Shown here piece by piece: positions 1-64,000 of a DNA stretch of 64,000 nt (the first letter of the stretch is position 1; each line of letters begins with the position of its first letter). Location: the NCBI RefSeq assembly GCF_009905375.1, contig NC_133653.1:91561671-91625670 (forward strand), read 5' to 3'. Source of the stretch: Apium graveolens. Its lineage: Eukaryota > Streptophyta > Magnoliopsida > Apiales > Apiaceae. The translations under genes were made by a program, and so were the position numbers. The notes beneath the pieces were generated by a model that was given only the letters and a program-made list of their open reading frames with translations, ran no database searches and was not told where the DNA came from.

Positions 1-3000
1 TATCAAAGGGTGAAATTAATAGGATTATCAATAACAGGTTATCAAGAAGAAGGGTACTTCCAATCAATATCAGGGTTTCATAGAGCAAGGGTTTTATACT
101 TTAACAGTTCAATACTCTACATGGTATGAACAACATGTCCTTTATAATCATTTACACAAGTAATCAGAGTTACTTGCCTGAAATTGCTTTCCTGAGGGTT
201 GAACTACTGCCACCTAGTATACTTTTCCCTTTCCTAGCCCGAATGCCCTCACACTCCGAATCTACAATAAAAACCAAAAATCTTAATTAGATTCCCAACT
301 CTCGTCCCCGGAACGATCTCTCTATACGATAACTCGATTATATCTTTGACTCGAGCATACGAATATAGCTTATACAAATAAGCACACAGCACATAGCACA
401 TAGCACAATCCTTTCTCGAAGTTTTTATATCCTTATATACCTAGCAATCAAAGCATACTCGCTTGACCTAGGCTATTTCTCAAATCACACTAACACGACT
501 CTTTTACGAGTACTAGACCCATTTACAACCAAACATTTACGTCCACAACTATCACTTATATCTTTTAAAATCAACCAAATACGCATTTTAATTCATATAA
601 ACACATAGCTTATTCTAAACCATTAAAGAATCATTCTCCTTTCTTTTAATTATAAAAATTCGAACCATAATCATACATATACAATCAAATTTCTCAAAAA
701 TCACACCATACAACTTTAGTTCTAGCATGATTCCACATTTAAACTAGCACCATTTTCTTGATCAACAACCATTCGAACCAAAACATACATACATGCTCAC
801 ATGCAATTCAATTTCAACTTATCACGATATCAAACACTTTATCTTTATCAAGTAAGCCAACTAAGTTCCTTAACACAATTGATTTTCACCTTAATTATAA
901 CATGCATCCATTCATTCATCAAATTAATCCATTTTAACTCCATTTCATTCGGTAATAACTCAAATTCACATCTCAAGGACAAATCAATGACATGCACATC
1001 TTGATCCTTTTTAAAACTAACATGCAATCACTTTTAGGCTATTCACACTTAGTGTTTACCAAGATTATCTCACAAAAGTGAATTTCCTTTCTTATTAACT
1101 CAAAAATTCGAACCTAAACTTAGCATGCAACAATAATTCATTCCTTATTAATCTAATCACCATCCATCATTACTTTAATCAAGTCTACTCACAACAAACC
1201 ACTTTAAAGATTCAACCCATTCGGGTTTATCAAGAAAACACACATACAAAGATCAATCTTGACATGCAAAGTCCTATATCACATTTTCAACTTGTTTTTA
1301 ACTTAGTCATTTAACTCATTTTCATCAAGATTTCCGAAGCACAAAGCCAAACATCACCTAATGACTCAACCTTAATCAAATTATTCAATGCATGCATTCA
1401 CTTAATCACAAATCAATCTCTTTTAAACCCATTTTCCATTCGACAAACATTCAAAATTCACAATCCAAGAACCAAACTTTGACATGCATCACTAACTCCT
1501 CTTTTAAATCAACATGCAACTCTATTTCCTACTAATTAAGCTTAGTTCATACCAAGATCCAGTCACAAAATTCAATTTCCCTTTTTATTAGCATAAAGCC
1601 GCAGTAAAAACTCACATGCAAATCATAAATTTTGATTTTCTAAGCAACAATCACATGCACACATTCATTTCATAATCAAGGAAATCATTTTACCAATCAC
1701 ATACTCAATTTTCAACAAAAGAAACAAAACCCTTTTTCAAGCTTTCAAGAAACCATAACATGCAACATTAAAATCCAACAATCACATCATGGAAAACCCA
1801 CCGGCTCTCCTTTGGATCATGGCTGGTGGTGGTCGAACTTGAGAGAGTCCATGACGGATCTCTTCTCGAGTTTATGACCTCCAAAACCTCTTAAAATCAC
1901 TCTTATAGTTATGCTTCAAGAAATTATTTTTCTTAAACACAACCATAGTGATCACTTCAACAAAACCTTTATAATCACTTACATGCAAGTAGGAATTGAA
2001 GTATATACCAAGAATAACAACTAATGGAAGCAATATCTCGGTGTTTGAGTGTGTTTTAATGGTTGCATGCGAGTGAGAGAGGTGAGAGATGAGAGAGCTG
2101 AGAGGGAGTGAGAGAGAGAGAGAGTGTGTTCGGGAGAAAGAAAGAAAAAGAGAGAAGAGAGAATGAGTGCTCGGGAAAGAAAGAAGAAAATGGGGAGGAA
2201 GGGGTTGATTTATACTCCACCAAAGCAAGGGCAAGATGGTAATTTAATAATTCCTTTTTGACTCACACATACTTTCTCTTTTTACTTAAATGCAACAAAA
2301 TTCAAATATAAAATATATCTCTCTCGGGAAGTCAAGAATTATTGAAAATGATAATTTTAACACGTAGGTCTCGTAATTAGCTTTTTATCCATTACTCATA
2401 ATAAGAATTTGAGCGAACGGTTGATTTTATATGAATTTCGCAAACTTGCTTTAATAAATATATTTTCCACATAAAATCAATTTAAAAATGCAAAGATCAA
2501 TAATCAAATTCACTTATCATTTTTATAAAGTCTCTAAGGTCTTTACAAGGATAACAGAACAAATCCCATATTTTTATCTTACTCGGATGGTTTTATAAAA
2601 ATGCACGAAGGTTAAATAAACCCTTATTTAAATCAAATAATTCCTTTAAATCCATAAAAATGTCACAGAGCACACAGTCATGCACACAGGCTAGCAATCA
2701 CACATATACGATCATATAATGACTCAGGTCTGATCACAAATTTATTCCTCTTTATATCAGTATTCCCTTTTTATTCTTTATCATCTTTTACGCGTACCGG
2801 GTCACGTTCAGCCTGACGGCCCGACACACAGCGTTTCGATTATGCTTCTCATTATATTTGCCAATCAACACGTCTCTTAAGACGAAATACTTTATTCATT
2901 CACTTCACATATAATTCACATTTTATATCAAATAATTCCATATTAGGACGGGTTCCATTCTACCTGACGGCCCGACACCACAGCTCGACTTCTAAGCTGA

Positions 3001-3143
3001 CTCTTTAAATTGGAACGTTTTTATCCACGCTCCTTAACTCTAGTATACAGATAAGACAAATAATCACCGCTTAATCACATAATCTCATCACATAACACAT
3101 ACTTTACTTTCTTAATTACGACGCAAAATTCTCGGTCGTTACA
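1..3143 (-). repeat. LTR1 of the family-A array (3' LTR of copy A), truncated by the window
   Basis: Aligns base for base with 10342-13475 of LTR2 and ends in the same GGTCGTTACA before the polypurine tract. It contains a 9-bp duplication (repeated ACATAGCAC around 385-410) that LTR2 and LTR3 lack. The visible part holds many CATGCA motifs, a GA-rich tract at about 2085-2175 and a TATA-like site at 2208-2214. No protein is convincingly encoded: the long minus frame at 1872-2234 is a low-complexity translation of the GA/CT tract. Confidence 0.93.
2085..2214 (-). promoter_or_regulatory. Candidate LTR promoter: TATA box plus CT-rich leader (LTR1)
   Basis: On the minus strand GAGTATAAATCAACCCC (TATAAAT at 2208-2214) is followed by about 120 nt of almost pure C/T, including CTCTCTCTCT runs. 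This is the usual look of a plant core promoter with a pyrimidine-rich 5' leader. It lies about 0.9 kb into the LTR from its U3 end. It is a candidate start site alternative to the one near the hairpin by the H3-like ORF; the sequence alone does not decide between them. Confidence 0.45.
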
Positions 3144-3173
3144 ATCTACCCTCCTTAAAAGGATTCTGTCCCC
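3144..3173 (-). other. Polypurine tract, copy A
   Basis: The minus strand reads GGGGACAGAATCC, then TTTTAAGGAGGG, then TAGAT immediately before the LTR start TGTAACGACC. The purine run AAGGAGGG is the expected primer for plus-strand DNA synthesis. The same layout occurs at 13476-13505. Confidence 0.85.
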
Positions 3174-3183
3174 AGAATCTAAT

Positions 3184-6100
3184 CTAAGCAAATAGATGGG
3201 GATACTTTTCTTTCATTTCGCTTTCTAATTCCCAAGTCGATTCCTCGACTAGTGGATTTCTCCACAACACTCTAACTAGAGGTACAACTTTATTTCTAAG
3301 CGTCCTTTCTTTTCGATCCAAAATTCACACTGGTTGTTCCACATAGGACAAATCTGGTTGGATTTCTACTGGTTCCAACTCGATCACATGGCTCGCGTCG
3401 GCATTATACTTTCTCAGGAGAGATACATGAAATACATTGTGCAGATGTTGCATTTGCGGCGGCAGTACCAATTCATACGCCACTTTCCCAACTTGTCGCA
3501 ATACTTCAAATGGTCCAATGTACCTTGGACTTAGCTTTCCTTTCTTTCCAAATTGAGTTAAACCTTTCCAAGGAGATATCTTCAGCAAGACCTTGTCTCC
3601 AGTTTCGAATTGCACATCTTTTCACTCTTTGATTCGCGTACTTTGCCTGTCGGTCTTGAACTGCAATTAATCTCTTTCGTATCATTTCAACTTTTTCCTT
3701 CGTTTGCTGCACTAGCTCGGAGCCAATTAACTTGCGCTCATCAACTTCGTCCCAATAAGTAGGGGATCTACACTTCCTTCCATACAACGCTTCATAAGGC
3801 GGCATGCCAATACTTGCGTGATAACTGTTGTTGTAGGAAAACTCAATTAAGGGCAAATGATCGTCCCAATTTCCTTTGAAATATATTACGCAGGTTCGCA
3901 ACATATCCTCAATTGTCTGAATTGTCCTTTCACTTTGTCCGTCTGTTTGCGGATGATATGCTGTACTCATTTTCAATTTCGTTCCCAAATGATCGTGGAA
4001 TTATCGCCAAAATCTCGAATTAAACCTTGGATCTCTATCAGACACGATAGATACAGGAACTCCGTGATGCATCACGATTTCATCTAGATACAATTTGACC
4101 AGCTTCTCTAATGAAAACCTTTTGTTTATCGGCAAGAAATGTGCTGACTTTGTCAATCGATCAATTACCACCCAAATCGCATCATGATTAGACTTGGTTT
4201 TAGGTAATCCTACCACGAAATCCATCGCGATATGTTCCCATTTCCATTCAGGTATGTCCAGTGGCTGAAGCAATCCACTTGGCCTTTGATGTTCCGCTTT
4301 AACTATTTGGCACGTGTAACATTTGCTTGTCCATTCCGCAATTTCCTTTTTCATGTTTGGCCACCAAAAATTTTCTTTCAAATCCTGGTACATCTTCATA
4401 CTCCCAGGGTGGATTGAAAATCTCTAGTTATGTGCTTCTTGCAAAATCTCGTGCTTTAGTTCCACAAGATCAGGTATCCAAATACGTGAGTTAACACGGT
4501 ATATCCCTTTTCCATCCTTTTGAGCTTTAATTTCTTCTCCAGTCAACTTATTCCTTTCGCGATTCATCACTTGCTCTTGATAGCATCTAATCTTTTCCAA
4601 AATTTCAGGTTGAAACTGTATTGCATAAATGGCTTCACCTCCACATTCTGGAGTCTGCACCACTATTTCCATCTTTTCAAAGTCCTTGATTAATTCTTCT
4701 GATGACGTTAACATATTCAACTTTTCCTTTTGACTTAAAGCATCAGCTACCACATTTGCCTTTCCAGGATGATAGTTTATCGCACAATCATAATCTTTGA
4801 TCAATTCCAACCACCTTCTTTGTCGCATATTTAGTTCTTTCTGAGTAAAGATATACTTTAAGCTCTTATGGTCCGTATAAATCTCGCACTTTTCCCCGTT
4901 CAAATAATGCCTCCAAATCTTAAGGGCAAATACAATTGCTGCCAATTCCAAATCGTGCGTCGGATACTTTTGCTCGTGCGGCTTGAGTTGCCTTGACGCG
5001 TATGCTATTACCTTCCCGTGTTGCATTAACACGCATCCAAGTCCTTTATAGGAAGCATCACTGAATATCACAAATTCACCTTTATCATCTGGTAATACCA
5101 ACACAGGGGCGGTTACCAACCTCTTCTTTAACTCTTGAAAACTTTCCTCACACTTTTCTGTCCAAACGAACTTCTCATTCTTTCTCGTCAATTTTTTCAA
5201 TGGAACGGAAATCTTTGAGAAATCTTGCACAAACCTTCTATAGTATCCGGCTAATCCCAGAAAACTTCTGACTTCCGTCGGAGTCTTGGGTCTTTCCCAA
5301 TTCATTACAGCTTCTATCTTGGCTGGATCCACTTTAATTCCTTCTTTATTAACTACATGACCAAGAAATTGCACTTCCTTTAGCCAAAATTCACACTTTG
5401 AAAACTTTGCATACAACTTCTCTTTTCGCAGAATTTCCAAGGAAATCCTCAAATGCTCCTTATGATCTTCCTCCGTTTTGGAATAAATAAGTATATCGCC
5501 AATAAACACAATCACGAACTTGTCTAAATACTGCTTGAACACTCTGTTCATAAGATCTATAAATGCAGCTGGCGCATTCGTCAAGCCAAATTCCATCACC
5601 AAAAATTCATAATGTCCGTATCTTGTTCGGAACGCTGTCTTGGGTATATCTTCCGCTTTGATCTTTAATTGATGATACCCCGATCTTAAATCAATCTTTG
5701 AGAAACACGAAGCTTCTTTCAATTGGTCAAACAAGTCCTCAATCCGTGGTAGAGGGTACTTATTCTTGATCGTCAACTTATTCAGTTCACGGTAATCGAT
5801 ACAAAATCGCATACTTCCATCCTTCTTCTTTACAAACAACACCGGTGCGCCCCACGGGGATACACTCGGTCGGATTACTCCTTTTTCCAACAACTCTTGC
5901 AACTAAGCTGCCAATTCCTTCATTTCAACCGGCGCCATGCGATAGGGAGCTTTCGACACTGGTTCCGTACCAGGAGCCAATTCAATCATAAACTCGATCT
6001 CTCTGTCTGGAGGTAGTCCAGGCAATTCATCAGGAAACACGTCCGGAAAATCTCTTACTACCGGAATATCGTCGATCCTTACAGATTCTTTCTCCACGTC

Positions 6101-7693
6101 CACGACATGAGCCAAATAAACCTCGCATCCTTGACGCATTAATCTTCTCGCCTCAATAACCGTTAGAAACTTCTTATCTTGCCTTTTTCCTTTAAATATC
6201 ACTTCCTCACCATCCTTGGTTTTTAACTTCACTTTCTTACTTTTACACTCTATTTGCGCCTCATGATTTGACAACCAATCCATTCCTAGAATAACCTCAA
6301 ATTCTCCTAACTTAAAAGGAATTAAGTCAGCAGAAAAGTGCCGACCTTCTATAGACACATCACCGTCGGGACAAATCTTATTAACAACAATTTTCTCTTG
6401 ATTTGCTACCTCTATAATCAACTTAGGCTCTAGAGGGTACGCAACACAATTTAACCTATCAAGAATGCTTTCAGAAATAAAAGATCTGGTTGCTCCAGAA
6501 TCCATCAAAACTTTTACTTCTACTGAGTTGATAACAAGCATACCTGCTACCACGTCCACATCTTGCACCGCATCTTTCATTGACATGTTAAAGGTCCTAG
6601 CTCTGGGTTGAGCTGATGGTGCTGGGAGAGACGGTGATCCAGCAATTCTGAGAACATTAGCCTTCTGCACAGGCTCCTTGCAATTTCTAGCCATATGGCC
6701 TACCTTGCCACACTTGAAATAAGCCAAATCAGGCTTCCTTACTTCATTTGAACATTTTGAAGAATAATGCCCCTTCTGGTTGCACTTAAAACATGTTATA
6801 TCCAGCTTATTATACCTCCCCGGGTGTCTCTTTCCACAGTTCCTGCATTCTTGCATCTGGGGTCTGCTTTCCTTTCCCGGTTGTCCAGCTTTCTGGAAAT
6901 GGTTCTTCTGAGCTCCATTCCCGGGTCTAAACCTCTGGAACTTTTTGTTCTGACCTCCACCATTCTTCCCAAACTTTCCTCTGACCTTTGAACTTCCTTG
7001 CTCTTGCTCAGAGCTTTCAAACTTCCTCTTTCTTCCTTCATTTTCTCTTCGAGCAGCTTCCCGCTCACCTTCCACTATCATTGCTTTCTGAACCAAAGCA
7101 GCATAGTTCTTGATCTCCAATATCGCTATTTGACTCCTAATCCACGGCTTAAGTCCCTGCTGGAACCTCTTAGCCTTCTTTACTTCAGTATTCACGTACT
7201 CTGGCACGAACCTTGCCAACTCCGAAAACTTCACCTCATATTCTGCTACCGACATTTCCTCCTGTCTAAGATCCAGAAATTTCATCTCCAACTGATCTTG
7301 CATATAACTTGGCAAATATTTTTCCAGAAACATCTCAGTGAACTTCTCCCAAGATAAGTCTTTGCCTTCCAACAACGCCTTAGAAGACTCCCACCAGAAA
7401 CTTGCTTCATCCCTCAAATAATAACTTGTGTACTGAGCTTTCTTATCATCCTTAACTTCGGCTAGCTCAAAGGCTTTTTCCATCTCTCTCAACCACGACT
7501 GTGCTTTAATTGGATCTGGCAAACTTAAGAACTCTGGAGGATGAACAGATTGAAAGTGCTTGAAATTTCCAACTTTTGGGGCCACAGGTTGTTGCAAAAG
7601 CTGAGCAAGTCTGCTCATCAAAGTGGTTTCTGGGTTTATTTCTGGGTCTTGGGTGGGAATTTCTTCTTCTTGGTGATCTGGTGAGTTGGCCAT
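3184..7693 (-). pseudogene. Gag-Pol polyprotein of copy A, disabled chromovirus
   Basis: Reads from ATG at 7693: gag, a CCHC zinc-knuckle region (CFKCNQKGHYSSKC; the next knuckle reads YFKCGKVGHMARNC and has lost its first Cys), retropepsin ([11 protein letters not shown]), reverse transcriptase, RNase H ([15 protein letters not shown]), integrase with zinc-binding and D,D,E core ([34 protein letters not shown]), then a chromodomain (WRNPLVEESTWELESEM) ending at TAG 3184. Lesions: TAG 5903-5905 between protease and RT (Gln in E1), TAG 4424-4426 before the integrase zinc finger, TAA 4001-4003 (Gln in E1), a frameshift near 3616-3640, and TGA 3325-3327 before the chromodomain. The RT catalytic FIDD motif reads FIGD (codon 5498-5500). 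The copy cannot make an active polymerase as it stands. All these defects recur in copy B. Confidence 0.93.
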
Positions 7694-8237
7694 TTCTTAC
7701 AAACCTGATTGAGCAATTATTTAGCAATACGATAACATGGCATATATATAACAACAATTTTTTTATGAAATCTCTTTTATGGGTTTTAAGTTTTACCCAA
7801 TTTGCACATGCAATCCTATTACTACATAATTCTCATATCAGTGTTGTTTTATCATGGCACGGAATAGGGTTTTACGATCTTTAGACATGGTTGTATGAAA
7901 ACATAGCTGTATTTAAAACATGGCATTGAGAACAGTTTATAAGATAAACAAGGTGCACAAAGGAAAGCAAGATAATAGATTTATTTAAATCAAGGGTTAC
8001 ATAGGAAATATTCTGGATTTTAAGGTTCTGAAACAAGGTACAATAAATAGCAGGGTTAAATAGAGGAAAAACTGGAAAACATCCCCCTATCTACCCCTAA
8101 CTTCCAACTACTACTACACTGGTCTGAAATACAACAAGATAAATGAAAAAGGGATCCCGGCATCTGACCAAGTATCCCAAAGCCTACCGGCACTGAAAAC
8201 AACAACAACAATATACGGGCTCAACCAACAGTCCCGT

Positions 8238-8732
8238 CTAATCATCTAGGATCTCTCTCAACACAATCAACATCCAGCGAATGATCTTATGCAGCCTCCG
8301 GGCCTCAGCATCAGCATCGCTAGTGGATGGTCCCTCATCCAATCTCTTCCTGGCAACCTGCTCCACCATCTTCACCCGAACTCGCCACTCATCATCCATA
8401 ACAGAAGCACTCTGCCTAGACTCTCTGGCTAGCCTATCCACCAAAGCTCCCAACTCAGGAATGCGGGAGTACACAAAGTCTCGGTCCTGGGCTAACTTGC
8501 CACCAACACTGATAGGAACAGTCTTAGGCATCTCCGACTCTGTCTCAGGGGCAGGGGTCTCTGAATCAGGCCTCAAGGGTGAAATCTGCATAGGGATCTC
8601 ACTACTCTCAGAAGGGTCCTCCTCTGGGTCTGAACTAACATATACAGGCTCCTCTAGAGAGGGTGGAATAGGGTCCACAGGGGTACCAGTCAAGCTAATC
8701 TCTGAGTCTGAATCACTACCACTACTAGGATC
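8238..8732 (-). CDS. Pre-gag acidic/helical ORF, copy A (predicted exon 2)
   Basis: An open frame of 164 codons lies between the primer binding site and gag, on the same strand. It starts DPSSGSDSDSEISL, continues as a Ser/Asp/Glu/Pro-rich acidic stretch of about 80 residues, then a helix-prone charged C-terminal half (ALVDRLARES, MVEQVARKRLDEG, IIRWMLIVLREILDD). An in-frame ATG exists at 8756, but the eight codons it adds are pyrimidine-rich sequence that looks like a 3' splice site (TTTTCTCTCAG ending at 8733). I therefore place the true 5' boundary at 8732, joined in phase 0 to the H3-like exon in LTR2. I recognise no domain. It stays open in both tandem copies although pol is broken. E1 carries a comparable ORF at the same place, starting with a similar SSGSD run. 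Function unknown; a chromatin-linked role is only inference. Confidence 0.6.
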   Translation of the reverse strand, partial: DPSSGSDSDSEISLTGTPVDPIPPSLEEPVYVSSDPEEDPSESSEIPMQISPLRPDSETPAPETESEMPKTVPISVGGKLAQDRDFVYSRIPELGALVDRLARESRQSASVMDDEWRVRVKMVEQVARKRLDEGPSTSDADAEARRLHKIIRWMLIVLREILDD

Positions 8733-9244
8733 CTGAGAGAAAACATAAAACAACAACCAAGAAACAATGTTAGGGTCAAATAAAGCTTCCAGCTAACTCA
8801 CACCCTAACTCTAGTTTTTGCTTTACCAATCAAACACTTTCCTTAGACTATACCTAATAGTCTAACTCAACTCTACATGAGTCGAACTCTCACGCGATAT
8901 AGATATATTCCCAAAATACCCCTTTTTAAAACCTAACTTGTCTCAGGGACTAGATCCTGTAGCTCTGATACCAACTTGTGACACCCTCAATCTCGGAGTT
9001 AGGAAATGAGGACTCACACACCTCTATTATAATAATAAAATATGCATAAACCCCGATTAACTACTAACAGGATCAACAGGATAAAGTATGAGACAAGATT
9101 ACAACTACCAATCATAAAATATAACTTACAAACCCAAAATATTACTAAATAATCAATATCGATTCCGGCTGGGAACCGACAGATAACCCATTGTATCTTT
9201 ATACACCTCTTTCTAGGCGCGAGCTCACTCATAACCTGTACTAC
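8733..9244 (-). other. Predicted intron spanning the primer binding site, copy A
   Basis: The donor CAG|GTAGTA is at 9245/9244 inside the LTR. The acceptor TCTCTCAG|GAT is at 8733/8732, preceded by a branch-point-like CTAAC and a T-rich tract (CATTGTTTCTTGG, TTGTTTTATGTTTTCTCTC). The length is 512 nt. Both sides are in phase 0 with their reading frames. Splicing would remove the primer binding site, giving an mRNA that cannot be reverse-transcribed in the normal way. Prediction from sequence only; another phase-0 donor lies at CAG|GTTATG nine bases downstream. Confidence 0.55.
8962..8973 (-). other. Primer binding site (initiator tRNA-Met), copy A
   Basis: The minus strand reads TGGTATCAGAGC, complementary to the 3' end of plant initiator tRNA-Met, five bases inside the 5' LTR end. 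Confidence 0.92.
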
Positions 9245-9325
9245 CTGCTCTGGCAACTGGAAGCCCTCAACACGGTAGGGACCAACAGGTACGCTCTTAC
9301 GAGCAGTGCGCCTAAGCCTGGCCAT
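9245..9325 (-). CDS. Histone H3 tail-like LTR ORF, family A (predicted exon 1)
   Basis: ATG at 9325 opens MARLRRTARKSVPVG. Compared with the H3 N-terminus (Met counted as 0), residues A1, R2, T6, A7, R8, K9 and S10 are identical, including the K9/S10 pair, and R4 replaces K4. The exon is 27 codons to the predicted donor after Q27; without splicing the frame runs on to a stop at 9014 (103 aa). A 10-codon upstream ORF (9312-9344) starts just ahead and overlaps it. It sits about 350 bp from the inner LTR edge, downstream of a conserved hairpin (9367-9381). The same ORF is at 19577-19657. H3 resemblance is seen directly; translation and function are inferred. Confidence 0.6.
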
Positions 9326-9366
9326 CTTCTTGCTTAACTGCCATGGTTAGATTAAGACAAAACAAA

Positions 9367-9381
9367 TGAGTATAAAACTCA
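9367..9381 (-). promoter_or_regulatory. Conserved LTR hairpin upstream of the H3-like ORF (LTR2)
   Basis: The minus strand reads TGAGTTTTATACTCA, a perfect TGAG/CTCA stem. Equivalent hairpins stand before the homologous ORF in E1, E2 and E3. A TATATAG lies close by at about 9393-9399. It may mark the transcription start or a leader RNA structure. Confidence 0.5.
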
Positions 9382-12300
9382 GCAAGTAACTATATAGCAG
9401 TTCTACAATATCAATTCTCAATATACTTTGAACAAACTAGGGCATTCTATCTTAGCTAATCTAGGTGGCAGATTTCCATATATTTATTTTTGTTTTATTT
9501 GGGATAAGGAAAGGGTATCCGAAGAATAGTTGGGCTTTCAAGAAACAAAGCTCGAAACAGGACGAAAGCCGACATTCATCACAATTCATTTTAGGATCAA
9601 AATAGATCTTTCGGTAGAGGAAAGCAACAGTATTTCAAGATATAGAATCATTCATATGATCAACAATTTCAGGAATCAGGGTTCTGAGCATTAAGCTCCA
9701 CATTAACATAATCAACTCTTTTCAAAGCAGTATAAACCATTTTCATTTCCAAAAATCAATTTACTGAATAAAAGTTTCAGTTCCCTTTTTAAATAATCAT
9801 TTAGGACCCTTGATTGGATCACTTATCTTTCCATTTCATTATATACGGGTGATCAGCCCGTATCGACCTCCATTCCGGTCTTTAAGGTACCATTCGGCAT
9901 AATTTCAGCCTTAAATTGGACTAGTCCCACTAGCCTCTTACCATGACTAGACTAGACTAGTCCCACTAGCCTCTTACGTCTCAATCCAATCCATCAGGAA
10001 TCCATTTGGAAAACCTTGAGTTGGAAAATAATAGGTTTTCTAAAATTCATTTTATCATTACCAAACCTTTGAAATCATTCGGACTCTTTCAAGTCGAAAC
10101 TCATTTTTAATTCAGATTTTAAAGAAACAAAGTTCAGGGAGTGAATCAAAGATACGCAAGGAATAATTCTCAAGAATTCTGTATCAAGGATAATAAGGTA
10201 CTAAATTTGAAGGATCAGTAATAACTTAGGGATCATTAGGGCGATCAAGAGAAACAGGGTATCATTAACAGAGTTATCCAAGATAATTAAAGGTTCAATA
10301 TGATTCATGGCATTATAGGAAACTGGAACAGAAAGGCAGATTATCAAAGGGTGAAATTAATAGGATTATCAATAACAGGTTATCAAGAACAAGGGTACTT
10401 CAAATCAATATCAGGATTTCATAGAGCAAGGGTTTATACTTTAACAGTTCAATACTCTACATGGTATGAACAACATTTCCTTTATAATCATTTACACAAG
10501 TAATCAGAGTTACTTTCCTGAAATTGCTTTCATGAGGGTTGAACTACTGCCACCTAGTATACTTTTCCCTTTCCTAGCCCGAATGCCCTCACGCTCCGAA
10601 TCTACAATAAAAACCAAAAATCTTAATTAGATTCCCAACTCTCGTTCCCGGAACGATCTCTCTATACGATAACTCGATTATATCTTTGACTCGAGCATAC
10701 GAATATAGCTTATACAAATAAGCACACAGCACATAGCACAATCATTTCTCGAAGTTTTTATATCCTTATATACCTAGCAATCAAAGCATACTCGCTTGAC
10801 CTAGGCTATTTCTCAAATCACACTAACACGACTCTTTTACGAGTACTAGACCCATTTACAACCAAACATTTACGTCCATAACTATCACTTATATCTTTTA
10901 AAATCAACCAAATACGCATTTTAATTCATATAAACACATGGCTTATTCTAAACCATTAAAGAATCATTCTCCTTTCTTTTAATTATAAAAATTCGAACCA
11001 TAATCATACATATACAATCAAATTTCTCAAAAATCACACCATACAACTTTAGTTCTAGCATGATTCCACATTTAAACTAGCACCATTTTCTTGATCAACA
11101 ACCATTCGAACCAAAACATACATACATGCTCACATGCAATTCAATTTCAACTTATCACGATATCAAACACTTTATCTTTATCAAGTAAGCCAACTAAGTT
11201 CCTTAACACAATTGATTTTCACCTTAATTATAACATGCATCCATTCATTCATCAAATTAATCCATTTTAACTCCATTTCATTCGGTAATAACTCAAATTC
11301 ACATCTCAAGGACAAATCAATGACATGCACATCTTGATCCTTTTTAAAACTAACATGCAATCACTTTTAGGCTATTCACACTTAGTGTTTACCAAGATTA
11401 TCTCACAAAAGTGAATTTCCTTTCTTATTAACTCAAAAATTCGAACCTAAACTTAGCATGCAACAATAATTCATTCCTTATTAATCTAATCACCATCCAT
11501 CATTACTTTAATCAAGTCTACTCACAACAAACCACTTTAAAGATTCAACCCATTCGGGTTTATCAAGAAAACACACATACAAAGATCAATCTTGACATGC
11601 AAAGTCCTATATCACATTTTCAACTTGTTTTTAACTTAGTCATTTAACTCATTTTCATCAAGATTTCCGAAGCACAAAGCCAAACATCACCTAATGACTC
11701 AACCTTAATCAAATTATTCAATGCATGCATTCACTTAATCACAAATCAATCTCTTTTAAACCCATTTTCCATTCGGCAAACATTCAAAATTCACAATCCA
11801 AGAACCAAACTTTGACATGCATCACTAACTCCTCTTTTAAATCAACATGCAACTCTATTTCCTACTAATTAAGCTTAGTTCATACCAAGATCCAGTCACA
11901 AAATTCAATTTCCCTTTTTATTAGCATAAAGCCGCAGTAAAAACTCACATGCAAATCATAAATTTTGATTTTCTAAGCAACAATCACATGCACACATTCA
12001 TTTCATAATCAAGGAAATCATTTTACCAATCACATACTCAATTTTCAACAAAAGAAACAAAACCCTTTTTCAAGCTTTCAAGAAACCATAACATGCAACA
12101 TTAAAATCCAACAATCACATCATGGAAAACCCACCGGCTCTCCTTTGGATCATGGCTGGTGGTGGTCGAACTTGAGAGAGTCCATGACGGATCTCTTCTC
12201 GAGTTTATGACCTCCAAAACCTCTTAAAATCACTCTTATAGTTATGCTTCAAGAAATTATTTTTCTTAAACACAACCATAGTGATCACTTCAACAAAACC

Positions 12301-12540
12301 TTTATAATCACTTACATGCAAGTAGGAATTGAAGTATATACCAAGAATAACAACTAATGGAAGCAATATCTCGGTGTTTGAGTGTGTTTTAATGGTTGCA
12401 TGCGAGTGAGAGAGGTGAGAGATGAGAGAGCTGAGAGGGAGTGAGAGAGAGAGAGAGTGTGTTCGGGAGAAAGAAAGAAAAAGAGAGAAGAGAGAATGAG
12501 TGCTCGGGAAAGAAAGAAGAAAATGGGGAGGAAGGGGTTG

Positions 12541-12547
12541 ATTTATA
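12541..12547 (-). promoter_or_regulatory. TATA-like site before CT-rich leader (LTR2)
   Basis: TATAAAT on the minus strand is followed by the pyrimidine-rich tract at about 12418-12508, as in LTR1. Confidence 0.4.
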
Positions 12548-13475
12548 CTCCACCAAAGCAAGGGCAAGATGGTAATTTAATAATTCCTTTTTGACTCACA
12601 CATACTTTCTCTTTTTACTTAAATACAACAAAATTCAAATATAAAATATATCTCTCTCGGGAAGTCAAGAATTATTGAAAATGATAATTTTAACACGTAG
12701 GTCTCGTAATTAGCTTTTTATCCATTACTCATAATAAGAATTTGAGCGAACGGTTGATTTTATATGAATTTCGCAAACTTGCTTTAATAAATATATTTTC
12801 CACATAAAATCAATTTAAAAATGCAAAGATCAATAATCAAATTCACTTATCATTTTTATAAAGTCTCTAAGGTCTTTACAAGGATAACAGAACAAATCCC
12901 ATATTTTTATCTTACTCGGATGGTTTTATAAAATGCACGAAGGTTAAATAAACCCTTATTTAAATCAAATAATTCCTTTAAATCCATAAAAATGTCACAG
13001 AGCACACAGTCATGCACACAGGCTAGCAATCACACATATACGATCATATAATGACTCAGGTCTGATCACAAATTTATTCCTCTTTATATCTGTATTCCCT
13101 TTTTATTCTTTATCATCTTTTACGCGTACCGGGTCACGTTCAGCCTGACGGCCCGACACACAGCGTTTCGATTATGCTTCTCATTATATTTGCCAATCAA
13201 CACGTCTCTTAAGACGAAATACTTTATTCATTCACTTCACATATAATTCACATTTTATATCAAATAATTCCATATTAGGACGGGTTCCGTTCTACCTGAC
13301 GGCCCGACACCACAGCTCGACTTCTAAGCTGACTCTTTAAATTGGAACGTTTTTATCCACGCTCCTTAACTCTAGTATACAGATAAGACAAATAATCACC
13401 GCTTAATCACATAATCTCATCACATAACACATACTTTACTTTCTTAATTACGACGCAAAATTCTCGGTCGTTACA

Positions 13476-13505
13476 ATCTACCCTCCTTAAAAGGATTCTG
13501 TCCCC
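13476..13505 (-). other. Polypurine tract, copy B
   Basis: Same sequence and position relative to the LTR as in copy A (AAGGAGGG then TAGAT before TGTAACG on the minus strand). Confidence 0.85.
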
Positions 13506-13515
13506 AGAATCTAAT

Positions 13516-16500
13516 CTAAGCAAATAGATGGGGATACTTTTCTTTCATTTCGCTTTCTAATTCCCAAGTCGATTCCTCGACTAGTGGATTTCTCCACAAC
13601 ACTCTAACTAGAGGTACAACTTTATTTCTAAGCGTCCTTTCTTTTCGATCCAAAATTCACACTGGTTGTTCCACATAGGACAAATCTGGTTGGATTTCTA
13701 CTGGTTCCAACTCGATCACATGGCTCGCGTCGGCATTATACTTTCTCAGGAGAGATACATGAAATACATTGTGCAGATGTTGCATTTGCGGCGGCAGTAC
13801 CAATTCATACGCCACTTTCCCAACTTGTCGCAATACTTCAAATGGTCCAATGTACCTTGGACTTAGCTTTCCTTTCTTTCCAAATTGAGTTAAACCTTTC
13901 CAAGGAGATATCTTCAGCAAGACCTTGTCTCCAGTTTCGAATTGCACATCTTTTCACTCTTTGATTCGCGTACTTTGCCTGTCGGTCTTGAACTGCAATT
14001 AATCTTTTTCGTATCATTTCAACTTTTTCCTTCGTTTGCTGCACTAGCTCGGAGCCAATTAACTTGCGCTCATCAACTTCGTCCCAATAAGTAGGGGATC
14101 TACACTTCCTTCCATACAACGCTTCATAAGGCGGCATGCCAATACTTGCGTGATAACTGTTGTTGTAGGAAAACTCAATTAAGGGCAAATGATCGTCCCA
14201 ATTTCCTTTGAAATCTATTACGCAGGTTCGCAACATATCCTCAATTGTCTGAATTGTCCTTTCACTTTGTCCGTCTGTTTGCGGATGATATGCTGTACTC
14301 ATTTTCAATTTCGTTCCCAAATGATCGTGGAATTATCGCCAAAATCTCGAATTAAACCTTGGATCTCTATCAGACACGATAGATACAGGAACTCCGTGAT
14401 GCATCACGATTTCATCTAGATACAATTTGACCAGCTTCTCTAATGAAAACCTTTTGTTTATCGGCAAGAAATGTGCTGACTTTGTCAATCGATCAATTAC
14501 CACCCAAATCGCATCATGATTAGACTTGGTTTTAGGTAATCCTACCACGAAATCCATCGCGATATGTTCCCATTTCCATTCAGGTATGTCCAGTGGCTGA
14601 AGCAATCCACTTGGCCTTTGATGTTCCGCTTTAACTCTTTGGCACGTGTAACATTTGCTTGTCCATTCCGCAATTTCCTTTTTCATGTTTGGCCACCAAA
14701 AATTTTCTTTCAAATCCTGGTACATCTTCATACTCCCAGGGTGGATTGAAAATCTCTAGTTATGTGCTTCTTGCAAAATCTCGTGCTTTAGTTCCACAAG
14801 ATCAGGTATCCAAATACGTGAGTTAACACGGTATATCCCTTTTCCATCCTTTTGAGCTTTAATTTCTTCTCCCGTCAACTTATTCCTTTCGCGATTCATC
14901 ACTTGCTCTTGATAGCATCTAATCTTTTCCAAAATTTCAGGTTGAAACTGTATTGCATAAATGGCTTCACCTCCACATTCTGGAGTCTGCACCACTATTT
15001 CCATCTTTTCAAAGTCCTTGATTAATTCTTCTGATGACGTTAACATATTCAACTTTTCCTTTTGACTTAAAGCATCAGCTACCACATTTGCCTTTCCAGG
15101 ATGATAGTTTATCGCACAATCATAATCTTTGATCAATTCCAACCACCTTCTTTGTCGCATATTTAGTTCTTTCTGAGTAAAGATATACTTTAAGCTCTTA
15201 TGGTCCGTATAAATCTCGCACTTTTCCCCGTTCAAATAATGCCTCCAAATCTTAAGGGCAAATACAATTGCTGCCAATTCCAAATCGTGCGTCGGATACT
15301 TTTGCTCGTGCGGCTTGAGTTGCCTTGACGCGTATGCTATTACCTTCCCGTGTTGCATTAACACGCATCCAAGTCCTTTATAGGAAGCATCACTGAATAT
15401 CACAAATTCACCTTTATCATCTGGTAATACCAACACAGGGGCGGTTACCAACCTCTTCTTTAACTCTTGAAAACTTTCCTCACACTTTTCTGTCCAAACG
15501 AACTTCTCATTCTTTCTCGTCAATTTTTTCAATGGAACGGAAATCTTTGAGAAATCTTGCACAAACCTTCTATAGTATCCGGCAAATCCCAGAAAACTTC
15601 TGACTTCCATCGGAGTCTTGGGTCTTTCCCAATTCATTACAGCTTCTATCTTGGCTGGATCCACTTTAATTCCTTCTTTATTAACTACATGACCAAGAAA
15701 TTGCACTTCCTTTAGCCAAAATTCACACTTTGAAAACTTTGCATACAACTTCTCTTTTCGCAGAATTTCCAAGGAAATCCTCAAATGCTCCTTATGATCT
15801 TCCTCCGTTTTGGAATAAATAAGTATATCGCCAATAAACACAATCACGAACTTGTCTAAATACTGCTTGAACACTCTGTTCATAAGATCTATAAATGCAG
15901 CTGGCGCATTCGTCAAGCCAAATTCCATCACCAAAAATTCATAATGTCCGTATCTTGTTCGGAACGCTGTCTTGGGTATATCTTCCGCTTTGATCTTTAA
16001 TTGATGATACCCCGATCTTAAATCAATCTTTGAGAAACACGAAGCTTCTTTCAATTGGTCAAACAAGTCCTCAATCCGCGGTAGAGGGTACTTATTCTTG
16101 ATCGTCAACTTATTCAGTTCACGGTAATCGATACAAAATCGCATACTTCCATCCTTCTTCTTTACAAACAACACCGGTGCGCCCCACGGGGATACACTCG
16201 GTCGGATTACTCCTTTTTCCAACAACTCTTGCAACTAAGCTGCCAATTCCTTCATTTCAACCGGCGCCATGCGATAGGGAGCTTTCGACACTGGTTCCGT
16301 ACCAGGAGCCAATTCAATCATAAACTCGATCTCTCTGTCTGGAGGTAGTCCAGGCAATTCATCAGGAAACACGTCCGGAAAATCTCTTACTACCGGAATA
16401 TCGTCGATCCTTACAGATTCTTTCTCCACGTCCATGACATGAGCCAAATAAACCTCGCATCCTTGACGCATTAATCTTCTCGCCTCAATAACCGTTAGAA

Positions 16501-18025
16501 ACTTCTTATCTTGCCTTTTTCCTTTAAATATCACTTCCTCACCATCCTTGGTTTTTAACTTCACTTTCTTACTTTTACACTCTATTTGCGCCTCATGATT
16601 TGACAACCAATCCATTCCTAGAATAACCTCAAATTCTCCTAACTTAAAAGGAATTAAGTCAGCAGAAAAGTGCCGACCTTCTATAGACACATCACCGTCG
16701 GGACAAATCTTATTAACAACAATTTTCTCTTGATTTGCTACCTCTATAATCAACTTAGGCTCTAGAGGGTACGCAACACAATTTAACCTATCAAGAATGC
16801 TTTCAGAAATAAAAGATCTGGTTGCTCCAGAATCCATCAAAACTTTTACTTCTACTGAGTTTATAACAAGCATACCTGCTACCACGTCCACATCTTGCAC
16901 CGCATCTTTCATTGACATGTTAAAGGTCCTAGCTCTGGGTTGAGCTGATGGTGCTGGGAGAGACGGTGATCCAGCAATTCTGAGAACATTAGCCTTCTGC
17001 ACAGGCTCCTTGCAATTTCTAGCCATATGGCCTACCTTGCCACACTTGAAATAAGCCAAATCAGGCTTCCTTACTTCATTTGAACATTTTGAAGAATAAT
17101 GCCCCTTCTGGTTGCACTTAAAACATGTTATATCCAGCTTATTATACCTCCCCGGGTGTCTCTTTCCACAGTTCCTGCATTCTTGCATCTGGGGTCTGCT
17201 TTCCTTTCCCGGTTGTCCAGCTTTCTGGAAATGGTTCTTCTGAGCTCCATTCCCGGGTCTAAACCTCTGGAACTTTTTGTTCTGACCTCCACCATTCTTC
17301 CCAAACTTTCCTCTGACCTTTGAACTTCCTTGCTCTTGCTCAGAGCTTTCAAACTTCCTCTTTCTTCCTTCATTTTCTCTTCGAGCAGCTTCCCGCTCAC
17401 CTTCCACTATCATTGCTTTCTGAACCAAAGCAGCATAGTTCTTGATCTCCAATATCGCTATTTGACTCCTAATCCACGGCTTAAGTCCCTGCTGGAACCT
17501 CTTAGCCTTCTTTACTTCAGTATTCACGTACTCTGGCACGAACCTTGCCAACTCCGAAAACTTCACCTCATATTCTGCTACCGACATTTCCTCCTGTCTA
17601 AGATCCAGAAATTTCATCTCCAACTGATCTTACATATAACTTGGCAAATATTTTTCCAGAAACATCTCAGTGAACTTCTCCCAAGATAAGTCTTTGCCTT
17701 CCAACAACGCCTTAGAAGACTCCCACCAGAAACTTGCTTCATCCCTCAAATAATAACTTGCGTACTGAGCTTTCTTATCATCCTTAACTTCGGCTAGCTC
17801 AAAGGCTTTTTCCATCTCTCTCAACCACGACTGTGCTTTAATTGGATCTGGCAAACTTAAGAACTCTGGAGGATGAACAGATTGAAAGTGCTTGAAATTT
17901 CCAACTTTTGGGGCCACAGGTTGTTGCAAAAGCTGAGCAAGTCTGCTCATCAAAGTGGTTTCTGGGTTTATTTCTGGGTCTTGGGTGGGAATTTCTTCTT
18001 CTTGGTGATCTGGTGAGTTGGCCAT
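13516..18025 (-). pseudogene. Gag-Pol polyprotein of copy B, disabled chromovirus
   Basis: Nearly identical to copy A, with ATG at 18025 and the same domain order through the chromodomain. It shares all copy-A lesions: TAG 16235-16237, TAG 14756-14758, TAA 14333-14335, the frameshift near 13948-13972, TGA 13657-13659 and the RT FIGD change (15830-15832). It has one private lesion, TAA at 17630-17632, where copy A has CAA (Gln), which splits gag. Shared lesions mean the damage predates the duplication; the private one came after. Small substitutions also differ (for example CQRVKAEH here, CQIVKAEH in copy A). Confidence 0.93.
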
Positions 18026-18569
18026 TTCTTACAAACCTGATTGAGCAATTATTTAGCAATACGATAGCATGGCATATATATAACAACAATTTTTTTATGA
18101 AATCTCTTTTATGGGTTTTAAGTTTTACCCAATTTGCACATGCAATCCTATTACTACATAATTCTCATATCAGTGTTGTTTTATCATGGCACGGAATAGG
18201 GTTTTACGATCTTTAGACATGGTTGTATGAAAACATAGCTGTATTTAAAACATGGCATTGAGAACAGTTTATAAGATAAACAAGGTGCACAAAGGAAAGC
18301 AAGATAATAGATTTATTTAAATCAAGGGTTACATAGGAAATATTCTGGATTTTAAGGTTCTGAAACAAGGTACAATAAATAGCAGGGTTAAATAGAGGAA
18401 AAACTGGAAAACATCCCCCTATCTACCCCTAACTTCCAACTACTACTACACTGGTCTGAAATACAACAAGATAAATGAAAAAGGGATCCCGGCATCTGAC
18501 CAAGTATCCCAAAGCCTACCGGCACTGAAAACAACAACAACAATATACGGGCTCAACCAACAGTCCCGT

Positions 18570-19064
18570 CTAATCATCTAGGATCTCTCTCAACACAATC
18601 AACATCCAGCGAATGATCTTATGCAGCCTCCGGGCCTCAGCATCAGCATCGCCAGTGGATGGTCCCTCATCCAATCTCTTCCTGGCAACCTGCTCCACCA
18701 TCTTCACCCGAACTCGCCACTCATCATCCATAACAGAAGCACTCTGCCTAGACTCTCTGGCTAGCCTATCCACCAAAGCTCCCAACTCAGGAATGCGGGA
18801 GTACACAAAGTCTCGGTCCTGGGCTAACTTGCCACCAACACTGATAGGAACAGTCTTAGGCATCTCCGACTCTGTCTCAGGGGCAGGGGTCTCTGAATCA
18901 GGCCTCAAGGGTGAAATCTGCATAGGGATCTCACTACTCTCAGAAGGGTCCTCCTCTAGGTCTGAACTAACATATACAGGCTCCTCTAGAGAGGGTGGAA
19001 TAGGGTCCACAGGGGTACCAGTCAAGCTAATCTCTGAGTCTGAATCACTACCACTACTAGGATC
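18570..19064 (-). CDS. Pre-gag acidic/helical ORF, copy B (predicted exon 2)
   Basis: Same as the copy-A ORF, with two changes seen by eye (SSDLEEDPS for SSDPEEDPS, and STGDADA for STSDADA). The frame is open throughout. The phase-0 acceptor AG is at 19065-19066. Function unknown; retained in a copy whose gag and pol are both broken. Confidence 0.6.
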   Translation of the reverse strand, partial: DPSSGSDSDSEISLTGTPVDPIPPSLEEPVYVSSDLEEDPSESSEIPMQISPLRPDSETPAPETESEMPKTVPISVGGKLAQDRDFVYSRIPELGALVDRLARESRQSASVMDDEWRVRVKMVEQVARKRLDEGPSTGDADAEARRLHKIIRWMLIVLREILDD

Positions 19065-19576
19065 CTGAGAGAAAACATAAAATAACAACCAAGAAACAAT
19101 GTTAGGGGCAAATAAAGCTTCCAGCTAACTCACACCCTAACTCTAGTTTTTGCTTTACCAATCAAACACTTTCCTTAGACTATACCTAATAGTCTAACTC
19201 AACTCTACATGAGTCGAACTCTCACGCGATATAGATATATTCCCAAAATACCCCTTTTTAAAACCTAACTTGTCTCAGGGACTAGATCCTGTAGCTCTGA
19301 TACCAACTTGTGACACCCTCAATCTCGGAGTTAGGAAATGAGGACTCACACACCTCTATTATAATAATAAAATATGCATAAACCCCGATTAACTACTAAC
19401 AGGATCAACAGGATAAAGTATGAGACAAGATTACAACTACCAATCATAAAATATAACTTACAAACCCAAAATATTACTAAATAATCAATATCGATTCCGG
19501 CTGGGAACCGACAGATAACCCATTGTATCTTTATACACCTCTTTCTAGGCGCGAGCTCACTCATAACCTGTACTAC
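19065..19576 (-). other. Predicted intron spanning the primer binding site, copy B
   Basis: Donor CAG|GTAGTA at 19577/19576 and acceptor CTCTCAG|GAT at 19065/19064, both phase 0, 512 nt, identical in layout to copy A. Confidence 0.55.
19294..19305 (-). other. Primer binding site (initiator tRNA-Met), copy B
   Basis: TGGTATCAGAGC on the minus strand, five bases from the start of LTR3 at 19311. Confidence 0.92.
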
Positions 19577-19657
19577 CTGCTCTGGCAACTGGAAGCCCTC
19601 AACACGGTAGGGACCAACAGGTACGCTCTTACGAGCAGTGCGCCTAAGCCTGGCCAT
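19577..19657 (-). CDS. Histone H3 tail-like LTR ORF in LTR3 (predicted exon 1)
   Basis: Identical in its first 27 codons to the LTR2 copy (MARLRRTARKS start at 19657). As the 5' LTR of copy B, this copy would be transcribed with the copy-B pre-gag ORF. Unspliced, it runs to 19346. Confidence 0.6.
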
Positions 19658-19698
19658 CTTCTTGCTTAACTGCCATGGTTAGATTAAGACAAAACAAA

Positions 19699-19713
19699 TG
19701 AGTATAAAACTCA
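19699..19713 (-). promoter_or_regulatory. Conserved LTR hairpin upstream of the H3-like ORF (LTR3)
   Basis: Same TGAG/CTCA stem as at 9367-9381. Confidence 0.5.
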
Positions 19714-22700
19714 GCAAGTAACTATATAGCAGTTCTACAATATCAATTCTCAATATACTTTGAACAAACTAGGGCATTCTATCTTAGCTAATCTAGGTGG
19801 CAGATTTCCATATATTTATTTTTGTTTTATTTGGGATAAGGAAAGGGTATCCGAAGAATAGTTGGGCTTTCAAGAAACAAAGCTCGAAACAGGACGAAAG
19901 CCGACATTCATCACAATTCATTTTAGGATCAAAATAGATCTTTCGGTAGAGGAAAGCAACAGTATTTCAAGATATAGAATCATTCATATGATCAACAATT
20001 TCAGGAATCAGGGTTCTGAGCATTAAGCTCCACATTAACATAATCAACTCTTTTCAAAGCAGTATAAACCATTTTCATTTCCAAAAATCAATTTACTGAA
20101 TAAAAGTTTCAGTTCCCTTTTTAAATAATCATTTAGGACCCTTGATTGGATCACTTATCTTTCCATTTCATTATATACGGGTGATCAGCCCGTATCGACC
20201 TCCATTCCGGTCTTTAAGGTACCATTCGGCATAATTTCAGCCTTAAATTGGACTAGTCCCACTAGCCTCTTACCATGACTAGACTAGTCCCACTAGCCTC
20301 TTACGTCTCAATCCAATCCATCAGGAATCCATTTGGAAAACCTTGAGTTGGAAAATAATAGGTTTTCTAAAATTCATTTTATCATTACCAAACCTTTGAA
20401 ATCATTCGGACTCTTTCAAGTCGAAACTCATTTTTAATTCAGATTTTAAAGAAACAAAGTTCAGGGAGTGAATCAAAGATACGCAAGGAATAATTCTCAA
20501 GAATTCTGTATCAAGGATAATAAGGTACTAAATTTGAAGGATCAGTAATAACTTAGGGATCATTAGGGCGATCAAGAGAAACAGGGTATCATTAACAGAG
20601 TTATCCAAGATAATTAAAGGTTCAATATGATTCATGGCATTATAGGAAACTGGAACAGAAAGGCAGATTATCAAAGGGTGAAATTAATAGGATTATCAAT
20701 AACAGGTTATCAAGAACAAGGGTACTTCAAATCAATATCAGGATTTCATAGAGCAAGGGTTTTATACTTTAACAGTTCAATACTCTACATGGTATGAACA
20801 ACATTTCCTTTATAATCATTTACACAAGTAATCAGAGTTACTTTCCTGAAATTGCTTTCATGAGGGTTGAACTACTGCCACCTAGTATACTTTTCCCTTT
20901 CCTAGCCCGAATGCCCTCACGCTCCGAATCTACAATAAAAACCAAAAATCTTAATTAGATTCCCAACTCTCGTTCCCGGAACGATCTCTCTATATGATAA
21001 CTCGATTATATCTTTGACTCGAGCATACGAATATAGCTTATACAAATAAGCACACAGCACATAGCACAATCATTTCTCGAAGTTTTTATATCCTTATATA
21101 CCTAGCAATCAAAGCATACTCGCTTGACCTAGGCTATTTCTCAAATCACACTAACACGACTCTTTTACGAGTACTAGACCCATTTACAACCAAACATTTA
21201 CGTCCATAACTATCACTTATATCTTTTAAAATCAACCAAATACGCATTTTAATTCATATAAACACATGGCTTATTCTAAACCATTAAAGAATCATTCTCC
21301 TTTCTTTTAATTATAAAAATTCGAACCATAATCATACATATACAATCAAATTTCTCAAAAATCACACCATACAACTTTAGTTCTAGCATGATTCCACATT
21401 TAAACTAGCACCATTTTCTTGATCAACAACCATTCGAACCAAAATATACATACATGCTCACATGCAATTCAATTTCAACTTATCACGATATCAAACACTT
21501 TATCTTTATCAAGTAAGCCAACTAAGTTCCTTAACACAATTGATTTTCACCTTAATTATAACATGCATCCATTCATTCATCAAATTAATCCATTTTAACT
21601 CCATTTCATTCGGCAATAACTCAAATTCACATCTCAAGGACAAATCAATGACATGCACATCTTGATCCTTTTTAAAACTAACATGCAATCACTTTTAGGC
21701 TATTCACACTTAGTGTTTACCAAGATTATCTCACAAAAGTCAATTTCCTTTCTTATTAACTCAAAAATTCTAACCTAAACTTAGCATGCAACAATAATTC
21801 ATTCCTTATTAATCTAATCACCATCCATCATTACTTTAATCAAGTCTACTCACAAAAAACCACTTTAAAGATTTAACCCATTCGGGTTTATCAAGAAAAC
21901 ACACATACAAAGATCAATCTTGACATGCAAAGTCCTATATCACATTTTCAACTTGTTTTTAACTTAGTCATTTAACTCATTTTCATCAAGATTTCCAAAG
22001 CTCAAAGCCAAACATCACCTAATGACTCAACCTTAATCAAATTATTCAATGCATGTATTCACTTAATAACAAATCAATCTCTTTTAAACCCATTTTCCAT
22101 TCGGCAAACATTCAAAATTCACAATCCAAGAACCAAACATTGACATGCATCACTAACTCCTCTTTTAAATCAACATGCAAATCTATTTCCTACTAATTAA
22201 GCTTAGTTCATACCAAGATCAAGCCACAAAATTCAATTTCCCTTTTTATTAGCATAAAGCCGCAACAAAAACTCACATGCAAATAATAAATTTTGATTTT
22301 CTAAGTAACAATCACATGCACACATTCATTTTACAATCAAGGAATTCATTTTACCAATCACATACTCAATTTTCAATAAAAGAAACAAAACCCTTTTTCA
22401 AGCTTTCAAGAAACCATAACATGCAACATTAAAATCCAACAATCACATCATGGAAAACCCACCGGCTCTCCTTTGGATCATGGCCGGTGGTGGTCGAACT
22501 TGAGAGAGTCCATGACGGATCTCTTCTCGAGTTTATGACCTCCAAAACCTCTTAAAATCACTCTTATAGTTATGCTTCAAGAAATTGTTTTTCTTAAACA
22601 CAACCATAGTGATCACTTCAACAAAACCTTTATAATCACTTACATGCAAGTAGGAATTGAAGTATATACCAAGAATAACAACTAATGGAAGCAATATCTC

Positions 22701-22866
22701 GGTGTTTGAGTGTGTTTTAATGGTTGCATGCGAGTGAGAGAGGTGAGAGATGAGAGAGCTGAGAGGGAGTGAGAGAGAGAGAGTGTGCTCGGGAGAAAGA
22801 AAGAAAAAGAGAGAAGATAGAGTGAGTGCTCGGGAAAGAAAGAAGAAAATGGGGAGGAAGGGGTTG

Positions 22867-22873
22867 ATTTATA
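22867..22873 (-). promoter_or_regulatory. TATA-like site before CT-rich leader (LTR3)
   Basis: TATAAAT on the minus strand, then a C/T-rich tract; equivalent to the sites in LTR1 and LTR2. Confidence 0.4.
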
Positions 22874-23248
22874 CTCCACCAAAGCAAGGGCAAGATGGTA
22901 ATTTAATAATTCCTTTTTGACTCAAACATACTTTCTCTTTTTACTTAAATGCAATAAAATTCAAATATAAAATATATCTCTCTCGGGAAGTCGAGAATTA
23001 TTGAAAATGACAATTTTAACACGTAGGTCTCGAAATTAGCTTTTTATCCATTACTCATAATAAGAATTTGAGCGAACGGTTGTCACACCCCCAACTTAAA
23101 TAGCAAAATAATTATAGCTATTACATCATTTTAATGAGTATTACACAAACAAAATCCAAGATCTTACAGTTTAGGGTTTGGAACTGCCCAACACTACCAA
23201 CTATTACATCTGATTACAAATACCGAGTCCTCACACAACTATTATTAC

Positions 23249-23320
23249 TTATTCTACCTGAGCTCGAACATAAGCATCAGCATCACAGGTCTTACGGGCA
23301 GTCTGCTTGAATCTAACCAT
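23249..23320 (-). CDS. Histone H3 tail-like LTR ORF, E1 left LTR
   Basis: 23 codons from ATG 23320 in strong context (GCCATGG), opening MVRFKQTARKTCDADAY. Against H3 (Met as 0), R2, K4, Q5, T6, A7, R8 and K9 match, and T10 replaces S10. It ends in TAA, but a good donor, CAG|GTAGAA at 23258/23257, falls in phase 0 after codon 21. It is the first ATG after the conserved hairpin. The copy in the 5' LTR (32547-32618) is the one expected to be transcribed into full-length RNA. Confidence 0.55.
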   Translation of the reverse strand: MVRFKQTARKTCDADAYVRAQVE

Positions 23321-23356
23321 GGCTGCTAGCTGTAATATCAGGGTAAAGCAAGAAGT

Positions 23357-23369
23357 GAGCCAAAAGCTC
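23357..23369 (-). promoter_or_regulatory. Conserved LTR hairpin, E1 left LTR
   Basis: Minus strand GAGCTTTTGGCTC, a GAGC/GCTC-type stem before the H3-like ORF, flanked by the shared context TTGAGC...CTCACTTCTTGC. Confidence 0.5.
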
Positions 23370-23740
23370 AACAAGTGCTAACAATACAACGCAAAGCATA
23401 AATCGAGATATACCTTTAGGAATGACAATGGAATGACATAATCAATGATAATCGAGAGATAAAACTTATGTGAGTTGGCATCATTTTGCTTGCATCAAAA
23501 CAAATTTTAAAACCATTCTTAATCAAAATCATTTTATGACGCTACGGATTACAGCCGGTGATCAGCCGCGAAGTAATCCCGAACCTCGCTGGGTTCTAAA
23601 ACATTATTGGGAATCCCTAGGCAACTTTTAAGCCTAATATAAGTGTGGAAAGGACTCGCGTCTCAGTCCAGATCCACCATTCAAAGAAAACATTTATCCC
23701 CCTTTGGGACTGAAAAATCCACATTTTAATCATTTTAAAA

Positions 23741-24008
23741 ACTGATGCCGATTTATGACAAAATCTCTTTCGACTGAAATCATTTTTTTTTTTTTATCAG
23801 GGGATTATAGATCAACTTGAAACACTGGAAATATGACACTAAATCTCAGGGCCATGATCCACTAGACTTTACTATACTGATGCCGATTTATGACAAAATC
23901 TCTTTTGACTGAAATCATTTTTTTTTTATCAGGGGATTATAGATCAACTTGAAACACTGGAAATATGACACTAAATCTCAGGGCCATGATCCACTAGACT
24001 TTACTATA
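23741..24008. repeat. 135-bp tandem duplication in E1 left LTR
   Basis: Two adjacent copies start ACTGATGCCGATTTATGAC at 23741 and 23876 and end near TTACTATA. They differ by one substitution (TTTCGACTG against TTTTGACTG) and in poly-T length. The right LTR has the same duplication, so it predates the insertion of E1. Confidence 0.9.
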
Positions 24009-26935
24009 TTAGGGTAATCGAGAGATTTCCATAAACAAGAATTTTGACAAGGAAATTAAGCAAGGCTATTGGATAATATGAAAGAGTAATGCCAAACTAG
24101 GCTTAAAGCAATGGTTGTAGACAAGGTATAGGTATTAGAACATCAAGAAGATAAGCATCACTGGTTCCAATAGGATAGAGGTGCTAAAATATAAAGGAAG
24201 TGATCATCAGCTCAAGATATAACAGGGCATCAAGCTTTAGGGTAAGGATAGGGTTATCAAACAATCATGAACGAATTTAAGAAAAGATTGGCTTTTAGGT
24301 ATCAAGATAAAGTTTCTATCGAGGTTATTTCAAGAGTTGAATCAAAGCATCAGGGTGCAACATCAAGATCTCTCAGGGATCAATAGCATGATAATCAAAA
24401 GGATCAATAAGGTATTATAACACATCTCTATTTTATCATGGCATTAAACTATCATGAAAGACTTTTGAACTACTTGCAATACGTACTCGAGGGTTCATGG
24501 CATCTCTATGTAACTCAAAGATAAACAAAAGATACTCTTGATTTAAATATATCAAAATGACTCAGGATAATTGCATCGATATATATATGAACTGTTTACA
24601 GTAAATGCGAAGGTCAAGTTGAATCACTTGCCTTGAGATAGACTGGTCTGGTCTGACTGGTAGGAGCAACAACGGAGCTTCACTCGACTTTTATGGCAAG
24701 TTTTCCCTCGTCTCGAGATCCTACATAAATAATAATAATCCTCATTATAATATATTCTTTCCATCTTAACCTATTTACAACCCGAAATTAAACATGGATG
24801 GCACTTAGGCCTATACACACTTAATTCATATCCACCATTTATATTTTCAAATGTACACACGTAGCCACATAATCACATATCGTATATTAATACCAAATAA
24901 CATCATATACACCATAATGCCACACTAGGCTTGGATGATCTCGACTCACCACTTAAGTTACTTGGTCGCTAACTAAACGAAGTCTTCGAATTTGGGCTTC
25001 CTAACTCAATGTGCCTTTCCTAAATTATCCAAAACCTATTGACCCTCACTTGTGCCTTTTGCTCTACTGACCTTATACTATCTTACAACTATGGTGGTCG
25101 ACCTAATACTCACTTCTAAGTGTCCTAAAACTATGTGATAAGTGAAAGTGCTCACTGGTGCAAATTTCAGAATGGTAACTAAGGTTTCTTGAGTGCATTA
25201 GACACTCTTAAACTACAAGTTTTTCTTCAAAATTTTTACACAAGACTCTCCTGACCTAAGGGCATCTCACAAGCTTGATGTGGCTCAAAGGCCTGGCTTG
25301 GGCCTCAAAGTGCACATCAATGACATGGTCAAAACTCACTCTAAACCTCAGGGTACTAAACTGATTTTTCTGCAGAAACTATAACTCTCATTTTCCAAGG
25401 TTTTGACTTGACAAACCCAATTATCAACAACTAAATACTTAAACCAAGACTTATACTTGGTATTCTACTGAACTAACTCCCTTTTTCTCAAAATACCCTT
25501 GGTGAGATCATCCTTACCTATGGTGCAACTATGGCAAAATAAAAGAGACTACTCTTTACAAATCACAAACCTTTATGCTCTTGAAGCAACAAGATATATA
25601 TATATATTTATTTTTTTTTCTTTTTATAAAAGATAACCACGAATTATTACCATGCAATAAGAAGTATAAATCAATATTAATACATTATTCCTACTGAAAT
25701 TAAGGCTCACTAACAACCATGAATCTAAATGATCAAAACTTCCAAAAATATCAAAAGTGATTTGCATGCATGCATGCTTTCGGATCTTTCAAGCCAAATC
25801 AACATGATTTCCAAATAAATTTTTATCATAATTCAACATGCAAGCCTAACATGGATTACAACTAAATGATCAACTAGCATGCAAAAGGATTTTATCAAGA
25901 TTTTACTACAAACTTCATGTTATCATCACAAAATACACAAAAATGTTAACAAGGCAACAAAACACCATCCATTCGGCTCCTATCAAGTCATGGCCGAATG
26001 GATTAGGGTAAAAACAGCATTCGCATAAGTGTAACACTCTTATGTCTAGCCATTCTTGACCCTATGATACTATAACTCATGGTGAAAGCCTTAGATTCAC
26101 AAGAATCAAGGAGGTTCACTTTGAGTTTAACCAAAACATCACCATGCAAGGTCAAAACATAGGTTTTTCACTCTAAACTTTTGAAATATATAAGAATAAC
26201 ATATAGGGAGTAAAATTACTTGAATATAAGATGATTGTTTGGGTGAAAGAATGAAGAAATGAAGGGGATGGAGGGCCTCGGCTATGGGATGGCCGAGAGG
26301 GAGGGTTGAGCCGAGAGGGAGGGAGGAGAAAAGGGAAGGGTGGAGTGAAAATGGAGTGATCATCACTTTAGTTTTGTTTTTATGTCTTTGACTAGGCTAA
26401 ATGTGAGTGGATTTAGGAAATGACAAGAGTAACCCTCTAGCTAAAGTTAGGCAAATTTGCATGCAAGGTCAAGGAGGTAATTTGGCTAGCAAAATGTGAG
26501 TTAGTGGGGTGGAGAATGTCTTCTTTGCCCTTTGGTTAAATAGAAGAGAGTTTGCATGCAAGGTTATTCATGTAATTTAATAATTATGACAACTAAAATT
26601 TATAATGATTTATTTTTATAAAATAAAATACAAGTTCAAAAATTATAAAATTTCTACCATAAATTAACTTGTATTTTTAGAGACTTTATAAAATCATTTT
26701 CACAATTTGTGTACAAAATGTCTTTTAAAAGAAAATTTTTCCAAAGCTTAGAATATTCCTTATAAATCAAAAATAAAGAAATTAAATAAATTCTTGCTTT
26801 GAAAAATCATATACTACCCAAAGCAAATTTATAATGCAGAAATTTTCACTCACACAAACGTACAAGCATTGAATATATTTTTATTTAACTTAATATTATT
26901 CACAAATAATATTACATAAAATGCCGGTCGTAACA

Positions 26936-26964
26936 TCCTCTCCCCCTTAAGGGATTCTGTCCCC
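26936..26964 (-). other. Polypurine tract, E1
   Basis: Minus strand GGGGACAGAATCC then CTTAAGGGGGAGAGGA directly before LTR start TGTTACGACC. Confidence 0.88.
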
Positions 26965-26969
26965 AGAAT

Positions 26970-29900
26970 CTAAGAGAACAGATGAGGATACCGGGAACGC
27001 ATATCAGACTCTAACTCCCAAGTCGACTCTTCGACCTTAGGGTTCCTCCAAAGTACTTTCACTAACTTTACTGATTTATTTCTAAGACTCTTTACTTGCC
27101 AGTCGAGTACTTTAACCGGTTGCTCCACAAATGACAGGTCTGCCTGAATTTCTACAGGTTCATATTCTATCACATGGCTAGCGTCAGGATTGTACTTCTT
27201 AAGCAACGACACATGGAACACATTATGCACATGCTGATACTGAGGTGGTAAGGCCAACTCGTAGGCCACCTTTCCTACTTGACTCAAAATCTCAAAAGGA
27301 CCTACGTATCTAGGTGCTAACTTTCCTTTCTTGCCAAATCTTATCAACCCTTTCCTAGGTGACACTTTTAGCAACACAGCTTCGCCAATTTGGAATTGAA
27401 CATCCTTACGCGCTGGATCCGCATACTTCCTCTGTCTATCTTGAGCAGCAAGCAACCTTTTCTGAATTAACTTGACTGAGTCATGCAACTGTTGTACCAA
27501 TTCTGAGCCGAGAATTCTTCCTTCTCCTACTTCATCCCAACTTGTTGGTGATCTACATTTTCGCCCGTACAAAGCTTCATATGGTGGCATGCCGATACTG
27601 GAATGATAGCTGTTGTTATATGAAAATTCAATTAATGGCAGGTGGTCGTCCCAACTTCCAGCAAAATCGATTGCACAACTGCGCAACATGTCTTCAATTG
27701 TTTGAATTGTTCTTTCACTCTGGCCATCAGTCTACGGGTGATACGCCGTGCTCATATTCAACTTCGTGCCAAGACATTCCTGGAATTGCTTCCAGAATCT
27801 TGAGTTAAATCGGGGATCTCTGTCTGAAACTATTGATACAGGTACTCCATGCCTTAATACGATTTCGTGCACATACAGATGAACCAACTTGTCCAGTGAC
27901 GACTTCTCATTTATTGGAAGGAAATGCGCCGACTTCGTAAGACGATCAATTATAACCCATATTGCGTCATGTCCGGACTTTGTTCGTGGTAGTCCTACTA
28001 TAAAGTCCATAGCGATATTTTCCCATTTCCATTCTGGAATCTTCAGGGGCTGAATTAATCCGCTTGGTCGTTGATGTTCTGCCTTTACTTTCTGACAGGT
28101 ATAGCACTTCGCAACCCATTCTGCCACGTCTCTTTTCATATTTGGCCACCAAAAGTTCTTCTTTAAGTCTTGATACATCTTGGTGCTTCCCGGGTGGATT
28201 GAAAATTTCGAATGGTGGGCTTCATGGAGGATCTCATTCTTTAATTCAGATACATGGGGAATCCATATTCTGGATGAAAACCTTAGTATTCCTTGCTCAT
28301 CCCTTTTAGTATTAATCTCTTCTCCAGATAACTGATTTTTCTCTTTTTCCATTACTTCCTCTTGATACTTCTTTATCTTTTCCAGTAGTGTTGGCTGAAA
28401 GGTCATTGCATGACAAACTTCTTTGACTTTCCCATAAGCACAAAGTTCCAATTCAAATTTTCCGATTTCTTCGGATAACTCTTTTGATGTTATCATTATA
28501 TTCAATCTTTCCTTCCGACTCAGCGCATCGGCCACTACGTTCGCCTTTCCAGGATGGTAATTTATCGAACAGTCATAGTCCTTAATCAATTCCAGCCATC
28601 TCCTCTGCCTCATATTGAGCTCTTTCTGAGTAAAAATGTACTTTAAACTCTTGTGATCCGTGTAGATTTCACACTTTTCTCCATAGAGATAGTGTCTCCA
28701 AATCTTGAGTGCGAACACTATGGCGGCTAGTTCCAAGTCATGCGTCGGATACTTTAACTCGTGCGGCTTCAACTGTCTTGACGCATATGCTATTACCTTA
28801 CTGTGTTGCATCAACACACAACCCAAACCCTTATGTGAAGCGTCGCTGAATATTACAAAATTCCCTTGATCATCGGGAAGTACCAACACCGGAGCTGTTA
28901 CCAACTTCTGTTTTAACTCTTGAAAGCTATTTTCACATTCTGCACTCCATTCAAACTTTTGATTCTTTCTGGTTAACTTGGTCAATGGTGTGGCGATCTT
29001 CGAGAAATCCTTGACGAATCTTCTATAGTATCCGGCCAATCCTAGAAAACTTCGCACTTCCGTAGGAGTCCTTGGCCTCTCCCAACTCATAACTGCCTCA
29101 ATCTTCGCCGGATCCACTTTAATTCCATCATTTCCAATAACATGCCCCAAAAATTGAACTTCCTTTAACCAAAACTCACATTTGGTAAACTTGGCATACA
29201 ACTTCTCTTGTCGGAGTATCTCCAATGCTATCCAGAGGTGCTGCATATGTTCTTCTTCCGATTTAGAATAAATAAGGATGTCATCAATAAATACCACGAC
29301 AAATTTATCCAAATACTTCTTAAATACTCGATTCATCAGATCCATGAATGCGGCCGGAGCGTTGGTCAATCCAAACGGCATTACTAGGAATTCATAATGC
29401 CCATATCTGGTCCTAAATGCGGTCTTGGGAATATCTTCTTCCTTGATCTTTAATTGATGGTATCCCGATCTCAAGTCAATCTTCGAAAAACATTTTGCTC
29501 CCTTTAACTGATCAAAAAGGTCATCTATCCTTGGTAGCGGGTAGCGGTTCTTGATCGTTACTTTATTCAACTCCCGGTAATCTATGCATAGACGCATACT
29601 CCCATCTTTCTTCTTCACAAAGAGAACAGGTGCTCCCCATGGCGACGTACTTGGTCGTATCACTCCCTTATCCAATAATTCTTGTAGCTGGCTCGCCAAC
29701 TCTTTCATTTCTGCTGGTGCCATCCTATACGGAGCCTTTGAAACTGGTTCCGTGCCTGGAGCAAGGTTGATCTCGAACTCAATTTGTCGATCTGGTGGTA
29801 AGCCTGGTAGTTCGTCGGGAAACACATCGGGGAACTCATTAACTACAGGAATATCTTCCATGCTGGGGCTGCCTCTCTCTGAATCCACTACATATGCTAG

Positions 29901-31583
29901 GAACGACTCACAACCTTTTCTAAGTAACTTCTTAGCCTGAATAATTGTAAGAAATAGTCGCTCTTGCCTCTGTCCCTTAAATACTACCTTCTCTCCACTC
30001 TTCGTCTTTAAATACACTCTCTTGGTCTTACAATTTATCTGAGCGCTATTCTCTCCTAACCAATCCATTCCTAAAATTATATCAAACTCTCCCAGCTTGA
30101 AGAGTATCAAGTCGGCCGAGAACTTATATCCCGAAATATCAATCTCACATTTTGGACAAAATTGATTCACAGGAATCTTCTCTTGGTTCGCAATTACCAC
30201 ATTTACTACCTCACTCATAACCGTTTTATCACATTGGATCTTATCAACAGAAGATTCTGATATGAAAGATCTTGTGGCTCCCGAATCAATCAATACTTTG
30301 GCTTTGACATTATTGAGTAAAAGTGTACCTGCTATCACCTCAGAATTCTGAACAGCATCTTTCATCTTTAGATCAAATGTCCTTGCTGTTGCTTGCGGGG
30401 TTGGTGCGGGTGGTGGAGGTAATGCCAATACCTCAGCTGGCACGCTTGCACTGGTACTTGCCACGTTCATCAGAGCTCTGACTGGTCCTGTTGCCTTACA
30501 CTCCCTAGCCATGTGTCCAGTCTTCCCACATTTGTAGCACGTAACTCCTGGCTTCGGCATCTTGCACTCATTTGCCAAATGTCCCTTCTGATTGCACCTA
30601 TAACAGGTCATACTCAGCTTATTGCATACTCCGGGGTGCCTTCTTCCACAGTGCTTGCATTCTGGCCTCTGGAACCTGTTTTCTCCAACTTGCCCTTGGC
30701 TTGCCTGATTGTTCCCTTTTGATTCTTGCCTTTTGCCCAAATTTCCTTTCCTTTGAAAATTTCCGCCCTTCTGGAAACCAATCCTCTTTACATTCCGATC
30801 TTGCGAACTTCCAGCTTCAGACTTTTCTCCATAAAATGGAACCTTCCTCTTCTTGTTATCCCTCTCTTTCCTTGACTGCATCCCATTATTCTCAATCAGA
30901 GCAGCTTTCTGTACTACTCCCGCATAAGTTTCAAGCTCAAACATAGCCACCCTATCTCTGATCCAAGGCTCCAATCCTTGCTGAAATTTCTTTGCTTTTT
31001 CTTCCTCAGTGCTAGTATACTTTGTCACAAACCTTGACAACTCAGTGAACTTCTTCTCATATTCCAGTACAGTCATGTTCCCTTGTTTTAACTCAAGAAA
31101 TTTTAGCTCCATCTGATTCTGCATGTACTTAGGGTAATACTTGTCCAGAAATAACTTCTTAAATCTCTCCCAAGAAATCTGCTGAGTGACTTCCATAGCT
31201 TTTACTGATTCCCACCAATAAATGACTTCTCCCTTCAAGAAGTAAGTGGCATACAGCGTCTTCTGATCGTCTCCTAACTGTACCAACTCAAAAGCCCTTT
31301 CCATCTCCTTGATCCATGTGTTTGCTATCACTGGATCAGTGGTATCATGAAATACAGGTGGATTCACACTCTGAAAAGCCTTGAAAGTGACAATTTGTCT
31401 TGGTGGTACTGGTGGTTCAGGTGGTTGATATGGCTCACGGTTATCTTGGTTTTCAATTCGTTGTTGAAGAGTTAGTTGTTGTTGAGCTATAGCATTGGTT
31501 TGCTGTTGCAAGGTTTCCAGTAGTCGAAGAATATTTGGGTCTGTGGTGAAGGTGGTTGTTGGATTCTTCTTTTTGGGAGGCAT
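26970..31583 (-). pseudogene. E1 Gag-Pol polyprotein, intact except one TAG
   Basis: ATG at 31583 ([10 protein letters not shown]), one frame to a stop at 26970, about 1537 codons. Rough domains: gag 1-300; zinc knuckles at about 327-340 ([14 protein letters not shown]) and 349-362 ([14 protein letters not shown]), preceded by [12 protein letters not shown]; protease [11 protein letters not shown] at about 431-441; RT with FIDD at about 765-768; RNase H from about 912 ([10 protein letters not shown]); integrase zinc finger from about 1130, core [12 protein letters not shown] and [15 protein letters not shown] region; chromodomain (WRNPKVEESTWELESDM) to the end. The only break seen is TAG at 27732-27734 in the integrase HPQTDGQ motif, where Gln is expected (CAG to TAG). 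Downstream sequence is intact in frame. This is either a recent inactivating mutation, a sequencing difference or a read-through stop. Confidence 0.95.
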
Positions 31584-31884
31584 GATCCTGAAATAAGAGT
31601 TGTGTTATAACAAATATGAATGATAAAATGATTCGAGGGTATCGCATGGCATTCTTGTTTACATATGGGGTCAAGTTTCCAGATATGATGACAAAACATA
31701 AAATAACAGTTGAGAGCAGATGGAACAATAGCAAATAATTATTGAAATTTTAAAGGTCACAGTACATAGGATTGGGACATAGTCTGATTCTAGAAATAAC
31801 AGGCTTATTTAAAGGAAAGACGGAAACAACTGGGGATTCCATAGAGTCTGATAGTACAACAACATGAAAGGTAAATGGAAAGAA

Positions 31885-32236
31885 CTAAGGCTCCACTCCA
31901 TCTGAACGGGGCTTGGTAGTCTTTTCCTCTCGAAGCGTCTTCACAATGCTCTGGAGCTCATCTGCCACCATCTGAATGACATACTGGCTGGTACGGTCCC
32001 GGTGTGCTGGCATCTCCTCAAGCTTAGTGTTGACGTACCGAACCAAGGTCTCAAGTCTCGCAATCATCTGCTCCTTGGGCTTCCCTTCGTAGTTTCGGCT
32101 GTCCGGATACACGTTCTTCAGTCGGTCTATCAGTCGGTCGTACTTGCCCTGAAGCATGTCGAACTCGCGCCTCAACTCAGCATACACGGAGAAAGCAATA
32201 GTGTCGTCCGACCCAGAGGATGACGAGGAATGCGCC
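31885..32236 (-). CDS. E1 pre-gag ORF (predicted exon 2, helical protein)
   Basis: The frame opens through AHSSSSSGSDD, then YAELRREFDMLQGKYDRL and a long charged, helix-prone region to a stop at 31885; about 117 codons from the candidate acceptor. It occupies the same place as the family-A pre-gag ORF and shares the SSGSD start, a DRL segment and a basic/acidic helical C-terminus. The only nearby AG acceptor (GTCAACAAAG| at 32237/32236) would enter this frame one base out of phase with the E1 H3-like exon, so in-frame fusion is not supported in E1 as sequenced. No ATG starts the ORF; only a GTG (32185-32187) lies near its beginning. That fits an exon better than a free-standing gene. Confidence 0.5.
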
Positions 32237-32361
32237 CTTTGTTGACAACCAATAAGAGGAGTATTAATAATAATTTACTTTACCTTCTCTCTCGCGTAAT
32301 ATCTATAACCTACACACAAATCCTATAACCTATTTGGGCTGTCCAGGGACTCTAAACCGTT

Positions 32362-32373
32362 GCTCTGATACCA
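32362..32373 (-). other. Primer binding site (initiator tRNA-Met), E1
   Basis: TGGTATCAGAGC on the minus strand, five bases from the right LTR at 32379. Confidence 0.92.
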
Positions 32374-32546
32374 AAACCTGTCACACCCCCAACTTAAATA
32401 GCAAAATAATTATAGCTATTACATCATTTTAATGAGTATTACACAACCAAAATCCAAGATCTTACAGTTTAGGGTTTGGAACTGCCCAACACTACCAACT
32501 ATTACATCTGATTACAAATACCGAGTCCTCACACAACTATTATTAC

Positions 32547-32618
32547 TTATTCTACCTGAGCTCGAACATAAGCATCAGCATCACAGGTCTTACGGGCAGT
32601 CTGCTTGAATCTAACCAT
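32547..32618 (-). CDS. Histone H3 tail-like LTR ORF, E1 5' LTR
   Basis: Identical to 23249-23320: MVRFKQTARKT start, donor CAG|GTAGAA at 32556/32555. It lies upstream of the E1 primer binding site and pre-gag ORF, so it is the copy that would be in the genomic RNA. KQTARK matches H3 residues 4-9 exactly. Confidence 0.55.
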   Translation of the reverse strand: MVRFKQTARKTCDADAYVRAQVE

Positions 32619-32654
32619 GGCTGCTAGCTGTAATATCAGGGTAAAGCAAGAAGT

Positions 32655-32667
32655 GAGCCAAAAGCTC
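32655..32667 (-). promoter_or_regulatory. Conserved LTR hairpin, E1 5' LTR
   Basis: GAGCTTTTGGCTC on the minus strand, 37 bases upstream of the H3-like ATG. Confidence 0.5.
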
Positions 32668-33038
32668 AACAAGTGCTAACAATACAACGCAAAGCATAAA
32701 TCGAGATATACCTTTAGGAATGACAATGGAATGACATAATCAATGATAATCGAGAGATAAAACTTATGTGAGTTGGCATCATTTTGCTTGCATCAAAACA
32801 AATTTTAAAACCATTCTTAATCAAAATCATTTTATGACGCTACGGATTACAGCCGGTGATCAGCCGCGAAGTAATCCCGAACCTCGCTGGGTTCTAAAAC
32901 ATTATTGGGAATCCCTAGGCAACTTTTAAGCCTAATATAAGTGTGGAAAGGACTCGCGTCTCAGTCCAGATCCACCATTCAAAGAAAACATTTATCCCCC
33001 TTTGGGACTGAAAAATCCACATTTTAATCATTTTAAAA

Positions 33039-33304
33039 ACTGATGCCGATTTATGACAAAATCTCTTTCGACTGAAATCATTTTTTTTTTTTTATCAGGG
33101 GATTATAGATCAACTTGAAACACTGGAAATATGACACTAAATCTCAGGGCCATGATCCACTAGACTTTACTATACTGATGCCGATTTATGACAAAATCTC
33201 TTTTGACTGAAATCATTTTTTTTTATCAGGGGATTATAGATCAACTTGAAACACTGGAAATATGACACTAAATCTCAGGGCCATGATCCACTAGACTTTA
33301 CTAT
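33039..33304. repeat. 135-bp tandem duplication in E1 right LTR
   Basis: Copies begin at 33039 and 33174 with ACTGATGCCGATTTATGAC; same arrangement as in the left LTR. Confidence 0.9.
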
Positions 33305-36300
33305 ATTAGGGTAATCGAGAGATTTCCATAAACAAGAATTTTGACAAGGAAATTAAGCAAGGCTATTGGATAATATGAAAGAGTAATGCCAAACTAGGCT
33401 TAAAGCAATGGTTGTAGACAAGGTATAGGTATTAGAACATCAAGAAGATAAGCATCACTGGTTCCAATAGGATAGAGGTGCTAAAATATAAAGGAAGTGA
33501 TCATCAGCTCAAGATATAACAGGGTATCAAGCTTTAGGGTAAGGATAGGGTTATCAAACAATCATGAACGAATTTAAGAAAAGATTGGCTTTTAGGTATC
33601 AAGATAAAGTTTCTATCGAGGTTATTTCAAGAGTTGAATCAAAGCATCAGGGTGCAACATCAAGATCTCTCAGGGATCAATAGCATGATAATCAAAAGGA
33701 TCAATAAGGTATTATAACACATCTCTATTTTATCATGGCATTAAACTATCATGAAAGACTTTTGAACTACTTGCAATACGTACTCGAGGGTTCATGGCAT
33801 CTCTATGTAACTCAAAGATAAACAAAAGATACTCTTGATTTAAATATATCAAAATGACTCAGGATAATTGCATCGATATATATATGAACTGTTTACAGTA
33901 AATGCGAAGGTCAAGTTGAATCACTTGCCTTGAGATAGACTGGTCTGGTCTGACTGGTAGGAGCAACAACGGAGCTTCACTCGACTTTTATGGCAAGTTT
34001 TCCCTCGTCTCGAGATCCTACATAAATAATAATAATCCTCATTATAATATATTCTTTCCATCTTAACCTATTTACAACCCGAAATTAAACATGGATGGCA
34101 CTTAGGCCTATACACACTTAATTCATATCCACCATTTATATTTTCAAATGTACACACGTAGCCACATAATCACATATCGTATATTAATACCAAATAACAT
34201 CATATACACCATAATGCCACACTAGGCTTGGATGATCTCGACTCACCACTTAAGTTACTTGGTCGCTAACTAAACGAAGTCTTCGAATTTGGGCTTCCTA
34301 ACTCAATGTGCCTTTCCTAAATTATCCAAAACCTATTGACCCTCACTTGTGCCTTTTGCTCTACTGACCTTATACTATCTTACAACTATGGTGGTCGACC
34401 TAATACTCACTTCTAAGTGTCCTAAAACTATGTGATAAGTGAAAGTGCTCACTGGTGCAAATTTCAGAATGGTAACTAAGGTTTCTTGAGTGCATTAGAC
34501 ACTCTTAAACTACAAGTTTTTCTTCAAAATTTTTACACAAGACTCTCCTGACCTAAGGGCATCTCACAAGCTTGATGTGGCTCAAAGGCCTGGCTTGGGC
34601 CTCAAAGTGCACATCAATGACATGGTCAAAACTCACTCTAAACCTCAGGGTACTAAACTGATTTTTCTGCAGAAACTATAACTCTCATTTTCCAAGGTTT
34701 TGACTTGACAAACCCAATTATCAACAACTAAATACTTAAACCAAGACTTATACTTGGTATTCTACTGAACTAACTCCCTTTTTCTCAAAATACCCTTGGT
34801 GAGATCATCCTTACCTATGGTGCAACTATGGCAAAATAAAAGAGACTACTCTTTACAAATCACAAACCTTTATGCTCTTGAAGCAACAAGATATATATAT
34901 ATATTTTTTTTTTCTTTTTATAAAAGATAACCACGAATTATTACCATGCAATAAGAAGTATAAATCAATATTAATACATTATTCCTACTGAAATTAAGGC
35001 TCACTAACAACCATGAATCTAAATGATCAAAACTTCCAAAAATATCAAAAGTGATTTGCATGCATGCATGCTTTCGGATCTTTCAAGCCAAATCAACATG
35101 ATTTCCAAATAAATTTTTATCATAATTCAACATGCAAGCCTAACATGGATTACAACTAAATGATCAACTAGCATGCAAAAGGATTTTATCAAGATTTTAC
35201 TACAAACTTCATGTTATCATCACAAAATACACAAAAATGTTAACAAGGCAACAAAACACCATCCATTCGGCTCCTATCAAGTCATGGCCGAATGGATTAG
35301 GGTAAAAACAGCATTCGCATAAGTGTAACACTCTTATGTCTAGCCATTCTTGACCCTATGATACTATAACTCATGGTGAAAGCCTTAGATTCACAAGAAT
35401 CAAGGAGGTTCACTTTGAGTTTAACCAAAACATCACCATGCAAGGTCAAAACATAGGTTTTTCACTCTAAACTTTTGAAATATATAAGAATAACATATAG
35501 GGAGTAAAATTACTTGAATATAAGATGATTGTTTGGGTGAAAGAATGAAGAAATGAAGGGGATGGAGGGCCTCGGCTATGGGATGGCCGAGAGGGAGGGT
35601 TGAGCCGAGAGGGAGGGAGGAGAAAAGGGAAGGGTGGAGTGAAAATGGAGTGATCATCACTTTAGTTTTGTTTTTATGTCTTTGACTAGGCTAAATGTGA
35701 GTGGATTTAGGAAATGACAAGAGTAACCCTCTAGCTAAAGTTAGGCAAATTTGCATGCAAGGTCAAGGAGGTAATTTGGCTAGCAAAATGTGAGTTAGTG
35801 GGGTGGAGAATGTCTTCTTTGCCCTTTGGTTAAATAGAAGAGAGTTTGCATGCAAGGTTATTCATGTAATTTAATAATTATGACAACTAAAATTTATAAT
35901 GATTTATTTTTATAAAATAAAATACAAGTTCAAAAATTATAAAATTTCTACCATAAATTAACTTGTATTTTTAGAGACTTTATAAAATCATTTTCACAAT
36001 TTGTGTACAAAATGTCTTTTAAAAGAAAATTTTTCCAAAGCTTAGAATATTCCTTATAAATCAAAAATAAAGAAATTAAATAAATTCTTGCTTTGAAAAA
36101 TCATATACTACCCAAAGCAAATTTATAATGCAGAAATTTTCACTCACACAAACGTACAAGCATTGAATATATTTTTATTTAACTTAATATTATTCACAAA
36201 TAATATTACATAAAATGCCGGTCGTAACAACGGTTGATTTTATATGAATTTCGCAAACTTGCTTTAATAAATACATTTTCCACATAAAATCAATTTAAAA

Positions 36301-36956
36301 ATGCAAAGATCAACAATCAAATTCACTTATCATTTTTATAAAGTCTCTAAGGTCTTTACAAGGATAACATAACAAATCCCATATTTTTATCTTACTCGGA
36401 TGGTTTTATAAAAATGCACGAAGGTTAAATAAACCCTTATTTAAATCAAATAATTCCTTTAAATCCATAAAAATGTCACAGAGCACACAGTCATGCACAC
36501 AGGCTAGCAATCACACATATACGATCATATAACGACTCAGGTCTGATCACAAATTTATTCCTCTTTATATCTGTATTCCCTTTTTATTCTTTATCATCTT
36601 TTACGCGTACCGGGTCACGTTTAGCCTGACGGCCCGACGCTCAGCGTTTCGATTACGCTTCTCATTATATTTGCCAATCAACACGTCTCTTAAGACGAAA
36701 TACTTTATTCATTCACTTCACATATAATTCACATTTTATATCATTTAATTCCATATTAGGACGGGTTCCGTTCTACCTGATGGCCCGAGACCACAGCTCG
36801 ACTTCTAAGCCGACTCTTTAAATTGGAACGTTTTTATCCACGCTCCTTAACTCTAGTATACAGATAAGACAAATAATCACCGCTTAATCACATAATCTCA
36901 TCACATAACACATACTTTACTTTCTTAATTACAACGCAAAATTCTCGGTCGTTACA

Positions 36957-37441
36957 ATTCGTCATGGAGTTCTTGTATCCATTGTGTCTGATCGAGATCC
37001 ACATTTCAATTCAAGATTCTAGAGACAATTTCAGGAATGTTTAGGTACTAAGCTGAATATGAGTACCGCTTATCATCCACAAACGGACAGACGGAGTGAA
37101 AGGACTATCCAAACAATTGAAGATATGTTATGTGTATGTGCGATTGATTTTGAAGGCAGTTGGGATGAGTATTTACCATTAGTGGAATTTTCTTATAATA
37201 ATAGCTATCACGCACGCATTGGAATGCCACCTTATGAAGCTTTATATGGGAAGAAATGTCGATCACCTGTGTATTGGGATGAAGTTGGTGAATGCAAAAT
37301 TCTAGGTCCAGAATTGATTCAACAGACCAAAGAAAAAGTAAAGCTTATCCAAAAGCAACTAGAGGTGACGCAAAATCGACAACACAAATATGCAGATCAA
37401 ACTAGGAAGGATATGGATTACCAAGAAGGAGAACATGTGTT
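36957..37441 (+). pseudogene. E0 integrase fragment
   Basis: Reads integrase core and C-terminal sequence: VSDRDPHFNSRF, an in-frame TAG where Trp is expected, then [40 protein letters not shown] and KYADQTRKDMDYQEGEHVLF. Homology stops near 37441, before the chromodomain, where sequence jumps to LTR-like DNA. A deletion has removed the integrase tail, chromodomain, polypurine tract and most of the LTR. Confidence 0.9.
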
Positions 37442-37591
37442 GTTCTTATTTTCATACATCAACCTGAAAAGATCCTGGATAGAATAGAAGGGGTTAAATA
37501 TATGTTTATATTATTATTATACATGTTTGTATTAGTTTGGAGATTATCAAGTAACCCCCAGATCTAGACCCCGGATTTGGAGGGTGTTACA
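37442..37591 (+). repeat. E0 LTR tail
   Basis: AT-rich, ending in CCCCGGATTTGGAGGGTGTT then ACA, closely resembling the last bases of the E3 LTR. Only the terminal 100-150 bp remain. Confidence 0.7.
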
Positions 37592-38250
37592 TGTTCCTTT
37601 CAAATTCATTAAGCTCCTCTTGGATTGCTGTAACCCAGTAAGCATTTTGAAGAGCTTCTTCCACCTTCTTGGGTTCAGTTTGAGATAGAAAAGAATGATA
37701 GAGACATTCACTTTGAGTGGCTTTTCTAGTTCTTACACCACTATCAGGGTTTCCAATGATTAAGTCAGGTGTGTGTGACTTAGACCATTTTCTTGCAGAT
37801 GAAAGTTGACTCCTTGAAGAAGACCCTCCCCCTTAATCCATATACTCTCCGTTATTTCCTTGACTGGTACCTCTATCATGTCCTGATGCTCCCTCTGAAT
37901 CAGTGTTTCCATTGTTATCAACATTTGACTCATCAGAGTTTGAGGAATTTGGGTCTGATGATCTATCTACTGATGTCTTTTGAGAAGAATCACTTGTAGA
38001 AGTCTCTGGATTTGAATCATATTGCTCCCCCTCAATATATGCTTTAGTGTTAGAAGAATTTCCACTATCATGTGGATCATCAGAGCTTTGAGTGATATCA
38101 GGATTTACTGTATCAGGATTAGGATTTGAAAGTTCAGCATAATACTTAATTTTGAAATCTCAATTTGTCATGGTTATCTGCATCTTCTAGACCTGTTTTC
38201 TTCCTGTCATCAAAAGATACATGTATAGATTCCATGACTATTCTTGTTCT
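37592..38250 (-). pseudogene. Copia integrase-RT linker and RT N-terminus
   Basis: The minus strand reads a Ser/Asn/Asp-rich linker (DPHDSGNSSNTKAYIEGEQ and similar), then PKKVEEALQNAYWVTAIQEE, the conserved start of copia reverse transcriptase, and stops at the E0 junction. It contains in-frame stops. The RT catalytic core is outside the window. Confidence 0.8.
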
Positions 38251-39100
38251 CATGTTTTAGAATCTTAAGGCTTTTATAAACACTAGATATCCAACAAAGA
38301 TGCCTTCATCAGCTTTTAGATCAAATTTGGTAAGCTGTTCCAGATGAGTTTTGAGAACAAAACATTTGCAACGAAATATGTAAAAATATTTCAAATTTTT
38401 CTTCTTTCCCTTCCCCATTTCAAATGGTGCTTTACCATGCATGTTGATCAATATTGCATTTTGTGTGAAGCAAGCAGTTTGCACAGCCTCTGCCCAAAAA
38501 TAGGTAGGAAATCTTGCTTCCTCCAGCATGGTTCTTGCAGCTTCTATAAGAGTTATATTCTTCCTTTCAACAACTCCATTTTGTTGCGGAGTTCCAGGAT
38601 AAGAAAACCCTTATTTTATCCCCTTGAGTTTACAAAACTCTTCCATAGAGCTATCCTTGAACTCGGTTCTATTATCACTTCTGATGATCTTCACTTTGTA
38701 TGTTGATCCTTTTTTCAGATCCCTCACATGATCAAGAAGAATGGATGAAGACTCATCCTTGGTGTGCAAAAAATACACCCATATATATTTTGTATATTCA
38801 TCAACAATTACTAATGCATACCTCTTCTTGTCAATTGACATAACATTTACTGGACCAAAGAGATCAATATAAAGTAGATAATATGGTTCAAGAATGGAGG
38901 ATTCAGTTTTACTCTTAAAAGATGTTTTCCTTTTCTTGGCTTTCTAGCATGAGTCATATAAACCATCGGGAGTAAATACTACATTGGGAAATCCTCTTAC
39001 AAGATCTTTCCTCACAAGTTCATTGATATTGTTGAAATTGAGGTGAGAAAGTCTTTTATTCCAGTTCCAGCTGTCTTCCATAGATGCTCTACTAGGTAGA
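38251..39100 (-). pseudogene. Copia integrase
   Basis: Pre-integrase zinc region (NKRLSHLNFNNINELV at about 39050-39075, then DLVRGFPNVVF), catalytic core (IVDEYTKYIWVYFLHT, IRSDNRTEF, PQQNGVVERKN) and C-terminal part (FPTYFWAEAVQTACF). The three catalytic acidic residues are present. Stops interrupt it around 38600-38610, 38850 and 38946, so it is not functional. Confidence 0.85.
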
Positions 39101-39107
39101 CAAACTT

Positions 39108-39482
39108 CTATTCATCAGTATTTATGGAGACCCTGGCTTCATACAAACTACCATGTCTCACACCAGTCATTGCAATTTTGTCATCAGACTTACTGACAAT
39201 TTCACAATACTCCTCATAGAAGTTGACATGGTAACCTCTGTCACAGATTTGACTCACACTGATCAAATTATGCTTGAGTCCTGCAACCAGAGCTACATTT
39301 TCATTTATGACATTTCCAACTTTGATATTGCCATATCCCAAGATTTTTCCAAAGTTGTCATCTCCATAAGAAATATTTGGGCCAACTTTCTCCTCGAATT
39401 CTGATAGCAGGGATTTATAACCAGCCATGTGTCCTGAGCATTCACTGTCCAAGACTAGAGTATTCCTCCTGTTACCCTGCAA
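39108..39482 (-). pseudogene. Copia protease and following segment
   Basis: NTLVLDSECSGHMAGYKSLL holds the copia protease active-site region (usually D-S-G/A-C-S-x-H-M), then LGYGNIKVGNV and AGLKHNLISVSQICDRGYHV. The segment is open for 124 codons but is cut off from gag by stops. Confidence 0.8.
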
Positions 39483-39641
39483 TCAGTAATTGAAATCAGT
39501 TAGTGTTTTTAAGGACCCAGACTTGCTTGGATCCTTTGGTCTTTTTAAGTTTATTAATATATGCATCAGAAGACTTTTTATCAGAAGTTTATGTTAACAT
39601 TCTTACTATTAGTATTTATACATGCAGAAATAGATTTTGCT

Positions 39642-41448
39642 TTATTTAAAAAGGGTAGCAAGATGATTAGTACTACCACAGTTTAAACAGACCTTTCTAG
39701 GTGTATTGGGTGGAGTTATATAATTACCATTCTTATTAACACCTACCTTACCATTTCTATTTTTCCTAGTTCTTTTCTTTTTGTCTTTCATGTGTAAATC
39801 CTTCAGCTTTTGCTTAAGCTGTTTCCGAATCATTGAACCAATATTTACTGAATTTGTGTGAACCTATTCACTCTTATCAGAAATTAAGTTTGATCTAGGT
39901 GCTGAGGTTGAACCTTCCTCATAGATAGACTTGACAATATTTACACTTTGATTAAACTTAATGGTCTTTATCTGAACCTTGTTCAGTTTGACCTTGCTAT
40001 CAATATTTACTGGTTTAGTTTTCTCAGTTTCTTTTTCAGTTTTATTATCAGAATTAGATCTAGAAGCATATCCTAATCCTGATCCCCAACAGTCATTCTC
40101 TAAAATTTCCTGGGTTGTTCTTCCTGAGTTAGTCCTAATTTTAACAACCTCTCTTTCTTTAGCTAATTCCTTTTCTAGATAAGCATCTTTTTCTAACAAT
40201 TTTTCTTTAACATAAACATCATTATCTCTTTTTTTTAATTTCTAGCATGTAATGCAACTTAATTTTTAGGTGATCATTCCTTTTCTTTAACTCAGAGTTT
40301 TCACTCTCGATTCTATTATTCTCTAAGGTTTGATCTCTATAACTAACATGCAGAGTCTTAAGAAATAATCTTAATTCACAGATATCATCAGTATCAAAAG
40401 CAAGGACAGACTGAGGTACATTTAATTCAGCATTATCAGCCTCAGCATCAGCATTTTCCATGAGAGCATAATTGACCTCATCATCTGATTCTGATAAATC
40501 ATCCCAATTTTTCTTCTTTGAGATCAAGGCTTGTTTTTTCTCAGTTCTGGGTTTCTTGCAGTCAGCTGCGAAGTGTCCAATTCCATCACAGTTGTAACAT
40601 CTCTCCTTTGACTTGTCAAGTTTTCCATATTTTGATTCCTTCCAATCAGTATTTCTTTTGTTGTTCCTCTTATCAGAGTTTGAGGAACTAGATCCTTTTC
40701 TGGAAAATCTTCTCCTTTTCTTGAAGTTCTTATAGACCATCTTCTTGAAGCCTTTAACCAATAGTGCAGCCATTTGATTCATGTCTTCATTGTTGTCATG
40801 ATCACTATCAGTATCTGATTCATTATCAGTATTTGAGTCATCATCAGAGTTTGATGATTCAGTATATGACTTTGCAATCATAGCTTTTCCTTTGGACTAG
40901 CTTTTTCTCCTAGCTTTCTCCTTTGGCTTCTCTTCAACTTTGAGTGCTACTGATCTAGATTTAGATCCTTTCCTCTTGCTTCTTTGCTCCATCTCTAGTT
41001 CATGAGTTTTTAGTATTCCATAGATCTCATCTAGAGGTGTGTCATTAAGTTCATAGTTATTCCTTATTGATGTGACCTTAAAGTCCCACTTTTCAGGGAG
41101 AGCAATTAAGAACTTTAAGTTTGAGTCCTCCAAATCATACTCCTTGTTGACAAGAGACAAGTCATACAGAAACTTCTGAAATATGTCATAGATCTCAGTT
41201 AAGGACTCATTGTCTCTTGAGTCAAAGTGCTCATATTCTTGAGTAAGTATTGTCCTCATGTTCTTCTTGATAGCAGTTGTACCTTGACACTTTACCTCTA
41301 AAGCATCCCATATCTCTTTTGTTGTCTTACATCCAATAACCCTATTGGACATAATACTATCAAGACTGTTGTGCAAGATGTGCCTGGCCTTAGCATCCTT
41401 CATAATAGATGAAAGATCTTCAGGAGTGTAGTCCTTCCTGTCTTTGTC
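39642..41448 (-). pseudogene. Copia gag, main part
   Basis: Core gag (DYTPEDLSSIMKDAKARHIL, GCKTTKEIWDALEVKCQG, LIALPEKWDFKVTSIRNNYE), an acidic Ser/Asp stretch (SNSDDDSNTDNESDTDSDHD), zinc knuckle CYNCDGIGHFAADC at about 40560-40605, then a charged coiled-coil-like tail and a Lys/Arg-rich segment (40199-39642). Stops at 40897-40899, 40222-40224, 39864-39866 and 39642-39644 break it. Its N-terminus continues at 59278-59024 beyond E2. Confidence 0.88.
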
Positions 41449-41813
41449 TGTGGCGCCCCAAAATCCGGGGTCAGGAATCTCGGAGGCCACGCCATCTAAA
41501 CCACTATAAACCATATATCTCATACCATAATATATAATACTCACACTTTACGACCCCACACTTATCACACACACACACACACACTTACAGGTTATTGTCT
41601 TGAAAACGAACCATTCATAACTAGAGTAAATGAAACCACAAAGTGATAATTATTACAACCCAAAAGTAATTAAGTCTTACCGGGGAGTAACCCTTAAGTA
41701 AGGCTAGTCCGTCGGCCAAATATATGTTTCTTGTTTATTACCTTACATACGTCATACTTATAAATAAGCCAAACTAAAAACAACTGAAAACCAATCCAGC
41801 TTATTCGGACTAC

Positions 41814-41894
41814 CTGCGGTACAGCACCAAACAACCTACGGAACAACTGGCCATTTCCTACCTGTTTCCTGGCTGTGGTTCTCATGGTAGGCAT
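41814..41894 (-). CDS. Histone H3 tail-like LTR ORF, E2
   Basis: ATG 41894 opens MPTMRTTARKQVGNG. T6, A7, R8 and K9 fall at the H3 positions (Met as 0). A phase-0 donor, CAG|GTAGTC, follows codon 27 at 41814/41813, the same exon length as family A; another, CAG|GTAGGA, follows codon 11. Without splicing the frame runs to 41694 (66 aa). It is the first ATG after the conserved hairpin. It cannot be expressed as part of an element because only a solo LTR remains. Confidence 0.45.
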
Positions 41895-41936
41895 CTTGAT
41901 TCACTGTTGTATTGTGTCAATTTAAGAAAACAAGTA

Positions 41937-41952
41937 TGAGCTATAATGCCCA
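41937..41952 (-). promoter_or_regulatory. Conserved LTR hairpin, E2
   Basis: Minus strand TGGGCATTATAGCTCA, a TGGGC/GCTCA stem with one G-U-type pair, upstream of the H3-like ORF. Confidence 0.45.
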
Positions 41953-42507
41953 GCATAATAATGTACAGTATGAAAATGACTGTATGATAAACTTACGTAA
42001 AACATCATATATGATAATTACGTTTTATTCAAAAATAGTTTTCCTTTGTGATACACACCTTTTATGAAAACAATCCTTTAGTGGATTTTATTAACCTGCG
42101 AATACCTTAATAGTATACCCAGCACCTAGGCTTGAGTTACGGTATTGTATCACAATTCCAATTGGAAGAATAGGACACTCGTTAGAGCCACCGCATACAA
42201 TGATCAGTCGTAATACGATAATAGTAACCTTTTCTACTAGTAGAAGGATGACACCTTCGTATCCCGGTTATCACCCTTGCCGCATTCGGGCTACGTGTCC
42301 CATTTTTGGGTATACACATACTTCACAAGTTCCTGAGTATACAGAATACCTTCGCCTGCGGAACCTTTGGTAGCCCATCTAGCATACATAGTACCAGAGT
42401 CTACCCCTCCCTTGTCCTTTTAAAAGAATTCTATCATATCTCAAGAACTCGAACCACATCGAAGTTCCCCAAGCATTTTGCTTGTTGATAGAAACAGCTT
42501 ATCTAAC

Positions 42508-42538
42508 TAGGATATATATATATATATATATATATATA
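42508..42538. repeat. (AT)n microsatellite in E2
   Basis: About 15 uninterrupted AT units inside the solo LTR. Shorter AT runs are at about 46078-46092, 47430-47447 and 55668-55685. Confidence 0.9.
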
Positions 42539-45500
42539 CGTACTTCCAAAATTTTTGGAGGAAGTACTAAGAATGTGAGTTGACCGTTGTCAACAGATAA
42601 TTAAATAAGGGGGGGCAGTTTCTTCTTGAAACTATATTCAAAATATTAAAATAAGTCGGGATAATATTCTCCGACGATCTGAAATTATTCGAATGATTTT
42701 TGAAAATCAGAAAGTATTTTAAATCCGGTTCTATGATTTTTAAATCATAAATAAACCATTTAATAAATAATAAATAATTAAATGACAATCGATAAATAAT
42801 TAAACCTCGAAGGAGTTTACTTTTAAAAGAATAAAAATAATATTCCTCAACTAATTTATGTTTAATAATTTAATGAACTTTAATATTTAATAGAGACTGA
42901 AGTAAATATTTACTGGAGAATACTTCTCCCTAATAAATAAATAGTAAGTAAATATTTCTTGTCCAAACGATAAAGTATAGTTGAGGGAATACAATCTTTG
43001 GAAATTGTTTTAATAAAAGTTCCAGGTGTTTAATATTTTGTAAGTGGACGTTGAGTCCCTTTAAAACATACTATTATGGACTTGTAATCGTCCTATGATA
43101 TCACCGGAATGATTTCCGGGTTTTTATCTTGAAATCCCGATCGACTCTCGGTCTTATTATAATACGTCATGCTTATAGCGGAATTAAACATTTCACGATA
43201 TATACTTATCGTACAACATCGCTACATTATGCAAAAAATTCAATTATTGCGTATCATGGCAAGCATGGTATTTATGCAATGATAATAAAACAATCATTTC
43301 ACAACACAACAGTAAATGGAGTTGGGTTCGTAAACTTGTCTGGGTATCTCGAGGTGGAGGATGCTCTAGGTTCCGCTCGGAAATCTATAATCATAAACAC
43401 AAGTCATTTCGTTAGGTCCCGTTCTAATTTACGGCTACCCGCACTCATGCGCTAATTATTATGCACACTCTCAACTTATATTACCCTTATTATTTCTTTC
43501 AGTCCTTATTCACATTATGGTTGCTTCCTTTTTCAAAGTATCTTAAGTCCATTTTCATTTTCGTCGTCGGCTCCGCTTATGAATTCTACGGTTTCTAATC
43601 GCGCGATCTCGGCTCTGATATTTTTATAAAATTTAAAATTCATTATTTTCACTTGAAATTTTTATGACAGTTAGGAAACTCAATATACTACTCTCTGTAA
43701 AATTTTCATGATTTATGAACATTGTTATGTCGATCCTTTATATTTTCAAAGTTCGTAATTCGTAGCAGTTTTTGTCACGTAATCACTTTTAGTAAAACGG
43801 CCATAACTTTTGATCCGTAAGTCGGAATCAAGCAATTTAAGTGCCTAAAAGATCCTTATAACATTTTATATCATTATAAAGGATTATTTTTCAAGAAACT
43901 ACAGTTTACATCCTCGGGACTTTCTGCAGAAACTTAAAGTTACGTTTTGTTCGTTTTAACGAAATTACGGTTACGATCGGAGTTTTGTTAATGCCTTAAA
44001 TCTTTATACTGTAATAACCCCAATTTTTGGAAATTTTTTAAAACTCTTATGAATAGTATTTTTGCTGAATGAGAAAACTTTTCATGCCCCACTATGTAGG
44101 GATTCTGTTATGGATATTCTGAGATTTTATTAGTACTCTATACGGTATATAAGTGTATGTAAAGATCGTCAGAATCCAATTCCGAATACTTTGATTTTTC
44201 CCAGGAATCCACTAGATACGGAAAGAATTGAGTATAAGGTAACAGAATAAAAGGATTTAAATAAAAGGATTATAAGAAAGGATCATAAAAGGATTATAAT
44301 GTATTGAGAAAGGTTAAGGAAACCCAAGTAATAAGATCCCGGGTATGATCCCTCAAACGAGAAACGAGAACGAAAGTTAAGCGAATCGTATAACAGATCA
44401 GCGGTCATTAGGCAAACAATTAGAAGCTAATCAAAGAGATTAGAGGGGATGATGTCATCCCACCAATGATAAGAGGGCAAGAAAGGGATGATGACATAAC
44501 AATGTGATGTAAGCATGACATAGGAGGGAAGGAAGTGTGGTTGAATGATAACCACACAAAGTCAAGGTTAATTAGGTAATTAACCTAAAACAAATCAAAA
44601 TTCAACCAACCAAGCAAAACATTTCATTTTTCATCAAACAAAACACAAAACCCTCCATTTCTTCATGAAGCTCTCGGCTTCTTTCTTAGCAAAATGAAGA
44701 TCCAAGCTCCACCACTTACTATTTAGCAAGGTATTTATCTAAGCTTCCCCATAGATAGTTACATACTTCCTATAAGTTTAAGCTTCTAATTCCAAGCCAA
44801 TCTTTTTTTATAAATCAAGGAAGAAGATGGTGAATAGTAACCTTCAAGAAATAACTTTGGTTTTCTTGTTTTTTATGAAAGTTCAAGGTAGCTTAAGCAT
44901 AGATCAAGGCTTCCATGGGCATTCCAAGGATCTTTCATTGATTAAGAAGCTTCAAGGAAGGTATAACATCTCCAAACCCTAGCTTTACTTTGTATATTAG
45001 AATTATTTTGGTTGATATGGTATTAGAGTAGCTTAGTGATTGTGGTTTAGAGTTGGGTTGGAATGGTGGTGAATGGATTGTTGAAATCTTATGATTTGGT
45101 TAAAGAATGTAGTATAGTTTAAATTCAAGTTTTAAGATTTAGTAAATTGATTATAATGAGTTGATTTGGGGCTGTTGTAATGTAGTTTGGATGGAGTTTT
45201 GATTGGGTTGTGAATTGGGGTTGAATTGTGGTGGATTTGGAATGGTATAAATTTGGGAAATCGCGTAAACATAGCCGTCGTAATGTCCGATTTACTTTAG
45301 ACTGCTTTTGTTCATAACATTAGGACCCGAGAACTCCCTGCTAGATTTTTACCATTTCCATGTTTAGATAGTTCATGTTACGAGCTTCGTTTTGATATGT
45401 AGTTCGTTTGATTCCGATGTACGGTTTAGGAGAAACGACCGTTTTAAGTAACGGTGTTTCGCGAACGAAACTTTTCCCCTCGCCTTACTTTGAAACATAG

Positions 45501-47551
45501 GTTTAAGACCTTAAAGGACTAATTGAAGTATGAAACATTTATGTAAGGTGTAATAGGCAGTTGGTAAGACACTCGCGAAGGAATCGCCTTAAAACTCGTA
45601 ATGGTTAAATTATTAAAAATGGTGGAGCCGAGGGTACTCGAGTGACTTAAGAGAATCAGTAAGTGCAAAGCGAGCGTTAGAGTCTAAGTTGGTTAATGTA
45701 TAGATTTACAAGTGACTTTGGTTTAATTCCAACTTACTTGTTGTTTATAGGTTACCAGACTCGTCCCGAGCCATTGTAACCCCCAGTCGCTCGGGCAAGT
45801 TTTCTACCCGTTATACTGTTGTTGTGATGTATATATGTATATACATTATCTTGTAATAAATGCATGATGGTTATATTAGCAAATTCTTGCGATATATTGT
45901 AGCATGTGATATGGTACATATGCATGCCTGTTTCGTATTCTTGCCATATATATCTGTTGGTTCAGTTGATAATACCTATGCTAGAGAATAGCGGTAATTT
46001 GCATATACCCTTAGTATAGGGACCCAAAGGTGAAAACATTTTCTAAAACCAGGAGTCGAGGATCCCGAGTAGATTTTATATATATATATATTTATATTTA
46101 TATATGGTTATAGTTTTCAAAACTATTAATCGAATAAGGTTTATTCGATAACTTTATTTTATTAATGAATATTATCTTGAATATTCATTCGAGGACTTAT
46201 GACTCCTTTATATTATTTATTGAATATTACTTGGATATTCATTTGAGGATGTATGACTCCTTTATTTTATTTTGAATATTATTTATAATATTTATTCGAG
46301 GTATTATGACTCCGCTTATTATTTATTAATATTCTTTATTTTATTAAAGAATAATGTTCGATAATCAAACTTACTTTTGATATTCAAATAAAGATATTAC
46401 TTTCGTATAAGTATATCTTTGATTATTTACTATTCATTTCAAGTATAAGTTTTCCAACTTCTACCTCAATTATTCTTTATGGGAATATTATTTAAATAAT
46501 AATATTCAGATATTTCTTTATATTGAGACTGATTTACTTTATTAAATCGGCATTATTCCAAACACTCTTTAAAGTATTTTCAAATCTTTAAAATGATTTT
46601 CAAAAGTTAGAGCGGATCCCAAAACTCATTTTTATATTTAAGATCCTCCTTTCGAAGGGGATTTAAATACTCGCTCAAAACCTGAGGGATCCGGCTCTGT
46701 GGTGTGTTTTATATTCGCAACAAGGTTGCTGTTTTGTTGAATGAATTGATTAGTTACCCAACACTCGGGAAGTAAAATTCTTGGAACAAGTTAATCCATT
46801 AACATGCATCGCCTGGGAAATATCGGTGAGTTCTCCTTTCCAACTAGATACGACTTCTTGGTGGAGCCGTATCAACAAGTTTCTACTTGGGGAAAGGGGG
46901 AACGAGCTTTACGTTTCAGAGTCATGGATTTTATCTGAACTAGGAGTGGCATAAGTGGTCGAGTGGCGCCGGCCCAGCCTTATTATATTGGCCCAAATGG
47001 CCTGAAAGTTCCGCTAAGGCGGTCCATTCCTTAGGAGTTCAATGTTCGGTCAAGTTTTCAAAATGATGTTTGCATCAAATGAAGTATCTCATAACTTCAT
47101 TTTATTTGGATGATATTTTAAAGGTTGAATCTATTCAAGTATTATCTTGTAGTCTCATCTATGTGATGAACTTTTGAACTAATTATAACTTGAACGGTGG
47201 TAGTTTAAGTAGTATTTGGAAAAGATATAAGTATATTGGAGTATCTTGTAACTTCATCTTTTAAACTTATATCTAGTAAATGATTATCTTATACATGACA
47301 AAGATTTTCAGAAAAACGTTGAGACAAGGTTAGATATATGAGATCACCTTGCAACGGTATTTTTATACAGTTATACACTGAAACTCTATGTGTATTATGC
47401 ATGGAAGAGGACTTCCAATATTTTGAAAAGTATATATATATATATATACTGAATATTTTGTGACTTCATCGCATTAAGATATCAACTTGGTTCATTTCTT
47501 CTTAACCAAGACTTTCTTGAGTACTATGAGAATGCTCATATATTGTAAGTT

Positions 47552-47562
47552 ATTATAAATAT
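47552..47562 (+). promoter_or_regulatory. TATA-like site, E3 5' LTR
   Basis: ATTATAAATAT, about 20-30 bases before the hairpin and the C/T-rich CACCCTTGCTTTCTTCTTTC, a plausible initiation region. Confidence 0.4.
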
Positions 47563-47570
47563 TATTTTGG

Positions 47571-47585
47571 TGGGCTTGCTGCTCA
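47571..47585 (+). promoter_or_regulatory. Conserved LTR hairpin, E3
   Basis: TGGGCTTGCTGCTCA, the E3 version of the stem seen upstream of the H3-like ORF in families A, E1 and E2. Confidence 0.45.
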
Positions 47586-47627
47586 CCCTTGCTTTCTTCT
47601 TTCATCACACAACATCAGATAGGCAAG

Positions 47628-47780
47628 ATGAACAGGACCAAGCTCCCAATTCGCGAGCGGATAGGAAACGTTCCGCAGTTTCCTATAGGCGTTGATGTCG
47701 CTGTAGCTGAGGTAGGAACTACCAATAGGCTAGGCTTTCAACTTTTGATGTATCAGATTATGTATATTTATGAATTGTAA
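47628..47780 (+). CDS. Histone H3 tail-like LTR ORF, E3 (diverged)
   Basis: ATG 47628 opens MNRTKLPIRERIGN, 50 codons to a stop at 47780. Against H3, R2, T3, K4 and R8 are kept while TAxK is lost, complementing the residues kept by families A, E1 and E2. A phase-0 donor, GAG|GTAGGAACT, follows codon 28 at 47711/47712. It is the first ATG after the TATA-like site and hairpin. A second copy is at 57427-57579 in the right LTR. On its own the H3 match would not be convincing; position and donor make it homologous. Confidence 0.4.
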   Translation: MNRTKLPIRERIGNVPQFPIGVDVAVAEVGTTNRLGFQLLMYQIMYIYEL

Positions 47781-48027
47781 TAATGGCAAAGAATTGTAAA
47801 TTTATTCAGAAAACCTTTTAAGGTGTATTGGCAGATAATTGTGGAATAAAATGACTTGTGATTATTTTTGGATGTTCATCTCTGAGACTATAACGTGTGG
47901 TGTGTGTGTTTATTGTGGGGTCACAGTACAGAGTAGTTGATTAATTATTAAGATTGGGTGTTATTAAGGGAAATGGAACTCGTGACAACCCGGATCCCCG
48001 ACCCCGGATTTGGGGGTGTTACAGAAG

Positions 48028-48039
48028 TGGTATCAGAGC
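48028..48039 (+). other. Primer binding site (initiator tRNA-Met), E3
   Basis: TGGTATCAGAGC, four bases after the LTR end. Confidence 0.92.
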
Positions 48040-48239
48040 TAAGCGTTATAAACCTCAGAGATGATGTGACGTTAAGATAATAAGTTCATTAAGATAATAA
48101 GAACTCTTGCCAAGTTCATAGTCGGGCTACCTAACGTAGCACCGACAGTTAAAACCCTTATGGGAACCCTTATAAATGTAGCGATAGAAGCGTAGTTCGT
48201 TATCGTATATGGTAGCGGGACTCCGAACCCTGAGGTTGA

Positions 48240-48472
48240 GGAGCAACAACGCGATGATGTTTTATTACTTATTGGAGATCAGATTATGGATCCGATAGAG
48301 CGTCCTAACGCAGGACCAGATGATGTTCATATTGAGGATGTAGCGGTTGAGGATGCTGTCCTAAAAGGGATTGTGGTTGAGGAGGATCCCATGGAGGATC
48401 CTGACAAGAATGAATAAAGGACCACTGTGGAATTGATAACCATGGTTAGAGCGACTACCAGAGGTAGGATTG
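48240..48472 (+). pseudogene. E3 acidic pre-gag remnant
   Basis: Reads an Asp/Glu-rich stretch (MDPIERPNAGPDDVHIEDVA, then VVEEDPMEDPDKNE and a stop). Its place between primer binding site and gag and its acidity fit the pre-gag ORF of families A and E1, but I see no clear residue-level match. Confidence 0.35.
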
Positions 48473-49300
48473 GTCGGTCACTACCGGAGGTTCGTTCAAG
48501 TTTGTAAAGATAGTAGCCCCTTTAACGCGGCTTACTCATAAGACTGAGAAGTTCGAATAGACAGAGAAATGCGAGAACAGCTGTTAAGAACTGAAGCAAA
48601 GGTTGGTGACGGCCCCTATGTTGGCGTTACCGGATGGAAAAAGGAGATTTTTTGATTTGTAGTGACGCTTCGCATAAGGAATTTGGGTGCTTCTTATGCA
48701 GCACAGCAAGATAATCGCGTCCGTGTCAAGACAATTAAGAGAATATAAAATTCGATATCCCCGCCCATGAGCTTAGGCTCGTGGCAATAGTTTTGCCCTA
48801 AAGATTGGAGGCACTACTTGTATGGAGAGAAGTACGAGATTCACAAACCATAGGAGCTCTAGTACATTTTTACGTAGAAAGAGCTCAACATACGCCAGAG
48901 GAGGCGGTTAGAGCTAATCAAGAATTATGATTGGGAGATTCTTTATCATTCGGGGAGAGCCAATATGGTGGCTGATGCCCTTAGTAAAAAGGAGAGACTC
49001 AAGATGATAATGTCTTTTGGAGAGTTTATAAGAGATTTTGAGAAAATGGAAATAGAAGTGAAGGTAACCGGAGCCGGTACCGAAAAGCTGTTTGAGATTG
49101 CAATACAGCCCGAATTATTGGAAAAGAACATATTGTGCCAGTAAAAGTGATGAATGAAGGCAGAGAGCCAACAAATAGATATGAGATTAATACCGAGAGA
49201 GATGATAAGGGAATAATGAGGTATTCCTATAGAATTTGGGTTCCAAATGTTTAAGAGCTTAAAGATGAGATCTTAGATGAAAGTCATAGTTCAAGGAATA
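48473..49300 (+). pseudogene. E3 displaced pol segment (RT end, RNase H, integrase start)
   Basis: Reads GHYRRFV (RT/RNase H connection), TEKCENSC and LVTAPVL-like sequence, [57 protein letters not shown], then RIWVPNVxELKDEILDESHS, ending before the integrase zinc finger. Several stops. It stands before gag, where pol does not belong, and a second, poorer RNase H end is at about 51320-51400. So it is an extra segment brought in by rearrangement, template switching or insertion. Confidence 0.75.
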
Positions 49301-49539
49301 AGATTTAGGGCAAATCCTGAATGTGATAGTCAGGGAGGACGCCATCAAGATAGAAGGAACCCATAACATAATGAAGTGGAAAATGAGGATTTTAACGTAT
49401 AAGATAACCCCAAGTACGGGGAGGAGGAGGAAACGTTCAAACTAAGGAAACAGAAGTCGAGTAAGGAAAGGAGAACCGAGACGGTACTCCTATACGGTAA
49501 TTCATGGACCTGTCTCAAGAGAACTTAGACTATTATCCC

Positions 49540-49960
49540 TAACTACCACCCTGAGGAGACAGTGCGGTGGGAAATTCTTTCAGGACCTTTAAGTCGCTAA
49601 GCTCTCAGAGTTCCAAGGAACAAGCGAACCCAGTAGAGGCGAGAGCCTGGCTAAAGGAAATATAGGAATCATTTGAGATTCTAAATGATGGACGAATCAC
49701 AAAAGACTGTTTTTGTCACTTATCCTTCTAAGAGAGAGGCCACCCACTGGTGAAAGACCAAGAAAGGCATGGAGCCAGAGATTATAATAAACTGATTAAA
49801 GTTCAGTCAATTGTTTTCAGGAAAGTAATTCCCAAGGTCATGGAGATAGTGTAAAAGCTTTAGAGCCAGAACAAAGGCAGAAGAGTATGATGAATTATGA
49901 ATCTAAGTTGTAAAAGTTGTCAAGATTCGTTCTGAGGACACGAATCCAGAATGATGGGAT
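49540..49960 (+). pseudogene. E3 gag remnant
   Basis: Reads SFRTFKSLSS, then PVEARAWLKEIxESFEILN, QKTVF, EATHW and a diverged FPRxMENxxxLxxxQ region; compare SVHPPEFLSLPDP and AQSWLREMEKAFEL in family A. Stops and frameshifts throughout. The C-terminal part and zinc knuckles (49960-50330) are not recognisable. Confidence 0.7.
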
Positions 49961-50759
49961 GTTTGAAATCAATGTTTATGTTGTGTTGGTTCATGAAATA
50001 ATGATAAGAGAAAGGAAAATAAAAAGAAATTGAAGTGGAAAGGAATATAACGGCAATAGAGTTTGAGGAATGATAAGGGAGTTGGGTATGAGGAAACCCT
50101 AAAGACTCGTAGCAATAGAAATAGAAAAGTATATAATCATCAGGATGAGGGTGATTCACCATGAGTTAAAATTGAGGGTTGAGGGCATAAGAGATACATA
50201 TATTTTATCCCATGTAAGTTGGGAAGATTCGAGGAAACCTTGAGATAATTTGAAGGATAAATAATGAGACGCGGATAGACTGAGGAGACAAGAAAGTAAG
50301 AAATTAAGAAAATTGGATGAACGAAGTGACCTTCAAGAAGGTGAAGTGTAAGACCGGTGGCATGATACCCAGAAAGGGAGATGCCAGATATGAAAGATAT
50401 CCCAACATTGAGGTGACTGTTGAGATAAACAACAAAAGTAAATAAGGAATTATTAAGAAGAGGTTCACGTTGAACACGACCAATATCTTGTAGAACATCC
50501 TTGTTATCATTACCAAATTAGGCAAGAAAAGCGGACAATCGTTGTTATCTTTTGGAGGCCATATTGATTGACCTCATTTTGAATGCAGATATTATTGTGA
50601 AACTAGGCATATACTATCGAGGTGGGAATGATTGAATAAGACACCCTTATCAGGGATATATGACTTGATTTATCCATGGAAGGATGCATGTACCTTTTTA
50701 AAGATAGAATTAAGGATAGAACATCGGTAACTTAAAATTAATCCTAGGGGAATGCATAA

Positions 50760-51030
50760 AGGTTGGCATTTCACCCTAAATAGGGACAGTATGAGTTTTG
50801 ACAGTATGATTTGAAAAGGGTTAAGGTAACAACAACCTTTAAGAATCAGTGGAGAAATTTTTCAGAAGTATATAGACAATGGTTCTAGTATTAGTAAATG
50901 GTATTTTGATATGCCCTGTATATAGGGAATACAGGAGGAACGATTGAAGGATAACCTTAGAGGTTTTACAAGAAGAAAGGAAATATTCGAAATTCTCAAG
51001 AATAAAAATGTTGATAAAGGAAATATGACA
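50760..51030 (+). pseudogene. E3 reverse transcriptase remnant
   Basis: Traces: GQYEF (for GHYEF), YIDNGSSISKWYFDM in place of the FIDDILIY region, TLEVLQEERKYSKFS (for [14 protein letters not shown]). No intact catalytic motif. Confidence 0.55.
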
Positions 51031-51319
51031 TAATTATAATGATGCCAAGTGTGGCACGTGTTAAACCACGAGAAAGTAGGGATCGAACCAGTAAAGGTCG
51101 AAATTGTTCAGGGCAATTAGGACCTAAGATAAAAGATGTTCTAAGTATGATTGAGAGTCAGTCATGACAGTGATTAACCTCTAAAGACTGAGGCAATAAC
51201 TTATGGAAAAATGGTGATATTTTTTTTTTACTCATCAGATATTAAAGAAAAGCATTTTCACATAAGCAGTGATTGAAATGAGGTAGAAAATTTATTTGGA
51301 GGTGGTTAAAATGACATTG

Positions 51320-52150
51320 ACTGTAAGGAAATTTTACTATCAGGAAAGGCCAAAGAGGTGGCCGACACTTTAAGTGTAAGAGGACAATTACAGGTGCTCG
51401 TGCCAGAGGAATACAGTGATAATGGTTGAAGCCGTAAAGGTTGTATTATGGTTTGAAATATTGACATTCCTTCTGATGACTATGCAATACCCAACCGTAA
51501 TAATAGTTGGTAAAGGTTTAATTCGTGTAATCGCCATGAGCGGGCTATCTATCTTAGAAGGTCCTATCCTGAGGATAATCCAGGACCATTTTTCAAAAAG
51601 GACTAAACGAACCTTCGAGTTAAGTCTTCTAATTAAAGCATATGATTAAGAATGGTATTAACCTGCTATCGTTGCTTTGATTGAAACTCTTCTGCAATTT
51701 TATCTGCTTCATGTCATGTATGTATGTCAGGATCAGGAGTATTCTTCATGAATCAGGAATGGTGATTATGTTACCTCCTTAGAAGGATTTGATACAACAT
51801 ATATGGACTCTGTATGGTTAGATATTAAGATTTCATGGAAAATGAATGACGAGAGTAGGTCAGTAGTGGACCATAGTAATGCAGCAATGATTCTGCGAGT
51901 AATGAGCTGGTTACAACCGTGAGAGTTGTATTGGAATGGATGTTGAGATTGAGTACCACTAATCGGGTCGTGGTAGTGTATAGGTTATCATTGATAGACT
52001 AATTAAGTAGAATATCTACCTATTGAATATTTATTCCCTCTTATGAAAGAGAGTCATATTACTATATGAGGAAGGTTGCGGTACAAGCATAGAATTCTAG
52101 TAACGATGATGTCTAGAATGAGATCCCAGATTCGATTTTCGATATCGAGG
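51320..52150 (+). pseudogene. E3 RNase H end and integrase core remnants
   Basis: SGKAKEVADTLSV at about 51335-51375 is the RNase H end ([12 protein letters not shown] in family A). VIIDRLIK at about 51975-52000 and a diverged SDRDPRF near 52110-52150 are integrase-core traces. Heavily mutated between. Confidence 0.55.
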
Positions 52151-52159
52151 GAGTTTCAA

Positions 52160-52860
52160 AGGTGATTGTGTATAAGCTCGAGGAAGAGCCTGGGTCCATA
52201 GAATGATGGACGGAATAGCGAAAATATTTAGGCATGTGAAATACGATGCTATAACACTTGATGTTGATATAAATATATATGTTTTGTTCTCCTATGACAG
52301 ACCTCTATAGTTCAGAGGTAGATTCCAAGCCAAATATTTTATGGCAATAAAATTTTTACGAATACACAATTCTCTTCAGTTCGTTCTTTTCTCTTCTTTT
52401 CATTTCGTGTAAGCTGAGAAGAACAACCCTTCCAGAAGGGGAGGTATTGCCGAATGACTATCTATCTGTGTGATAGAAGCCTAGTAGGATACCATCTATT
52501 GTTTAATTGCTTGTCAAGTACTAAAGGTTGGCCACCTTCTGTACTAACTATGCGATATAACAAGTATTCATGATCATAGTGATCTCTCAACAAATTCATT
52601 TACTTCTATATGATTGATCAAACTTTGGGAAATAGAAACAGCTGAAAAAGGAGTAATAAAGTTGTGGTAGTATTCGGAATGGAAACACATTCGTGATACT
52701 AAGGTTGACGTGGTTATTAAAAGGTTATAGAACGCTAACGAGCAAAAGTATAACCAGTATAATATTAGGAACGGAAGGTAGTAGCGATTACGAACTGGAA
52801 AAGAATGGGTATTGAGACGCCAAAGCTATAGTGCTAGAAGCTGTGATAAAAAAAAATCCA
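52160..52860 (+). other. Unassigned interior stretch of E3
   Basis: Between the integrase-core trace and the integrase C-terminus, with no frame or motif I can assign. Expected integrase sequence around the catalytic Glu ([10 protein letters not shown]) is not recognisable; insertion of unrelated DNA or strong decay are both possible. Confidence 0.4.
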
Positions 52861-53575
52861 TGCAATAGACTTGAAAGAATTAGGAATGATCACTTAACGC
52901 GGATTGAGTTATCTTACGACAATAGATCATATGTCATTATCGAGATATCGCCTTATGAGATCCTTGAGGGAAGACAATGTCGATCTCCCTTATGTTAGGA
53001 TGAAGTTGTAGAGCGCAAGATACTCGGACCAGGAGTGGTCCAAAGGACCAAGGATTCAATAGATTTAATCAGAGGACGGCTGGTAGTAGCCCAAGATGGA
53101 CATAAGAAGTATGTTGATTTGACACGAAAGGACAAGGAATGGGAAGTAGGGGACCTAGTATTGTTATAGGTATTCCCTTGGAAGGGGTTAATGAGATTCA
53201 GAAAGAAAGGAAAGCTAAGTCCACCAATTGTTGGACCCTTGGATATATTAAGAAGTATTGGGAAGTTAGCATATGAGCTAGCCTTACCCCAGAACATGTA
53301 GCAAGTCATAACGTGTTCCACGTATTAATGTTAAGGAAGTGTAATTCGGATGCCAGAAAAATAGGGGCATATGAGCGCATAGACATGCAACCCGACGTAA
53401 CCTATATGGAGCAACCAGGAAGGGTTATAGAGTGAAAAGGAACAAGTGCTTAGGAGAAGGGTTATCAAACTATTCAGAGTTTGATGGAAGAACCACACTG
53501 TGGGAAAATTTACTCGAGAGTTAGAAAGTGCAATGCTAAGAGAGTATCCCTATTCATTTTCTATCTGATTCCGGG
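52861..53575 (+). pseudogene. E3 integrase C-terminus and chromodomain remnant
   Basis: Reads YEILEGRQCRSPL, DEVVERKILGPGVVQRTKDS, KKYVDLTRKDKEWEVGDLV, FRKKGKLSPPIVGP, ELALPQN, HNVFHVLMLRKCNSDA-like sequence, YMEQPGRVI, then a chromodomain trace (KLFRVxWKNHTVxKFTRELE, then REYPYSF). Stops at several points. Confidence 0.75.
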
Positions 53576-53580
53576 ACGGA

Positions 53581-53601
53581 ATCCTTTTAAGGAGGGGAGA
53601 C
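53581..53601 (+). other. Polypurine tract, E3
   Basis: ATCCTTTTAAGGAGGGGAGAC directly before the right LTR at 53602; core AAGGAGGGGAGA. Confidence 0.85.
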
Positions 53602-55666
53602 TGTAATAACCCCAATTTTTGGAAATTTTTGAAACTCTTATGAATAGTGTTTTTGCTGAATGAGAAAACTTTTCATGCCCCACTATGTAGGGATTCTGTT
53701 ATGGATATTCTGAGATTTTATTAGTACTCTATATGGTATATAAGTGTATGTAAAGATCGTCAGAATCCAATTCCGAATACTTTGATTTTTCCCAGGAATC
53801 CACTAGATACGAAAAAATTGAGTATAAGGTAACAGGATAAAAAGGATTTAAATAAAAGAATTATAAGAAAGGATCATAAAAGGATTATAATGTATTGAGA
53901 GAGATTAAGGAAACCCATGTAATAAGATCCCGGGTATGATCCCTCAAACGAGAAACGAGAACGAAAGTTAAGCGAACCGTATAACAGATCAGCAGTCATT
54001 AGGCAAACAATTAGAAGCTAATCAAAGAGATTAGAGGGGATGATGTCATCCAACCAATGAGAAGAGGGCAAGAAAGGGATGATGACATAGCAATGTGATG
54101 TAAGCATGAAATAGGAGGGAAGGAAGTGTGGTTGAATGATAACCACACAAAGTCAAGGTTAATTAGGTAATTAACCTAAAACAAATCAAAATTCAACCAA
54201 CCAAGCAAAACATTTCATTTTTCATTAAAAACACAAAACCCTCCATTTCTTCATGAAGCTCTCGGCTTCTTTCTTAGCAAAATAAAGATCCAAGCTCCAC
54301 CACTTACTATTTAGCAAGGTATTTATCTAAGCTTCCTCATGGATAGTTACATACTTCCTATAAGTTTAAGCTTCTATTTCCAAGCCAATCTTTTTTTATA
54401 AATCAAGGAAGAAGATGGTGAATAGTAACCTTCAATAAATAACTTTGGTTTTCTTGATTTTTTATGAAAGTTCAAGGTAGCTTAAGCATAGATTAAGGCT
54501 TCCATGGGCATTCCAAGGATCTTTCATTGATTAAGAAGCTTCAAGGAAGGTATAACATCTCCAAACCCTAGCTTTACTTTGTATATTAGAATGATTTTGG
54601 TTGATATGGTATTAGAGTAGCTTAGTGATTGTGGTTTAGAGTTGGGTTGGAATGGTGGTGAATGGATTGTTGAAATCTTATGATTTGGTTAAAGAATGTA
54701 GTATAGTTTAAATTCAAGTTTTAAGATTTAGTAAATTGATTATAATGAGTTGATTTGGGGCTGTTGTAATGTAGTTTGTATGGAGTTTTGATTGGGTTGT
54801 GAATTGGGGTTAAATTGTGGTGGATTTGGAATGGTTTAAATTTGGGAAATCGCGTAAACATAGCCTTCGAAATGTCCGATTTACTTTAGACTGCTTTTGT
54901 TCATAACATTAGGACCCGAGAACTCCCTGCTATATTTTGACCATTGCCATTTTTAGATAGTTCATGTTACGAGCTTCGTTTTGATATGTAGTTCGTTTGA
55001 TTCCGATGTACGGTTTAGGAGAAACGACCGTTTTAAGTAACGGCGTTTCGCAAACGAAACTTTTCCCCTCGCCTTACTTTGAAACATAGGTTAAAGACCT
55101 TAAAGGAATAATTGAAGTATGAAACATTTATGTAAGGTGTAATAGGAAGTTGGTAAGACACTCGCGAAGGAATCGCCTTAAAACTCATAATGGTTAAATT
55201 ATTAAAAATGGTGGAGCCGAGGGTACTCGAGTGACTTAAGAGAATCAGTAAGCGCAAAGCGAGCGTTAGAGTCTAAGTTGATTAATGTATAGATTTACAA
55301 GTGACTTTGGTTTAATTCCAACTGACTTGTTGTTTTTGGTTACCAGACTCGTCCCGAGCCATTGTAACCCCCAGTCGCTCAGGCAAGTTTTCTACCCGTT
55401 ATACTGTTGTTGTGATGTATATATGTATAAGCATTATCTTGTAATAAATGCATGATGGTTATATTAGCAAATTCTTGCGATATATTGTAGCATGTGATAT
55501 GGTACATATGCATGCCTGTTTTGTATTCTTGCCATATATATCTGTTGGTTCAGTTGATAATACGTATGCTAGAGAATAGCGGTAATTTGCATATACCCTT
55601 AGTATAGGGACCCAAAGGTAAAAACATTTTCTAAAATCGGGAGTCGAGGATCCCGAGTAGATTTTA

Positions 55667-55699
<33 letters not shown>

Positions 55700-57823
55700 A
55701 TATGGTTATAGTTTTCAAAACTATTAATTGAATAAGGTTTATTTGATAACTTTATTTTATTAATGAATATTATCTTGAATATTCATTCGAGGACTTATGA
55801 CTCCTTTATATTATTTGTTGAATATTACTTGGATATTCATTTGAGGATGTATGACTCCTTTATTTTATTTAATGAATATTATTTATAATATTCATTCGAG
55901 GTATTATGACTCCGCTTATTATTTATTAATATTCTTTATTTTATTAAATAATAATGTTCGATAATCAAACTTACTTTTGATATTCAAATAAAGATATTAC
56001 TTTCGTATAAGTATATCTTTGATTATTTACTATTCATTTCAAGTATAAGTTTTCCAACTTCTACCTCAATTATTCTTTATGGGAATATTATTTAAATAAT
56101 AATCTTCAGATATTTCTTTATATTGAGAATGATTTACTTTATTAAATCGGCATTATTCCAAACACTCTTTAAAGTATTTTCAAGTCTTTAAAATGATTTT
56201 CAAAAGTTAGAGCGGATCCCAAAACTCATTTTTATATTTAAGATCCTCCTTTCGAAGGGGATTTAAATACTCGCTCAAAACCTGAGGGATCCGGCTCTGT
56301 GGTGTGTTTTATATTCGCAACAAGGTTGCTGTTTTGTTAAATGAATTGATTACTTACCCAACACTCGGGAAGTAAAATTCTTTGAACAAGTTAATCCATT
56401 AGCAGGCATCGCCTGGGAAATATCGGTGAGTTCTCCTTTCCAACTAGATACGACTTCTTGGTGGAGCCGTATCAACAAGTTTCTACTTGGGGAAAGGGGG
56501 AATGAGCTTTACGTTTCAGAGTCATGGATTTCATCTGAACTAGGAGTGGCGTAAGTGGTCGAGTGGCGCCGGCCCAGCCTTATTATATTGGCCCAAATGG
56601 CCTGGAAGTTCCGCTAAGGCGGTCCATTCCTTAGGAGTTCAGTGTTCGGTTGACAAGTAAATCCGACAGGTTCTCCACTACATGTAGAAAATGGTGGGGT
56701 TGCACTACTACGACTGATCATCGTAAGTGGTCTTCCTGGCACGGCAAACTCCCGTAATGAGTTCATCATCCAATTGGATATTTCTGCAACACTACCCAGA
56801 GCACTTCGATAGAAAGGCTACGGTTGGGCGATTGTTGAGTGTTGGCAGGGTCAAGTTTTCAAAATGATGTTTGCATCAAATGAAGTATCTCATAACTTCA
56901 TTTTATTTTGATGATATTTTAAAGGTTGAATCTATTCAAGTATTATCTTGTAGTCTCATCTATGTGATGAACTTTTGAACTAATTATAACTTGAACGGTG
57001 GTAGTTCAAGTAGTATTTGGAAAAGGTATAAGTATATTGGAGTATCTTGTAACTTCATCTTTTAAACTTATATTTAGTAAATGATTATCTTATGCATGAC
57101 AAAGATTTTCAGAAAAACGTTGAGACAAGGTTAGATATATTGGATCACCTTGCAACGGTATTTTTATACAGTTATAGACTGGAACTCTGTGTGTATTATG
57201 CATGGAAGAGGACTTCCAATATTTTGAAAAGTATATATATATATATACTGAATATTTTGCGACTTCATCGCATTAAGATATCAACTTGGTTCATTTCTTC
57301 TTAACCAAGACTTTCTTGAGTACTATGAGAATGCTCATATATTGTAAGTTATTATAAATATTATTTTGGTGGGCTTGTTGCTCACCCTTGCTTTCTTCTT
57401 TCATCACACAACATCAGATAGGCAAGATGAACAGGACCAAGCTCCCAATTCGCGAGCGGATAGGAAACGTTCCGCAGTTTCCTATAGGCGTTGATGTCGC
57501 TGTAGCTGAGGTAGGAACTACCAATAGGCTAGGCTTTCAACTTTTGATGTATCAGATTATGTATATTTATGAATTGTAATAATGGCAAAGAATTGTAAAT
57601 TTATTCAGAAAACCTTTTAAGGTGTATTGGCAGATAATTGTGGAAATAAAATGACTTGTGATTATTTTTGGATGTTCATATCTGAGACTATAACGTGTGG
57701 TGTGTGTGTTTATTGTGGGGTCACAGTACAGAGTAGTTGATTAATTATTAAGATTGGGTGTTATTAAGGGAAATGGAACTCGTGACAATCCGGATCCCCG
57801 ACCCCGGATTTGGGGGTGTTACA
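53602..57823 (+). repeat. E3 right LTR (3' LTR, 4222 bp)
   Basis: Same ends as the left LTR. Contains an extra block of about 200 bp at 56651-56849 (TTGACAAGTAAATCCGACAG to GTTGGCAGGG) bounded by sequence continuous in the left LTR, and slightly different AT-run lengths near 55668. H3-like ORF at 57427-57579, hairpin just upstream. Confidence 0.93.
57427..57579 (+). CDS. Histone H3 tail-like LTR ORF, E3 right LTR (diverged)
   Basis: Identical in translation to the left-LTR copy (MNRTKLPIRERIGN start). Donor GAG|GTAGGA at 57510/57511. In a 3' LTR it would not be joined to element sequence. Confidence 0.35.
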   Translation: MNRTKLPIRERIGNVPQFPIGVDVAVAEVGTTNRLGFQLLMYQIMYIYEL

Positions 57824-59023
57824 TATACTACCACCAACAATCAACATATCATCATCAACACACTAACTTCTCTCAAGAATATCATGTTCTTGAGGCAACA
57901 ACAATCAACCTTAAATCTACTTAGCTAAACATCAAGATTTCAACAATACCACCACTAAAACTATGTTTACAACTACATACTAAAAGGATCTTGAACTTAA
58001 ATCTTAAATAAAGTTGGGTCAAATATTTTTACCTTTCTTGAGAGCTTGAGATGTGTTCTTGATGATGTTGAAGTCTTGGGAGTTCTTAGTATGGTTTTTG
58101 GAACCTAAAACAACCATTGAAATCAAGAAACCAAAGAAGAGTTACTATTCACACTATTCATTATCAACTTTCTTGATTTTATTTCACCCATCAAACCTTG
58201 ATAAAAAGAGCTCAAAGATTTATCTTACCTTATTTTGGTTGTTAGGAATATTGACAATTAATGGGAGGATTTATCCATGGCTAGAGCTTGAAGGTTTGAT
58301 TTTGATTTCTTTGTTTAAAGAAAAGGGCCGAATGGGTGTTCTTGGGAGAGAAAGAGAAATTTTTTTTGTTGCTTCTTGGAATAATGTAAGTGATAGCTTG
58401 TGATATCTTATATTGATTTGTTATTCTCTAGTTTAGATCCTAGGATTTTATTCTTGTTACAAATCTTGGAGACAAATCTAACTAGGCTTCCTAGTTTACA
58501 AGCTAAGCCACTTGTTTAGCCCTTTAGCTCACTATTTGCTTAGCCTTGGTTGATCATCCTATACCTTAGCTCACTATTTGATAAAGTAACCATGGTTACT
58601 TTGTTACCATGGTTAGTTAGTGCGTTACGTTTATTTAATCGTTTACGCGTTCGCTCGGTCGCTTAAACGTTTTCGTAATACTTCCTCGTAAATGGTTCGC
58701 GACGTAATTCCTTTCGTATTTATTTCTTAAGTTTTGAATTACCATACTTGGATATAAATCGGTAGGGTTTTAAATTCATAATTATATTGTGATTCCCGTA
58801 ATCGTCGATGATTCGTAAATATGGTCAATTTTCAAAGTTCGTTTTCTTCGAAAACTAATAGCATTTACATACACTCATTTGGTACGTATAATCAAAATAT
58901 CAACTCTGAAACTCATTTTCTCATGCACTACATAGTGTGGGATAAAAAGTTTTCCCCGTCCGTCAGGGTTACTATTCATTAAACGTTTTACAAGGTCTCA
59001 AAAATTCGAGTTATTATATTGTC

Positions 59024-59278
59024 AACCATCTTTTCTGGTTCTCCTGCAACAGAAACAACTACCTTCATTGGTTAATGAGGACCATCATAAATCCTGTTTA
59101 GATATTCAGGATCTGTGGCTTCCAAACACATGGCCATCCTGACTTTACAGATTGGATATTCATGTATCTTCAAGATTGGCACCTTGATTGCTTCATAACT
59201 ACTTATAATACTGCTAATCTGTGATGTGGTTGGGGTTGTTGGTTTTGGATTATATGGTTCTTCTTCTTTGTCTGACAT
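59024..59278 (-). pseudogene. Copia gag N-terminus
   Basis: ATG 59278 opens MSDKEEEPYNPKPTTPTTSQ, then SSYEAIKVPILKIHEYPICK, MAMCLEATDPEYLNRIYDGPH, a stop at 59072, and PMKVVVSVAGEPEKMVD up to the E2 junction. The target duplication and reading frame join it to 41448 leftward. Amino-terminal part of the SIRE-like gag. Confidence 0.85.
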
Positions 59279-59324
59279 TGTAGATTGATTTTCAGATCTT
59301 AAACTGTTTGTATGTTAACAGCAA

Positions 59325-59336
59325 GCTCTGATACCA
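59325..59336 (-). other. Primer binding site (initiator tRNA-Met), copia
   Basis: TGGTATCAGAGC on the minus strand, two bases from the LTR. Confidence 0.9.
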
Positions 59337-59338
59337 AT

Positions 59339-59843
59339 TGTTAGCCCCGTAATCAAGTGTAGAGTGGGGGTGGATACAGTTTATGCAATCAATTCGACAA
59401 AGCTTCAACAGAAACAAATAGTTTTTATATTAACTGATAAAAACTATTTACAAACTTACTCTTTCAAAAGGATGAATAAATATCCTTGAAAACTTCTAGG
59501 TTATGCGAATGTTATAACAATGTTCGCAATGCATATAGCATGAACCTAATATGTGCTTTATATAGAGCACAACTACACAATAAAATAAGGAATCCTATTC
59601 TATTACAATAAGGAAACCTATCCATGTATGATTGCTTCTGAGATAAAGTCTTTCACCGCCTTGAATTCCTGCTTTTCTTTTCCATATTAAATAACTACTA
59701 AAGTGACAAATTCTGATGACATCATCTGCTGATCATCAAGTACAGATAGAAGTCCTGATGATGTCACTCTGCAGTAAATGCTGATATAAGTCCTGATATG
59801 AACTTCTGATAGTTTCTGCTGATATCATCAATTATATCTGACA
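59339..59843 (-). repeat. Copia 5' LTR, about 505 bp
   Basis: The inner edge is fixed by the primer binding site (plus strand TGTTAGCCCCG). The outer edge is placed at ATATCTGACA (59843) because TGTTAG/CTGACA form near-perfect terminal inverted repeats; this edge is inferred, since the other LTR is outside the window. The LTR has repeated TCCTGATG/TCTGCTGAT-type short motifs. Confidence 0.6.
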
Positions 59844-60338
59844 AGATAGGAGTTATATTTTTTATTATTTCTGTTTTTTATTTCTACATGGATATGTTTA
59901 TTTTAATTTGGAATGAATAAAGTTGATATCCTTAAGTTATGCCCAGACTTTAAATATTAGTGAGTCTACAACTCTTAACTTGAGCTTGATTATTAATTTA
60001 GTAGATTGCATGGTTTGACAACAAAAATATTATTATGGTAGTGTAGGTCGTAGCCAAGTTACTAGATGATTTATAATATAAAATTATATCCATGCATGCA
60101 GTGGGTTTATCTTATTTGGGTTAGTCTGTAGTAAATTCGAATGACCTATATATTTAAGTTATTAAAATATAAGAGAGAATGTATTGATAAGGTCTAAACA
60201 AAACAAAAGGTGGCTAGAAGAGTGTAGATGGTGACAAGGCTATAGAGAGTGATGAGACTTTGTAAAGTTGTTGGGTGGACACATATCCATCAAGAGTGAT
60301 ATATGTGTATAGTATATCTCACAAGATATTTTAAATTT
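59844..60338. other. Unassigned AT-rich flank
   Basis: About 500 bp with no open frame, repeat or motif I can name. It may be pre-insertion DNA right of the copia element; AGATA (59844-59848) would be its target duplication. Confidence 0.4.
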
Positions 60339-60696
60339 GTTAGGTCAACTGGGTACATACAGAGGGGGGTGAATGTATGTTCTTTATTTTAAATCTAAAA
60401 TCCAGCAGAAATTAAAACTTTAAAATTAAACACAAGAGATTTTATGAAATAATTCTTATATAAAGTAAATAAACCATAAAGGTTTTCTTACACCTTTGAA
60501 TGTAAATTAAAAGTTACACAGAGAAAGAGCCAATATAAAAATATAAGCTATCAAACAAATGGCTTCTTTCTATCACTCTAAAAACCTATAACTCTTATCA
60601 AATAATAATAAATACAATACAAGAGGTCCAAATGGGTTAGGGACACAAGCTCACCCCAAACTTACACAAGAAAGGAGAAATCTAAGACCTTTGGGG
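60339..60696 (+). repeat. Possible LTR fragment (plus strand)
   Basis: Begins TGTTAGGTCAACTGGGTACA followed by CAGAGGGGGGTGAATGT, a start that resembles SIRE-like copia LTRs in general form, then AT-rich sequence. No second copy or target duplication is visible, so this is tentative. Confidence 0.3.
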
Positions 60697-61421
60697 ATGC
60701 ACAGGGCACACACAGTGCAAACTGGTGCTAAAGACACAGTCCCTGCACTCTCTCAAATTCAGTTTGATGTGGCTCCAATAAATGTGGAGACACAGCCAAA
60801 ATCTCTAATAATAGAAGCATCTGAAAAACCATACTCACCAACAAACTCTCTGGAAGTGGATATGATAAACACTTCAATTCCTGATTCCCCTTCTTTAACT
60901 CTGTTGGGGAAGCCAAAATCTAGTGCAAGTGAGCATCATCTTTTAGATGATTTGTTAGCTCACTTGCCAATTCTTTCGGATTCTATTGTGACATCTGTGC
61001 CCCAAATATCATCAATCAACACAGAGTCAACAATAGTTTCTCTTCCCACCTCATTTATTTCTACTCTCTCGATGGATATTGCTCATCCGTCGAGTAGTGG
61101 TTGTATCCCGACGGATAAGCCTAACAGCAGTTATCCGTCGGATAGCATTACCACTCACTCGACGGATATCACTTATCCGTCGAGTATCTCTTCACAACTT
61201 CAAACTTCAATTATTTCAAGTGCAGAAGATTTAGTGGTTGTACAGTCACTCTTAGGACTGAGAGAGGAGAGTGTATTGAGTGAGAGGCTGGGTTGCTCCC
61301 AGGCAAAATGAGAGGAAACGAGTGAAAGTCAGCAATCCATTTATTCAGGATTGGCAAAAGTGAGTGAGAGGAGTCCCACCTTAGTAGGTGAATGTGAGGG
61401 TGTAAGGGTGGGGAGCCAGGG
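60697..61421 (+). pseudogene. Ser/Thr/Pro-rich ORF of unknown function, cut by an LTR
   Basis: ATG 60697 (MHRAHTVQTGAKDTVPALSQ) runs 205 codons to TGA at 61309-61311. The same frame continues open as EETSESQQSIYSGLAKVSER and on to the LTR at 61422, so a single stop and the LTR insertion interrupt a longer gene. Composition is Ser/Thr/Pro/Ile-rich and likely disordered (LGKPKSSASEHHLLDDLLAH). A peptide motif close to STDITYPSS is repeated three times and coincides with three DNA hairpins. I recognise no domain. Position among retroelements suggests a transposon accessory frame, but a host gene fragment cannot be excluded. Confidence 0.45.
61068..61184. repeat. Three successive hairpins with GACGGATA / TATCCGTC stems
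   Basis: 61068-61094 (CTCGATGGAT with ATCCGTCGAG, one G-T mismatch), 61108-61141 (CCGACGGATAA with TTATCCGTCGG) and 61158-61184 (CTCGACGGATA with TATCCGTCGAG). Stems of about 10-11 bp with loops of 5-12 bases, all with the same core, inside an open frame. Confidence 0.85.
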
Positions 61422-62340
61422 TGTAACGACCGAGGAATTATGCTTGTATTATATTATAATAATAATAAATTATGTGTATTATTATGTGATTAAATGTGTT
61501 AAGTCGTTGAACCCTGACTGCTATGTGTTATGTGTTGGTTGTTTTGATCCAAACGTGTTTTGGATATTTATTGAACGTTTTATCGTCAGTTATATATATT
61601 ATATTAAAACCTGTACAGCTCAAAACTATGTTTTAAAAGCCCGTATTTCAAACAAAATCATTGGCCCTATTTTGCCAAAAATGCCCTATACCGTATCGCT
61701 ATTCTGAACCCCTAGACGTTTTACAAATTGACCTTTTTCGCGAAAAACGACTTTTCCGGACCCCTTCGGGTACCAAAAACCCCACAAAAATCACATTTTT
61801 ATTTTTATATGATTATGAAATTATCATATATCATTTTTCTTTGTATTTTTGTATTTTTCACAATTTTTGGGAATTTTTAGTATTTATTTTGTATTTATTG
61901 GATATTTAAAAATTCAATATTAATACCCAAAAATTATAAAAATTGGGGCCAAATATTTTTAATAGGAGTGTAATTAGACCCTTAATTTTATTTAGGGGTA
62001 TTATTTTACATAGTATAAATATCTGATTTTTCAGTAATTATCTATTAATTAATTATAAAAAAAAATCAAAAAATAATTCAGAAAATTCAGAAAGGGGGAT
62101 TAGGGTTCTTGAAGTTCCTGGAATTAAAGCTAAGTTTGATAGTGATTCTGGCATCCAAATCAGTCGTGTGAGTACTCGTTTTGAAGCTTATGATCTGTAG
62201 TTTCTGATTATGCAAATGTTTTTGTTGCCTGATTTCTTGATTTTTGATTCGTATTTTCGGTTTTAATTCTTGAATTCGGGTTTTGATTTCTAGTTATTGT
62301 TTGATGTTATGGTTGTTAGAAACGTTTAGATCGTCATTTT

Positions 62341-62660
62341 TCCTGTCGATTGGTACCGGGTTTGCTGAGTTTCGTGTTGAGTTCGTGGTCGCCGGAAAAC
62401 GCCGTCAACGGCGGCTGTGTTTCGGTTTCTGGGTTGGTGGTCGACGAGGACGAAGGAGAAAGGTGGGGGGACGTCGTCTATGTTGCTGTGCCTCAGAAAC
62501 GCAGAAGAATCGAACTGAAATCACTCGATTTGACTGTGTTTTGGTTCGCCGGAGTTTTCGTCGCCGGTGCCGAGTTCAGGCAGCCGGCCGGCGTGTTCAT
62601 GTTCAACCCGGCGTCGACCCGGTTTCCAACCCGGTTTCGACCCGGGTTTGATCCTAAAAG
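62341..62660 (+). other. GC-rich island inside the AT-rich LTR
   Basis: Contains GTCGCCGGAAAACGCCGTCA then ACGGCGGC, CGCCGGAG and a repeated ACCCGGTTTC/GACCCGG block (about 62607-62650). Two overlapping plus frames are open (62283-62651 and 62350-62727), but neither resembles a known protein to me. It could be a captured host promoter/leader or exon fragment, or a native LTR regulatory block. Confidence 0.4.
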
Positions 62661-62689
62661 TCCAACCCCTGTTCCTGTTTTTGTGTTTC

Positions 62690-63430
62690 TGATTAAATTA
62701 ATAATTTATTTATATTTTAGTAATTAAAAATCAGTTTTAATAATTCTAATAATTAATTAAAAATTAGTTTTAAATTCTGAAAAATAGTATTATTAATTTC
62801 TAAGTTATTTTATTAATTTACAAATTCTAATTTAATTATTTAATTATTTAATTATTTATCTAATTATTTATTAGTTATCTAATTAATTAATAATTGGGTA
62901 ATTAATTAATAATTAGGTAATTAATTAATAAATAAGAATTAGAAATAATTAAGTGATATGATTAATAATCTAATAATTAGTTAATAATGCGAATAGTAAT
63001 TCGATAATTAGAATTATTATTCGACCGATAATTGTTCGAAGAATATCGTAATAATTATTCGTATCTAATAATTAAATATAGATAATCAAGTGATTAATTA
63101 ATCGTATAGGTATAGTAATAATAGCGATTCGATAGTTATTCGAGAATTGCGAGTAGCTCGTAGTTATACGAATGATTAATCGTTAAATGATTTATAATTC
63201 GAGTAATTTGTAGTTATTCGATAAATAGCGTATCGGTTATTAAGTTGATTGATTATTTGTAAATAATCGATCTAATCGAATAAATATCGATAAGTTATAA
63301 ACATTATAATAAATTGTGATTAATCCTGATAATTAGAGATTTATTATTTTAGATTATTAAATAAGCAATTATTAATTATTTATTAGTTATTTATTTATTC
63401 AATATTTAAAAAGTGATTAATTATTTCGAT
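62690..63430. repeat. TAATTA-rich low-complexity tract
   Basis: Hundreds of bases built of TAATTAATTA/ATTATTTAATTA-type words with many small inverted repeats; later part interspersed with TTCGA/TCGATA words. Part of the LTR at 61422; nothing coding. Confidence 0.8.
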
Positions 63431-64000
63431 AATTAATCACATAATTTTCAATAAATCGTAACTTCTTCATTTTAACTCCAAAAATTATAAAAAAATTATT
63501 TTTGACTTTGATTTTTCTTAAATAATTATGTAAAAATTATTTTAGGATTTAAAAGGTTGTAATAATTATTTATATTGAATAATAAATTAAATCATCCGTA
63601 TTTACTTCATAACAATTCAACCGTTAGTCCAATTTGAGTGAAACGAAGACCTCTAGACTCAGAAAAATGAGACGAATCCAATAAAAATGGTTGTAAGTTA
63701 TAATTTCTTCTGAAAAAGAGTGGTTTGGTGATAATTGATAGTTCGTAGGTCCTAGTAGGGAGATAATTGAGCCGAATAAATCCCGAAAAATTATAATAAA
63801 ATCATATACGACTAGTAATGCAGGTATAAGACCAGAATTGATTCTAAAAATAATTATAAATTTAGAAATTAATTATGTGCTTTACGTGCTACGTGCTTTA
63901 TGTGATTATGTGAATAGATGTGCTGTATAAATGTATGTATATATATATATATATGCGAGTCAGATAGAAACGCATGGGTAGACTGATAAGGTTGCGTGAT

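What the first reader, a model, noticed from the sequence alone, without database searches (positions are those of the whole stretch)
9245..9325. LTR-encoded histone H3 tail mimic in family A
Seen: the LTR ORF starts MARLRRTARKSVPVG. With Met as 0, A1, R2, T6, A7, R8, K9 and S10 are identical to histone H3 without any gap. Established: ARKS around H3K9 is the substrate of H3K9 methyltransferases and the ligand of chromodomains, and histone-tail mimics exist in other proteins (influenza NS1 ARSK, G9a ARKT). Inference: the element may make a peptide that is methylated like H3K9 and either titrates silencing readers and writers or is bound by the element's own chromodomain. A second identical copy is at 19577-19657. 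I do not recall this being described.
Basis: partly seen in the sequence, partly recalled or inferred. Interest (0 to 1): 0.95.

Follow-up and report, generated by a model that had tools for sequence, protein, structure and literature searches.

The report
Retrotransposon exon mimicking histone H3 tail
Several families of celery jumping genes carry, inside their long terminal repeats, a small exon that starts a predicted protein with a close copy of the histone H3 tail, the surface that plants mark when they silence such elements, so mimicry of the silencing machinery can be tested directly.

Summary
MARLRRTARKS in the LTR is the start of a 27-codon exon, not of a 103-aa protein. A 3' splice site precedes its ATG and a CAG|GTAGTA donor follows codon 27. 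Celery gene models splice it in phase, over the LTR end and primer-binding site, to an exon upstream of gag. The model protein (191 aa) has an H3-like start, an acidic arm predicted to be disordered, and three helices.

A same-placed LTR exon was found in six element families (A-F), four of them in this window. Five of six have T-A-R-K at residues 6-9. Family E reads MVRTKQTARKSTG in one copy (H3 residues 2-12 identical); family F reads MARTRTTARK. Beyond residue 10 the families A, B, D and E share little, and the TARK codons differ only synonymously. Two motif patterns match the genome 9,231 and 4,519 times, against 0 and 3 for reversed controls.

I conclude this is a real H3-tail mimic kept at the protein level. 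Its target is inferred, not shown: most likely H3K9 writers or readers of the silencing machinery. No RNA or protein data were seen. No earlier description appeared in seven open-literature searches.

The parts
9245..9325 (-). Family A LTR exon, 27 codons, MARLRRTARKSVPVGPYRVEGFQLPEQ; donor GT at 9243-9244
   Evidence: exon end from gene models
9326..9339 (-). 12 untranslated bases and the AG of the 3' splice site in front of the family A exon (LSKK entry in gene models)
8733..9244 (-). Intron, 512 bases; contains the LTR end and the primer-binding site
   Evidence: junction in P0013, P0014, P0015, P0021
8238..8732 (-). Exon 2 of the accessory protein, family A unit 1 (DPSSGSDSDSEISL...LREILDD, stop)
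8963..8973 (-). Primer-binding site TGGTATCAGAG, family A
8977..13475 (-). Family A LTR holding the exon
19577..19657 (-). Second family A exon copy, identical in sequence
18570..19064 (-). Exon 2, family A unit 2
5903..7693 (-). gag-protease ORF of family A unit 1, separate from exon 2
23081..36229 (-). Family B element nested in the third family A LTR, duplication ACGGT, LTRs 23081-26935 and 32379-36229
23258..23320 (-). Family B LTR exon MVRFKQTARKTCDADAYVRAQ, donor CAG|GTAGAA
32556..32618 (-). Family B LTR exon, other LTR
31885..32241 (-). Family B exon 2 as used in gene models; this copy has no AG at that acceptor
41814..41894 (-). D-type LTR exon MPTMRTTARKQVGNGQLFRRLFGAVPQ, donor CAG|GTAGTC, in an LTR piece
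47628..47711 (+). Family C LTR exon MNRTKLPIRERIGNVPQFPIGVDVAVAE, donor GAG|GTAGGA; weak H3 likeness
57427..57510 (+). Family C LTR exon, other LTR

Best explanation
Ty3/gypsy elements of celery carry, near the 3' end of the LTR, an internal coding exon that gives a spliced accessory protein (the known kind of additional ORF upstream of gag) a histone H3-like N-terminus. Splicing removes the LTR end and the primer-binding site, so the spliced RNA can serve only as messenger, while unspliced RNA stays the template (inference). The protein has an H3-like tail, an acidic arm predicted to be disordered, and a three-helix end. After removal of Met (inference) it offers A/V-R-x-K/R-x-T-A-R-K in H3 register. 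Its most likely use is to engage host proteins that write or read H3K9 (SUVH-type methyltransferases, methyl-H3K9 readers) and so blunt or divert silencing of the element (inference). Shown: the exon and splice-site sequences, the junctions in gene models, register, recurrence in families, protein-level conservation. Not shown: RNA, translation, methylation, partner, effect. The confidence is for the whole; the anatomy alone I put near 0.9 and the H3K9-pathway target near 0.55-0.6.
For: The exact family A junction is in P0013, P0014, P0015 and P0021; P0015 starts at this ATG. Family B junctions are in P0032, P0035, P0041, P0043 and P0049; P0033 enters D-type exon 2 at the acceptor predicted from the DNA. 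TARK is at residues 6-9 in five of six families. Identities to H3 1-12: A 7, B 7, C 5, D 5, E 11; shuffles reaching that 0, 9, 29, 339 and 0 of 200,000. TARK codons differ only synonymously between families. Among 100 listed places there are 9 T6-A7 codon pairs and Q5, left free by the pattern, in 97 of 100. Exon 2 of B against E: dN/dS about 0.14, dS near saturation. Pattern counts 9,231 (reversed control 0) and 4,519 (control 3). AlphaFold2: residues 1-100 low confidence without helix or strand, three helices after that.
Against: No RNA, protein or binding data were seen. In most spliced models the exon is internal or joined to host sequence, where it could not act as a free N-terminus: of the four with the A junction only P0015 starts at the ATG, and in the six family B models that hold the exon it is internal. 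Family C has lost TARK. Of those six B models, P0040 reads TTRK, P0041 TSRK, and P0049 has lost R2. The window's B copy lacks the acceptor AG; the E copies L049 and L050 are damaged at the donor end. In the K4 list R8 is CGT in 100 of 100, so a DNA-level constraint there is not excluded. Pattern counts fix the motif in advance. The unbiased codon test never ran. H3 itself is not found by a sequence search with the exons.
Confidence: 0.55

Rival explanations
1. Targeting, not defence: the H3-like tail is a handle by which chromatin readers, or the element's own chromodomain integrase, take the accessory protein and its cargo to chromatin or to an integration site.
For: A weak Chromo match at the integrase C-terminus of family B (E 0.0021). 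TARK matches the strand that chromodomains read (recalled; partly in PMC6318295, passages).
Against: The Chromo match is below Pfam's cut-off and none was found in the family A piece tested. The aromatic cage is reported in a significant share of elements only in other chromovirus clades (PMC6317226).
Confidence: 0.2
2. Nuclear import or histone-chaperone handle: the tail borrows the H3 import route to bring the protein into the nucleus.
For: The tails are basic in families A, B, D, E and F. Nuclear localisation was predicted for other Tekay 5' additional ORF proteins (PMC11728184, passages).
Against: A simple import signal would not need T6 and A7 or a fixed distance from the ATG (inference); both are kept in five families.
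Confidence: 0.12
3. The exon is a relic of a captured H3 gene start, or is kept for splicing only, and the peptide itself does nothing.
For: Family E is H3-like through G12 at protein level. Exon 1 acts as a splice-in exon in many gene models. R8 is always CGT in the B-type list.
Against: TARK is kept in families whose exons otherwise share little, with synonymous codon changes including AGG against CGT for R8 in D. Exon 2 shows dN/dS about 0.14 between B and E.
Confidence: 0.1
4. Chance resemblance.
For: A plain database search with single exons finds no match.
Against: Register-exact recurrence in five families, an 11-residue run in family E, shuffle and simulation tests, reversed-pattern controls.
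Confidence: 0.01

Closest known systems
5' additional ORF (5'aORF, eORF-5'F) of Tekay/Del chromoviruses, e.g. sunflower Tekay 13-2
   Same: An extra protein encoded upstream of gag, largely disordered with three helices, function unknown (PMC11728184, passages).
   Different: There a single 402-aa ORF; the words splic- and histone do not occur in that paper's main text. Here the start is an exon in the LTR and is H3-like.
Histone-tail mimics in viruses and host proteins (influenza NS1, G9a and others; recalled)
   Same: A short stretch like the H3 tail around a modifiable lysine.
   Different: Here it sits at the true H3 distance from the start codon, in a plant retrotransposon, and in family E is identical over 11 residues. 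No modification or binding was tested.
Spliced plant LTR retrotransposon RNAs: BARE1 (PMC3735527, passages); Ogre and Bagy2 (as cited in PMC6317226 and PMC7264820, passages)
   Same: Part of the RNA is spliced for translation; BARE1 uses CAG/GTAT and CAG/GA junctions.
   Different: Introns there lie elsewhere (end of gag, between gag-pro and RT, or for an env-like gene). Here the intron runs from inside the LTR across the primer-binding site.
Vandal transposon anti-silencing proteins (mentioned in PMC11728184)
   Same: Extra proteins of a plant mobile element that act against silencing.
   Different: DNA transposons, with sequence-specific protection; a histone-tail mimic is not part of what I know of them (recalled).

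Membership tests
Ty3/gypsy LTR retrotransposon | gag, protease, RT, RNase H, integrase in that order between LTRs | tested here: met
   Pfam matches in families A and B. C matches A's pol-region DNA. D, E and F were not tested for pol.
Chromovirus | Chromodomain at the integrase C-terminus | tested here: inconclusive
   Family B: Chromo E 0.0021, 18.4 bits against a cut-off of 25.1; none in the family A piece. Not tested in C-F.
Tekay clade | Position in an RT/RH/INT tree | not tested
5' additional ORF proteins | Sense ORF between 5' LTR and gag | tested here: met
   8238-8732 in family A, 31885-32241 in B; L046 1343-2005 in D.
5' additional ORF proteins | ORF of at least 250 codons (eORF definition in PMC6317226) | tested here: not met
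   The family A product is 191 aa in P0015; definition in passage.
Histone H3 tail mimic | H3 residues in H3 register at the N-terminus | tested here: met
   weak in family C.
Histone H3 tail mimic | Modified by H3 enzymes or bound by H3 readers | not testable with these tools
   Needs peptides.
Histone H3 (true histone or pseudogene) | Histone domain after the tail | tested here: not met
   P0015 has no Pfam match at E<=5. The model has three helices and no PDB match at E<=0.001.

The most novel reading that the evidence does not exclude
An ancestral chromovirus captured or evolved the start of a histone H3 gene as an LTR exon. Its descendants, with more than thirteen thousand motif matches in one genome, use it to make an H3-tail decoy, perhaps oligomeric. 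The decoy is methylated like H3K9 and draws SUVH-type writers and methyl-H3K9 readers away from the element's chromatin, or turns them to the element's use.
Probability: 0.4. Interest if true: 0.96.

Novelty: new variant of a known kind. Interest (0 to 1): 0.88.

Why it matters
H3K9 methylation is a main chromatin mark by which plants silence retrotransposons. Retrotransposon families that carry the H3 tail on a protein of their own would be an arms race at the mark itself. It would also give a concrete hypothesis for the additional ORFs upstream of gag, whose function is unknown, and one that short peptides can test. It further shows that LTRs can hold coding exons that searches for long ORFs miss, and that gene models splice such exons into host genes.

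Tried and rejected
Rejected readings: a free-standing 103-aa LTR protein (the spliced models leave the frame after codon 27; but P0001-P0004 are unspliced ORF predictions of 89-98 aa on short contigs, so the read-through frame does occur as a predicted ORF); an H3-tailed Gag (exon 2 stops before the gag ATG); chance; a histone-fold end.

Led nowhere: Pfam on the ORF; solved-structure search with exons A and B; Foldseek (103 matches at E<=10, none at E<=0.001). Divergence of exon (33 of 1,782 positions) against the rest of the frame (102 of 5,082) among young A copies shows no difference, as expected for copies decaying after insertion; it is no evidence for selection. A primer-binding site at 59326, whose LTR end looks copia-like to me, shows no such exon upstream. 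In the 200-kb sample 15 primer-binding-site matches were found. I read only the 4 with chromovirus-like LTR ends: 2 C-type, 1 D-type, and 1 (C4 minus 99633) with only 367 bases of upstream sequence and no exon seen. A stricter motif (M.R...[TSA][AV][RK][KR]) had no hit in those 200 kb.

Not done: unbiased codon sampling of the B group (the tool did not complete); an RT tree; other plant genomes.

Full report
1. What is there. The window is celery (Apium graveolens), inferred: it lies at G000:C7:91561671-91625670, contig C11 of that genome has 207,320,945 bases, and that is the contig length given for the NCBI protein P0061 of Apium graveolens. Family A forms an LTR-internal-LTR-internal-LTR array on the minus strand with LTRs of about 4.5 kb (8977-13475; 19309 onward, split by a nested family B element at 23081-36229 with duplication ACGGT, ending at 36956).

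2. It is an exon. The frame is open for 103 codons, but spliced database proteins leave it after codon 27 (...GFxLPEQ), at CAG|GTAGTA. They continue 512 bases downstream at TTTTCTCTCAG|GAT, in phase, into the ORF at 8238-8732. P0013, P0014, P0015 and P0021 carry the junction EQ|DPSSGSDSDSEISL. P0015 (NCBI LOC141682795 isoform X3, 191 aa, 9 member sequences) starts at this ATG; P0017 (isoform X2) joins another first exon to the same acceptor. P0013, P0014, P0021, P0024 and others enter the exon at LSKK, that is at a 3' splice site 12 bases before the ATG. So the exon is internal to the LTR, and the following intron removes the LTR end and primer-binding site. Exon 2 ends with a stop before the gag ATG, so the product is not Gag. 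AlphaFold2 on 14 aligned database proteins gives low confidence and no regular structure for residues 1-100, and helices at 103-131, 137-159 and 165-190 (mean pLDDT 64.2, pTM 0.43). There is no PDB fold match at E<=0.001 and no Pfam match at E<=5.

3. It recurs. Family B has MVRFKQTARKTCDADAYVRAQ|GTAGAA in both LTRs. P0032, P0035, P0041, P0043 and P0049 join it to exon 2 as AQ|Q(R/S)AHSS; P0040 uses another junction and reads TTRK, P0041 reads TSRK, P0049 has I for R2, and in all six the exon is internal. The window's B copy has no AG at that acceptor. Family C (plus strand) has MNRTKLPIRERIGNVPQFPIGVDVAVAE|GTAGGA. A 200-kb genome sample, picked by round coordinates, gave family D: MPAMRTTARKRVGNGQLFRRLFGVVPQ|GTAGTC, with an in-phase acceptor and an acidic exon 2; model P0033 enters exon 2 at that acceptor. 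A D-type exon is also in the window at 41814-41894. Two places of the pattern list gave family E, MVRTKQTARKSIG (L049) and MVRTKQTARKSTG (L050), each upstream of a primer-binding site, L050 with a B-like exon 2; both are damaged at the donor end. A later list gave family F, MARTRTTARKRVGDAREYRRLFVRQPPQ|GTAGAC in L051, upstream of a primer-binding site; L052 has the same start, but its exon differs by one base in length. Five of six families have T6-A7-R8-K9; C has only R2, T3, K4, R8 and G12.

4. How sure. Identities to H3 1-12 are A 7, B 7, C 5, D 5, E 11; shuffled exons reached these in 0, 9, 29, 339 and 0 of 200,000 trials (F was not run). Among A, B, D and E residues 1-10 are 4-8 of 10 identical, residues beyond 10 only 0-3 of 10-11. 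M.{5}TARK occurs 6 times in 264 kb against 0.075 expected. Genome-wide the K4 pattern matches 4678+4553 places (reversed control 0+0) and the R4 pattern 2265+2254 (control 3+0). The patterns exclude each other, neither counts D, and true H3 genes may be among the first. They fix the motif in advance, so they show abundance, not selection. Only 100 places of each were listed. Not every match was checked to be an LTR exon.

5. Protein-level conservation. T-A-R-K is spelled ACTGCTCGTAAG (A), ACTGCCCGTAAG (B), ACAGCCAGGAAA (D), ACCGCCCGTAAG (E) and ACTGCCCGCAAG (F, L051). In the 100 listed K4 places there are 20 distinct 30-mers and 9 T6-A7 codon pairs. Q5, left free by the pattern, is in 97 of 100; residue 3, also free, is F in 95. 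R8 is CGT in 100 of 100. Exon 2 of B against E has pN 0.315 and pS 0.734 over 114 codons, dN/dS about 0.14 with dS near saturation. Among 22 family A copies (from 40 scored places, the window's two included, six duplicate loci dropped) the exon frame is intact in 22, TARK in 20, the donor GT in 21, and the exon 2 acceptor AG in 9 of the 11 that reach it. These are the best matches, hence young, and say little about selection.

6. Mechanism. Shown: splice-site anatomy, gene-model junctions and an H3-like start. Inferred: Met removal leaves A or V at position 1, and the tail meets H3 readers or writers. T6-A7-R8-K9 is what chromodomains and H3K9 methyltransferases read (recalled). The plant reader ADCP1 uses R2-K4-K9me2 instead (PMC6318295, passages), which B and E keep and A, D and F do not fully. 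The lysine at K9 is kept in five families while K4 is R in three, which points to K9. I put decoy or diversion of H3K9 silencing first, targeting second, import third.

7. What is known. Additional ORFs before gag are known in Tekay elements, of unknown function (PMC11728184; PMC6317226; PMC7264820; passages only). Of seven literature searches, five were on histone mimicry with mobile elements and two on extra or spliced ORFs of LTR elements. Their listings showed no description of an H3-like exon in an LTR; several were capped listings (for example 20 of 947 papers, 12 of 1,032), and most subscription papers are not held. A review of mimicry by plant transposable elements (PMC12085086, passages) treats RNA and DNA decoys in the passages seen.

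8. Limits. No RNA or protein data were seen, and gene models are predictions. The named relatives in the three protein searches are all celery, so other plants are untested. Ty3/gypsy coding was tested in A and B and by DNA likeness in C; D, E and F rest on the LTR exon, primer-binding site and exon 2.

Noticed in passing
Proteins P0007, P0011, P0024, P0025, P0041: Celery gene models join the LTR exon to host-like genes (for example P0024 with an ARF-type GTPase, P0025 with ribosomal protein L29/L35), which would put an H3-like start on host proteins, or is annotation noise.
   Followed up: partly
P0024 and P0027: These models begin with a family C type exon (MNR(I/T)KLPI...) that is joined, directly or further on, to the family A exon, so exons of different element families are combined in one model.
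   Followed up: no
window 23081-36229: Family B is very young: the 40 scored matches to its 420-base LTR end are listed at 100% (rounded) identity.
   Followed up: no
window 1-36956: Two family A elements share LTRs in a tandem array, with family B nested in the third LTR.
   Followed up: partly
window 40222-41544: Copia-type gag (Retrotran_gag_2, zinc knuckle) next to the D-type LTR piece.
   Followed up: no
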